DNA of 64,000 bases from Mauremys mutica. Lineage: Eukaryota > Chordata > Testudines > Geoemydidae. A program made the position numbers and the translations under genes. Below the pieces are notes generated by a model that ran no database searches, was not told the DNA's origin, and worked only from the letters and a program-made list of their open reading frames with translations. The stretch spans positions 11,931,501 through 11,995,500 of the forward strand of contig NC_059084.1 in NCBI RefSeq assembly GCF_020497125.1. Direction: 5' to 3'. Below, piece after piece: positions 1-64,000 of the stretch (within the stretch, counting starts at the first letter, position 1; the number at the start of each line of letters is the position of its first letter).

Positions 1-131
1 ATATAAATAGTGCAGCTAATGGTGGAGATTAAAGGTCAAGTTTGTAGGGTGAGAATGGACTCCCAGTAAGACATTCATGAACATGAGTGACAGCACATAC
101 CACATGGCAGACAAGTGGCTTTGGTATTTCA

Positions 132-197
132 TCCAAAGCCCAGTGAGTCAATGGGAGTCTTTCCACTGATTTCAATGGGCTTTAGAGCTGGCCCTTA
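132..197. repeat. Palindromic TCCAAAGCCC repeat
   Basis: CCAAAGCCCAGTGAGTCAAT faces CACTGATTTCAATGGGCTTT, the hairpin repeat scattered in turtle DNA. Confidence 0.6.
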
Positions 198-303
198 GAC
201 TCAGAGCCCTTTGGGGAGGGATAACCTCAAACTAATTCCCAGACAAAGGCAGAAATATACATGGCCAGAAGTGGACATGGGACCGACACACCTTGAACTA
301 CAG

Positions 304-542
304 CAGTGTTTCTCAAACTGGGGTCGCCGCTTGTGTAGGGCCAATGGGAGCTGCTGGAAGCAGTGGCCAGTATGTCCCTCGGCCTGCACCACTTCCAGCA
401 GCTCCCATTGGCCCGGAGCAGTGAACCGCAGCCAGTGGGAACTGCGATCGGCCGGAGCTGCGGACGGGGCAGGTAAACAAACCGGTCCGGCCCGCCAGGG
501 GCTTTCCCTACACAAGCGGCGACCCCAGTTTGAGAAACAGTG
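304..542. mobile_element. hAT-type MITE, same family as 41562-41870
   Basis: Starts CAGTGTTTCTCAAACTGGGG and ends in the inverse AAACAGTG. The flanks AACTACAG (296-303) and AGCTAGAG (543-550) agree in six of eight bases, a worn duplication. The internal arms repeat CCGCTTGTGTAGGG. Confidence 0.88.
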
Positions 543-550
543 AGCTAGAG

Positions 551-1577
551 GTTTTATTCCCTAAGACAGGATGCTATTCCATCTCATGCACTGTCAACAC
601 AAATGTTTGCCAAGTTCCAATCATCCAGACCTGTGTAAACCCAGCGACGGCAATGGGACAGCACAGATATCCCCGAGCCATCCTCTGAAGACCATGGGGG
701 TGCACAGGTGTCCGTGAGCACTTTTTGAACCTTGGGCATGGGTGATGGTGTGCGGGATGAAAGAAACCAGCCTGCCTGTCAGAGAAACATCTTCTTACTT
801 TAAACTGAGCACAAGTGAAATGCGACCGGGAGACACAGTGAGCATGGAGCATTTTTGCAAAGTCACCTTTCAGAGCAGCACCAGGCTTTATGCAAAACCA
901 GAGCGCAAACACAGCGCCTCATTTGTATGCTCCAGGTTCAGTGACTAGCTTTATTACAGATATGAGCTGGCCGCTTCCACTCATCATTGGCGATATTTAA
1001 ATGTCATAAATTCTGCTCAGGGCAAACCCCATCTGGAGTGCCCCACTCACTTCGGAGCACCGTCCCATCTTGTGAGTCAGTGGGGAGAGAGCAGTTTCAA
1101 AAGCCATTGCTTGAAACAAACACCAGTTCAGTTAGAACCCCCCTTTCTGAAGTTCATTGGAAAAAAGAATCTGATTCTGACCTCACGTTGTACTGGGGAA
1201 AATGAGGAGTAAATCTGCACAATAAATCTGGTGAGAGACGAGGATCTGACCCTCTCCAATTGAAAATGTATTGTGTATTAGATTATTACCCACCCTAGGT
1301 AATATGAGTGTATGATTTTAATTACATCATGGTGCCCGGTGCACCATCAAACCTGTAATAGGACAAGGATTACTTGCTATGGGGCAGTGAAATGACATGA
1401 AGGCTAAAAGGAACTGCTTCCTGAAGCTGCCTTTATTTCTGGAAGGTGGCCACAGTGTTCAGGCTGTATCAGGCTGCTGTACTCGCTAACGTGGAGAACA
1501 GGCCTCTGGGTGCAGTCACAGCTGCATGCACAGTTTCATCTGAATGCATTTTAAGCATGTAGTATGACAATGTCTTT
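551..1577. other. Intergenic, nothing recognised
   Basis: Short open frames only. No splice-bounded coding stretch and no repeat family that I recognise. Confidence 0.5.
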
Positions 1578-1830
1578 GGGTAGGTCTCCATGGCAGCCAT
1601 AGGTTTGAGCTGCAGTTTGTGTAGACGTACTCACACTAGCTGTACTCTAGCGCGCTCACTAAAAATAGCAGTGAGGGTGTCGTGCCATGGCGGGGGAGGG
1701 GTAGATAGGGTTGTGCAACTCGCACTGAAGCCTGTGCTGCTATTTTTTATTGAGCAAGTCAGATTAAAGCTGGCGCTGGTATGTCTACATCAGTTGCCAT
1801 TCATGACCCCAGCTGCAGTATAGATGCACC
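1578..1830. mobile_element. MITE, GGGTATGTCTACACTGC family
   Basis: The ends GGGTAGGTCTCCATGGCAGC and the inverse GCTGCAGTATAGATGCACC match a family seen also at 7529, 44239 and 47872. The inside has the shared phrase CTAAAAATAGCAGTG. Confidence 0.7.
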
Positions 1831-4800
1831 ATTAGTAGACGGCAAAAGAGGAGTCAATTCATTTGAGGGGCTAGACAGATGAGCGGATCAATAAGGGGCA
1901 CAGAGCTCTGGATCATGAGACAGTCATTAGCACCCACCTTAGCTTTATTCGATCAGTCACTAACCGCCCTCTGGAGGGACCTCCACATGTCAGAGGATGG
2001 GCCCATTGGAGGGGCTGCATTGGGGAAACTTGCTGTGTGGATAAGCAAAAGTGCCAGTGGCCAATGCTGATGATCTGGCTTTCTTTTTTGAATGCTAAAC
2101 TCACTTTAATAAAGAGACGTAATTCATGTTCACCATGACCCATACTTCCTGCTTCTTGCCCTGGCTGCAAGTAGTCATACAGAGGTTAATGCCGATGGCC
2201 TGGTCTCTGTTCTGTTGTTTGGGATAGAAATGTATTGTCTATGGATATGCATGGACAAGATTTTTTTAAAGCAACTAATGATTGTGAGTGCCTAAATATT
2301 TGGAAGCTGAACTTTAGATACCATACGTGGACCAAATTTTCAGCCTGCGTCAAGCACTCACCCACTGGAAATCAAGCCGCTTTGCCATGTCTTAGGTCAG
2401 GCATCTCAAAAATAGAGGTACCTGATATATTTGCCACTGGACTTAATATCCCTGGAAACAGGTGGGAAAAGGAGGGCACCACTCCCTCCAAAAAGCACAT
2501 GTGAAATGCCCAGTATTTCTTCTTCTTTTGATGCCTGGCCATGCCAGATTAGCGTGATAGGAAACGGAATCCCAAGCCTTCCACCTGCAGCTCACCAATT
2601 GGAATCCAGCCTGGGTTGGTAGTGACTGAATGTTGTCACAATCTGGTGGCAATACAGTGCCCCAGGAAGAAGTGGTTCGGTGGCTTCACAATGCCTACCA
2701 CCATGGTTTGTACTATTTGGCAGTCTCAGCAGAGAGGCCAAGGACTGAACTACCTACCTCATGTCTAGAGGTTGCCTCTGAAGGCTGAGGGAGAGGTGCC
2801 ATGGAGGACAAGATGACGTTTGTACTGTGTGCTATACCCACTAGGTACTCTCACTTATTGTTTTTAAGCACTGACAATATACTTGGAGCTTACGTGGCAC
2901 AAAATGAAGGTCGCTCCTGCCCCAGTCTCACATTTACAAACAGAGAAGATGGACATTGGGAAGACCAGCGGCAGGAGGAACTTGGAGTGATGGATTCTGT
3001 GTGATTTGTTTCCATGTCTTTTGGACATCAAGGCAGAAGTGAGTCCATAGACAGTGGCCTGGAGGCTCCAGGGATGCTAATGCAGCACTTTTCACCAACA
3101 CTCAATATTAAAATCATTATTAGGTATCCATGAATCGGCAGGAAGCAACAACAAATGAGTGCAATGGAAGGGTATCGAAACATACCAGACTTTGGGGGTT
3201 CATTCGGTATGTCCACTTCTAATCATAGAAAGGAAATAAAGTCCAACGATTTTCATTCATTCTGTGGAAGAGCAAAACCCAGTTTAATCAGCCCCAGGTC
3301 TATTCCATTGTCCTTTTCATCAAGCAGGTTTTGGGTACAATGAAGATGTGACACACACGAGTGCTGGCAAGGGAGACTGGTTGCATTTTCTTTTGGCTGG
3401 GGTCAGGAAGTAATGTCATCTGGCAGGGGTCATGACTCCACTGACTCCAATGCTTTCTGTTACAGGGAGCTAAATGATATTGCAATAAAAAGCAGCCCAT
3501 CTTTTTTGCCTGATGCTAAGAACTTTGCTCAGTTGGCCAGGTATGCAAACTAACCAGCTGGCTCCATGGGCTCAGAATAGGCTCCAGCTGTCTTGTTGTT
3601 AGCATTCAAATGAAATTATTCTCTCTGTTGCACTGGAGGATTCAGATCGCAGATCCCAGTTTGCAGGTGCAGGGAGCAATTTTGCTGACTCGGCCTGGTT
3701 TCCAGACAACGTGAGTATCCTCATCTCAATTCAGGACCATGAAAGGCTGGGAGTTTCTCTGAGGTAAGACAGAGCCAAAGGAAAGGTCAGTATGGCCTGC
3801 AGGGAGAATTTCTCATCTACATACACCTGGGTACGGGGCATATGTTTGTAAGTCCTGTCTTGCCTCGGAAGTGGAGGAGTGTTTGGGCACCTCCATTGTG
3901 TTGGGTGTTGTGTCAGGACTGGGAGGGGGGAGCCGTCAGGGTCTCACCTGCAGTTAGCATGTGAGAACTAAATCATTGTAACAGACTTCCCAGAATCAGC
4001 ATCTCCACCCCTCTAGCATAAGGCAGTGCTCTGGGGAATGACATCACTGTGCGGGGAGAGGTAGCAGTCCCACAGCTGGAAAACAATCAGGCCTCCACTA
4101 ACTAGATTTTGCGGGTGGTATCTGTGCCCTCTCACAGAAGGAGCCAAGTCTCCGGATATTAGTGAGCACTTACCTGGCAGGTAACTTGCCGCTGTCTACA
4201 GATAATGCTGAGAATTATTGTTTAATTACACATTTGTGACCTCCAGTAAATGCACGACAGAGTAAATGGAGCATCCCATACATGACAGTACCACCACTAG
4301 CAAGTGGGTAGGACTCCTATCTCATTGTTGACATGGTATAATTCTATTGTGACTAATGGAGTTAGTCCAGATTTGCACCACTGTGACAGAGATCAGAGTC
4401 TGGGCCAAGGAGTGCATTGACCTCAATGGAAGTACAATTGCAAAATAAAGACACTTTGAATGAAGGGCAATTCCAATTCTGGTATTACAAAAATCACGCT
4501 TTGACCAAAGTTCATCAAAATATGAGCTCTTTCCTCTTGAGTGCTGACGGACCCTCCTCATAGCATTCCATGAGCTGAGGTTTTCCTTTACACATACATC
4601 CACAGGCCGTACCCAATGTCCTGGCCTAATCTCTTGTCACATGTAGTTTTGCACAGCTGTTATATGCTACCTCAGAGATGGCTGCTCTAAGTATCAAACT
4701 GAGAGGGATTTTAAAGTCCAATTTAACTTTTGCTTTTTAGACTGTTTACTTGTGCCAGTGATCAGTTACATTTTTGTAGCAGAGACTTTCAGGTTCTTAA

Positions 4801-6561
4801 TGCTGCAGTAATTGGGTTGCAGATTCTTCTGGCAAATATTTAGTTGTTTAAGAACAGTTGTTCCCGTGGGCTTTTTTTTTTTTTTTTTTTAAATCATTAA
4901 AACATTTCTAGGAGACCTAAGTTTTTAACGTGTTCCCTCTCTTCTTTTCAAATACTGGGTCAAATTTGATACTTTTCCTTTAAATACAACTTATATGATT
5001 GTCAGAAAACCGTGGATGATTAGTTGTTTGGCTACTGTCCATACAGGGCTTTGAGATACAAATTGCCAAGCTCTGTTAATTATTGTGATTGGTTACAACT
5101 TCTGATATTAAAAAAAGCAAAAAAAAAACCCAATAATTTGTTCAGTTGGCAGCAAAGGGGTTAAAAATATGCTGCTAGTTCCAAGCAGCGAGGAGCTGGC
5201 CTTTCAAAGAGAGATGCTGGCTTCTTTCGTCCACATTCTTCTCAGCTGGCAGCCAGCATCTGCAATGTAACTGATGGGACCAGCAAATCAGGCACCATTC
5301 ACGCTAACATAAAGAAACTCCACCACTAAGAAAGGGCATGTGTGTGTTTGTGGAGGGCCGTGATTTTAACTTTTATGTAATGTAGCTTTTTACCATTGCT
5401 GAAATGCTCTTTAAACAACAGGCCCTCCCCCGGCCCCCAGGGCTCCCTGCCATTGGCTCGCTCTCATCTGGTGTTCTCTGCTTTTGTTCTGTTTCAGTGG
5501 AATTGGCCAAATGACATTATGCAGTAGCCAAAACAGACACGGAAAACAGAATCCAGTGTTCTCCTTGGCACATGCCCACTCTGCACTGCCTGAGGCTCCC
5601 AGGTACAAACACAGTCTGTGTTCTGCCGTCTTCAGCAGCATGATAACACTCCTTTGGCCAAGTCTGGTGAGCTCAGATCTGGAGGAGGCAGGGGGCCACT
5701 GTGAGGAGGAGTGGGGGAATGTGGGGAAAAAAACAACCCACCAAACGGAGGCAGGGTTTTTGTCTTTCAGAAGCTGCAGACGCAGGCATCATTCAGTGCT
5801 GTGCCGCTCGGCATACGTGACGCGCTGTGACAGACCTGGCTCGGCACACTAAATAATACTTTTTTTTTTAAACTTGTGAAAATAAAATGTGGTCCGGCAA
5901 GGATGAGCCTTGTTATGCCCAAAGTTGTGCTGGGAGGGTGGCAGCATGTGGAAAATGTAACAACATGGACACTAGCAAACACCACTAGCAGTAAGAATTA
6001 TTTTAAGACTTATTTCACTACACTGGAAACAAGCCACACTTCAGATCAGACCCTTTGAAGTACATTATCCATGGAAGGCTGGTGATGGGAGAAGGGGATT
6101 TTGTAACCATGGCTTTTTATCTCTGAGCTGCTGGGGGCTAGGAAGACACTTTTCCTTTGGGTATGCTAGTCCATATGTATAATTCTTCAGGGTAGGGAGG
6201 TTATCCCTTCCTCTGAAGCATCTGATACTGGCCACTGCTGGAGTCTGGATTCTAGGCTAAATAAACCATTATGGCCATCTCAACATATTGATGTAATCCA
6301 AGTCTCACAAGTAGTAGGTGAAACCACATGTCTCAGCCAAAATCACAGCTTAGGTTTTCCCGTGGGACTGACTGACCTGCGGACTCAGTCCCAAAGAGAG
6401 CCTTGCGGTCCTTCAGTTATCCAAAAATCCGGATCCAGTTCAGCTCAGTGGTGATTTACTGACTGGGTGTCCTTGCGAAATGCGTTTCAACCTAGCGGGT
6501 AGATGTCCACGTCACAACGAAACACAAAGCCATTTTGTACTAACTGGCCTCCTGACTGGTA
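1831..6561. other. Intergenic gene desert
   Basis: No coding sequence or clear repeat seen. It contains a T-run at 4870-4890 and an A-run near 5120. Frames across 5411-5852 are not backed by splice sites or known motifs. Confidence 0.5.
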
Positions 6562-6569
6562 GTCTCAAC

Positions 6570-6693
6570 TAGGGTGACCAGACAGCAAGTGTGAAAAATC
6601 GGGACAGGGGGAGGGGGGTAATAGAAGGCTATATACGAAAAAGATCCAAAAAGCGTGACTGCCCCTATAAAATCGGGACATCTGGTCACCCTA
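6570..6693. mobile_element. hAT-type MITE (TAGGGTGACCAGA family)
   Basis: Perfect ends TAGGGTGACCAGA and TCTGGTCACCCTA, with GTCTCAAC duplicated at 6562-6569 and 6694-6701. 124 bp, non-coding. Confidence 0.93.
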
Positions 6694-6894
6694 GTCTCAA
6701 CAGAGAAGCCAAAGACCCAATGACAATTCTCTTGTTTATGGTGTCTGTCCCAGCATCATAGGCATGTTTTCACAAATGTTTCAGTGAAGGAAATACTCCG
6801 GTCTCTTGCTAAACTTTGAGTCTGATTTCCAATATCCTTTGGTTATTTTTTTGGCAGGCATGCTCTCTATAATAGTATCTATTAGTCATTCTTC

Positions 6895-7200
6895 AGAGGC
6901 ATAATGTTATGGCCAGAAGGGACCATTATGATCATCTAGTCTCAATTTCTGCATAACACATCCCACCGAACCTCATTGGGTAATTTCTGCATCAAACCCA
7001 TATTTTCTGGATGAGCTAGAGCATATCTTTTAGAAAGACATTCCAGTCTTGCCAACAAAGACTTGTAAGGGATTTTTTTTCCATCTCTTGAACCTTTGGT
7101 TAAATTACTCCAATGGTTAATTACCCTCACTGTTAAAAATTGCCCCTTATTTCTAGTCTGAATTTATCTAGTTTCAGCTTCCAAACACTGGACGGTCGTA
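6895..7200 (-). mobile_element. CR1 LINE 3' fragment
   Basis: Plus-strand text GGCCAGAAGGGACCATTATG followed by ATCATCTAGTCT is the reverse complement of a CR1 end. CCAATGGTTAATTACCCTCA and the lines after it follow the CR1 UTR. It is decayed and 5'-truncated. Confidence 0.8.
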
Positions 7201-7528
7201 AAAAAAAAAATTCTGCTAATTTAAAGAGCAGTCTACTTCTTTCGATAATTCTTATGGTGTACACACATGCACTATGGGAGAGTAATGCATATAGATGACT
7301 AAATCATGAACACATCTTGATTATACATGGGTATATTTCTTGTCTTATACTGAAAAACGATGTCATTTTACTCACTTCAACACCTGTTCTTTGCTTCTTC
7401 CCACCAGTTTGTCTGTATTTTCCACTGTTCTTGACGACCTCTCTTTTTCCTCAGATTTCTTGCATGATTTAGTTTTTCACATTTGCTGAATACTACAGCG
7501 CTTTTTGCATTGTACACACCTTTCATGG

Positions 7529-7780
7529 GGGTATGTCTACACTGCAAAAAAAAGTGTGTTCTTGAGTTGGATTAGATTATTCAGGTTAAAATAGCAGTGA
7601 TGACACAGCAGCTTGACTTTTAACTCAGGTTAGTGACTTGAATTAAAGGCTGTTGGGTAGCTGCTAATCCAAGTTAAAAGCAGAGATGCTTTGTCTTCAC
7701 TGGCAGTCTAACGTGAGTTTGCTAACACAGGTTCGCACCCAAGTTAAGAACATACCTTTTATTTGCAGTGTAAATATACA
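7529..7780. mobile_element. MITE, GGGTATGTCTACACTGC family
   Basis: GGTATGTCTACACTGCAA at left pairs with the inverse TTGCAGTGTAAATATAC at right. AAAATAGCAGTGATG lies inside. About 250 bp. Confidence 0.75.
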
Positions 7781-8025
7781 CTGGGGTATGATTGTAGTCA
7801 CTAAAATGTAATCTATATTTTCTCTTTTAGAAAAATTAATACAACTTTTTTTTAATAGCCAAATATTCCCTTCACCTTGTTCTCCCCATCTCCACCCCGT
7901 TGTACTACTTCCATTTAATCTTCACCCACTCGACTGCATGGTACATCAGAACATAAATGACTTCCCCAAACTCAGCTGAGATCTAGTGGATTGAGCAGGA
8001 GACAGGATATCCCTGAGCTATATCA

Positions 8026-8121
8026 CTGGTTTGCTGCATGACCTTCACCTCTCTGGATTGCTGCAAGTCATGTCTCCTCTCTGTGCTTCAGCTACCCTAG
8101 TTGTACAATGTTTGTAAAGCA
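8026..8121 (+). repeat. MIR-like SINE fragment interrupted by the hAT MITE
   Basis: GCTGCATGACCTTCACCTCT, CTCTGTGCTTCAGCTACC and TGTTTGTAAAGCA resemble the MIR core ('cctcagtttcctcatctgtaaa' region) and tail. The text resumes after 8607 with GTAAAGCATTTTATTA. Confidence 0.45.
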
Positions 8122-8607
8122 CAGGGCCGGTGCAACCATTTAGGTGACCTAGGCGGTTGCCTAGGGCACTAGGATTTGGGGGGGTGGCCGGATCTTCGGC
8201 CGCCCCGGTCGCCGCCGGCATTTAGGTGGAGGGAGCTGGGGCAGGGGAGCGTGGAGAGGGCCACCTGCAGCAAGTGGGGCGGGGGGGTGCGGCACACAGG
8301 GGAACTCCCCACTCCAGCTCACCCCTGCCCCGCCTCCTCCCCTAAGCTGATTGGCTCCACAAGCCTGGGAGGTGGGAGAAGTGAAGCAGCGACGGCGTGC
8401 TCGGGGAGGAGGCGGAGCAGGGGTGAGCTGGGGCGGGGGGGGTGCCTCAGGGCAGAAGGTGGGGGGGTGGGGAGCTGCCGCAGGGGGGGCGCCTCAGGGC
8501 GAAGGGGGGGAGCTGCTGGGGGGGGCTCAGGGAGGGGGCTCGGGGATGGGGGCGGGCGCAAGGTGGAAGTTTCGCGTAGGGCACGAAACATCCTTGCACC
8601 AGCCCTG
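8122..8607. mobile_element. G-rich hAT-type MITE, 486 bp, perfect duplication
   Basis: The ends are CAGGGCCGGTGCAAC and the inverse TTGCACCAGCCCTG, with GTAAAGCA repeated at 8114-8121 and 8608-8615. The middle (8400-8560) is an extreme G-run sequence on the plus strand. The long open frames across it come from base composition. Confidence 0.93.
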
Positions 8608-8824
8608 GTAAAGCATTTTATTAACCAGAGAAGAGCCTCACCGCCACATAGGAAAACATTCATAGAACTAAATTCTGGCACATTCCTGCCCGTAGATCTC
8701 AAACTCCTCCTTTGCTCAGATTGCATGGAAGAGACAAGCCAACTAGAAGAAAAGTCCTCAACCCCTAAAGCATGGCTCATTCCCCATTTCAGCAAAAGGA
8801 AAGCCCTGGTGTGCTATTTTTCCA

Positions 8825-9155
8825 TTCGGCCTTCAACTATCTGAAGGGGTGTTCCAAAGAGGATAGAGATAGGCTGTTCTCAGTGGTGGCAGATGACAGA
8901 ACAAGGAGCAATGGTCTCAAGTTGCAGTGGGGGAGGTCTAGGTTGGATATTAGGAAACACTAGGAGTGTGGTGAAGCACTGGAATGGGTCACCTAGGGAG
9001 GTGGTGGCATCTCCATCATTAGAGGTTTTTAAGGCCGGGTTTGACAAAGCCCTGGCTGGGATGATTTAGCTGGGGTTGGTCCTGCTTTGAGCAGAGAGTT
9101 GGACTAGATGACTTCCTGAGGTATCTTCCAACTCTAATCTTGTATGATTCTATAC
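8825..9155 (+). mobile_element. CR1 LINE 3' end
   Basis: Typical CR1 3' phrases in order: GATAGAGATAGGCTGTTCTC, GATGACAGAACAAGGAGCAA, GGATATTAGGAAACACTAG, GAGGTTTTTAAGGCCGGG, GTTGGACTAGATGACTTCCT, and the ATGATTCTAT tail. It is 5'-truncated, as usual for CR1, and has lost its reading frame. Confidence 0.9.
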
Positions 9156-9159
9156 TTTC

Positions 9160-10948
9160 ATATTCCCTTTCAAGGTTCCTCCTCCAGCAGAACTTGCATA
9201 AATCCACTTGATCATTCTTATGGGGGCTTCTAGGGATTATCAATATCTGATCTTGGAGGTAGGGAATGCTCTTGGTCTCTGCCTGACACTACTGGAGCCT
9301 TTTCTAATGTAACATGTTTAGGACGCTGCAGTTTGGAGCATTTTAACACTGCAGTTTAATGATATAAAATAAAGATTTCCTCATTCGTAGCATTCACAAG
9401 CTGCAGACCACAACACATTATGGTTTGCAGTGTCTCTGAGAGGTCAATTGCCCAGGTCACCTGGGAAGTCACTGACAGCAGGAAGGAACCCAGGAGTCCA
9501 GCACTTAGAACCACCCAGCCTGCAAGCCCCACTAATATTATATACATGCTGCTTAGGTGTGTCACCTATGAATTGTGTGTTCTCCTCCTGCAATGTCATC
9601 CAGGCTATAGTGACAGATGGGGTGGCTGAGTCCTTAGCAGTGTCACCCAGTGGAAACCCCTAATCCCTTTGTCCCACCCATTGCTCCAGTATATGGCTGA
9701 TAGGAGATTTGGGGGAAGTACGATCACTACTGCCATGGCTTTATTTCCCAATCCGTTAATCTGGTTTCATGTTCTGTCTTGTTTTGTGGTTCCCTTGTTC
9801 CACCCACTCCCTAGAAACTGGAGCCTGACTCCACTTCACCGCCCTTGACCCTGGTATATGCTAGGACACATGAGATCCAGGGGCTTTTAGCTTTCCTGGC
9901 TTTCATATCCCCTACTGTCTGCCCCTCCCTACCCCCAGCCCTCCCTGCAGCCCATTCTGCCATTGTTGACTCAGAGGGAAAAGCATAGAACCCACTTAAG
10001 GTCTTTTCTGGGATCATTCTCAGGACTGTCCTAAGAATTGATCTGTAAGGATATGTAACCCATCCAACTCCCCCTGACTTTCCAAAGCCCTCCTATGTCA
10101 CCTCTAATATGGCCAGGTAGGCACCACTGCTCTGCCCAATATTACTAAAGTCACCTCTTTCCTGAAGGGTTGGATTGCTTACAGCCAGCTAGCCGCTGGG
10201 GCAGCCTCACTGTTTGACAGTATTGTGTTCCCACCCTGGTTCCACTGAGATTTTGTTTTTCCTTCTCCTGCCTAAGACTCCTGCTGACGTGAGGGCAAGT
10301 TTACAAACAGGCCAGTCTAAAAGTATCTGAAAACATGCCATCCCTCTATGGATGTAGAGGGTAATGGTTATTATCAGCGTCATCCTGTCAGCTGCTGGAG
10401 TCGAGATTAGAAAGCTGGTTCTTATCATCCTGGCAGCTCTACAGCCCAGAACCAGCAGCCTTTCACTTTGCAGTTAGAAGAGCCTACGAGTGAGTAGGTT
10501 TGTGGTCTTTAAAGTTGCACCATGAGTAAATGGCAGTATGGCGCTGTATCTCACTTTTACTCACTGCAGAAATGAGTAAGTGTCAGTTCTCTTTTTGGGA
10601 CCAGATGGTGACTGAAGAACGTTTAAGTTTTTTAAAGCAGCTTAGCATGCAACCCTTACCATGTACCAAGCCATGACTCTGCCCTGTAACAACACATGGC
10701 AGTGGATGCAGGAGCTAGGCAGCGTGAAAGCATTTCTCTCTGGCATTGCATCTATTACACATCGCTACTGATAGCCGTTATAGTTGGAAGGAGGATGCTG
10801 TATGTGTGAATCTGGAGTCCGAATTTTTAACAGTCTGCAGGGAGCTGCATTGACTTAAACAAAGAAATCGTAAAACCTTAAAACGGTATGTTCATAGGCT
10901 GCAAATTACTAAACAAATCATTTGCTGTTGTTTATTATATGTCTTAGG
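9160..10948. other. Intergenic, nothing recognised
   Basis: Plain mixed sequence between a CR1 end and a hAT-like MITE; no gene or repeat identified. Confidence 0.5.
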
Positions 10949-11134
10949 CAGGGCTGGTTCCAGGTTTTTTGCTGCCCCAAGCCAAAAAAAATAAAAATTA
11001 AAAAAAAAGAGAGTGCAACTGACGAAGCAAAAAAACAAAACCTCCCGGAATGCCGCCCCTGGAATAGTGCCGCTCCAGCACGTGCTCGGTGTGCTGGTGC
11101 CTAGAGTTGGTCCTGGTGCCTAGAGCCGGTCCTG
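10949..11134. mobile_element. hAT-like MITE related to 8122-8607
   Basis: The ends are CAGGGCTGGTTCCAGG and the inverse CTAGAGCCGGTCCTG. It has an A-rich middle, and a 21-base phrase GTCCTGGTGCCTAGAG is repeated in tandem at 11105-11128. The flanking duplication is not convincing, so the limits are approximate. Confidence 0.6.
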
Positions 11135-11179
11135 GTCAGGAGGTCTGCAACCATTGAGCTGGGTGCTGTCTGACCACAT

Positions 11180-11625
11180 AATAAGAACCATCCCTGTCAC
11201 AGAGAGCTAAACAAATGAGGTGCAAGAAGAAACTCAGGTGCTGGTCACACAGCTACTCTGTGGCAGAACCCAAAATACACTCCAAGGCCCCTGAGTTCCA
11301 GTCCTCTTGACTCCGCTGTCAGTATTTTTATTGTATTATAATATTAAGTCCAGCCAGAACTTGGTCCTTTTTTTTTTTTGCTTTCATTCAAAGCCCTTTG
11401 CAAAATATAATTAACCCCCAAACCAATTTTGTGAATTAGGGACTGTTTATAGTCCACCTTATCAATAGACCCATTCAACAATAGAAAAAATTGAGGTCTT
11501 CAAAGAGCTGAAAATGCATTGCCTATGTTCATATAGTGAGTCAGTGGCAAAGCGAGGCTGAGAACCCAGTACCCAGCCCCAAGAGTCAGACCAGACTCCT
11601 CCTCACCGAGCATAGTGTGGTGGGA
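11180..11625 (-). repeat. Two MIR-like fragments
   Basis: GGTCACACAGCTACTCTGTG near 11243-11262 and ATATAGTGAGTCAGTGGCAA near 11532-11551 are the reverse-complement MIR 'tcacacagtgagtcagtgg' wording, each followed by an AACCCA(A/G) phrase and a GAGT(C/T) phrase. The sequence between is A/T-rich. Confidence 0.45.
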
Positions 11626-11639
11626 CTCCAACCCTCGTG

Positions 11640-13384
11640 TATTTGTTGTGCAAAGTTATCTAAAACAAAGAACAGAGCAGACAACACCTTTTGTCCTGAG
11701 CTGCTGTGCTTTGGACAGCTTGGCTGACTCTTGGAAACCAGGATGCTATCAAAAGCCTCAGGGAGACTGTAGGCTGGTTGTGCCCGCAGCTACATTGGTA
11801 AAAGTCACTTTTTACAGCAGTGCAGCACGTCATCGCTAGCAGTTGTGCTAGAGCAGCTCTATCAGTGTAACTACCCTGGGTGCAAAAAAACCTCCAAAGT
11901 AGGCAGAGCCTGTCAGGGAGTTTGCAGCTTCTTTTATTTCAGAGCAGGCAGGGGCCTCCTTGCAGCACAGACAGTGGCTGTTAATTATTTGGGCCCTAGT
12001 AGAACAACGCAGTCCATGTTCGTGCTGTAGTTCTTTCCAGACAGGCGTTGCTGGACTCCTGCTTATTTGCAGAAGGCTTTGAAAAAGCATCCTGCTCACT
12101 CACCTGCTGCTCCTTCCGTTCTTCCACAAAACCTGGGTTTAGCACCTTGCTTTTTCCTGCATGCTGACTCTGGAAACAGAGCGCATAGGAAGCGCTACAG
12201 AAATGTGTAGTCATCACATCCCTTTGAAGTCACATAATCAGTCTCTGGCCATTTGCAAGCCAGTGAGATCAACACATTTGTTCAGTCGGAATTTGGCATT
12301 TATTAGCTCATCAGTTGTCATAAAAGCTATGGCTAGAATTTTCAGCAGGTCTAGGACAAAATCAGAACAGTTCATGAACACTCACTCTCTACCACTGCAG
12401 TATATTGCAGCTGTTGTTAGTCACCCATTGCTGATAACATCTGGTTTGACCACAAGTTGCGTCACTATTCAACAAGCATCTACCTCTTGGCCAAGTCCGG
12501 CAAACCTAAATGCACCAACATGATTTATGTAGGTGGCTTCTCTCCTTCAAAATACTCTGCAAGCACAGCCACCGTATTTAAACAATTTTCATACGGGCTT
12601 TTCCCACGTGTGCTAACACTGTGCCTGTACAGAGTTCTCACCAGGATTGGTACCTTCAGGCACATGGCAGATAGCTGTTTATTGACAAGCCAGACTGAAA
12701 CTAAAGACGTCTTCATGGTCTATTGGGTAAATAGAACATTTAGAATGCTATAACTATATGTTTCATGGGACCCAGCAGTATATATAGCCAAAGAACTGCC
12801 TAAATATATATTATACCAATAGACCAAACTGAGTCCTTAGAGCAGCTTTAGAAACTACCCTGAGTTTCTCACATCCAGGATGGTGACCTTTAGTGGCACA
12901 TCAGAGGTGACCAGTTTACTTCACTGAGAATTAACTGCCTTGTAGGCTATGGGGAAAATGTTTGTTTGTGCCTAAGCTTCATTTACGAAAGTGCTTTACA
13001 GTCAAATCTCACTGATGCTCCCATGTGCCAAAGTCACTTTTGAAAGTGGAATTCACACTCTCGAAATTTTTAATCTCCTTTTTTTGAAAATAGTTAACTT
13101 TTTTTTCATTAAATAGTGGTTTCCTACTTTTACACAAACCCTCGACCCTTTTTCTTCCCAACAATTGTGCTGTACTGTGGGCTGTCACAGAACACCTCAC
13201 TGCTGAGGTTAGAAAGTGGGAAGCATCATGTAAAAAAACCTCCTGGAAGTATGTGGGTCCTGTATTCCCTCTTCATTTCCTGTCTTAAACTGTTATTTAG
13301 ACTTGCAATGAGTGTTCATCATTTGCTGTGTACCTCACCAGAAGTGGCTGCATTTCAGTGCTGGCACGGTGCCGTTTCACCATA
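11640..13384. other. Intergenic, nothing recognised
   Basis: Open frames up to 120 codons occur here, but none shows a known motif, codon pattern or splice context. Confidence 0.5.
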
Positions 13385-13475
13385 GGTGTATGCAGTGCCT
13401 AGCACAGTGGAACCCTAATCCCTGATTGTGGCCTCTAGGTTTTACCCCCCCCTCCTCCATAGCAATATTAAAGTG
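13385..13475 (+). repeat. L2/L3-type LINE tail
   Basis: GTGCCTAGCACAGTGGAACC, TGATTGTGGCCTCTAGG and then TTTTACC is the usual 'tail' wording of these old LINEs. Only the last 90 bases remain. Confidence 0.6.
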
Positions 13476-14502
13476 ATGCTGCCCAATATATTGTATCGTG
13501 CTTAGGCTGAGAGGCACTATAAACATAAGCCACTGCATCATTACCATGGCAAGGCCAAATCCTCTTTAATACAGCTAGTCTGCCGTGCCCATTGCAGCAC
13601 GGTCAGCACTGTGTAACACTATTGCACTATTACAGCGCTGCAAAGCCATTGTAAGCGCCATTTGCTGCTTTTACTATAGGCTAAGCACGAGGAGAACAGA
13701 ACTTGCTCTCATGTTGCCAAAAAAGGAACCTTCCAGTCATGACCGTGTTCAACCCGCATGACTGAAACTACCCCTATGCTGACTACAGAGTATGAGTGCG
13801 CTACTCATTGCTGTCTAGCGATGGCTGAATCCCTGCAAATCCAGCCCATCTGTATGATATTGTGGGCCTTCCTACGCTTAATCTAACATACATGTATGAC
13901 CAAGCCCCTGCAGTACCTGAAGCCTGTTTACAGCAGTGGCTAGAGCACGTGATGGTGATGAGCAACAGAAACTGAAATTACGGCGTCACACGACGCTGTG
14001 GGAAATAAAAAGCAGGATAAATGCTGAACGCTAAACTGGATTGTTGAGGGGGTGGATTCTAACACCCTTGCTCATGTTTAAATCACTGGGGGCTACTCAA
14101 ATCACTGGGGGCTACACTGGGGGGCCTGTCCTCAGCATTAATAAGGGTGGCTGGCTCTAATTTATTGTTATATGTGGTTTTAGTTTTCCCAATCTAAAAT
14201 CACCTTTAAATAGTTTTGTGTTATTAGTGACACAAGAATGGGAAAAAAAATCTATCTAGCCCGATAGCAAGTGTTATCTATAAATATAGAGGAAAGGTTA
14301 AAATTTTGAAGTGGCGAAGGGCCAGATTTTTTTTTTTATATGTAAGTTGCTGCTATTGATCTCACTGGGAGTTTCCCTATGAGCTTTGGAAAAAAATCCC
14401 TCTAAGCACTTATTACAATTTTAGTTGTCTAAATAGCATTAAAAATCTGTTCCTAGGTGCTTAAGGGTTTTTTAAGATGAAAAGTTAGTGTGCAGCAGGG
14501 TG

Positions 14503-14855
14503 GATGTAAATCTACCTTGCATTAACTTAAGGTGACCATATTTTCCCAAAGGGAAAACAGGACACCCTCAGGGTGGCCTGTGCACCCCCATGTGGGGCTG
14601 GCCCAAGACATCCCTACCTCCCGTTGGTGCAGGGCTGGGCTGAGGTTCCTCCCAACCCCACATGCGGGGCCACCCACGCCCACCTGCCTGCACAGGGCCA
14701 GCCTGAGGTTCCCCCGCCCCACGGCCAAGCCCTGCTATGCCACACTAAAAGTGTCCTATTGTGAGCAACTCCCACTAGGGACATTTTAGAATGCAGCAGC
14801 ATGGTCTCTCTGAGGCACTGGTGCGCAGCGTGGTACCGCAAGGTAGATTTACATC
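14503..14855. repeat. Inverted repeat element with perfect 18-bp arms
   Basis: GATGTAAATCTACCTTGC (14503-14520) recurs inverted at 14838-14855 without a mismatch, 317 bases apart. The inside starts GGTGACCATATTTTCCCAAA, the start of another common turtle MITE, and then becomes C-rich. No target duplication is seen. The family is not recognised. Confidence 0.7.
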
Positions 14856-14859
14856 TCAG

Positions 14860-17800
14860 CTTGTTGAGCACTAATTGTTCATACGGTAAAGCACTGTCAT
14901 ACTGAAAGGCACCTGTGTCATTTAGGGGTTGGGGAAAATTTTACCTAAGTCTCTTTAACTTATTATTGAAATGTTAAGTTAAAGGTGTGTGTAGAAGAGC
15001 TTGAAAGCAAAGGCCAAACAGTAGGCTGTAAATAGCTGGTAATGATGGGTTAAGCATGTAATTTTTATCATGAATATTACTCTCCTGCATCGATTGCAAA
15101 ACCGCAAAGAATTTTCACAGCAGAGCACACTCCAAACCAGCCTCAAACTGCTGGGAGCGCCTGGCTCCTCTGTAACGGGCACTGAAGAATTGCCAGCCTG
15201 CATTCTGCAGCACGTTAGGGAAGGCAGGTTTTAATGTGGCACCAGCACAAACCAGAGCATTAGGAAAGACAGTGATTGCTCACTGAGGCACAGGCTGACA
15301 TCCACAGGCTACCCCGGCATAGCCCAAGAATGGGCGGATGCCGCTTGTGAATGTGTAGCTGATGTCCTTTAGCGTGAGGTGTGGAGCTTCAGGGTTAATG
15401 CAGAGCTGGTTTCTATGTGGGGTTTGTATTGTCGGCTGTTGTTAGGACCCGGGTGACAATCAGACCGAATGCCTGGGCCATGTGTCAGCAAAACGAGAGT
15501 GCATGTGAAACCTGACCACGGCGAGTCTCATTTATTCAGGGCTCAATGCTTTTTTGTTACCACTGATTTGTTTGTGACTCTGCCCTAAGTTTGGTTTCAG
15601 CCTGCAAGGCACAGAATGAATTGGCCTATGCTTACTGTTTGCCAGTCGCCTGGACTGCCGCCCCCACCATGCAGACACCAGCACTGTCTCTCTGCAGTTT
15701 CAGACAAGCTTTTGCTCTCAGGGCCGTAGGAAGTGAGAAGGATGTTTGCCACGGCTTGCTTAGCGCCTTTGTCCGAGAAATGATTACTCGCGCCCCAGGC
15801 CTTGAGACTGTCTTCTGCATGTGAACTGGCATCGTTCTGCATTTGAATAGCAAAAGGAGTGGAGCAGAGCGGGTGAGGGGGAGTGCAGAATGAGAGCCGT
15901 GCTCTTGGGAAGTCCCTGCATTCATTAAGTCCTTGGCTGAAGGTATAATACTAATCTCTTTGAGCCAACCCCTCTGCTTTGGCTTTTTCTTTTATCCATC
16001 CTGTGAATTGGCTGCAGCAATTTAAAGGCAAGTTACTTTTCAGGGGAATAGTGGCGAGCAAACTAATTGGGACACATCCTGGAGCCTTGCTCAGTCTGCA
16101 TTTCTATTGCCTGCAGTGGGCGTTTAGGTTAAGGGCCTGCTGTCGCTTTAATGCCCCGCTGTACATCCTAGTTTCATATTTACTATCCCCTTTATTTTAA
16201 TCATCACCGGGCTGTCAAAAACCTTTCCTGTGCAGCAATGCAAAGAGAGTGCCACATACACTTCATATAAACCACATCCGGGACTCCACTGTGACGTGTA
16301 AGGGCTCCCCATAGAAACAGGGATGTGGAGGTTTTCCTTCACTCTGCTGCCATGAGAAACCACAACCCAACCAACCATTCATAGCTAAATAAGCCGATCA
16401 GTTGTTCACAGCTGGCTCCTAGCATAGCTCTGGCCTAACCTGGACTTTTCCTCTGAAAATTCCCCCTCTGTGCATTATCTCAGGTGTGACTCCCAATGAG
16501 AGCAGTAGTGAACACAGGATTTTAACCGTCCAACTGGTCAGGCTCCTGCATTTACAGCTGTGTGCACAATCACCATAACTGAGTGCAGGTTTGCGTGAAA
16601 ATTAGGCACACAATTGGATGCACATTTCTAACAAGCGTGGGCCTCCAACTCCTCCCCACACTCTGTATCCTTATCTGAGACAGATTCTTCCCTCTGCAAG
16701 AGCTACCCCTGCTCTAGCTCCTTGGAGTGCATAGGTCTATTTCCATATTATTAGTGGTGGAGGTGGTGTTACCAATAGACTCAAGCTCCAAATTCAGATC
16801 TTGTGCCAGATGCAAATGTCAAACACCCCCAGTTTGGGATCTGCTGTGTGGCTTCAGCTCTCTGTAATAAAAGGGTCGTTTGTGAAATTCAGATTTCCAA
16901 TTCTTCCCCCTCCTCCCCCTTCATGCTCCCTCTCCCCAAGGCCAATTACATGATTTGCGCCCATCCTTGTTGATTAGTATTGTAACCACTGGAAGAAAGG
17001 CTGAAAAGTTCCATGTCAAGAAATAAAAAATAAAAGGTGGGGGAGGCTGGCATGAGAAGAGAGGTGTAATCCTCGCCTGCAGTGTTTCCCAGATAGGAGG
17101 GCTCAGCCCTTAAGCTCTGTTTTCAATAACAAGGCCAGTTTCCCCACCCCCACCTCCGCCCCCCCGCCAAGTAATGCTCATATCATCATTCTAAACGTGT
17201 GTACTACAAGGATTTGAAAACTTGCACAGCCTAGATTACCATTTATAGTTGTTTATTATTCAGGTGACAGGAAGAACCAATTTCTATTGTACCACAGGAG
17301 GATTTTTTTTTTTAATTTATTTTTTTTAAGTTTAGGAAATTTTCCACCACCACCACCATAGCTGGAGAGCAGACGCAGCACATCCATTTAAGTGCAAGTG
17401 CAGAGATAACAGCAGCCAGGCATTCTATCAGGCTGAACAGAAACTTTTCCAGGAACCATCTAGTAAAACACATGACTGCCCCCCTCCACCCCCTCCCCCC
17501 TTGACTATATCCTGATATAGGGCAGCCATTCACTGGGAGCGATGCAACAGAGTCAGTTGACTTTGTTATTCAACCTATTTTAGGGATGGTTTTTAATCCA
17601 GGCTTTTTTTTTTTTTATATTTAAACAAGGGAATCTCTACATTGGCAGGATTGAGGGAGGCACAAAGGAAGGGAAAGCTAGTTCCAGCCAGAAAATGAAA
17701 CAGATGGTGTTAGCATTCTTTGTATGTGTCATGGGGGTGAAAACATGACCATGCACTCGAGCCTAACCGGTAAACTGCAGCAAAAGCCCAGTTACCTCAG

Positions 17801-19636
17801 TTAATGTGCAAATAAATGCTCATCCTTTTCCCCCTCTAGGCCTCACCCCTTTGGGCACTGGTCTCATAAGCTAAGCAAGGCTGGCTGTTCTCTGTGCTTG
17901 CCTGGGAGATGTCTGAGGAAAATTCATTGCGCTGTGGAAAATGAGGTGGAGATGCAGCAGGGAGGCACTCCTCTTCCCATGGAATCAATGTTGGACCCTG
18001 CTTCCAGCCAGATGAGAACAGGCACCATCTTGTGTTTTTCAATGAAATTGATAACCTAGGTCCTTGGCTCTTTGCACTCATCAAGGATCTCATGGTACTT
18101 AAGACTGGCATCCCAGCCTCATTCATTCCATCTGGTCCCACTACTTCCTGCCCTAAACTATGTAAAGTTAAAATGCTATTGTGTTACACTTCTCAGCAGG
18201 CTCTGGTTGAGCTGTGGGCAAAGCATCTTTAGACAGAGACACCAAACCTTCCACCTGCTTGTGCAAATATGGGTGGCTGCCGACAAAAGAGATGCCTCTG
18301 CTTTCTGTCATACCTCATCTACAGAGAAGTTAACGGCGTCCCAGAAAGGTTATGTGAACTCAAGAGACCTGACTCCCAGTTGCTTGTTCTAGTGATAGGA
18401 TTATATACCACCTTACCCCAGCTGCTATTCCACATCTCTTCAGTCCCTTTGTCTAGGCTCTGGTCTTATAAAAGAAATTGCATCTATTTCTCTTGGGGTG
18501 GCACCATGGGAGTTAAGGGCACTTAGCAGCTCCAGGACCTACTCAGTACCTCACCAGATCAAGCCCCTAGCAACTGGAACACTGTGGGCATCTGGAACAA
18601 ATTAGCTGATGTGGCTGCTGGCTGATTTCACATTTAACTAACCACCACCATTGCTGACACTTCTTCACAGCCCATCAGGGCTTCTCCCAAACCTGAGCCT
18701 GGTTTTCTTGGTCTCCCGAGTTCACAAGAGACCAGGGAATGGGTTAATGCAGGATGGCTGTGACTCTACCCTTTTCTCTAGGGATTGCTAATACATCAGG
18801 GAGCGAGGAAAGCTATTCATTTAGTTGCCGCGGTCTCTAACTGTTGCTAGGCTGATATGCAAACTCCAGGCCTCCAGCAGGAAACATCCAGTCTCCACAA
18901 GTGTCTGAACCCGATAAAACACGCTGGCCGGTGACTGCAGTGACTTCAATCCCCTGCCTTCACCAGGCAGTTTATCAAGAGCAGCAAATGTTTTAAAATG
19001 AGACTCAGTAGCAGTAAAATGGGTTGTTGGGTCACCCCTTTGACCTCACATGTTAAATCTGGAGAGGTAGGGGTGCATCTTTTTTTAGTAGAGGAGAAAC
19101 TCCAGTGGGATTTGAGCCTTGAGGGGGATGCCAGCCTACTGCTGGGAGAAATCTCATGAGAACTCCTCAGCTCCCACAGCATCCAGCAGCTGGGACCGAA
19201 ATATCACGAGACAAGCCGTGAGAGTTTGGTGCTGTTCAATCCAAAGCTTCCAACTGGCCTGGCCTCTAGGCCCCTGATCTGCTGCAAACACTGCTCTGTT
19301 AGCCCTCCTCTCATACACACAGTGCACGTGTCCACAATCCATGAGCATGGCCTCATTTGAACTCCTGGATTGTTTTGTAGAATCCTAGCTTCAAAGAGTT
19401 TTTATGACTGAAAATTCCATCAGATAATCCTGCCCCTCTCCCTCTCCCATTAAAAGTAAGAGCTGCAGCCATGTATACCCTCAAAGCTCAGGAATCTGAA
19501 GTCCCTAGTCATTTACACCAGGGATCTTTCATGTAACGTCTCAGGTATGTGACATTCTGACCTCGACCCTGGTGAGAAAGGAGATCTGCCGGGGTCAAAG
19601 TGGGGAGGGAGCACAGGAAAAAATGGTGCAGGAGGC
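14860..19636. other. Intergenic, low repeat content
   Basis: Largely free of recognised repeats compared with its surroundings. It contains T-runs at 17288-17335 and 17606-17622 and several C-runs near 17140-17170 and 17480-17500. It could hold conserved non-coding elements; none can be named. Confidence 0.5.
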
Positions 19637-19728
19637 CCTCCCTCTAGCAGAGGGATCTAAGGGGCTTTGGGGGTTCTAGTCTGTCACTGGGTGAGGGGAA
19701 TGTTTTGTTCTCTTGATAAAGGCAAATA
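19637..19728. repeat. Left copy of a 90-bp direct repeat
   Basis: AGAGGGATCTAAGGGGCTTT, CACTGGGTGAGGGGAATG and TTTTGTTCTCTTGATAAAGG recur with few changes at 20541-20633, about 900 bases away. The family is unknown. Confidence 0.8.
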
Positions 19729-20540
19729 CGAGAAAAAAAAATCTCAGTGCAACCATCAAGTGTACTTTAATACTCAGCATCCAGCCGCACTCGTCAACTC
19801 TGAGCATAAACTAGGGCTCATAAACTTCCCCAAGCAGCCCTGAACAAGTGGGGTAGCCCCTTAGCTCCACTTGAAAGTAGCCTCCACTGCCGCTTCTTCC
19901 TAGCGTTGTCTTCTCCGCACACCCTCCACTCCTGCAGCCTTGTGGGCCCTCCCCATCCCCCATTTTAAAACTCCTATAGTACTCAGGGGTATGCCTCCAT
20001 CTCCCATTAGTAAGCCAGCATGCAAATACACACCTAGGATATTGCATCAGACTCCTCCCAGAGCTTTACAATGTCAAACAGCAGTTCAGTACACGGTAAA
20101 CAGATACACCTGTCAGTCCTGCGGCTGTTACGTGTCTCGGTTTGGCACACATTGCTCCTAGCTACTCTTGGATATGCTAGATGCTCTTGTTAATCTACAG
20201 CTGGAGCAGGCTAGCTTTAGCTGAACAGGTTACACAAAGTACAACTTGCCTCAGAGAGAGGAAGCCACTGCCCAGTTTCAGCCCTTATTCATAAGCCCAT
20301 TTAGATACACTGGCTCTAGGTTTGCTTTGCATTGTGGCGATTATCATCCCAAAGGACAGGGGAAGAGAAAAAAAGTCATTCTTTCTGCGTGAAGCTTCCA
20401 GATGAAAGTTACATTAGAGACTGGGAATGTTCTAGGACCTTGGCAGGTGTGTAGACTTTTCCTATGCAAGACCCTGTAACAATCAAGAGGCTGAAACCTC
20501 TTATTCCTACATCAGCATTAGCAGATTGCATTTTGAACCA

Positions 20541-20633
20541 GCCCCTCCAACAGAGGGATCTGAGGGAGCTTTTGGGGTTCTAGCCTGGCACTGGGTGAGG
20601 GGAATGTTTTGTTCTCTTGATAAAGGCTAAACA
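20541..20633. repeat. Right copy of a 90-bp direct repeat
   Basis: Partner of 19637-19728. The unique sequence between (19729-20540) is non-coding and C/T-rich at its start. Confidence 0.8.
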
Positions 20634-20639
20634 TTTCAC

Positions 20640-22490
20640 TTTCCATTGTGTGGGTCACCACTCCATTTCTACCTGGAAAGCTCTACAGGGTGGTTCATTG
20701 TGAAAACCCAGCGGTGGGATAACAAACAGGGACCTGGCAGTTTAGACTATTGTTTTGATGTGGCTTTTTCTAGAAATATGCCTGGGGCAAAACTGATCTG
20801 GATCCAGGAATCTATTTCTATAATAATGGGCTGAATAGCTGTTGAAAAGGAGACATCTGGGTCAGTTTTCCCTTGTAACTATTGCTTCCTGTTTTGAGCA
20901 CCTGTTAGGAAGTTGGAGCTAATGGGAAAATCTCTTTTACCAATCAAAAGGTACACTGTAGGACAGCTTTTTCATTCACAAATTAGTCTTTAGGGGCCTC
21001 AGTCTTCCTCTTGGCTTCAGGGGGAGCTAGGTGAAGATCCTGGAGGAAGATAGAAGACTACATTTAGCACTCCTAATATTGAATTCAAAGGAGCTTTGCT
21101 TGAGTGAAGAACAAGGAATGCTGACCAGAGGTGCAAGGAGAGAGTCGCTTGCACATCAATAGATTTGGGTTTTATGACCACCAAACCCATTGAACAAAAA
21201 AAGGCTTAAAGGGAGAAAAATATTGCCAAATAATCCCCTGCCCTTATAGTATTTCTAAACTAGTGACTTCTCAGACCATGATCCTTCCCCTAAGCGTAGA
21301 ATCATATTGAGACAGTATTCAATGGCGTGCTGTGCTGCCACTCTCACATAAAAGTCCTGGAGTAGCCAAAGAACCTAGTTACTTGTTACACACACAAAAG
21401 TTCTCGCTTTATGCTTCTCTCCCCCACCACCCTTGAGTGAGCTGGAACAACACTGTATGAAATGTATCTGCAGCCTGAAACAACAGCAGTGAGGGTAGTA
21501 AATCACTGTCTACTAGTCTAAATGGGGTGTTCACTCTGGAGCATAATAATGACCCTCTAAATGTCAATATTGTTACCTATTTTACTGCTGAAAATGTGTA
21601 GCAAAAACCATCCAGCTAGTCTAGGATAATAGGTGGGAGCTGGGATTGTGGGTAGAGTATCACCACTTCTTTTGCCCCTAACCTGACACCCCTCCCAATG
21701 ATTTTGTGCATCAGAATCTTCTTAGCAGCAGCAGCAGCATGTGGTGGTGCTAAAACACAAGGATGGCTTAAGTCTCACTTTTTCAGTGACCAGCAATAGA
21801 AGGAAAAAAGTCAAGATAAGAAAAAAAAAATTGTAGGTGTTTAGAGGTGAAATAAAAGAAAAATTAAACATTTAAATAGACTCATTTTATTTACTTTAAA
21901 AACAGCTTTTTTTGAGGGTCAAAAGTTGAAAACCAAATTACTAAAGGAAATGTAAGGGGAAAATAAAAGGGAACCATGTGGCCAACCTGAGGAAGGCTCG
22001 GGGCCCTCAGGCAAGGTGGCTCTAGGGCAAGTGCCAATCCCAGCATGTCTCTGGCCTGCCTGATCGAAGAGGCCCTCAGAAACCCAGCCCTTACACAAGA
22101 CAGAATTTTGGCAGATCAGACTTTTGAATGGAATCAGTTGTGCAAAATTCCATTAGCAGAAGCATGTGTTTTCTTTGCGATACCACGAAAACCCCCTCAG
22201 GACAATACTGATACTGCACTCCTTGCGAGTCTCCATTGCCTAGCACCTTGGTCATCATTTACATCAGCACATGGTTGGTGAAAGTGCAACCTACAGGGCA
22301 ACTAAGGGCCAGGTGCGCTTACAGGCATGTGACTCCAACGGGAGTTGCTGGAAACTAGTTTGAATGCAGAGAGGGGTCCAGGAGACTTTAAGGTGGCTCA
22401 GAACCTCTCAAGATCAAGTCCACAACAGCTGCAGGGTAAGGCCCAGTGTAACCAATTCAAGTCAATTTCATTTGTGTCTTTAATACCATA
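20640..22490. other. Region just downstream of RBM38
   Basis: AT-rich, no coding sequence. The minus-strand AATAAA at 21886-21891 would serve a longer RBM38 3' UTR. Confidence 0.45.
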
Positions 22491-23620
22491 TTTATTTGGC
22501 TGGAGCATACAATATAGTATTGAGTTGTTTAAAAAAAATATTGTCCTCCTTGTAAAAAAATGCACTTATCCTATGTGGTCTGTTGTCTCTCTTTATTTGG
22601 CTGTTGTACCATAGGCATAAAAATGTTACATTTACCCATTTGTTCAAATATGTAAAAAAAGGTTTTAATCCATTCCTGACATTCTCCTAAGCTTTGCCAG
22701 CCAACAGCCTGAAAACTGTCTAACTTTTACATAAATACTGTCCATTTCTCCATAAGTTGCAGCATTATAACAAAAGATCTCTCATAGTAGACAATATGTT
22801 CAGTATTCCAGGTGGGGGGGGGGTTGTTTTTTATTTTTTTAGCATTTTAAAAATATACCTAAGTCTGAGATAATCTTAAGAGTAAGAATTACAATAAGAA
22901 AATATTACAGTGCGTTGACTAAAGGAATATTCTGCTTTCCTTAAAGCCAATATTCCCTTTTGCATGTTGAAGTGATTCAGCAATTACTTAGGAACTTTTA
23001 CCTACATACAATAATTTAGTAAAATGAGAATTAAACAAGGCAGATACTTACTACTATTCTGTCTGCAATTCACAGCTCATGCGAATAAAATCGCAATAAA
23101 TATTAAAAAATAGTTCTCTTCTTTTTTCTGTAAGGCATCTCTGAGTATTACAAAGTTTTTGTACAACCAAAAAATACGATTGCTTTTTATCCATGTTCTC
23201 CGAGTACCTTGTGTACCTTGACAGTAAATGAGAGGATTGCAGATTTGATTTGGGGAGGGGGAGGGGAGTAGGAAACAACTGATGGATGGGGGAAGGGAGA
23301 AGGAGGGGGAGTGAGAAGATGACAGGCAATGGAAGCAGATCACTAAGTGTGCTAGAAACTGTAGTTTTCCTTTTAACATTTCAGTCAATTTAAGTCCATC
23401 TTCAAGACAATATTTGCCCTGATTGAAAGAAAACTTACCGGAAGTCCTTTTCCATGAGCATAGTCAGACAGCAAGGGTTTAGGTTTGTCCTTAACACTAT
23501 AAATAGCTTAGGTATTCGTATGCACCTAGTAAGGTTGGGTGGTTTTGTTTTCTGCTTTTTTTGTTTGTATCCGTCCACTGTAAAAGATTGTCCTACATGG
23601 CAAACGCGTGGGCAGGGCCC
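22491..23620 (-). other. RBM38: Probable RBM38 3' UTR
   Basis: An AT-rich stretch of about 1.1 kb follows the stop codon and is free of recognised repeats, unlike its surroundings. Minus-strand AATAAA signals lie at 22592-22597 and 22491-22496, with another at 21886-21891 if the UTR is longer. It holds U-rich runs, a G/C-run near 22813-22822 and a pyrimidine-rich tract (minus strand) at 23245-23320. The cleavage site is not determined here. Confidence 0.55.
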
Positions 23621-23921
23621 TTATTGCATTCGGTCAGGCTGCAGCTGTTGGGGCTGATATTGAACAAAAGCCGTGGTGTGCGCTGCCGGATTGCTAGCAG
23701 TGATGGGCTGCTGAACTGCGCTCGTGTAGCCGTATCCCACAAACCCAGCAGCAGGAGAGGCGGCGTAGGGGTACTGGTCATAGGCAGCAGTGGTGTACTG
23801 AGTGTAGGCTTGGCTCGCAGAGGTGTAGTCTATGTAGGGAGACGTGATAGACTGCACGGGGGTTGGGATGACCACGCTAGGCTGAACGATAGCTTGAGGG
23901 TAAATATAGTGAGGGGTGAGC
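23621..23921 (-). CDS. RBM38: RBM38 last coding exon and stop
   Basis: The acceptor CTCCACAG ends at 23922. The exon encodes [19 protein letters not shown], then an S/T/Y/A-rich stretch with [19 protein letters not shown], then [15 protein letters not shown] and TAA at 23623-23621. It lies 14.6 kb from exon 3. The FVGY and QLQPDRMQ features separate RBM38 from RBM24, whose tail carries long polyalanine runs. Confidence 0.96.
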
Positions 23922-26900
23922 CTGTGGAGTCAAACAGAAAGTCAGTCAGGTTCCCCCCCACCAAAAATAAATTCAAAGTGCACCGATAACAGAGACATTG
24001 CTGCCTGCCAACACCATCCAGGTGCTGGGGTGCCAGTGTAATTAAAAGGTGGGCACAATTAAAGAAAGGCAAATCCTGAAGGTTAGAAGTAGCACAAGGT
24101 GAAGCTTATACGGTGGGTACTTACCTGATCCTTATCCTCCCTTATCTCTGCTCCTCTAATCTTGACTCTCATGCCCCTTCCACTACAGTATCCGCCACTG
24201 AATCGCAATGACAGGGGAAAGAAACCTGGCTGGGAGTTCTCTAGGGAGAAAACCCCTCCGCTCCACTGAAATGGTTCTCGCCGGCTTCTCCCTGAAGAAG
24301 TCTTGGGACCTCTCTAATGTCTTCCATCTGCCCCATCACCTTGCTTTATCTTACTTCTCTAACCTTCCCCTCCACTGTGTTGCTGTCTCCTTTGGCAGCT
24401 CCTACCCATGGTGTCCTCAGAGCCGTATTCTTGGTCACCGCCTCCTCTCCGAGGGTGATCTCATCTACTCTCATGGTCTCTACTCTCTCCTCTATGCTGG
24501 AGACTCACAAACTTTCTCCACCCGGCGAGTGCATCTGACTCCAGGATGGCATACTGGCTTGTTGCCAACTCAAGTTAAAAACCACAGCCCAGCTTCAGCC
24601 TGCTGACTTCCTAATGTGCTTTCCCCACCACTGCTTAACACCACCACCCTCCTCCTCCCCACACTTCCCTTGTGTCACCTTAGACTCCTTCCCTGTAGGT
24701 TACTTCTTTCTCCCCCTTTTAATAATCTGCCTAGCCCCATTTGTCCCAGGCACTAAAACACTTGTCTATGAACTCATCTCCTGCTCTGACTTTTTCAACC
24801 ACCTCCCAGCTACCTGCATCATCCCCACCAGACCCCCTCCCAGTCTTTCCACAACACCCTAGCCAACATGACCTCCATAACCCTCAGTCACCTGTGTCTA
24901 ACTGGCCCACTGAATCTTACTTGCCCACCACGTCCCTGCACCTTTGCAGTCCCAAACAACCCTGACCTGTCTATCGTGCTTCCTTCAACAATACCAGCCT
25001 CACTATCTTTTGTTCTTTTCTTCCACACTGTCCTGTGTTCCTGGGGCACCAGGACCTCTGCCCTGCCATCAGTTAAACCCTCCCAGAGGCTTGCTCCTTC
25101 CACAAGGACCCAGACTAAAAAAGAAGAGAGCGTGTTAGCTTTGCTTTTTACCTCCCTTTGTTAATTTAGCTGCCTTCTCTGGCCCGGCTGCAAGCTCTAA
25201 GGAGTAAGGACTCTCTGGCTTGCACAGCACCAGGCACAATGGGTGGTGCTTAAATAGTAGCACGGATATGAGAGAGAGTGTGTGTGAGTGTCCGTCCCCA
25301 TATTGGGCTGGCATCGCACAGCTGCCTTTCCCCCCAGGCTCAGCTCCTGACTAGCTCAGTTCCCCTCCTCCCAGCTCTGTGGGCCAGTCCCATAGCCTCT
25401 GCACTTCCCAAGGCACCATTAAAATGGCATGATCTCCTCTGCCCGGGGAATTCCTCTATAAACAGGGAGGAGAGGCTATTCACCCCTAAGCCCCTATCAG
25501 GATGCTTTTACTACGCAAGGACTGGTATCTCCAGGATATAATCAGAGGAAAGGGCTTCCAGGTTTAACATGCCAGCTTATTATTTACCCATACATTTACA
25601 CTGGTGTTTCCACAATGCCAGGCTGCTTGGGTGAAGAGCTACATAGTGATTATTGTAAAACATGAAACGTTAATTGTTTGCTTTCCTTTGAGTAATACTT
25701 CCCAGCAGTTACCATGTCAACAAACTGCTGCCCCCCAAAAACAAGCTGCGACTTGCGTTATTTTCAGTATTTGTGACCTTTATGCTGCTTCTCTTTCTGC
25801 TAACGGTGTACCTGACTGGAACTTCAGAAAAAAGAGCACAGATGACAAAGAGCTGCCTAGCTTTACACAGTGCTAACCTCCCTTGGAAAAACAGACTCCC
25901 TGCTGTGGGGAAAACCATTCCATGGACTGGATTTAAGGCTCCATTTCATCATCAGTGCGGGGCTCCATTTGCATAAGAGAGCTAAGGTCTTTTACTGTGA
26001 ATCCAAAAAACTTCAGCGTGAACCTCGTATCACCATCTAGCTACCTACTCAACCAGCTCAGTCCCTATGTATTCACTCTGCACTTTCAATTGCAGACTGT
26101 GTTCTTCACTTCCTGTCCTAAATTGTGGTGCTGCTGTACACTGTTAAACAGCTGATATGTCACATCCTGGATGTGGCTGTATTGCTAAGTAGAATTTAGT
26201 GACCCTTTGGGATGAAAATAATCTGAGATTATTCATACAGGAGCACCTATTGGTGAGCTAAAAGCTACTGACTACAAAAAGCCAAAAAAGCCCCCCCTTC
26301 CCCCAAATAAATAAAAAAGAAGCCAAAAATGCTGGGCCTCAAACTGTGGCTAAGACTGTGCAAACCTGAAAACAAATCTGAACATGCAAACTGAACTGGC
26401 CCACACAAGGGATGTTAGGAGATGTCCAAGAATCTGCAGCTACAAGCAACGCTGGTCTAGACAATTCCTGATTTTGCATGTTAAAACACTTTGCATAAAA
26501 TGGCTGCAGTTTTAGAGGCTGCTTGAGAAATTGTTGGCCCAGTGAATTTCTTTGCACACCCAGAATTGGGTCTGCAGAAAAGATCATCCTTGAAAAATAA
26601 AAACCAAGAAGATAAGCGTTTGTTGCACCAAAAAGCTGGCATTACAGTAAACTTGTTACATAGAAATGCCCCCTTCTGTTGCACCAACATATATTTAAAT
26701 AAGCCAATAAGAAGTAATTCAAAAAATGTAGTATTTAAATCCTGCCAAACAGATCTGGGGTAAAAAAATTCAGAATTGCTTAAGTGACTTAGGAGCATAA
26801 GTCCTATTTTCCAAAGTCTCCCATTGAGTCAATTAAACTTAGGAGCCTAAGTGCCTAAACCACTTTCAAAAATGTTACCTCTGGCCAATAAGTCACTGGA

Positions 26901-29900
26901 TCATCACACTGAGAGGTGGAAAAAGACCCCTACAATCTAATACATTCCTCTGCGAGGACAGGACAGAGTCCCCTGCAAGATGTTTCATCAGGATTTGTGA
27001 ACAAAAATTAATTGGTTTGTGTTAGTTCCTCTGACCTTGCTTGTACTGGGCACTGTTCAGTACCTACTAGACAGTTCTGTAACTCCACTATGCTGCAGTC
27101 TATATAGAACTGGGGTTGCTGTAAACGCTCCTCCTATCTAATTATTCAGTGCATATTCCTGTTTGCCATTCTGACCATCTCAACATGGCAGAGCCTTTTC
27201 CACATCTTTAGTCCCAGTTCAGGAATATAAGCAAGGGCTCATCTAAGCAGGGTTCTCAGGCCAACACTTCATTTTTTCCTAGCTAGATCCCTGGCTCTGA
27301 ATGTGAATGGCTCATACCACTATTGCAAAGGCCCCCCCACCAACAGCTGCCTCAGGAGCTATAGTTATCAGCAAAGCAATTCAGAAACAGCACTACCCCT
27401 TGAAAGGGGGTGAGGCAGACTTGAGATTATTACCTCAAATCTGTGGAGGGCTAGGAGCAGTCACAAATCCAGCGGTCAACCCACTCCTTGATCTACTCAG
27501 AATATCAGGGTTGGAAGCGACCTCAGGAAGTCTAGTACAGCCTCCTACTCAGCAGGACCAATCCCCAGACAGATTTTTACCCCAGTTCCCTAAATGGTCC
27601 CAAGGATTGAACTCACAACCCTGGGTTTAGCAGGCCAATACTCAAACCACTGAGCTATCCCCCCTTGAAGCATAACCTCATGGCAGTGACATCCATCCAT
27701 GTCTCTATCCATATGGTGTCTCTAGACATTGGCTCTGTCTCTAGACATCTAACTGAGTAGATGAAAACAAGAACCTGCTAGAAATTCCCTGTCTTTTCTC
27801 ATTGGTTTTAATTCAGATCTGAATTAGGGTTAGGATGGAGTTTGAGGCTAAAATCGGGGCTGAAGTGCAAATTCACATCCAACAGTGTTGAAATCTCACA
27901 AGCTCTTGCAAGGTTTCAACTGTACCCAGCTCAGAACCAGGCCCTTTCTAGATCTGAACCTAACCTAGAACCATAAAGGTAGGTTCAGATTGGAAGATCT
28001 GAATCTAACCTAGAGGCAGGGTTCTGGTGCTGGCCCATCTCTGATTTCAAAAAGGGTATTTTTAAAATACATCTCTGTATCAGTGTTAATCTTTCCCAAA
28101 CCCCGTAAAGAATTAAACAGTTGCTCTCCCCTGTACTAGCCTATCTGACAAAGGGAAGAGAGGGTCAGATCATCTAATAGTCTTCTACTGATGAGTCCTT
28201 TAAAAATAAAAAAAAATAAAAAAAAAAAAAAGAGTTTGCTTTCGAAGAAGTGCTCCTGCCAGACAAGAGGGGGGACCTGTAACCAACTCTCTTCCCTACC
28301 CATCCAAGCTATGGTCCTTCTAATAATGCATTCCCAGTCTCTCTAGGAAAAGGGCTTGGTGTGATTTTTAAAAGTGAATGCCCGTAATTGAATAATCCTG
28401 TTACAAGTGCAACAGTCCACACCAAACACCATCCTCTCCCCGCACCTCCAGGTCTTGTGTTTGCACTCACAATTCTATGCACATTTTTGCCCACACATGC
28501 AAATTTGCAAGTGTGCACCTAGAGGCTCTGGGTTGCCCTTTTGAGCATTTGGCCCTAAATATTCTGTGTTAAAAACAGCTCTCTCAAGCACCTAGTAACT
28601 TGCATGCAGAACTCTCGGCCAAGCTGCTGACATCTCCAACTGAGACTTAACTGTCCACACTCCAACATGTAAGCTCACTGAAAGCATAAAGACACAGAAT
28701 GGGATAGAAGCCTTTGAAATGCCTTATGGATGTCTATGGATGACATGAAAATATTTGTCCCCAGACACATCAATTCTCTTGGCTGCATTTCAGACATATT
28801 TCAGGACAAATTTACAAGAGTAGATGCTGGTGTTGCACGTGGAATGTATCCCTGGACAGAAACAGACCAGGAATCATTCAGAACCAACACATGCATGAGA
28901 ACAATCTTTCATACTGCAGAACTGCATGCTATGTGCGTGTGCACAACCTCCACATCTATTTCCTGGCCATTTGGCTGGATGCACGTGCACTTTCCTAAGA
29001 GGAAAAAAGACCCAATCCTGCAAGGCATTGAACCCACAACTCCCAATAACTTTGGTGGGAGCTGAAAATGTTCAATATCTGGCAGGACTGGACTTAAAAA
29101 CACCCCCAAAACCTCAAACATCTTTATTTTCTCTGATCACTTACCTACAGAATACAACAATTATTTTTTTAAATGAGTATTTCTTCAATTGTAGTTGACG
29201 AGATAGATCTATTTGACTGGTTTGACACTAACTTTTGGACTATTTTCTTCCTCTTAGTATTTGCTTCTCTCAAACGGGTCTTAATACTGTTTGTTAGACA
29301 GTGTCCTGAGTAGCATATACTTCTGCACTTCCTTTCCAAAGCCAGAGCCCCAGCCCCAGTCCAGCACATGTACTAATGCATGCTAAACACCTTTTATTAT
29401 GTTCAAAAAAAAAAAAAAAATCACACACAGCAACTCCAGGATCCATTTCTATTTAAAGGGACCACTGGCAGTTTTTAATTGCAGCTAGACATTTCAGTCA
29501 GAGTTTATGTCAATTGGACTTTAATTGGATGAGCAGATAGCAACTCATTTATTGGATTAAAAAACCCACTTACAAACCAAGATAAGGTCAGCTTTGATTA
29601 CTAGCAACTATAAAGAAAACACAACAAAATCAAGTGCAACGTGATGAAGTTATCTGCTGGCTGGGCTTACTTGTCACAAGTTGTATTTTCAGATTTTTAA
29701 GGAAGGCTGTTCATAAGCCTTTTTAAGCTTTGCTGAACACACAATTTGCATTTGATGTCCATCTTTTCTGCACGTAGCAACCATCCATGATCATGGTAAA
29801 AATGGAACAATTTAATTACATTTTAAAGTGGTATTTTAAGATTTTTATTCTCCTGCTGTGGAATTCTGTCATCCAGGTATGACCATGTAATTTTGAAAAA

Positions 29901-32900
29901 TATAGGTCAGACTTTAGGGCCTCCCCAAAAGTTCTGAAAGCCAGAAAAGAACTTCATCCACAATACACCGTGAGATTATAAAAATGTCAAGTGATCAGCA
30001 ATTGTCATCACACATCAAAGTCATCTTGTGACTAGCAACAATATGAACTGCTTCAGGGTATTATGATTAAACACTAGTAGAGGACACAAACACTTGGAGA
30101 ACACAATGAACAATGTGGTCAAACCTAAAATTAGAATCACTGGTGCCTGCTGGAGAGACTCATCAAGGGCTTTGCTTTGTGCCTTTGGCCAAAGGCAAGC
30201 GTGAGATGGCTGGTGATCAGGATGAAGGCGCAAACCCCATGTTCCTAACTATTTGGCACAACGCCACACCTGCCCCAATAGCCAAAATTAAAAGATGAGA
30301 CATGGTTATAGAGCCATCAGAGGAGGACACAGACTTAGCTTTTGATTTTATTCTGCAAAATATAATAAATAAATAATAATAGGATGAATATAGCTTGTTT
30401 GCAATTCAGTTCATGCTGGAAACACTTTATATATTTGAACATTTTAGGGAGGGCTTAAATGTAAGATGCATCTTTACTCTGTTCAATCAAATGTAGCTTC
30501 CAATACATTCAAAACAGGCTTTAAAAACAAAAAACACACAACCCTACACAGACTGTGCTGACTGGGTCATTTGGCCTTTACAAGGCTTACTTTTAAGAAC
30601 TCCAGTTTGTTGGATTCTCCCTGGGAGCGTTTATAGCCACACCCACACCCCCTGTTAGCATCGCTACTGTAGGATGCGGTGCTCAGAATACTGTAGGTTG
30701 GGTTTGTTTTAGGCAGGTAGCTGAGGGCGGCATTCTGAGGGTCATCCAGGAAGGAGGCAAGCCAGCTAGGTGACTAGCCTCTCATGCTGCTAGGGAAGAG
30801 TGCCGACTACATGGCGTGCTGCCCAGGATGCTCTCCCTTCCCAGCCGCGCTCCACAATAGCAAGCGGGCAGGACTATTCTAAACCCTCGCAGTCCCACTG
30901 CCACCAGCCACGCAGCAGGGTTGCCACAGGGCCATTCATAACTCAAGTGGGCTGCACAGATTTAAGAGTAGAGGAGACAGGCTCGGGGGAAGCAGCGAGG
31001 AAGGTGGGTGGCTCTTTCACTCCCACACCCTGCTCAGCGCTAGCTCCCAAAGAAGCCATGAAGTTGGGCTTTGCTTGGTAGAGGGTAGCCCAACTGCTAT
31101 TTTTCACCATCCTCCCCCTCCTCTAGGAACAGCCTTGCTACACAGCCCTTTGTACACAGACCAGAAATAAAAAGGTAGGAGATACAGTGGGCCTCCTGCT
31201 CGACCTTGACAACATCCCTATAAGACAAGCCCCCATCCTATGGGGTAGACAACAGTGCTGCTGAAGCATTTAAAGAATCAGCAGCACGTGCTAAGATCGC
31301 GTCAGAGGCATGAGCCTGCTTCGGAGGTTTAGCACAGAAATGCCAAGTCGCCTATTGCTTGAGAACACAACGTACAGGGCACCTGCAAGATCAGCACATG
31401 AGTGCTACTGGCCGAACAGCCTCCTTATTTCTTGAGGAAAGAAAAAAAACCCAGCCCTTGGCGTTTGCCAACAAGTGCAGGCATAAGACATCTGGCCACT
31501 GGAACTGGGCCTCTATTTTCATTCCGACTGACTGCTCAGCAGCTAAGGGACATGTTTAAAGGATAAATCCCTTTGGGTTCAGTGCGTTGAAAGGTGCTAG
31601 TCTGAGCACCCTGCAGACTGAAGTCATTGTTCTAAGTAGTACTGAAGGCTTCCTTGGCCATCCCATACCCCAGTGCCATCCCCTGGCTCTAGGATGCTAA
31701 TGGGCCTCCTACTTTTAGTAGCAATAGTATTACAGCAGCACCTAGACACCTCCACTGAGATCACCACCCTGCACTAGGTGCTGTATGTAAATCTACCAAA
31801 GGACAGTCCCTGCTTTAAGAGTTTACAGCTTTAAAGACTGTATAATTTCTATTGTACAAATGAGAAATGGAAGACCAAAATATAGGCCCTGGGCCATCAA
31901 GCACTCATGTAAATTGGACTATTCCCAGGGTTAAAGCAAAGCATGTGTGCAAACATTTGCAGGATGGGGGCCTATATGCCTCACTCAGGGCCACACAGGA
32001 AGACTGTTGGAGCTAGGAATTGAACTCACATATCAAGAGTCCCACTTCAGTGGGACAAAATTGTCCCTCCTCTTCCATGCTGAGCTGGGAAAAAAAAACA
32101 ATTAATCTTTGGGGTAAAGCACAGTTCAGATATCATCCTTGAGTCTCTGGTTTCTCTGCTGTGACTGCCAAGAAGGATTCCCAACTTCGGTGGAAATTTT
32201 GTAGGCATCTGTCCACCAGGAATTCGACTTTGACCAGCAACCTCATTCCACATAGGCCACTAGAACAATCTTCAGATGGTAACCACCAATTAGTCTCTAC
32301 TTTTGTGGGTTGGATTGGAATCAGTGACCTTACACCAAACTCCTGAACCCTCCAGTCTCCTACATACAGCTTGTTAAAGTTAGCACTGAGAAAGGAAGCC
32401 TAGGAACGCTCTCTTACTTCAACGTCTTCTGTGGTTATTTTTGCCCTTTCCAAGTGAGATCCAAACAGAGATAGATATTCTACAAATGCTTCAACAATAA
32501 TTCTCTCCTTACATGTATATGATTTGCCTTAAGTGCCCTCTATGTGGCCTTAAAGATTAGCAGGTATTTTATTGTAACTCATTTGCCTTTAACAAAATCA
32601 AGGCACATCTTAGGAACACTTCCTCTGGCCTCCTCCTTTCTGTCTTACACTCTTCCTCCTTAGGTTCAGCAAGAAGATTTACACAGCAGTCTGAGCAAGC
32701 TCAGCATGTCAGTAACTGTTTACTGCTTCCTTGTTGAGATTATGCTGTAACTCTGGGAGAAAACCAGGAAAGGGCTACATGCCAGCATCACTGACAGGGA
32801 TGGGGAAAGGAGTGGAAAACATGCCCACAATAGGACCTGAGGCTATTACTATTGGCCACAGAATTGGCACAAAAGGCTACCAAAACCACTAGAGAGAATG

Positions 32901-35900
32901 AAAAAAAAAAGTGTCAGAGCTGGGTTCAACCAAAGATATCCATGATTTCCTACTTAACCTAATTTTGAAAGGCTAGGCAGTTTAGGGGTGGGAGGAAACA
33001 TTAAACCCATATGGCTCAGCAATACATCATTACTTTATGATGCTGACAAGCTCAAGATGCAACTGCTTCATTATGTTATGACGCAAAAAAAAAAAACCCA
33101 ATACAACCACCCTCTAGAAAATGGATTGTAATAGAACAAAAAACCCTCACTAAGGTCCAAGAAAACAGATCCCACAGAATGCAACAGGTGGAAAAAGAGA
33201 CAAGAGATGCCACCCACACCTGCTCCCAGGATGTACAGCTAGTGCAGAAGTATGAAAGAGGTGACAAACCATAACCACACGTGGTGAGCACATCTCCTAA
33301 CAAAGATCTAATCCTCCTCTCTCAGCTCAACCCACAACATGAGATCAAAACCCAGTTGTGCCAGGCTGAACATGACCACAGCTTTATCCTCTGCATCTTG
33401 CTTCCTCCACACCCAAGAAAACCCCCCAAAGAGACGCTCTATCAGGAGCAGAAATAGTTCTGGACAAGCAGGCTTAAAAATACTCAGGCAACAGAGCTGA
33501 AGAGTGTCTCGACAAAACAAGAATCACATGACAGCGAAGACAAACCCTCTCAAACTTGGAAGTCTCACAATATTGAAGACACCCTGTGTAAATACTACAT
33601 TTGGCCCAGGTGTATTAAATACCAGATCAGAATGGTTGCATTTTGTACCCACTTAGCCCAGATGTAAGTAAGTGTCTACACAAGGTGGGAGGGCTTGGTT
33701 CTTCACTGCTAAAGAGACTGCTCTCACTCACGCTGGTGAGAATCAAGAGTAATGCAACTGAAGCCATTACGTCAGTACTAGCCAGCTGGTTTCTGTAGTG
33801 TAGTGGTTATCATGTTTGCCTCACACGCGAAAAGTCCCCAGTTTGAAACCAGGCAGAAACAGCAGTATGAGACAGGAGACCAGCCCCTACTCTCACATTT
33901 AAGAGTGGGGGCAGAATTTATATTATAGATTAGATAGACTCTTCCAGTGACTTAGTGAAGTAGCTCAGAGTGTAGTGGAATAAAGAATGTGGCTCATGAA
34001 ACAACAGGCCAGACAATGCCTTGTGCTTTGAGCAGTCATTTACCCCCGTGCAAAATAAATACAAGATGCTATCAGATGAGAAGGGCAGTATTTACGCATT
34101 CACTTTGCACTAGTGAAAGCAACCACACAAAATGCAGGGCTATGATGAATTGGGCCCAAGAGAACAGAATGGTGCTCAAGTGCACTCTGAATCTTTGCTC
34201 CTTTCATATGCTCGTCTCAAAAAGGTGGTAAAGCAGTACAGTCTAGGTGTGTATTTACAGGCATTCAGTTCAAGAGGAGCCTGTCTGACTGGCAGTAGTT
34301 TGGCCTGTGCGTCAGCCATGCTTGGGAATTAACAGCTGAAGCCACTTGGATTTGACTATTTCTTTGGAAATCCCCCCAAAAGCTTTCATGTCTGTCTGTG
34401 CCAGTAACAGGTGCTGTGAGAGCCACCCCACAGGAGCCACTTGTGACTGACAGAGCAGCCTGGGGTCTTGCAGCAGGGTGTTTTCTTATGAGTTGTACAA
34501 CAGGAAGCCACCATAGTAAGGAATGTGTGAGACTTTTTAAAACAGCAAAACCACACAGAAGAGAAGAAAGCTTGTTTCTTTTTATTTGCACCCCAATTGA
34601 ACAGCATTAAGGATAACTATCAAGGGACTTTCTTCACTTCCTGGTTGTAGCAGCAGATTGTGAAAGAAACCAAAAAGATTTAACTATTTCAAGGCAAAAG
34701 TGACAGCAGCCGCATGCTGACCTGGAGCAAGCAGGCCCAACACAACTGGATGCAGTGTGCCTCGTTTTCCATTAGCCTCTGCCTTGTGTACAGGAGTGCA
34801 AGCCAATCCACTTTGCATTGAGATAAGTGACTCCACAAGGTGCTGGGCAATGGAGAATCAGGCTCAATAGCTGGCACCAGACCCACTCAGTAGGCCACAT
34901 CCTGCTGCATTAAACTACCTCTGTAATATTCCAACAGTGCAGAAAGCAGCCCTAAAGCCAGCTTGCTCTGCCAAAGGAAGATTCCTCCTTTATAGAGGGC
35001 TCCTTAGGTGGCGCAGAGCTGTAGCAGTGCCTATGCCACACACGGCTGCTGACCAGAGCATGAGGCATGGCTGGGGATAGAGGATGTAGCCAGGGATGCC
35101 CTATGCCCTGTTCTAGTTTATGCCAAATGAAAGGCTGATGCACAGCAGTGCCTAGATCAGAGGGACACAAAGGGTGACTTAAAGCCAGTTGCATACACCA
35201 CACTGCAGCTGCCCCAAATGTTTCTTGTCAAACAAATAATCTACACAGTTGTCCCTCATTGCTTTTTATAAAGTGTCTCAGATGTTCTTGGGAAAAAATT
35301 TTAAAGGGACACTGCAGCGACAAAAACAGCTCCAATTGTTGCCTCACCACATGTTCTGGTCACATGGGTGCAATTTTATGTCTTCAAGTAATCATGCCCA
35401 CAGATAACTGCAGGCACAAATTCATGGAACTCAAGACATCTAGCTTCCCGACTTGCCACAAACAAGATAGCTAATCGTGTCAATTCTACAAACTAAGCCT
35501 GTTAGTTGCAGGAACAATCAGTGGGTGCAAAATTGTGCCCATAGGTTTAGAGTGTCCCTCTCAAAAATTGGGAAAATACTGCTGTGCTTGTGTTATTAAA
35601 ATCTTAGATTAGAATTTGAAAATTCAAAAAAAAAAAAAAATTTAAGTTTGCTTTTCCCCTTTGTGTTGTTTATTTAGTGTCCCTGCTTCAGAGAAGCTGA
35701 TTTAGTTTCACTTTCTGTTCTGTATGCCCTAGCCCACTGCTTCTCAAGCTATCTGATGTGGGGGACTGTCAATTTCCCCCCCATGTGCCAGGAACCGGTG
35801 CCACATCATCCTATTTGATGCTCTTATGAGGAAACTTGCCATGGACCGGCAGCCGATGGCTCATGGACCAGCACCGGTCCGCGGACCACCACTTTGAGAA

Positions 35901-38900
35901 GCACTGCCCTAGCCTAATGCTGCAGCTGCATTTGGGTCCCCAGCAGTGCTGGGAAAGGTTTAAATTTAAAGCTACCAAAAAGAATACCTTTCACAGGTAT
36001 TTGGGGTTTTTAACCTGCATGAAAACACTTCTGTTTGCATCAGTCTGCATTTTGGGCCTTCGCTACTCAGCATTCTCTTCAGCATGAGTCTGAAGTTTTT
36101 CTTTGTTTTTTTTTTTGTTTGTTTTTTTTAAGAACTAGTTCATTGTGTAGCATTTAATAAATTATTCATTAACCACTTAATTGCTGTGTTCTGCGGCAGC
36201 ATCTGAGATGCAGAGGACCATGGCAGCGGTCTCTAAATCCCAGTATTCCATTATTGGAACATCAGCACTTTACGAGGGATGTTTGTGAGTGGCACAGCAT
36301 TGGAAGTGTTTTGCCCCTGTACCAAATATGTAGGTAGCTTGGAAGCAGGTTGCTTATTTATGTAATATTCGTAAGTCACTGAACAGTAGACCGCCAATTA
36401 CCAAAGAAGGTGGGAGATGACTCAATGAAACTTAAAGTGAAACAAACTGGGGCCTAATTCTACAAGAATAATAGATCCAAAAATCCCACTGGTGTTAGAT
36501 GAAGTTTTAGATGATCAAGGAATGCAGGATTAGACCCTACACTGGCTTTTACTTTGAAAAAAGGCAAAAACAGAACTGACAATCAGACTTTGTTGCTCAA
36601 ATGAACACCTGACGCTCTGCTTTGGAAACATGGTACAATTCATGGCACCAAGGTAAACTGTACAACAACTTTTTTTTGCCAACGCAGGTTTCCTGTGATT
36701 AAATCATTGCCAAAGAAGAATGCAGTGAAATTCTTGTTTACTGATGCTTGCAAATGAGATCTATGATCCCCTCCCTCTTCCTCCCGGTCTCTTGGCAACT
36801 GATAAATAATTTGTAGTGCTCATTGTCATGTGTACTAAATGTACCCCCATTGGTTTTAATGATGAAACTGAGGCCTAATAAATAGAACACTAACTGTAGA
36901 TCACAATGAACACGTGTTCAGTCTCTCACTTCTTAATACGTGAAGCTAAAAGGAAGTTATAAAAACCTCTGCAAAAAAGAACCTTCTTTGTTTGCCCCAC
37001 CTATATGGCTGAAATGGCTGGGCAGAGAGTCAGGGACAGGAATGACAAGAGTATGTTTGCATGAGTTAGGGCCTGATCCAAAGCCGACTGCAGTCAGTGG
37101 GAGCTTAGTTTGTTTCACTGTATTATTCCTTCTCTTTACACTTCACATGGGGAGAGTCTTGTTGAGGGCAGTTTTTAAGATCCACGTTAATTATGTGCTT
37201 GTGCACCCTTTAGAAAAGCCTCTAGTGTGCATGTGCCAGAAATACCAAGGTTACTAGTGGTCTCACCGGCTGAGAAAGCTGTTGTATTTCACATGCAAAC
37301 AAAGCTTTAAAAAAAGACAAAACCAAAAAAATACTGTCTACCTGAAACACTTCTGCTCCTCGCACCTCAGACAAAAGAAAGACTCTTCTTTTCACAAGAA
37401 ATGTTACTCCAGTCCTTCCAGCACAGACTTAACTATTTAAGAAACCTAGCGTGTTTCAACAATACACACCCAGCATAGGGTGTGAGCACTATTATGGCAA
37501 CACTGCCTCTTACATCCATACACTGGCTGGAATGATAATACCAAGACAGTTGTGGGCCTATAGGTGTGAGGGGACAGGAATGAAAGAAGGAGACTATGAA
37601 TTAAGCACAGGGAAGGAATAAAATTGTTTTGTTAAATCAAAAAAGAAAAAAAATGTATATTGTCATATAAAGTTACAAAAGGGCAGTGCTCAAGAACTTT
37701 AAGAAAATGGGTTTTTGTTTCGACCATCAAAGAAGTGCACCCACTATCAATATTCACTTTCTGAAATGATGTGAAAAAGAACGGCATCAATCATTAAACA
37801 GTTAAATGAAGGCAGTATGACAGTAGCTATTGTTCTCTGGAAGCACACTTGTATTTTCCAGAGCAGCTGCCAGATCCTATTAGATGTATAAAAAGGAGGA
37901 CTTCTCGGACTGAGTCGGGATGGTATAAGCTATTGAAAACAGCAGACAAAAGCCCACTTTTGCAGACCATTCAAGCCCTGTATAACATCTGTCCAGAATC
38001 AATTTTTGACCTAATGTTACTTTCATTAAGTATTAGACTTTGTTTCCAATTCAGTTTGTTTCCCTGACTAAAATTGTACCCCAAGTGTGATTCCATGGGA
38101 AACAAGATGGAGAGAGCAGATCTTATGCAAAAAACATGCTATGGAACATGTTATTTTCTTGACTGTTTTGACACCTTAAATATTATGACAAAAAAATACA
38201 TGCCACTTATTTGGAGTCTTCTACATTCTTTGAATTGCCAAGAAGCAAGAAAATGTATTACAAAACAAGTCTCTCGTGATTATGAAGACTGATTTGCTGA
38301 TGCTGAAAAGAGGATCTTTAGGAGTCATATGAAAACTGAAAATTAAAAAAAAAAATGCTACACAACTTTTCCAATGCTCGCCTAAAAGAAAAGTACTATT
38401 GAACTACTGCTGCTGAAGCTGTACTCCTCTTTATGACTTGGAGTTCTCACACATTTTAAAAATGAGGAAGTTGATTCAAGCATTGGACTTCAAACTGACT
38501 TTGAAGTTAACTACATAAAAAATACTTCCACTTACCCATATGGTCGCTGAATAAAGGCTGGATGTAGCTGCTGCACACCTATGGTAAAACCTGAAAAAGT
38601 ATGGGGAAAACATTAGTATTAAAACAAAAAGCATTCACTGTAGTGTGTAGGTATTATAATGCATACATGCACAACTACAAGTGTGTGTGTGTGTGTGTGT
38701 GAGAGAGAGTGAGAGAGAGAACTCCCTAACAGAATACTTTTTAGAGGTACAATTATTTTAATATACTTATGTATATACACACACACACGTAATTTTGGCA
38801 TAGAAAGAAGGTTCAAGTAAGGAAACTGGGAGCAGAGAAAGCTGAATTACATAGTGCACTAAACAGGCAAATCTGAGGGGCCAGTGTGGCTCTTCAGATC

Positions 38901-40509
38901 AATTACCTCCCATTTTGCAACTAAGGCTTCTTCAAACAGAGAGAGCTGAGAACTCACCAGTTTGAATACTCCTTGGTTTTGCTCCCAGATATGCCAGGTT
39001 CACATTTGCTTTTCTGCCATCAATGATGGGGTTGGGATCTTTGCACGCTCTCTCAGCTGCAGCTCTATCTGCCATGGTCACCTGGAGTTAAGTACAACCT
39101 GTTTTGTAGCAATGGTTCTCCACAAAACCTACACCGAGTGGGGGCTTGATGAAGTTTCGTGAGGAGTTAAATTTGCTTTCTTGAAATCTCAGTTTGTGGG
39201 GGTGGGAGAAGACTCAGAGGGACAAGAATGGGTCCTGTGCACTGGGTTGAAAACAGAAAGCACCAACAAGTTTCTCTCCTGGTGATCTGCCAGCAATTTT
39301 TTTTCCACTCTAGCACACACAAGTTGGTAGAGTAACTTAACCCCTCCCCCCCCAACACTCCCTAAAGCAGAGGCTGCTCAAGGAAACTTGAAGCAAAGGA
39401 CACACTCATGAATCATACGGAAGATGCAGAAATTGAGGGCTGCACAGAATGTGCTTCACTGAAGCGCTCTAAAGAAACAAGCCAGCAACGCGTGGGGGAA
39501 GGGGTGTTGAAATGAACTACAGAACAGCCAGCACCGGAGGTTCTTATCCCAATGCTCTCAATCAAGGGCCTTTGTCTTGGGCCGGGGGGGGGGGGGGAGA
39601 GTTATTCCCTGCCTCACCCCCTCACCCCAGCTCTCCTGCGTTCAGCAGTCTGTCCTGCAGGAAGAAAAATAGATCTGAAGAAGTAGGAAACAACTTTCTA
39701 GCAGAGGGTGGCTCTGTACAGAAGAGACCTCCAAACCACCCAGCCCTGTGTACCCCCCAAGCTAGCCAGCTGGTGCAAGAGCAGAGCAAAGCAATGAAGG
39801 GGGAGGCCTTGCCCATGGAGAGCGTGGGGGGATACAGAGGGATTCTCCCCTGCGTTAGAGAGAATCCGGGGGAAGAAAGGGCAGCAAGGAACCACTCTTG
39901 ACAACTAGAGGAGGCTAATGGGATACAGTGGGGAGGGGAGGACGGTGTTTCGCTGGGGTAGGGGCTCTCTTCCCTGGGACGGGGGGGACCTCAGGCTCAC
40001 AGGCTCTTTACCCGATACAAAAGCAAGTTACTATCACAACCACCCCAGCTTCAGAGACCGGGCTCCTCTGGGACATGCCTGAGCTGGGCTACCAGGACTA
40101 GGGTGACCAGACGGCCCGATTTTATGGGGACAATCGGGATTTGGGGGTATTTTTCTCATATAGGTGCCTATTACCCCCACCCCCTGTCCTGATTTTTCAC
40201 ATTTGCTGTCTGGTCACCCTAGCCAGGGCCAACTCGAGGAAGCGAACAGGGCACCAGCCCCGGCTACCGCCCGCCTTTCACTCCGCGCCCATCACCGCGG
40301 CACCTGCCTGGGCGGGGATTGGGGGGGGTCGTCGCACTTACAAAACCATATCCCCGGGATTTGCCCGTCTGCCGGTCGGTGATCACCACCGCTTCCTCGA
40401 TGTCCCCGAACACCTCGAAGTACTTCCTCAGGGAGGAGTCGGTGGTGTGGTAGGGCAGCCCCCCGACGAAGATCTTGGTGAAGGTAGTGTCCTTCTGCAC
40501 GGTGTGCAT
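23621..40509 (-). CDS. RBM38: RBM38 (RNPC1), RRM RNA-binding protein, four coding exons
   Basis: The coding sequence is complement(join(23621..23921, 38536..38590, 38958..39081, 40342..40509)), 648 nt giving 215 residues. All junctions are GT-AG and in phase (0, 1, 2). One RRM occupies about residues 11-88, with RNP2 IFVGGL at 13-18 and RNP1 RGYGFVTM at 52-59. The tail is rich in Y, P, Q and A and ends QLQPDRMQ. The family members bind AU/U-rich elements in mRNAs such as p21 and p53, and act in cell-cycle and differentiation control. RBM38 is preferred over its paralogue RBM24 because of RSIQTG after the RRM (RBM24 has an RIMQPG-type sequence), SFVGY-like FVGYGY and [15 protein letters not shown]. 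The ATG at 40509 has G at -3; no in-frame ATG lies upstream before a stop near 40593, so the longer human N-terminus is absent or non-ATG. The gene looks intact. Confidence 0.96.
24210..25262 (+). mobile_element. Decayed L2-like LINE (RT remnant and 3' tail)
   Basis: Around 24395-24530 one frame reads [11 protein letters not shown] and then [11 protein letters not shown], recognisable as a reverse transcriptase PQGSxLGPLL and YADDTQ pair with the catalytic YADD changed to YAGD. C/T-rich sequence follows. The end (25185-25260) has GCAAGCTCTAAGGAGTAAGG and CACAGCACCAGGCACAATGG, as in L2/L3-type tails. It lies antisense in RBM38 intron 3 and has no coding ability left. Confidence 0.65.
26775..26880. 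repeat. Repeat with CTTAGGAGCCTAAG palindromes
   Basis: GACTTAGGAGCATAAGTCC and AACTTAGGAGCCTAAGTG recur within about 60 bases, separated by a TTTTCCAAAGTCTCC spacer. It resembles an old amniote hairpin repeat and lies in RBM38 intron 3. Confidence 0.5.
27500..27664 (-). mobile_element. Turtle-type tRNA-derived SINE with CR1-like tail
   Basis: Read on the minus strand it opens GGGGATAGCTCAGTGGTTTG (A box) and carries GTTGTGAGTTCAATCC (B box). It then passes into a CR1-like body (GGTTGGAAGCGACC in plus orientation) ending at an AGAATAT tail. A tRNA head with a CR1-like 3' end is the design of the tortoise (Cry I) SINEs. It lies in RBM38 intron 3, same strand as the gene. Confidence 0.85.
31725..31860 (-). 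repeat. L2/L3-type LINE tail fragment
   Basis: CACTAGGTGCTGTATGTAAA, GGACAGTCCCTGCTTTAAGA and GTTTACAGCTTTAAAGAC form the reverse complement of an L2/L3 tail. It lies in RBM38 intron 3. Confidence 0.55.
33789..33861 (+). pseudogene. tRNA-Val(CAC) relic
   Basis: A 73-base cloverleaf sequence with a perfect 7-bp acceptor stem (GTTTCTG with CAGAAAC), A box TAGTGTAGTGG, anticodon loop CTCACAC (anticodon CAC) and discriminator A. The T arm reads CCCAG-TTTGAAA-CCAGG in place of the expected CCCGG-TTCGAAA-CCGGG, so two stem pairs and the B box are damaged, each change sitting at a former CpG. No TTTT terminator follows. It lies in RBM38 intron 3, antisense to it. A functional gene is unlikely. Confidence 0.85.
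35735..35906. mobile_element. Short hAT-type MITE, 172 bp, perfect duplication
   Basis: The ends are CACTGCTTCTCAAGC and the inverse TTTGAGAAGCACTG. CCCTAGCC occurs on both sides (35727-35734 and 35907-35914). It lies in RBM38 intron 3. Confidence 0.9.
38536..38590 (-). CDS. RBM38: RBM38 coding exon 3 (55 nt)
   Basis: A short exon encoding [19 protein letters not shown] across its junctions. The acceptor TTTTTCAG ends at 38591 and the donor GTAAGT starts at 38535. It enters with one base of the codon already used and leaves with two, exactly fitting exons 2 and 4. The GVQQLHP core is shared by RBM24 and RBM38. Confidence 0.95.
38591..38957 (-). other. RBM38 intron 2 with compound microsatellite
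   Basis: A 367-base intron. It contains a (GT)10 run followed by GA-rich repeats at 38681-38720 and a short CA run near 38776-38787. Nothing else is recognised. Confidence 0.8.
38681..38720. repeat. (GT)n(GA)n compound microsatellite
   Basis: Ten GT units at 38681-38700 run directly into GA-rich repeats to 38720. It sits in RBM38 intron 2, about 90 bases from exon 3. Confidence 0.95.
38958..39081 (-). CDS. RBM38: RBM38 coding exon 2 (RRM second half)
   Basis: The acceptor CTCCAG ends at 39082 and the donor GTGAGT starts at 38957. The 124 nt encode residues 57-97 plus one base, beginning [18 protein letters not shown] and ending [12 protein letters not shown]. This is the most conserved exon of the RBM24/RBM38 family. 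The SIQTG ending is of RBM38 type. Confidence 0.97.
40071..40090. promoter_or_regulatory. Candidate p53-family response element in RBM38 intron 1
   Basis: Two decamers abut with no spacer: GGACATGCCT fits RRRCWWGYYY in all ten places, and GAGCTGGGCT fits eight of ten. The site is about 250 bases inside intron 1. RBM38 is an established p53 target, so position and match are suggestive. Function is inferred. Confidence 0.4.
40099..40221. mobile_element. hAT-type MITE (TAGGGTGACCAGA family) in RBM38 intron 1
   Basis: The same ends as 6570-6693. The flanks ACCAGGAC and GCCAGGGC agree in six of eight. It begins nine bases beyond the candidate p53 site and lies about 120 bases from exon 1. Confidence 0.9.
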
Positions 40510-41000
40510 GGCGCTGCGGGCGCGGGGCGGCGGCCGCTGCAAAAAGCATCCAAAGTGCCACGGGCGGCCGGAAGCAAACGCCTCAGGGGCTCAGAAGCGG
40601 CGTGAGACGCCCTGGGCCGGGGTCATCCTCCGCCTCACCACAGGCAGCTGGGGGCAGAGCGAGGCGGGGCCGCCCCCACGCAGCAGCAGCAGGCGGCGGC
40701 AGCTGTCGCTTTGTCCCCCATGCACCGGGAACCGCTGCCTGCGAAGAGCCCTGGCTCCAGCCCCGCCTGTGCAATGACCTCCCGCCGGGTGCCGGGGAAC
40801 AGAGGCGGCCGCTGCCTGCCTGCCGCCGCGCCGGGCTTTGTACCATCCTCTCCCTCCGCCCTTCCACCCTCCCCCGCCGGGCTCCGGCCCCGCCTCCCCA
40901 CGGGAGACAAACCCCGGAGGCGCAAAGGCTCCCGGGGCTTGTAGTTCCCACCCGCGGCGGGGAGCAGGGGCTGCCATGAAGCAGCCGCCGCTGAAATAAC
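40240..41000. promoter_or_regulatory. CpG island at the RBM38 5' end
   Basis: This is the densest CpG stretch of the window and covers RBM38 exon 1, the start of intron 1 and about 500 bases upstream. It fits a TATA-less CpG-island promoter firing toward lower coordinates. No transcription start can be placed from sequence alone. Long open frames on both strands here are by-products of high GC. Confidence 0.8.
40342..40509 (-). CDS. RBM38: RBM38 coding exon 1 (RRM first half)
   Basis: This exon encodes residues 1-56, starting [10 protein letters not shown] and ending SRGYGF. The donor GTAAGT reads at 40341-40336 on the minus strand. RNP2 (IFVGGL) lies at residues 13-18. The intron cuts inside RNP1, between F56 and V57. 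The exon sits in the CpG island. A TTG 11 codons upstream is the only near-cognate alternative start seen nearby. Confidence 0.97.
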
Positions 41001-41079
41001 AACGCGAGGCAGGAGCAAACCCCACATTAACAAAGGCCACCGAACATCTCAGCGCGGGAGGGACACATCTGTCTCCATC

Positions 41080-41195
41080 AGGGTGGCCAGACAGCAAGTG
41101 TGAAAAATCCGGACAGGGGATGTGGGTAATGCCCATATAAGACAAAGCCCCAAATATAGGGACTGTCCCTATAAAATCGAGACATCTGGCCACCT
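41080..41195. mobile_element. MITE copy (TAGGGTGACCAGA family), worn
   Basis: AGGGTGGCCAGACAGCAAGT, TGAAAAATCCGGACAGGG and TAAAATCGAGACATCTGG mirror the 6570 copy with ends changed to GGTGGCC. It sits just upstream of the RBM38 CpG island. Confidence 0.8.
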
Positions 41196-41383
41196 CCCAT
41201 CCCCTCCATTTTACACACGCATCAGATGATGCATCATTTTGTCTAAACACGTTTTGCAAAAGCTAGGTAATAATTGATTGCCTAGAGCTGGAGCTGGAGA
41301 GAGATGGGGAGAAACTGGGAAATACTTATTTTTCCACATCTTTGGATTTCGGCTAAATTTGCTTGTTTAGATGAGAGAGAGAC

Positions 41384-41432
41384 TGTGTGTGTGTGTGTGT
41401 GAGAGAGAGAGATGAGAGAGACTTTGTGTGTG
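41384..41432. repeat. (GT)n(GA)n compound microsatellite
   Basis: A GT run at 41384-41400 is followed by GA repeats and a further TTTGTGTGTG. It has the same build as the one in RBM38 intron 2. Confidence 0.9.
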
Positions 41433-41474
41433 ACACAGCCAAAAAGGCAAATAAAAAAGGGTAACCCTGTAATT

Positions 41475-41935
41475 GTTATTGTTAATATTTATATTATGGT
41501 GGTACCCAAATGCCCCATTTGGGCTTGAGGCCCCACTGTCCTGGGTACTGTACAAATACAGCAGTATTTCTCAAACTGGGGTCGCCGCTTGTGTAGGGAA
41601 AGCCCCTGGTGGGCTGGGCAGTTTGTTTACCTGCCCCGTCTGCAGGTCCAGCCGATTACGGCTCCCACTGGCCGCGGTTTGCTGCTCCGGGGCAATGGGG
41701 GCTGCTGGAAGCGGCGCGTGAAGAGGGACATACTAGCCGCCGCGTCCAGCAGTTCCCATTGGCCTGCAGCCGTGATTGGCCGAACCTTAGGACGAGGGAG
41801 GTAAACAAACCGGCCTGGCCCGCCAAGGGCTTTCCCTACACAAGCGGCAACCCCAGTTTGAGAAACACTGAAATACAGAAAGGAAACAATCCCTGCTTGG
41901 AAGGGTTTACAGTCTAACCAGACAATGGATACAGG
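41475..41935 (-). repeat. L2/L3-type LINE tail, split by a hAT MITE
   Basis: Left part 41475-41561 (CCCACTGTCCTGGGTACTGT then ACAAATACAG) and right part 41871-41935 (AAATACAGAAAGGAAACAAT, CCCTGCTTGGAAGGGTTTAC, AGTCTAA) form one continuous old repeat once the MITE at 41562-41870 and one copy of its 8-base duplication are taken out. Confidence 0.7.
41562..41870. mobile_element. hAT-type MITE, 309 bp, perfect 8-bp duplication
   Basis: The termini are CAGTATTTCTCAAACTGGGG and its inverse ending GAGAAACACTG. Both sides carry AAATACAG (41554-41561 and 41871-41878). The inside is a long imperfect palindrome with CCGCTTGTGTAGGGAAAGCC at both ends. Ends and 8-bp duplication mark the hAT superfamily (Charlie-like termini). 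It has no coding capacity. Confidence 0.93.
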
Positions 41936-42330
41936 ATGGGATACAACATACAAGTAAATAAACCCTTTCTGGCTTTCCAATTGCGAAGTCTACCTTCTTT
42001 CCTGGTTAATGCCATGCACTGGCTCTATATCTCACAATATCTCTGTAGCTAGGGATGTCTCCACTCCTCCAGCTAGAACTGCCTATGTAAGTGCAAGGGG
42101 AATATATATTTTCATGCACTGAAAAAGCCAAATAAATGGACAGTTCTCTGCATCTGTTAATTTTTCTAATCTATGTCTAGATTGAGGTTTCCCTGGGAAT
42201 CTAATGCATACATGGTTAGGGGTCTAGTACTCTTTATATGTACCTTGGTACTTGAGTCTGGAGGCGCCTCCTGGAAGAGTTTTTAAAATTCCCACGAAAA
42301 TCTCCCAAACGCCTGCTTTCTTTTTGATGT

Positions 42331-42350
42331 AGACTACAAGTCCCAGCAGC
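42331..42350. promoter_or_regulatory. ZNF143-like ACTACAA motif
   Basis: AGACTACAAGTCCCAGCAGC resembles the Staf/ZNF143 site ACTACAATTCCCAGMATGC. A second ACTACAAGCCCCG (minus strand) lies at about 40930-40945 in the CpG island. Only motif evidence. Confidence 0.3.
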
Positions 42351-43469
42351 CTCAGCGGGAGCCTTCTGCTGGGTGAAAGCTGCATGCAAATCGGCAGCAG
42401 GAGGACAGAGGCAAGCTGAATAGGGTGGAGTGAGAGAAGGAGCGGGCAGCACTGAATTTGAGAAGGAAACATACCTTTGTAAAGCAAATGTTTATGCCCA
42501 GGAGCCCGCCAGTAATAGCCGCTTAAAACGAGGTGTTTTTTTTTTTTTTTTTGCAGCAATCGTGACTGCAAATATTTAATCACTGGCACATTTTCAGACA
42601 CTCAGATAAATTCATCAAAGGGCTTGCGTGCCGTGCCTGGCTGGCTCACTTTGTGCTTTGGGGCTGCACGAGACCACAAAGGGGTGCTAGAAGGAGAAGG
42701 CTGGGACAACTTGTTCTCTTTTATCACGTAGTACAAGGGGCAGACCTAAGGTTTTAGCTCAAACACTGGAAAAAATAAATATAGAGTTGAGGAGCTCGGT
42801 GCATTTATCAACCCCATTTCTAAACTGGCTGTTCTACATTTCACCTGTACAATTGGTGCATGAATGAACAGATGTTTGTGCAAAGCAGGCATTTGAGCAT
42901 GAAAACACAGAGTGCGCACATTAGGCACATGCACGTGTTTTCTGGGTACAGTTTAGGCACCCTGTATCTGAGTCTGAATGCTTCCTGTACCATCAGCTGT
43001 CACCTAGGGCACAAATGAGGCTCCACCATCCCTGTCTATCTTGGGTGGTTCTTTGCCTGTTCTTAAATCCCATAGGTTTTCCCTCTCTGAGTACTGTATG
43101 ACAAAGGGATTCTTTTAGTTGGCACATTTTTTGTGTGCCCTATAACTAAGGACAATTTAGGCAACACCACACAGGAGACTGAGAGCCCACTCCTCTGGTG
43201 AGATTCAAGGTCTATCCAGAGATGGATTAGATGGTGAGGAAATCTGTTCTGCCTCCCTACTCAGGGATGCACTAAATGAGCCATTAGCAGTTCCTCCTCA
43301 GCTCACACCCTTCTGGTTATGCCCTCAATCTTTTGTTTTTCAGATAAGCGATTTGACATGTCTGTTTTAATGTATTGCTATTTTGTAAGGAGCACCTTCA
43401 ATGTACATGAACACAGAGGAATACATCGGTGCTACACTGCCCCAAGGACTGTGGTTACACTGCCATTTG

Positions 43470-43611
43470 TCTTAAAATCTCCCACAGCTGTAATTCCTCC
43501 TGTGCAGCACTGCAGATGACACAGCAGTTAAAACACTGGCAGCTGATCTACACCAGCACTTTCTCCTCTGCTACCACAAATGGAGCTGCAAAGGTGGGAG
43601 ATTTTAAAAGA
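43470..43611. repeat. Inverted repeat (probable MITE core)
   Basis: TCTTAAAATCTCCCAC (43470-43485) is mirrored by GTGGGAGATTTTAAAAGA (43594-43611). Bits of the CTACAC-type MITE wording lie around it, but no clear ends are seen. Confidence 0.5.
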
Positions 43612-44238
43612 AAAGCCAGAGCAGACAAGGTCAGGTATGTACAGTCTGACTTAGACAAACAGTACACCATCTACATTAGGGCTGTTTCTCAAAGCAGGAC
43701 AGACCGACAATTTTCTTTCATTGGTGAGTTATTGTTAAAAGGCTTTGTCGGAAAAGTCTGTTTTAAGTGGGGGTTGACTTGAAGGGAAGATGATGCTAGT
43801 CCTACTCTTCCACGTTCCGCCCACAAAATAAACTCCACCCACATAAGTTGCCAAAATGAGAGTGTTCACAGTAGATTGTGCAGATGTTTAAAATATGATA
43901 ATATGAGTTCTCTGAGCTCCATTGGACTCCTTGAGGTTGGCTCTCCTTGGGTGGGACATTGGACATGCCCCTGGGCTTTGCTAGGCTCCTTTAGCTTGCT
44001 CCTTCATGATGGCAGAAAAGTAAGTGATGTTATCTCCCAAACACGAGCCACTTGTGGAACCAAAAGAAGACATTGTACAGTGCTGTGAATCTCCCTCTGC
44101 TTTCTTACATCAGCAATGACATAGTTAACAGTATTTACATTATCATCACTAGGCATCTGAGTTGACACTTCACACAGATGAATGGAGCAGTTCAAACCTC
44201 TTAGAGATAATGTTCCAGGCTCTGTGCAGACTCACATA

Positions 44239-44498
44239 GGGTATGGCTACCCAGCAGATAAGATGTGTAATTCCCCATACACCAGCTAATTCTGCTCAGG
44301 CTAGCACCTAAAAATAGCAGTGTGGCCTGACAGCTCTGCCTAGCTTCCCTGCCCAACCGCACAGGTATGTACTTGGGTGGCTAGCCCAAGCCATTGCCTG
44401 TGCTGTCCATGGCCATGGTGCTATTTTTAGGTTGCTAGCACATATATGTCTGCCTACGTGGGACTTTACACCTCCAAGCTGCTGTGTAGACATAACCA
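44239..44498. mobile_element. MITE, GGGTATGTCTACACTGC family
   Basis: GGGTATGGCTACCCAGCAG at left and GCTGCTGTGTAGACATAACC at right. Internal arms CTAAAAATAGCAGTGTGG and GGTGCTATTTTTAGG are inverted copies. Confidence 0.8.
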
Positions 44499-47485
44499 TA
44501 GCCATCTCTGCATCTCTTAGACCCGGCTCACAGTTCTGAAATTTTCATCACAACCATGACAAACTAGAGACTGTGTTGTTGCTGCTCTTTTGAAATGAAA
44601 ACTGACTGTGTGAAAAACAAGCCAGGAATTTCAGTGAGCTGTCAGTTTGCCATATTATTGCATACCAGCTGAACCCCAGCTCTGCTTTTAACAAAGAATT
44701 GAAAGAACAGAAAGTGGGCACTAAACATAGCTATTGTTGCAAATCCAGTACTGTTTCGTCAATTAGATTCTTTTCCAAAATGTTACTTTCCTCCAGTGCA
44801 CATGGTCTCATTCTAGATAGTACTTAAAAGTTAAATGAAGTAATTTGACATGAAAAATCTATATCTGATTTTTTCCTATTATCATGGTGAAACATAAGTA
44901 GAAGGACTGGCAACACAGGACAAGCCATATGGCCATTTTACTTTGATTTAGTGTTTTATACCCACAAATCTTCCCAAACATGTTCTTGACACTGGTATGA
45001 TAGTTCTTCAGCCATCCTCTTTTGGGAATCTGTCCTGCTGCTTACTTGATCATATTGCTAAGAGCTCGTGGAAGTAAACCAAGCAAACAGAATTTACCTT
45101 CTGTGTGTATGGCTGGGAAGGAGAGGGTTCTGTACCAGGGCCCATTACAAGAGGTAGAAGTCTGTCCACAATAAAATAACTCTTTTTGGTGTGTCTTGCC
45201 TTTGTAGGATGAACACTCGGGAAAAACAGATTTGGACTAGAGTTTTCTAAAGATATTTTTCTTTTATAAAAGCCCCCAAATAAAAAGCCGGTTGTTTTAA
45301 GGCAAAACATTTTTTTGATTCTGAACTCCACAGTTGTCCATTTATATATTTTGTTGCATTGATTCTATTTGCTCTACACATCCTAGACTTCATGAATGAT
45401 TAAGGAGGGAGCGGTCCACCTTCCTGTTTCTCAAAGTGTCATATTCCCCTTCAAGGCCACATTGACTACAGTGAGGCAGGATCAGGCCCCATGTTAATAG
45501 TGCTGGCTGAGTATCTCCCAGCATAACTGCATGAATGAGACGCTCATGCCACTTTGCAATAAAGAGAGTTAATGTTTGAAAAATTGTATGTTTGATGTAA
45601 TCTTGTGTTTTGTTTTGTGACATACATGTGTTGGTGGAGTCACGAGCCATTGCTGACCTTCCACAATGTATAGTGCAGACAGCCTCTGGATGGTCACACA
45701 TTTTCCCTGCCATATGACCAATTCTTTGTATTCCTAGGCCTGGAGTCTTCATGATCATTGATTCGTACCACTTAGTTACACCTACCTTATTTCTGCCATT
45801 AGAGATGTGTGGGGCCCTTCTTGGATTACTAACGGATAATTACAAAACTCATTGATTTCACTTACCCTCCATCCCTAGTTCTTCATACTGCTCCAATTGA
45901 TGGCAATAGCAAATCTCCACTTCATCTAAGTTGTTCAGGATCAGGCTCATAACAGATTCCCTGCTCCTGCACAAGAACAGATGGCTAATACTTCTACCCT
46001 CTTTTGAGAGCTAAACAAATGCTTACCCATGTCAGCCAGCAGGAAATATGTGTAGAGAACAATATCACCTGCTTTCTCCACTGAGCGCAAACACAGCAGC
46101 TCTATGACATGTCTGAACTCCAGTTCCTCTTTCTCCTTGCAGGCAGGCAGGCTGCACCAGTAGAGTACTTCCAGAACGGGAGAAAAATTATGGTTAGCCT
46201 CTGTTTACTTTGACTTCCCAGTTACTTGGCAAAAGCAGGCTCAGCTGCTGGTGTGACCTGGCTGAGCCACATCCCAGAACACAGGACTGTAGTAAGAGAA
46301 CTGTGTTACCCCATAATGTAGGTGTTACGACCATAGCCAAAAGAGCCCTGATTACCAGTGATCATATCAGAGAGAGAATGAGTAAATATGGTGAAAATAA
46401 AGTGGGTGAGGCTACCTTTATGGGAGTTGAGAATGAGGAAGACAGACTAGTCAGAGCCCATTAGAGTGACTGGACTTCCTCCCAGTTCTAGGGCTGCTGA
46501 GGAAGAACCCCCCTGTGAGCTTTTCCGAGCAATTCCCCATCTCTCTCTGGTTTTTCCTTGGGAGAGGACTGTGAAGCATGTGCATACCATGAGTCTGATC
46601 CAACGGCCATTGAATGCCCTCATTTCAGTGGGCTTTGGATCAGACCCCATCACAGGAAACTGATTATTACTATTTTTAAAACTGAGTAGAGCTACTGTGG
46701 CGCTTTGACCTATTTCAGTTAATGCTGCTGCTTTCTGCCAGGCTCTAAGGGCTTTGCACTTGAATTTGCTATGGAGACCTTGCTTCTTGGTTACTGCAGC
46801 AACCTTGAATGGGACATCTCTTTTGGACGCTCTGTGGTTAAGTTAGTTATCCGAAGAACAAGAAATATACTGTGGGAATTGTTCAGCTTGTTAGTTTTAC
46901 TAATGCTTAATCTGGATGCTGGCCACTGTCCAGGCTGAGAGTGGCAGGAGGGTTGAGACATCCTGGGGGGAAGTTGCACTGAGTCACATTTGGTTTGCTT
47001 TGTAGGAGGAAATACACTCTCCAGCCCTTTCTCTTTCTCTTAGTTTTTTAGCTTTGGTGGCCTGAATGCATGGTGACCTTTGCTCATCTCTGTGCAGCTG
47101 CTACAACAGACCTGCTGTTATAATCCTTTGTGGGTCACTTTTAATGAAACATTCAAGCAGAGGACCTCTCCCTTGCCCAGGTGTATTGCTTCAGTTGGAG
47201 TCTTTTGATGGGAACAGCTTAATCTTCTAAGTTATTTCAGAATTGGGAATTCGCAACAGACATTGCACAGTGCTTTGAAAATAGGTATTAGGCCAGATTC
47301 TGTATTCTCCAACACACTCATCTCCACGGACTTAATTTGATGCCTTCGATGGAATGTCAGTTGGCAGCAGAATGTGACTCTTAGGCCATTGATAACACTA
47401 GGAAAAGAGGCCATGGTTGATGCTGTTAGGTAAGCTCTCCACTAGAGTCTATCATGACCAGCTATTTATTTAAATTATATTAATT
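44499..47485. other. Spacer between RBM38 and the SPEM-like gene, part 2
   Basis: Only the 57-base hairpin repeat at 46592 is recognised. Open frames up to 122 codons lack support. Confidence 0.5.
46592..46648. repeat. Palindromic TCTGATCCAAAGCC repeat
   Basis: AGTCTGATCCAACGGCCATT faces AGTGGGCTTTGGATCAGACC, a 57-base hairpin related to the copy at 132-197. A half copy is at 37068-37108 (GGGCCTGATCCAAAGCCGAC). Confidence 0.65.
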
Positions 47486-47527
47486 ATTATTATTATTTCC
47501 ACTGTGCTAACAAGCAGGATCCCCAGT

Positions 47528-47720
47528 CATAGATTCCAGAGCCAGAAGGGACCATTGTGATACAGGTAAGACTAGATGATAACACAGGCCAGGAAACTTC
47601 CCCAAAATAATTCCTAGCACAGCTTATCTTTTAGAAAAACATCCAATCTTGATTTTAAAATGGTTAGTGATGGAGAATCCACCACGATCCTTGGTAAATT
47701 GTTCTGATGGTTAATTAATG
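47528..47720 (-). mobile_element. CR1 LINE 3' fragment
   Basis: Contains CATAGATTCCAGAGCCAGAA, GGGACCATTGTGAT, ACTAGATGATAAC and a TGATGGTTAATTAA end. This is the same CR1 branch as 6895-7200, in the same orientation. Confidence 0.75.
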
Positions 47721-47871
47721 TCCTGGGTAATGTTCTAGGTGCTGTGCAAACACAGAACAATGAGCATATAGTTTAATAGCTGTCTACACTATGGGCAAAG
47801 TCTTGGTAGTTGATGTGCTAGGCAGCATAGTGCCAATCACAATCTCTTCCTACCATAGCTAAGGCCTCGCA

Positions 47872-47980
47872 GGGTATGTCTACACTGCTACTGGGAGTGT
47901 GCCTCCCAGCTTGGGTAGACAGACATGAGCTAGCTCCGCTCCAGCTCGCACACTAATAATAGCAGTGTGGATGGGTCATA
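47872..47980. mobile_element. MITE fragment, GGGTATGTCTACACTGC family
   Basis: GGGTATGTCTACACTGCTAC opens the copy and AATAATAGCAGTGTGGATGG follows. The right end is missing. Confidence 0.65.
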
Positions 47981-48009
47981 GAGGACCACAAGCTAACTAT
48001 ACAACAGTG

Positions 48010-48550
48010 TAACACTGTTGCAAAAAAAGCAATCATCAATCTAGCATGTATTAGCAGGAGCGTTGTAAGCAAGACACTAGAAGTAATTCTTCCGCTCTAC
48101 TCCGTGCTGATTAGGCCTCAACTGGAGTGTTGTGTCCAGTACTGGGTGCCACATTTCAGGAAAGATGTGGACAAATTGGAGAAAGGCCAGAGAAGAGCAA
48201 CAAAAATGATTAAAAGTTGAAAACATGACCTAAAAGGGAAGATTGAAAAAATAGAGTTTGTTTAGTCTAGAAAAGAGAAGACTGAGCGGGGACATAACAG
48301 TTTTCAAGTACATAAAAGGCTGTTACAAGAAGGAGGGAGAAAAATTGTTCTCCTTAACTTCTGATGATAGGAGAAGAAGAAATGGACTTAAATTGCAGCA
48401 AAGGAGGTTTAGGCTGAACATTAGTAAAAACGTCCTAACTGTCAGGGTGGTTAAACACTGGAATAAATTGCCTAGGGAGGATGTGGAATCTCCATCATTG
48501 GAGATTTTTAAAAGCAGGTTAGACAAACACCTGTCAGGGATGGTCTAGAT
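48010..48550 (+). mobile_element. CR1 LINE 3' fragment (end of RT ORF and 3' UTR)
   Basis: The region 48110-48215 reads as the end of the CR1 polymerase (LEYCVQYWVPHFRK-like, then RRATKMI). It is followed by the CR1 UTR phrases CAGCAAAGGAGGTTTAGGCT and GGAATCTCCATCATTGGAG. The copy stops abruptly where a hAT-type element begins at 48551. Confidence 0.85.
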
Positions 48551-48794
48551 CAGGGGCGGGCAAACTTTTTGGTCTGAGGGCCACATCCGGTTTCATAAAT
48601 TGTATGGAGAGCCCATCCTCCACTTCCTATCTCCCCCCCCTGGGGCTCCTTCCCCATCCAACCCCCCATTGGCTGCTTCCAGCAGCTCCCATTGGCCTGC
48701 AGTGGTGATCCGTGGCCAGTGGGAGCCGCAATCGGCCGAACCTGCGGACGGGGCTTTCCCTACACAAGCGGCGACCCCACTTTGAGAAACACTG
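48551..48794. mobile_element. Chimeric hAT-type MITE
   Basis: The left end is CAGGGGCGGGCAAACTTTTT, a different family from the right end, GGCGACCCCACTTTGAGAAA then CACTG, which belongs to the 304/41562 family. The flanks GTCTAGAT and GTGTAGTG match in five of eight. It abuts the end of a CR1 copy. Confidence 0.7.
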
Positions 48795-49376
48795 GTGTAG
48801 TGTAAACAGTTTTTCATCTGAGTTCCATGATTGCTTATTTTTAATGATGTAAATAATTTTCATCAATAAAAAGGGGACATGAAATTTGTGTGGAATGTAG
48901 GTAGCTTTGGGACTGACAGGAGTGACGTCCCTAGATAGGAAGGGCACATGGGAGGCATGCTTCTCAAATTCTGATACCCAATGAGCATGCCTACACCAGT
49001 TTCCCAGGATGGCATGGGTTGGGGGTGAGAACTGGAATCTTCATCAGAATGGCTATTTCTGTTCTTGATCCCAAGATGGTCTGCAGGAAGTTTCTCATTT
49101 GTGCCAAGACCAGAGACACATTTTATTACACCTACTGACAATTATGTGCCCAAAATTAATACCTGTTTAGAGGAGAAATCATGGAGCTCATACTCACTTG
49201 AGCATTCCTGCCACAGAGACTGAATTGCAATGCATACCTAGGAAACCTGGGTGGGGTCAAAATGTACAAGTGAAGTGCTGCTTCTTATATGAAGAAGCCA
49301 TGCCACCTGGGCTCTTCCCACACCCGCAGCTGTCACTACAGAGAATCTGCATAACTAGGAGCTTTGTGCTTTGCTA

Positions 49377-49382
49377 TTTATT
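49377..49382 (-). terminator. Polyadenylation signal of the SPEM-like gene
   Basis: AATAAA on the minus strand, about 162 bases after the stop codon, giving a short 3' UTR. Confidence 0.6.
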
Positions 49383-49543
49383 GAAACCAGCACATCCTGA
49401 GAGCACCACAAAATAGCAGAGAATGCCATTTGTACTATTCCCACCCACCTAGTTCAGATCCCCCAGGGTTCACCAGGCATCAGAATCTCATCCATGCCAG
49501 GAATTGAAGTCAGCTGGGTGGTAAATCCAGTTGTATGATACCT

Positions 49544-50754
49544 TCAATTGCTAATGTTGGGTGGTGCTGCTTCAGAACCTCCTCTTGTTGTGTCTGCCAG
49601 GAGAAGTGGGTTGTGGATCAGGTTGGCACCATCACTGCTTCCTGCCAGCGTCTCATAGTCTTGGCTCAACTGCAGTGTGCTAGCTTGGTGTTTTCTCTCC
49701 CAGATGCTCTTGCGTTGTGTGTGGGTGTCACAGATAATCTGCCCCGTTGGGCCTTGGTTGGAACTTTCCCAGGTGTGGCCAACAGATACCCGGTTTGCCA
49801 ATGTGTCCTTGACTAAGATGGTGCGAGATGCTGAAAAGGGGTGGGTGGACCGTTCAGCGGTGTGCTCTGGGCCGAGAGGCGGTGGGTTGACAAGATAAAT
49901 GTAGACTTCGGCTCGCTGGACCAGTGGCAAGCTGTGGTGAAATTCAGTCCCAGGATGGTGCTCAGGACTCCTCTGATGATATGCCTGGGTCACTGAGTGG
50001 TGGTAATCATTGTTGAGACAGGTTCTGGACTCTGGGGTGGGAGCCAGGGCAGAGTACACTACCCGCTTAGGGCCTGGGAAGATTGGGCTGGGTATGAAGT
50101 GTGCCTCATTGACATGGGGGTGAACGTGCACAGCAGAGCACTCTGAACGGAGGCTGATGGGTTCCTCTGTGTTTGGAACAGCAGATTGATGCAGGAAACT
50201 CTGCCGTCGTGTAGTTTCTCCTGCACTGTCCAAGCCGAGCTCTTTATCCCTAGTGACCCCTCTTGGGTTGTGTATGTAAATGCCCCAGTCAGCCAGGCTG
50301 CCTCTGGTCTTGGCAACCTGCTCTGGGGAGCTGGTGTGAAAACGCACTGATGACACAGTGGATCCGGCTGGGCACACTGGCTGAGGACTGTCACTGTCTG
50401 AGTGACGGGAGCTGTACTGGCTCGCCCAGTCACGGTAACGTTGACCTGGGCTAGGCCGATTGTTCACCTGGTGGTGTTGCTGCTGGTGCCCATACCAACT
50501 GGCTTTCTCATCATCAGTGTCTTGATGGGTTGGCCAGGAACCATGGTAACCTTTGTCCTTCCTGTGACCCTGGGGACAGTGGCTTTTCAGCCCATTTAGG
50601 TTGTTCATGTTCACGGTTAGCCTCAGAGGATCCAGAGTGCAGTGGAAGTGCAACATGGAGATATTTCTCTGGCCTTTGGTCAGCACCAGCTTCTTCCGGC
50701 CGCTGGATTTCTTGCTGCAGGAAATGGCTATTAGTGCCTTGATCCATCTGTATG
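49544..50754 (-). CDS. SPEM-like exon 3 (main coding exon)
   Basis: The acceptor is TGAAG after a long pyrimidine tract (50755-50785), chosen because it alone restores phase with exon 2; a nearby TACAG three codons on does not. The frame stays open for 403 codons to TGA at 49546-49544, far beyond chance. The product is rich in H, S, P and T, is likely disordered and cytoplasmic, and carries all conserved SPEM boxes after the membrane span. Confidence 0.88.
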
Positions 50755-53303
50755 CTTCAGGGGAATGAAGAGGAAGAATAAAAAATGAAGAAATGAATTA
50801 ACAGAAATACAGTGTCCATGTGATGGCTAACCTATCATAGTACATTCATGTAATCCCTGGCCAGACAATGTCTGGTTCCTTTCTTTCCTCTTCCCCAGAC
50901 CTGCCTGCACAGTGACAGGGGAAGAGACAGAGAGGGAAGGTAAAGGACAGAAACAGAAAGAGAGAAAGGAAAGGAGAGTGAAAGAGATACAAACAGGCTA
51001 CATCTACACTAAAGATTTTGTTCTCAAATTTCCCACTGCTGCTAATCCTGGTGCAGCTTTGCTGGTGTTAGTAATGGTGAGTGGGAGCCCTAGTGTAGAC
51101 AGGGTTCCTGTAGACACCAACATTTAGAGCACTGTTTCATCTAATAAGAACTGGCCAAAAACAGTTTAGAACCAAAAAAATTGAACATTTCCTCATCTTC
51201 CCCAATTTACCTTTGGTGGTGAAATAATGGAAGTCTCTCTTCAGAAACTGACACAGGTAGATCCAGATCTGAAAGAAGGGAAGAAGGAGAGAAAACCAGT
51301 TGCCATTGTGGTTAGCGGCTTCTCTCTAGTACCGATACTTCTGCCTCCCTGAATTCCTGACCCTTTTCAAGTCAATGGGAGTTTCATCATTGACCTCAAT
51401 AGGATCAGGATATCACCTCTGATCCTAGAGTGGAGCAGCAAATGGTTTTCCCATTCCATGAGAATTTTCAAGATTTTGAAGCATTTTCCCATTTTGAACT
51501 GGGACAAAAAGTCAATTTCAAATTTTTTCACAAACCAAAAATCTGAAAAAAAAAATTTGGTTTGGGTCAATCAAAACTTTTCATTTTGGTTCTGGCTTTT
51601 TTTAAACTATAATTTAACTTATATTTTGAAATTAAAATACAACTTTCCATTTCAAAAATGTCAGTTCATTGTAATCAATTATTTCCTACAAACAGCTTCA
51701 GTTCCAATGAATTGGCATTTTTTGATGGAAAAACATTAGTTAAAAAATTCTTGACCTAGTTGTACCTGACCCACAGGTGTAAGAGCCTTCAAAAAATTCA
51801 GTATCCACTGAGCAAACTTGTAATGCGATCACACCTGAAATTGCAGGGAAAACTCACTAGGAATTGCCCACCCATTCTTGCTGCAAAACAAAAAGACAAA
51901 ACCCCCACAATCTTCAAAATGCCTTGGCCCTAGTATCACATGGGGGATATTTGGGCAGTCATAACTCTATGGACCTTATTAACAGCAATATAACAGAACT
52001 GTATTCAGAATAGGAATATATCTGTAATAGTGGATCAGACACCCATATCTATCCTGTATCCCACACCACTGCTCCACTTAATCTGATATTTCCCTCTCCT
52101 CCAACCTGCTATGTTAAATCAGGCCACAGGTCCAATTGGTCTAGAATCCCAGTTCCTGACAGATCAGATCAGATCACTAGTCCAGCTAATTTGATCTCTC
52201 TCGTCCAGAGTGACCGATGCCTTTAGAAGAAAGTGTTAAAATCCCTAATGCAGCTAGCCAACTGTGGAATGCCATTCAGGGGGAGGAAATGCCCTTTAGC
52301 TCCCTGCTGCAGGAGATCAGCATAACAGCTAATTACCCTTCTTTCAGGAGGCATAACTACAAATGTTATTAGCCATAAAGTTATCTAGCCTCCTTTTTCA
52401 AACACAACAAATGAACAGGGATCATTCACTGCAGAGGGGCAGCCAGCTGTGGGGTGGATTGTGGCAGCTGACCAGGGATGACCACTTTAGGATAGGAAAT
52501 AAAGACTATATGCAATTGGGACTGAGAGAGGAGAGAATCAGCAGTCACTGAGACTGGAATTTGAGCAAGACACAATGATTAAACTCTTGTCTTTCACATA
52601 AATTGCCATATGATCTTAGATGATCATAAGTGATCAGAAGACCTTTTCTGTCTTATCCAGAAGGTTCAATCAGCACAGCACCACCTAGTGCCATATCAGG
52701 GCAGTAGATTAGTTGTGACTCAGGGAAGAATGCTCACTCTGAGTCACTCACAACAATCTATGCGGCACAGCTCCCCCTAGCACCAAGCTATCACTACGGA
52801 ATGGCAAAAAAAGCCCAGTGAATCACCCACTGCAATACAGTGCCCCCTAATGTCACAATGTGGCAGTGGCATCAATACTGACTCAGAGGAGAGAATTCTC
52901 CCTAATTAGTAACCCACGCCACTCCCTCCAACACAGCACTGCTTACTACTTTGTTTTTAAGCTATGAGATAAGCACCCAGAGCATGGAATGATCCCTAAA
53001 ATATTGTTCTTAATTCCAGGAGATAAATAAAATGCTTGAACACAGGTCAGTACTGATTCAGGAGAGGAGCACCTTGTTAGGGCCCTGTGGTTAGTAATGA
53101 CTCAAAGAGAAGTGTCTTGGGCCTAATAGAAGCAGCAACCCTCCCCACCCACAACATTGCTTGCTTACCAGGCGGACAATTTTGATGGCATTATCCAGTA
53201 AGGCAAGGAGCCCCAACAAGAGTAGGATGGTAGCTAGGACATTCTGGTAGGACTCACTGATGGAAAGACAGCTATTGGGAATCTTCTCTCCTAGGAGAAC
53301 CAT
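49544..53303 (-). CDS. SPEM1/SPEM2-family spermatid maturation protein, three exons
   Basis: The model is complement(join(49544..50754, 51211..51268, 53169..53303)), 1404 nt, 467 residues, GT-AG and in phase throughout. Residues 21-43 form one leucine-rich membrane span (ATILLLLGLLALLDNAIKIV). Then come HFHCTLDPLRLTV (about 100-112), DTDDEK (143-148), VYIYLVNPPP (348-357) and GQIICDTHTQRKSIWERK (402-419). These match in order the span, the HCTxDPxxxTV box, TDDEK, YVYPVNPPP and GRIVYDxxxxRR landmarks I know from mammalian SPEM1, with the HCILDP box also in SPEM2. SPEM1 acts in cytoplasm removal from spermatids in mouse. The ATG has A at -3 and G at +4, with an in-frame stop upstream. AATAAA lies about 165 bases past the stop. 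Whether it is the SPEM1 or SPEM2 orthologue, or another paralogue, is open; the length is nearer SPEM2 (about 500) than SPEM1 (about 310). Confidence 0.85.
50755..51210 (-). other. SPEM-like intron 2
   Basis: A 456-base intron. It holds a purine-rich run (50920-50990, plus strand) and a small MITE at 50995-51118. Confidence 0.7.
50995..51118. mobile_element. Small MITE in SPEM-like intron 2
   Basis: CAGGCTACATCTACACTAAA at left and CCCTAGTGTAGACAGGG plus TGTAGACACC at right form imperfect inverted ends about 120 bp apart. Confidence 0.55.
51211..51268 (-). CDS. SPEM-like exon 2 (58 nt)
   Basis: Acceptor TTTCAG ends at 51269 and donor GTAAAT starts at 51210. It encodes IWIYLCQFLKRDFHYFTTK plus one base. 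It continues the post-membrane amphipathic stretch that SPEM1 has in the same place (W/F/Y-rich). It is too short to stand alone; support comes from phase, splice sites and position. Confidence 0.75.
51269..53168 (-). other. SPEM-like intron 1
   Basis: A 1900-base intron, AT-rich. I see no coding sequence in it; short tandem-like phrases around CACxxCCCCTA appear at 52680-52870, but no repeat family is recognised. Confidence 0.65.
53169..53303 (-). CDS. SPEM-like exon 1 (N-terminus and membrane span)
   Basis: Encodes residues 1-45, from MVLLGEKIPNSCLS to AIKIVRL, with the membrane segment. Donor GTAAGC starts at 53168 in phase 0. An in-frame TAA lies nine codons upstream of the ATG, so this is probably the true start. 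The layout (about 20 residues, then one span) is that of SPEM proteins. Confidence 0.85.
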
Positions 53304-55469
53304 AGTTAGAAAAGGAGTTGGCAGGGGTTAGTACACCATCTTTACTCTTGTCTTCCCAATGGTGCTGGTCATGGCAACAGCAGCACCAAATAAAGATCCA
53401 CCTCAAATAGTGAGGTGGATAAGCTAGGTCAGACCATTGTGATGATGGACCTATGTCACTCTTGGATGTGACTCAGACTGCCATATGGACCAAGTATCTT
53501 AATAGCCTCTCAAGGACCCCAGGCCAACCAGGACTTAGTAGAAGGCTCCAGTGAAACAGATTTTCTTAGGCAATTCTCTCTATTGATCTCTCCCACCCCA
53601 TCCCTATATATCATCTTTGTCTTTCTTATCTGCTGTCTCTCTTTCATTTCTGTTATATTTCAAGAATTAGATATACAGAGATGCACATTATATTATGAAG
53701 CACTGTGCATATATAATTTGTGTATATCAAGTCCCTCTTTTGAATGAGCTAAACTGCTTTAGCTGCCCCAAGAAAGATCTGTATTTGTAGGTCTGGTTCA
53801 GTTTTGGGGGTCTGAATTCTATTTTAACCTTCTGGAATTTATGTTAGAGTGAAAAGATAATGGTTTGGTTCAAGTTTTGGTATGAAAATTAGGGGATCTT
53901 ATGCTTACACAGAAAGTTGCAGGTAGTTTGTTGTCAGTGATGGTTTGTCAAATTTTGCGGCCAGAAGCTTAAGGATTTGAAAATAAGTTTGGGATGGAGA
54001 GTTGAGGGGGTTAACTGGCATTTGAGGGTTCAGATTTAGGGCCAAATTCTCTGCTAGTGTAATTCCACTGACTTCTCTGTGGGTGTAACTGCTGAATTTA
54101 GCTCTCCGAGCCACATCTTATTTTACCCAAACTTGCCTTGCTCTGCTCCCTAGTAGCTTTCCTAATTTTCCTACTTTATATTAAAAGGAGGCTGTAAACT
54201 AACAGCCAAACCTTTAGATTTTGTAACCCAAACTTTTAGAAAACACTGAAAATAACACAAATGTTTCCACCTTAAAAAAAACAAACCAAAACCCAAAATA
54301 AAATCAACCCCAACACAAACGAAAAACAGTGGAAATAGTTATTTGAAGACAAGTTAACATTTCCTTCCAGTGCTAGAAATTCTACATCCATTGATTTTCA
54401 TTATGTGAGCTGGGAAATATGCAGAATAAAGAAAGGCAGAAAAAATTGTGACATATTGTAGATTTTAAAAGCTCATGTTTAATGATTATTACATAACAGG
54501 TAAATAAATGCTTGTTTACACCACATAATTTTTCTACTTATGTAGGTTTTTTAACTGAGCCCATAATAATATCCAAGATGACAGAATGTCATCTTTGTAC
54601 ACACCAACTGTGAGAGAGGTTAGCAGAGTGGAGTGTATCCCTCTGTCCTACCGCAGATCAAAAGAGGAGCTGAAAAAGCATTCAGTAGATAAGCCCCATT
54701 TGTGCATAAACTAATCCAGGGCAAGGCTATTGCTGTTCACTCCAGCAAAGGGAAATTTAGCAGCCATTACAATAATGGAAGCTGCTACTGCACTTCCCCT
54801 GCCAAGATAAAAAAAAAATGAAGTGACGCTGGCCACACTTTAAGGTTAGTTGGTTGTAATGGTTTTGACTCTCAGTTGCTAATAGCCTCCTGACATTGAT
54901 GTGGGTCATCTTCCATATATGGATAAGCAAAGCAAAGGTTCTAAGCTCCTGGGGGATGAAGCCAAGGCACTTGGGAAACAGGATCAGTATAAAATATCCA
55001 CATTTAGAGTTAAACATTGCAGCACATCATGCAAGTTATCTAATATATGCTACAAGCAGTACAGGTTATAGGGCACCAAAGCAGCTGCACCGACAGGTTA
55101 GGCCCAGCTCCAATAGGCAGTGGAAACCAATAATGCAGTAATACTCAGACCTTAGTGGTTCAAGAGCCAAATTAGCAACCAGTGTTACCCAAGAGCCAAA
55201 GTAGTGTGAATTCAAAAGTATATAAAACAACAGTACTATTCATATTTAAACAGTATGACAGGAAATATTTAGTTTTTATATATACATATTATTTTCACAG
55301 CAAATAAGTTAATAACTTAGCACAAGTTGATATCTGAATTGGTAATAAAGTAAAAGCATCCTGATTGGTTACTAACTTTAATATAACATGCTGAAAAGAG
55401 CCATAGGAGACACACTATTCACCGCTCCCGAGCCTCAGTCCGAGTATCACTGAATTAGAGCATAAAACT
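53304..55469. other. Upstream flank of the SPEM-like gene
   Basis: The promoter should lie just above 53303, but no TATA box, CpG island or known motif stands out. A half hairpin repeat (GGGCCAAATTCTCTGCTAGT) lies at 54038-54057. Confidence 0.45.
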
Positions 55470-55670
55470 AGAAAACAGGATTCCACAGTTCTACTTCCAA
55501 CTTCGTCACTGACTCCCAGCACCTTCAAGCAAGCCATTATTTCTGTGCTTCAGTTTACCCATCTGTAAATTGGAGATAATGCTAGCTACCTAAGGTATAT
55601 TACCCTGAGGGTTGGACTTACTTAGCACTCAAAGTGCTTCACAAGCATGATAAATACAATCATATTCAAA
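55470..55670 (+). repeat. MIR-like SINE
   Basis: TGCTTCAGTTTACCCATCTG, TAAATTGGAGATAATGCTAG and CTCAAAGTGCTTCACAAGC follow the MIR core and tail in order. The copy is worn. Confidence 0.7.
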
Positions 55671-57179
55671 ATAAGCCTGGAATATTTCCTAGCTGATGGC
55701 CATAGTAATTCCAAATGTTTACTCTGTACAAACAGATTTCTTTAAAACAGAAAAGAGATGCAATATTCATCAGTGTCAGCTTTCTAAAGGGAAAGGTGCT
55801 CTCCTACTGACTAATTACTCCGTGTATACATTCAGCTAGAAGAGACACTTCAATAATTTAGTAGGAGTGGGCAGGTAACCTAGGAGCTTTTGGCTGGTTG
55901 ACAGTCCCTTAAATCAGGTGAAACCTAATCTCTGGTTTGTATATGCAAGGAAGTGCTTTGGTGTAGCTCCTGTATCAAACACCACTGAAGAACAGGTAAA
56001 AGATAAATAACTCTAGCTATAAGTAGGGAGAGATTGCAGCTGCTTTGTATACATAAAGTACATATGAGTAAAGGTCCAGGATTCTGCTCGTTATAGTAAT
56101 AGGACAATGCTGAAGGTTGCCTGCAGAGGAAGAAATAATTGGGTTGGGGAGATTTTTTGAGCTTCTCTTTGAACACCTTTATGATGTAAAAAACCCGACA
56201 AGGGTGTGTGTTTGGGTTTTGTTTTACACCTTGGAAATTCCTTCCTAAATTCTGCCTTTGAGAGGGGAAATGGTGGGACTGTGACATCAGAGATGCCATA
56301 CAAGTGAAACCTGATTAATATAGAGTGGTTTCATGAATATTTTAAATTCGTATTTAACACAACCAGTTAAACACTTGGGAGAAAACCAGCTTTGTTCAAA
56401 ATTCAAACACCCTTCACCTTTAATTGAACATCAATTTTCTGGTAGTGTTGGAAGATGCTCTCATCCAGTCCAGTGTTTGTCAAACTCCTTAAAAACAGGG
56501 GACCATTTTTCCCCTCCAAGCTTTGTGAGCACTTTGTTATATGCTAATTAGTTGCAGTCACAGTTTTGCTCTCCTCTATATAGGGGTTCAGGCTCTAACG
56601 GCCTTTTTTGGGCAGCCATGAAGTGGCACAAATAAGCTCATTCCACTCCAAGATACTGACTAATTTGCAACACGGGAAAATAAATCTTTTGTATAGAAAA
56701 TAGAAGGCATCCTCCTCTGGGTATTTAAAACAAAAATACTTTCTCCTTTGGTGCAACCTAATGCACTCCAAAGGCATAAAAATTAAATTACACTCCAGAA
56801 ACGTCTTCAGGATCAAGAGCTAAAAGCCAACCCTGACAGGGATGATTTAACAATATTCGGAGACAGGGATAGAACCCAAAAGAAGCAGGAAAGTCACATA
56901 CTAAGCCCAACTGTGGGAATATATATGAAGTGCCACAGACCTGAGCTTGAGAATCCTTTTTACTAGGATTGTTCCTTATTGTATATTCTCCAGTGATTTG
57001 TCCTGGCCAATTTTATGATGCAAGTGACCCTCCAGGGGCTATTCATTATTACAGGCCCCTGAGTAACACTTTCCCCCCCGATATTAATTCCAAATACACC
57101 AGCAAGAGGTTTGGCACTTTTAAAAAAGCATGGGTTATCAATGGTTTCAGAGTGGTCATCAATGTACTCTCAAAGCACC
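55671..57179. other. Intergenic, nothing recognised
   Basis: AT-rich plain sequence, without coding or repeat signals I can name. Confidence 0.45.
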
Positions 57180-57187
57180 GTTTAGAG

Positions 57188-57518
57188 CAGGGGTCGGCAA
57201 CCTTTGAGACGCAGCTCGCCAGGGTAAGCACCCTGGAGGGCTGGGCCAGTTTGTTTACCTGCTGCGTCCACTGGTTTGGCCAATCGCGGCTCCCACTGCC
57301 CACGGTTCACTGCTCCAGGCCAATGGGGGCTGCGAGAAGCCGCGGCCAGCACATCCCTCAGCCCGTGCCACTTCCCGCAGCCCCCATTGGTCTGGAGCGG
57401 CGAACTGTGGCAGTGGGAGCCGCGATAAGCCAAACCTGCGGACGCGGCAGGTAAAACAGGCGCGGCCCGCCAGGCTGCTTACCCTGGCGAGCCGCGTGCC
57501 AAAGGTTGCCGACCCCTG
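57188..57518. mobile_element. hAT-type MITE, 331 bp
   Basis: The inverted ends are CAGGGGTCGGCAACCTTTG and CAAAGGTTGCCGACCCCTG, flanked by GTTTAGAG (57180-57187) and ATTTAGAG (57519-57526), seven of eight identical. It is GC-rich and palindromic inside. Open frames through it are by-products. Confidence 0.92.
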
Positions 57519-57526
57519 ATTTAGAG

Positions 57527-58872
57527 TGAAGAATCCCACAACACTTTACAGAACTATATCCACCCAATCCTAATTTCTGGGGTAAAACACTACATAAAAG
57601 CCTAGGATAGGCAGTAAATACTGTAGCCAATTAAAACAGCAGCAAGAATGTGGTTACTCAAATTGAAATCTAGGCAAGACTGGTCTAAGGCCCCCATCCT
57701 CTTCCTGCTTCCAGATCTTGAATGAACAGAACATAAGCTTTATGTTTCATTTGAAAGGAAAGCACTCTGTCCCATCACACTATGCTGCAGTTCTGATTCC
57801 GTTTGGACTAAAAAAGGATGCGTTATCACTTCGTGATTCACATTCATCACTTGCTGCAGGAGTCTGGTTTAAGAACATTTTCAGGATCATCAACCAGGCC
57901 CATAGGTTATCTTACAAACCTAGCAAAGCCGACTTTTCCTTCTCTTGCTTAAATGTGTTCGTTCACAGCCTAAAGTGGTATAGCAGCAGACTGTAATTAG
58001 TTGTTTATGAATTAATATATCTGCTTTTATGGAATGTAGCATATAAATTTGTAAAGACCAAGAATGATCTTGTATCTATTAAGAGTGGTCAAACTTTTAG
58101 TGTTAGTATATAGCACTTAGAGGCATATCGGCTTGGCTACTACAGATCCTTACTCACAGTAAAAATCCTGAAGGCCTCAAGTTCAGTTTTGGCTGCTCCA
58201 TATTGGATAGAGTTGATCAGACAAAAAAACCCTATTAAATATTTGATTACTTTATTTACGAGAAAAAAACTGGACTCTTCAAAGTCCTCAGCTTCATCCA
58301 CTTCTGCATCAGAAATATAACAGATATATATTTACACTTGTAATTTCCTACAGAAGCTTTAAGGTACAGTGTGGGGTTGTATATGACAGTCATCATTACT
58401 CTATTTAAAGATTTCCTGGAAGACACCATCAATGGTGCCACCTTCTGGTATAAACAGAGATTTACAACAGCAAGTTTAAATTGAAGGAACTCTTCAGTTG
58501 AAGTCCAGAGCATTTATTCATCATAACATAACCAGTCAGAATTGGCAAAATATGTGCTTATATCCATTGGGTAAATATTTTATGATGCAGCATTAACAAC
58601 GGGGGTTCCCAAATGGATAGAAAGATTAGTTAGCTTCCTGGTTAAACACATTGCACAAATGAAGTTCTTCCAAAACAGTTCACTCCTTTAAAATAAAGAA
58701 GAAAGGATCTGTAATTCGTATGTTTTGAGAAAGTACATCCTATGATACAAGTGAAATTTCAGCCACAGATTAAGTAAACAAAGCCATTGGTTCCCTCATC
58801 CTCAGCCATCACAAGCACCTTCCATCCCAATTGTTATGTATCCAAAGGAAGTATCAAATATGTTGTGTTTGA
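57527..58872. other. Intergenic, possible 3' UTR of an off-window gene
   Basis: A minus-strand AATAAA at about 58249-58254 and AT-rich sequence upstream of it could be the 3' end of a minus-strand gene beyond the Harbinger insertion. In human, RAE1 lies on this side of RBM38 in the same orientation. No RAE1 coding sequence is visible. Confidence 0.25.
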
Positions 58873-59343
58873 GGCATGGTCTACACTAGGACTTTAATTC
58901 GAATTTAGCAGCGTTAATTCGAACTAACCGCTCAACCGTCCACACCAGGAAGCCATTTAATTCGAACTAGAGGGCTCTTTAGTTCGAATTCGGTACTCCA
59001 CCCCGACAGGTGGAGTAACGCTAAATTCGACATGGCTAGCTCGAATTAGGCTAGGTGTGGATGCAAATCGAACTTAATAGCTCCGGGAGCTATCCCACAG
59101 TGCACCACTCTGTTGACGCTCTGGGCAGCAGTCCGAGCTTCGATGCTCTGAGCAGCCACACAGGAAACGACCCGGGAAAATTTGAATTCATTTTCCTGTC
59201 TGGGCACTTTGAATCTGACGTCCTGGCTGGACATCAGGGCGAGCTCCGCAGCACCTGCAACGATGCAGAGCTCTCCAGCAGAGGAGTTCATGTTATCTGT
59301 GAATAGAAAGAGGGACCCAGCATAGACTGACTGGGAACTCTTC

Positions 59344-62093
59344 GATCTGATCGGTGTGTGGGGCGAGGAGTCTGTGCTTTCGGAGCTGCACTCCAAAACA
59401 CGGAATGCGAAGACCTACGAGAAGGTCTCCAAAGCCATGAGAGACAGAGGATACAGGCGGGATGCAACGCAGCGCCGCGTGAAAATCAAGGACCCCAGAC
59501 AAGGCTACCAAAAAAATCAAAGCGGCAAACGGACGCTACGGAGCCTGCCACCACTGCCCCACCAGTGACCGTGGACTCTGACGATGGGACAGTGTCGACA
59601 GCCAGTTCCTCGGTGATGTTCGCGGACGGGGAAGATGAGGAAGGGTTTGTGGAGGACGAGGCAGGCGAGAGCGCTTACAACGCTGGTTTCCCCGACAGCC
59701 AGGATCTATTCATCACCGTCACGGAGATCCCCTACCAACCCTTCCCGGCCATGAACCCGGATCCTGAATCAGGGGAAGGAGCAGTCGGTAAGTGCTTTAA
59801 CCATGTTAACTTTTATTCTTAATATAACAGGAATCTGAAGTGTGTGAGAAGGAGGTCTCTCTATATATGGTGATAGAACAGAAATCCTCCTGGGAGATCT
59901 CCACGAAGCTCTCCTTCTGTTAATCGATAAGCATCAGCAGGAGGTTCCTGGGGAGAGCTGCCTTATTGGGTGCTCCGTGATAGCACCCTTTTCCGCGCGA
60001 GGCTTTCATGCGGTATTCAGGGAGCATTGCCTCACCGAGCACGGCTGCATAGGTCCGTGGTTCGTGATAGATTTCACGCAGCATGCGCTCTCTATCTCCT
60101 TCAGTGCCCGTCCTCACGGTGATCTCGCTAGGAGACTCATGCATCTAAGTAGTGGAATTACTGTTATGGTGCGCCTGGTCCAAAGTATTTTTAATAAATC
60201 CACGGACAGACGGCATAGCACAGACTCAGCACGCAGCTGCGTGACGAGCGTAACGGAAAGCCAAAGAATCAAATGGACACTCATGGAGGGAGGGGGGAAT
60301 GAGGACGCAAGGTATCCCACAGTTCCTGCTGTCTCCGAAAATCATTTGCATTCTTGGATGAGCTCCAAATGCTTCTAGGGTCAAACACAGTGTCTGCAGT
60401 GGGTCAGGGCATAGTTCGGCAATTTGCGCACACACCCCACCCACCACCAGAAGTGAAAACAATCCTCTGTTGACTCTTTTACATGTCACCCTATCTTTAC
60501 TGAATGCTGCAGATAGATGCGATGGTGCAGCACTCAACACCAACATCCTTGCTCCCCCCACGCTATGGATGGCTGATGGTACAAAAAGATGGGTATCCGT
60601 CCTCATCATCAGCCTATTGGCACATGGGGCAGTGCAAAAGGGCTGGTAACCATGCCGACTAGCATCAGTAAGGTCGATCAAGGGCGCCTGTCCCTAATTT
60701 TTCATGGCAGATGGTGCAATATGGCTGGTAACCGTCCTCATCATTGCAACAGGGGGCTGAGCTCCATCAGCCCCCACCCTTCATTGTAAATAAAAGATTC
60801 AATTGCCCCTGGACTAGCAGAGGGATGATGGGCTCCTTCATCCACACTCCTTAATGTCCTGCCTGGACTATCATTGCAGCTGGAGGCTTCCTTCCACTCA
60901 TTTCTCACAAACAAGTCACTGTGTCTTATTCCTGCATTCTTTATTACTTCATCACACAAGTGTTGGGACAATGGTATGGTAGCCCAGGAAGGCTGGGGTA
61001 AGAACGGAATGAACAGGTGGTGTTGTTGCAGGAGCACCCCCTGTGAATAGCATACAGCTCATAATTTATGCAGGATTGGACACAGAGCAGCGGTGCTCTC
61101 TGGTTCTATGATACAGTGGTTCTCTAGTACACTTGCCCATAATCTAGGCAGGACTGATTCTATTTTTAGATACCAAAAAGGAGGGATTGACTCAGGGAGT
61201 CATTCCCAATTTTTGCTTTTGCGCCCCTGGCTGCTCGGCCAGGGGCACTTATGACAGCACCAAATGGGGCAGTGCAAAAGGACAGGTAACCATGCCCATC
61301 TTATTACCATCTTGTTACCAATTTATGGTATGGTAGATGGTACAATATGGCTGGTAACCATCTCTGCTGTCATGCAAAAGCAAAAGCATGCTGCTGTGTA
61401 GCGCTGCTGGCCCGCCTCTGTCAGCGGCATCTAGTACACATACGGTGACATACACAAAAGGCAAAACTGTGTCCATGGTTGCCACGCTATGGCATATGCC
61501 AGGGCAATTCTGGGAAAACGGGCTTGAAATGATTGCCGTTGCTTTCACGGAGGAAGGAATGACTGGCGACATTTACCCAGAATCCACCGCGAAAATGATT
61601 TGTGCCCCAGCAGGCACAGGGGTCTCAACCCAGAATTCACAGAGACAGCCTAGACTCAGTTAATTGTTCGCAAAAATGTATCTTTGCAAGGAATTCACTC
61701 CCTGTTTCCCATCTCACAGCTTCCACTGTCTCCAGACCTGCCACAGCATCCCCCTCGCAGAGGCTGGCAAAGATTAGGCGGCGAAAGAAAAAGACAAGGG
61801 ACAAGATGTTCGAGGAACGTATGGGCTGCTACCTAGCAGAGGCGGACCAGCAGAGCCAGTGGAGGGAGACCGTCTCTCTGTGCCAGCGCTCACACAGCGA
61901 ACGGGAGGAGAGGTGGCGTGAGGAAGACAAGCAGGCGACTGAAACGCTGCTTGGACTAGTGAGGGAGCAAACGGACACGCTCAGGCGCCTTGTGGATGTT
62001 CTGCAGGACCGCAGGAGGACAGAGACACCCTGCAGTGTATCTGCAACCGCACTCCCCCGCCACAAAGTCCCATACCCCCCTCACCGAAAATAA
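59344..62093 (+). pseudogene. Harbinger Myb/SANT-like protein, two exons, broken
   Basis: Exon 1 (about 59344-59787) begins in a Myb/SANT-like domain (VWGEESVLSELHSKTRN, then TYEKVSKAMRDRGY and QRRVKIKD). It shifts frame near the A-run at 59509-59515, then continues as TVDSDDGTVSTASSS and an acidic stretch to a GTAAGT donor at 59788. Exon 2 (from the TCTCACAG acceptor near 61720 to TAA at 62093) is basic then coiled-coil-like (RLAKIRRRKKKTRDKMFEER, LLGLVREQTDTLRRLVDVLQ). The protein recruits the transposase to ends in this superfamily. The frame break makes it a pseudogene. Confidence 0.75.
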
Positions 62094-62974
62094 TCAGGAG
62101 GAGGGGCGGCCGGGACGTGAATACTGTCACTGCACCACAGCACAGTGCTCAAGTACCCAAAAGCTCTCATACCCTACATTTGCCGAAGTCCTTCACTTCC
62201 AGACTCACAGTAGTCCCAATCCCAGTCCCATCCCCTAACTGTCTACTTAATTAATAAAAATGATTTGCTGTTAATTACTGTTTCCGTTATGTTTTTTCAA
62301 AGAAGACTGTGTTTGAATGGGGGGCGTGGGGAAGGGGGTGGTTAATTGCATAGGACAGTCACCTTTCCCAGTGTACAGACACGGGGGCAGGATCAGCAGC
62401 GGGTCACACACACGGTGCAGTCAGTAGGCACCCTGGTCGTTATGGGAGGTGGTTTCCAGGATCTGTGTGGGCGGGGGAGATGTGACTTTGCAGCGGGGGA
62501 GGGCGGTTACAGATCTTATACAGCGGTCCTTGTCCTGGACCGCTGAGTCACGCAGCTGAGGAATCTGTATCCGTCCTTCTCCACCACAAGGTCACATATC
62601 CGCCCGCACACAGAATTCCATAAAGAGGGATGGCAGGCTCCGTTGAAAGAAGCATTCCGGCACTGCGGACCGCTCTAGGAGCAAGAGCCTGTCATTCCTT
62701 GAGTTTAGAGGCGGTCTTTACATCACCGCACACCCTACCCAGCACAGCCTGCGTCCCAGTTTCAACCCTTTCACGAAAAGTCATGAATAAAGAAACCTTT
62801 GTTAAGTAATAATGGGACATGTATTTTATTTTTACACGTGTGCTGGAAGTGGGGGTAACGGGGTAAACGGGGTATGTAACCGAAGAGGAGAGTCAACAGT
62901 AACTGGGTAAAGAAACAGGGGCAGGTTCAGCTTCTCTGTAAAGAAACTGAACAGTCACAGGTCACGCTGCTCGC

Positions 62975-63348
62975 TGCTCCCTGGTATTTGAAGAGTTCCT
63001 TGTCGCTGTCCCAGGCGCCTGTATAGGGCTTCATGAGCAAGTGCATTAGCGGGCAGGCTGGGTCCCCGAGGATGACTATAGGCATCTACACATCCACAAC
63101 AGTTATTTCGTGGTCCGGGAAGAAACTACCTTCCTGCAGGAGTCTGAGCAGCCCACAGTTCCTGAAAACACACGCATCATGAACCTTGCCCGGCCACCCG
63201 ACGTTGATGTTTGTAAAACGTCCCCTATGGTCCCCCAGTGCTTGCAGCACCATTGAAAAGTAGCCCAATTTCTCATCAGCTGACTGTGGAAGACGTGGAC
63301 GATAAAGTGCGAGGAGGAGAAAGCGGCGATGATCGCAGCGGGCTCCAT
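62975..63348 (-). pseudogene. Harbinger DDE transposase remnant
   Basis: A likely original start MEPAAIIAAFSSS (63348) is followed at once, in another frame, by the nuclease part GYFSMVLQALGDHRGRF and WPGKVHDACVFRNCGL. The HTH region and the first catalytic D are gone. The second D (in HDA) remains. A TAG at 63088-63086 cuts the frame, after which GDPACPLMHLLMKPYTG and KELF still read to about 62975. The third acidic residue (E) is missing. It cannot be active. Confidence 0.8.
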
Positions 63349-63871
63349 GCTTGCAGTGCTGTGGCGTCCGCGCTGTCACTGACCAGAAAAATGCACGAAC
63401 AGATTGCCCGCAGGCGCTTTCAAGGAGGTAGGGAGGGAGGTTGTGATTGACGGTTCAATGACGACACTTACCCCAAACCACCCTCGACACATTTCTCCCC
63501 CCAGCAGGCATTGGGGGCTCTACCCAGCATTCCAATGGGCAGCGGGGACTGCGGGAACTGTGGGATAGCTTCCCACAGTGCACCGCTTCCAAAGTCGACG
63601 CTGGCCCCGTGAATGTGGACTCAGAAATTCGAATTAGTGTATTTAGTATGGATACACAAATTCGACTTCATAAGGTCGAATCCACAAATTCGAACTAAGT
63701 TGATTCGAAATAGTCTTGTAGTGTAGACAAGGCCTGAGTAATCTGGAAGTAGGACTAATACAACAGACAATCAGAATAATAAATTGCCTTAGAAGAAAGA
63801 ACAAGCAGATTTGTTATCTTCATCTGGTTACATCCTTTTAGTCCATGAATTAAGAACAACACAATCTCAGG

Positions 63872-64000
63872 CCTGGGTTCAGGAAAGCACATGATTAACT
63901 TTGAAAACATATGCTTAAGTCTCACTGAAGTTGATGAGACTAATGCACATGCTTAAAGTGTTCTTCCTGAATTGAGATGGTTTCCTGAATCAGAGCCTAA
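63872..64000. repeat. Palindromic GGCCTGATTCAGGAAA repeat, cut by window end
   Basis: GGCCTGGGTTCAGGAAAGCA at left and GGTTTCCTGAATCAGAGCC at right are inverse. The middle carries CATATGCTTAAGTCTCACTG and GCACATGCTTAAAGTG. Confidence 0.65.

What the first reader, a model, noticed from the sequence alone, without database searches (positions are those of the whole stretch)
49544..53303. A SPEM-family spermatid gene next to RBM38 in a turtle-like genome
Three exons join in phase into a 467-residue single-pass protein with, in order, the SPEM membrane span, the HCTLDP box, DTDDEK, VYIYLVNPPP and a GQIICDTHTQRK end box. SPEM genes are known to me from mammals in a cluster near FGF11/CHRNB1 (human 17p13), not beside RBM38. 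A copy here means either an ancient separate paralogue lost or unrecognised elsewhere, or a moved gene. The last exon stays open for 403 codons, so it is under selection or very recent.
Basis: partly seen in the sequence, partly recalled or inferred. Interest (0 to 1): 0.88.

Follow-up and report, generated by a model that had tools for sequence, protein, structure and literature searches.

The report
Unnamed reptile sperm-maturation gene beside RBM38
This is a real gene, kept across turtles, alligators and lizards, that belongs to the SPEM family needed for finishing sperm in mice; it is a separate old relative of SPEM1, because the same turtle also has a likely SPEM1 at the usual place.

Summary
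Three minus-strand exons (53303-53169, 51268-51211, 50754-49544) join in phase into 467 residues. Two searches gave 21 homologues: four turtle clusters (98-80% identity), alligator (59%), 13 named squamates, three unnamed. Named ones read 'uncharacterized' or 'hypothetical', except one called a collagen. Membership is supported by Pfam Spem1 (27.3 bits, cut-off 27) and by profile comparison with 12 eutherian and two monotreme SPEM1 (E 2.9e-12, 5e-14). Of the claimed boxes, membrane span, HCTLDP, DTDDEK and VYIYLVNPPP hold; the GQIICDTHTQRK 'end box' does not. The gene lies between RAE1 and RBM38 on their strand, SPO11 beyond; no close second copy was found. In the same genome, between NLGN2 and TMEM102, I found an unannotated SPEM-like gene with the same 58-nt exon 2 and a SPEM1-like end: the likely true SPEM1. 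So the window gene is best read as a separate old paralogue, not a moved SPEM1. Likely role, inferred: membrane-anchored scaffold in elongating spermatids helping clear cytoplasm; expression and function are untested. New member of a known kind.

The parts
53169..53303 (-). exon 1, codons 1-45: N-terminus and most of the membrane helix (ATG at 53303)
   Evidence: Met shared by 16 of 16 aligned rows; A1-profile hit E 6.2e-21 to this frame (A1 contains the window protein)
53178..53246 (-). hydrophobic membrane-span core, residues about 20-42
   Evidence: 19-residue hydropathy maximum 2.35 at residue 31; AlphaFold helix 17-80, mean pLDDT 86-91 for residues 21-50 (on P0001)
51211..51268 (-). exon 2, 58 nt, phase 0 to phase 1 (IWIYLCQFLKRDFHYFTTK)
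   Evidence: splice sites; A1-profile hit E 1.3e-4 (A1 contains the window protein); same 58 nt and phases in the second turtle SPEM gene; like position in eutherian SPEM1 inferred from intron read-through proteins
49544..50754 (-). exon 3, residues 65-467 and stop; predicted disordered basic tail
   Evidence: eutherian SPEM1 profile hits this frame at E 1.5e-6 and the monotreme profile at 3.2e-5 among 2198 window frames; pLDDT under 50 for 392 of 467 residues of P0001
50627..50650 (-). HFHCTLDP box (SPEM1 HLRCTMDP)
   Evidence: inside the hhalign match to eutherian and monotreme SPEM1
50504..50521 (-). DTDDEK box (identical letters in human and platypus SPEM1)
50339..50347 (-). VRF triplet, possibly matching SPEM1 IRF / platypus VRF
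   Evidence: by eye; not found by the profile alignment of the C-terminal half
49877..49906 (-). VYIYLVNPPP box (SPEM1 AYVYPVNPPP)
   Evidence: C-terminal half profile match E 5.6e-6 to 12 eutherian SPEM1 and 2.6e-3 to two monotremes; 7 reversed or column-shuffled controls gave E 0.054-0.82
49691..49717 (-). QRKSIWERK box, most constant part of the C-terminus among reptile rows; no SPEM1 counterpart shown
49377..49382 (-). AATAAA polyadenylation signal 161 nt after the stop
23624..40530 (-). RBM38, downstream neighbour on the same strand (matched stretches 40530-40336, 39081-38956, 38594-38421 (weak), 23920-23624)
   Evidence: recalled human query; RRM_1 in Pfam for 40590-40264

Best explanation
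It is a protein-coding gene of the SPEM family, distinct from SPEM1, lying between RAE1 and RBM38 in this turtle, with full-length homologues in alligator and lizards. The protein is a single-pass membrane protein with a short N-terminus, one helix and a long basic tail predicted to be disordered (sequence and prediction). Most likely it is made in elongating spermatids and its tail works as a scaffold, as proposed for mouse SPEM1 through UBQLN1 and RANBP17 at the manchette, handing unwanted proteins to degradation while surplus cytoplasm is stripped from the sperm head and neck (inferred from the mammalian relatives). In the same genome a second gene between NLGN2 and TMEM102, modelled here, is the likely SPEM1 orthologue. 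The window gene is therefore an old intron-bearing duplicate, not SPEM1 moved.
For: Intact gene model; in the own genome only its three exons match below E 0.1, next E 0.126. 21 homologues, 17 of them covering 100% of the query; those 17 plus the window form one group whose order follows turtles+crocodilian and squamate groups where resolved. Pfam Spem1 above cut-off. Eutherian and monotreme SPEM1 profiles rank exon 3 first among 2198 window frames (E 1.5e-6, 3.2e-5). hhalign to SPEM1 E 2.9e-12 and 5e-14, each half matching on its own. Smith-Waterman z 14.5 to platypus and 11.9 to human SPEM1, against at most 3.0 in 18 control pairs. Exon 2 of 58 nt in both turtle genes and like exon borders in eutherian SPEM1. 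SPO11-RAE1-gene-RBM38 on one strand. Second gene in the NLGN2-TMEM102 interval. SPEM1 and SPEM2 phenotypes and partners from passages of PMC10904452, PMC5260884, PMC8812575.
Against: No expression data were available. Pfam scores are weak: 27.3 bits here and 28.5 for Mauremys against a cut-off of 27, 19 in alligator, no Spem1 hit in Pelodiscus, Podarcis or Anolis; exon 3 alone has no Pfam hit. The C-terminal match is limited to one box. The second turtle gene aligns to mammalian SPEM1 but not to the window protein (z 0.8), is not picked by the reptile profile, has no Pfam hit, has a non-classic exon 1 donor (GTGGGC) and was pieced together by me. Genome searches with platypus SPEM1 (best E 0.5) and with the Pfam model recovered neither turtle gene, and the search with the window protein missed the second one. 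The tree tool warns that the branches joining the reptile and mammal groups are long and that such joins may be false.
Confidence: 0.74

Rival explanations
1. Moved gene: this is SPEM1 itself, relocated from the NLGN2-TMEM102 interval to RAE1-RBM38 in reptiles (or the reverse move in mammals), with no second copy.
For: It matches mammalian SPEM1 better than the second turtle gene does (z 11.9 against 7.7 to human SPEM1), keeps DTDDEK, and its Chelonia homologue was the only named reptile protein in the human SPEM1 search (E 0.97).
Against: The same genome has a SPEM1-like gene in the canonical interval: exon 1 ranked first by the monotreme profile (E 4.3e-4 among 703 frames; eutherian profile also first, but E 0.16), the 58-nt exon 2, and VYIYPV and DWVYR-before-stop motifs once each in 50 kb, against 0.01 each per shuffle, the patterns having been chosen after seeing them.
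Confidence: 0.12
2. It is the reptile counterpart of SPEM2 or SPEM3 rather than an extra lineage.
For: SPEM2 and SPEM3 are the other family members (PMC10904452 passages); a marginal alignment to recalled human SPEM2 (z 3.8, 2 of 300 shuffles as high).
Against: It is far closer to SPEM1 of human and platypus (z 11.9, 14.5) than to SPEM2, while platypus SPEM1-like and human SPEM1 both match SPEM2 strongly (z 26.2, 16.5), which suggests that SPEM2 arose within the mammalian cluster. SPEM3 was not tested.
Confidence: 0.1
3. A conserved reptile membrane protein with no role in sperm; the SPEM likeness marks descent only.
For: No expression evidence here; no CRE site or half-site and one RFX half-site in 1 kb upstream; no paper in the library holds any of six locus names of its homologues.
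Against: The mammalian members are testis-enriched, and SPEM1 and SPEM2 are needed for spermiogenesis in mice (PMC10904452 passages); the boxes shared with SPEM1 are kept.
Confidence: 0.15

Closest known systems
SPEM1 (spermatid maturation protein 1; human P0022, platypus P0118)
   Same: Short N-terminus, one membrane helix, RCxxDP box, DTDDEK, VYxYxVNPPP box; like exon borders, inferred from read-through proteins.
   Different: 467 against 309 (human) residues; lies at RAE1-RBM38; lacks the WVYR C-terminus; has a reptile QRKSIWERK box.
Second turtle SPEM gene modelled here (C584:275970-272367, minus)
   Same: Same exon count, 58-nt exon 2, same intron phases, VYIYPV box.
   Different: 299 residues; sits between NLGN2 and TMEM102; has the SPEM1-like WVYR end; lacks DTDDEK; no direct pairwise similarity to the window protein (z 0.8).
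SPEM2 (C17orf74)
   Same: Family member at 17p13.1 with 3 exons, needed for cytoplasm shedding in mice (PMC10904452 passages).
   Different: Only marginal alignment to the recalled human sequence. The paper reports no orthologue in fly, zebrafish or chicken and suggests it is mammalian.

Membership tests
SPEM family (Pfam PF15670 Spem1) | Pfam score above the curated cut-off | tested here: met
   Window protein 27.3 bits (cut-off 27). Of six reptile proteins that I scanned two pass (window, Mauremys 28.5); alligator 19 bits; Pelodiscus, Podarcis and Anolis no Spem1 hit. The database's own tags put the domain on three of 19 hits, all turtle clusters.
SPEM family (Pfam PF15670 Spem1) | Profile similarity over the membrane helix and RCxxDP/DTDDEK region | tested here: met
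   E 2.9e-12 and 5e-14; 5 column-shuffled controls of the N-half E 0.21-0.76
SPEM family (Pfam PF15670 Spem1) | Three coding exons, with a short second exon after the membrane helix | tested here: met
   Mammalian borders inferred only: of 16 proteins looked at, P0120 and P0088 show the exon 1 end and P0024 the exon 3 start; the rest are uninformative or unclear. Three exons for SPEM2 from PMC10904452.
SPEM family (Pfam PF15670 Spem1) | VYxYxVNPPP box in the tail | tested here: met
   E 5.6e-6 against 12 eutherian SPEM1, 2.6e-3 against two monotremes
SPEM family (Pfam PF15670 Spem1) | Testis / haploid germ-cell expression | not testable with these tools
   no transcriptome at hand
SPEM1 orthologue | Position between NLGN2 and TMEM102/FGF11 | tested here: not met
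   The window gene lies between RAE1 and RBM38; another SPEM-like gene lies in the NLGN2-TMEM102 interval. The position of human SPEM1 between NLGN2 and TMEM102 is recalled; 17p13.1 for SPEM2 is from PMC10904452.
SPEM1 orthologue | WVYR C-terminal box | tested here: not met
   Absent by eye from all 16 rows of A1; no DWVYR-like motif before a stop in 144 kb around the gene; present in the second turtle gene

The most novel reading that the evidence does not exclude
A fourth SPEM lineage, already present in the amniote ancestor, was lost in mammals, birds and snakes and kept in turtles, crocodilians and lizards. There it tunes how much cytoplasm stays on sperm, which would fit turtles, whose stored epididymal sperm carry very large lipid-filled droplets beside the midpiece and posterior head.
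Probability: 0.25. Interest if true: 0.65.

Novelty: new member of a known kind. Interest (0 to 1): 0.5.

Why it matters
The SPEM family is described in print as three members, and the SPEM2 paper, after finding no orthologue in fly, zebrafish or chicken, suggests that SPEM2 is mammalian (PMC10904452 passages). A reptile member, plus a likely turtle SPEM1 at the canonical place, puts the family's origin back to at least the amniote ancestor (inference). It gives a natural comparison for which parts of the tail bind UBQLN1 and RANBP17, and it gives reptile researchers a candidate gene for the control of sperm cytoplasm in species that store sperm for long periods.

Tried and rejected
'Recent or decaying gene': rejected by full-length homologues in turtles, alligator and lizards. 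'Chance open frame': rejected. 'Processed copy': rejected, since it has introns. 'Upstream start exon': TCCTAG before GAG at 53291 looks like an acceptor, but the ATG at 53303 is shared by all 16 aligned rows. 'GQIICDTHTQRK end box': not supported. A first exon 3 start for the second turtle gene had no AG acceptor and was replaced by one with a pyrimidine-rich CACAG acceptor. Promoter motifs: nothing convincing. Solved structures: none related (one hit, E 1). Structure prediction: only the membrane helix is confident, so no fold search was made. PCK1 was sought beside RBM38 and not found in 144 kb.

Rows dropped: alignment A1 and the tree leave out P0016-P0019 (partial models; A1 holds 15 of the 19 hits plus the window, the tree 17 of 21 homologues plus the window). 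The eutherian profile A2 holds 12 that I chose of 100 mammal-type hits.

Print: the searches found no account of a reptile SPEM gene. SPEM1 / spermatid maturation / SPEM2: 410 papers, 40 listed. Six locus names: 0 papers. SPEM1 + reptile: 4 papers, of which I opened one (PMC8812575, passages; no reptile SPEM gene in those). Two of SPEM1/UBQLN1/RANBP17: 24 papers, 20 listed. Two of SPEM1/2/3: 16 papers, 15 listed. Two wider searches list 10 of 6,199 and 10 of 1,085 papers, with no occurrence of 'spermatid maturation protein 1' or SPEM1 in those listed. Passages of four papers were seen in all (PMC10904452, PMC5260884, PMC8812575, PMC4633597). The library holds open-licence papers only. Not done: dN/dS (no turtle coding DNA beyond this genome), expression, a rooted tree (no non-amniote SPEM in hand), synteny in lizards or alligator, SPEM3.
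Full report
OBSERVATION. On the minus strand, exon 1 (53303-53169, 135 nt), exon 2 (51268-51211, 58 nt) and exon 3 (50754-49544, 1211 nt) join into 1404 nt encoding 467 residues and a stop. Introns are GT-AG in phases 0 and 1. Exon 3 lies in a 417-codon stop-free frame; the longest such frame in 40 Markov-1 simulated windows was 222, mean 175. AATAAA follows 161 nt after the stop. In the turtle's own 2.48-Gb genome only these three exons match below E 0.1; the next place has E 0.126. That search also missed the second gene described below, so it shows only that there is no close copy.

CONSERVATION. Two protein searches over 5.8 billion sequences gave 21 different proteins (19, 20). They are four turtle clusters (Mauremys 98%, Gopherus 92%, Chelonia 89%, Pelodiscus 80%), Alligator (59%), 13 named squamates (38-45%) and three unnamed. 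Seventeen cover 100% of the query; the three unnamed and Sphaerodactylus cover 81-94%. None has a functional name except Varanus, called 'Collagen alpha-1(XVIII) chain'. No bird, snake, mammal, amphibian or fish is named in these lists; that is not proof of absence, because the search needs shared 5-residue words, limits candidate length, shows one name per cluster, and scored only the 7996 candidates sharing most words. A tree of 18 reptile rows (window plus 17 of the 21) with nine other rows, on 448 of 797 columns, gives one reptile group (SH-aLRT 100) whose inner order, where resolved, matches turtles+alligator, geckos, Podarcis+Rhineura (support 80), Elgaria+Varanus, agamids and Anolis+Phrynosoma (5 of 24 inner branches open). 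The species order and the dates are recalled. Inheritance therefore looks vertical since before the turtle-lizard split.

FAMILY. The joined protein passes Pfam Spem1 at 27.3 bits (cut-off 27); exon 3 alone does not. Of five other reptile proteins scanned, Mauremys has 28.5, alligator 19, and Pelodiscus, Podarcis and Anolis have no Spem1 hit. The human SPEM1 search returned 101 proteins: SPEM1 of placental mammals, platypus and echidna, unnamed fragments, and one named reptile, the Chelonia homologue of the window gene (E 0.97). Profile-profile comparison of 16 reptile rows (window included) gave E 2.9e-12 with 12 eutherian SPEM1 and 5e-14 with two monotremes. Split in halves, the N-half gives 2.5e-13 and 7.5e-14, and the C-half 5.6e-6 and 2.6e-3, through the VYxYxVNPPP box alone; seven reversed or shuffled C-half controls gave 0.054 to 0.82, five N-half controls 0.21 to 0.76. 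Among 2198 open frames of the window, the eutherian and monotreme profiles rank exon 3 first (E 1.5e-6 and 3.2e-5). Smith-Waterman z: window-platypus 14.5, window-human SPEM1 11.9, window-recalled SPEM2 3.8; the highest of 18 control pairs was 3.0. Intron read-through proteins place the SPEM1 exon borders of placental mammals near residues 49 (P0120, P0088) and 69 (P0024), leaving a second exon of about 19 residues, as here; the other 13 of 16 looked at do not settle it.

LOCATION. On this contig, reading the minus strand, the order is SPO11, RAE1, the SPEM gene, RBM38. The gene starts 17 kb after the last RAE1 exon and ends 9 kb before the first RBM38 match. The human order SPO11-RAE1-RBM38 is recalled.

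A SECOND SPEM GENE. FGF11 lies on contig C584. I read 50 kb beside it, of which 12.5 kb read N, and found TMEM102 (265284-267740) and NLGN2 (287538-305105) on the same strand. tblastn of SPEM proteins (human, platypus and echidna SPEM1, recalled SPEM2, window protein) into this stretch gave nothing at E 1. The monotreme profile picked one of 703 open frames at E 4.3e-4, between those two genes and on the right strand; the eutherian profile and a joint profile ranked the same frame first, but only at E 0.16 and 0.46, and the reptile profile did not pick it. Reading on, I found a 58-nt exon 2 with a GTAAGT donor and an exon 3 with VYIYPV and an end MQDWVYRPIKE like human NWVYRSLTGR. Both motifs occur once in the 50 kb, against 0.01 each per shuffle of that DNA; the patterns were set after seeing them. 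The 299-residue model scores z 11.6 to platypus, 7.7 to human and 6.4 to mouse SPEM1, but 0.8 to the window protein, and has no Pfam hit. Because I chose its exons by likeness, its z values are flattered; the exon 1 hit and the location were not chosen. A 5-kb N block (280001-285000) in the interval was not examined, so SPEM2 or SPEM3 could hide there. Genome-wide searches with platypus SPEM1 and with the Pfam model found neither turtle gene, so such searches are insensitive here.

MEANING. With a SPEM1-like gene at the canonical place, the window gene is best read as a paralogue copied with its introns. It predates the turtle-lizard split. Whether it also predates the reptile-mammal split cannot be said without an outgroup: the tree is unrooted, the second turtle gene and SPEM2 sit on long branches, and the tool warns about the long branches joining reptiles and mammals.

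MECHANISM. Shown: one confident helix (17-80) and pLDDT under 50 for 392 of 467 residues in the 98% identical Mauremys protein; basic tail, pI about 9.1. Inferred: N-terminus outside, tail in the cytoplasm. From passages read: mice lacking Spem1 keep cytoplasm on the head and neck and are infertile; SPEM1 binds UBQLN1 and RANBP17 at the manchette and may be a scaffold to the proteasome; Spem2 loss is similar (PMC10904452; PMC5260884; PMC8812575, which also says that the exact role of SPEM1 is unknown). The step from these to the turtle protein is inference. Turtle epididymal sperm hold large lipid-filled droplets beside the midpiece and posterior head (PMC4633597, passages), which makes cytoplasm control a sensible thing to test; no data link them.

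NOVELTY. Members of the reptile family sit unnamed in databases, and Pfam Spem1 is precomputed on three turtle clusters. I found no paper on it (open-licence papers, capped lists). The SPEM2 paper speaks of three members and suggests SPEM2 is mammalian. I call this a new member of a known kind: a reptile SPEM paralogue, with a likely turtle SPEM1 as a by-product.

Noticed in passing
G000 contig C584:275970-272367 (minus), locus L030; between NLGN2 and TMEM102: Unannotated turtle SPEM1 candidate, three exons (126 nt, 58 nt, 716 nt with stop), 299 residues, ending in a SPEM1-like DWVYR box; missed by Pfam and by the genome search with platypus SPEM1.
   Followed up: partly
P0118, P0119 (monotreme SPEM1-like) against recalled human SPEM2: The platypus protein matches both human SPEM1 (z 50.6) and recalled SPEM2 (z 26.2) strongly, sharing PNPSWxPxxHSPxPS with SPEM2 by eye: it may resemble the single ancestor of SPEM1 and SPEM2.
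   Followed up: no
63086-63454 (-) and the 59-63 kb region: DDE_Tnp_4 transposase fragment, so a Harbinger-type element probably lies just upstream of the SPEM gene; neighbouring frames at 59331-59822 and 61599-62093 have no Pfam hit.
   Followed up: no
8000-8750: GC-rich island (64-65% against 35-50% around it) downstream of RBM38 with open frames on both strands and no Pfam hit: possible promoter of an unidentified gene.
   Followed up: no
33789-33861 (+): tRNA-like match (44.1 bits) between RBM38 exons; gene or tRNA-derived repeat not decided.
   Followed up: no
P0015 (Varanus komodoensis): The homologue is deposited as 'Collagen alpha-1(XVIII) chain', a probable misannotation.
   Followed up: no
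Hit lists: No snake or bird is named among 21 homologues of the window gene, and I saw no marsupial named among 101 SPEM1 hits, although many such genomes are public (recalled); possible lineage losses, not tested.
   Followed up: no
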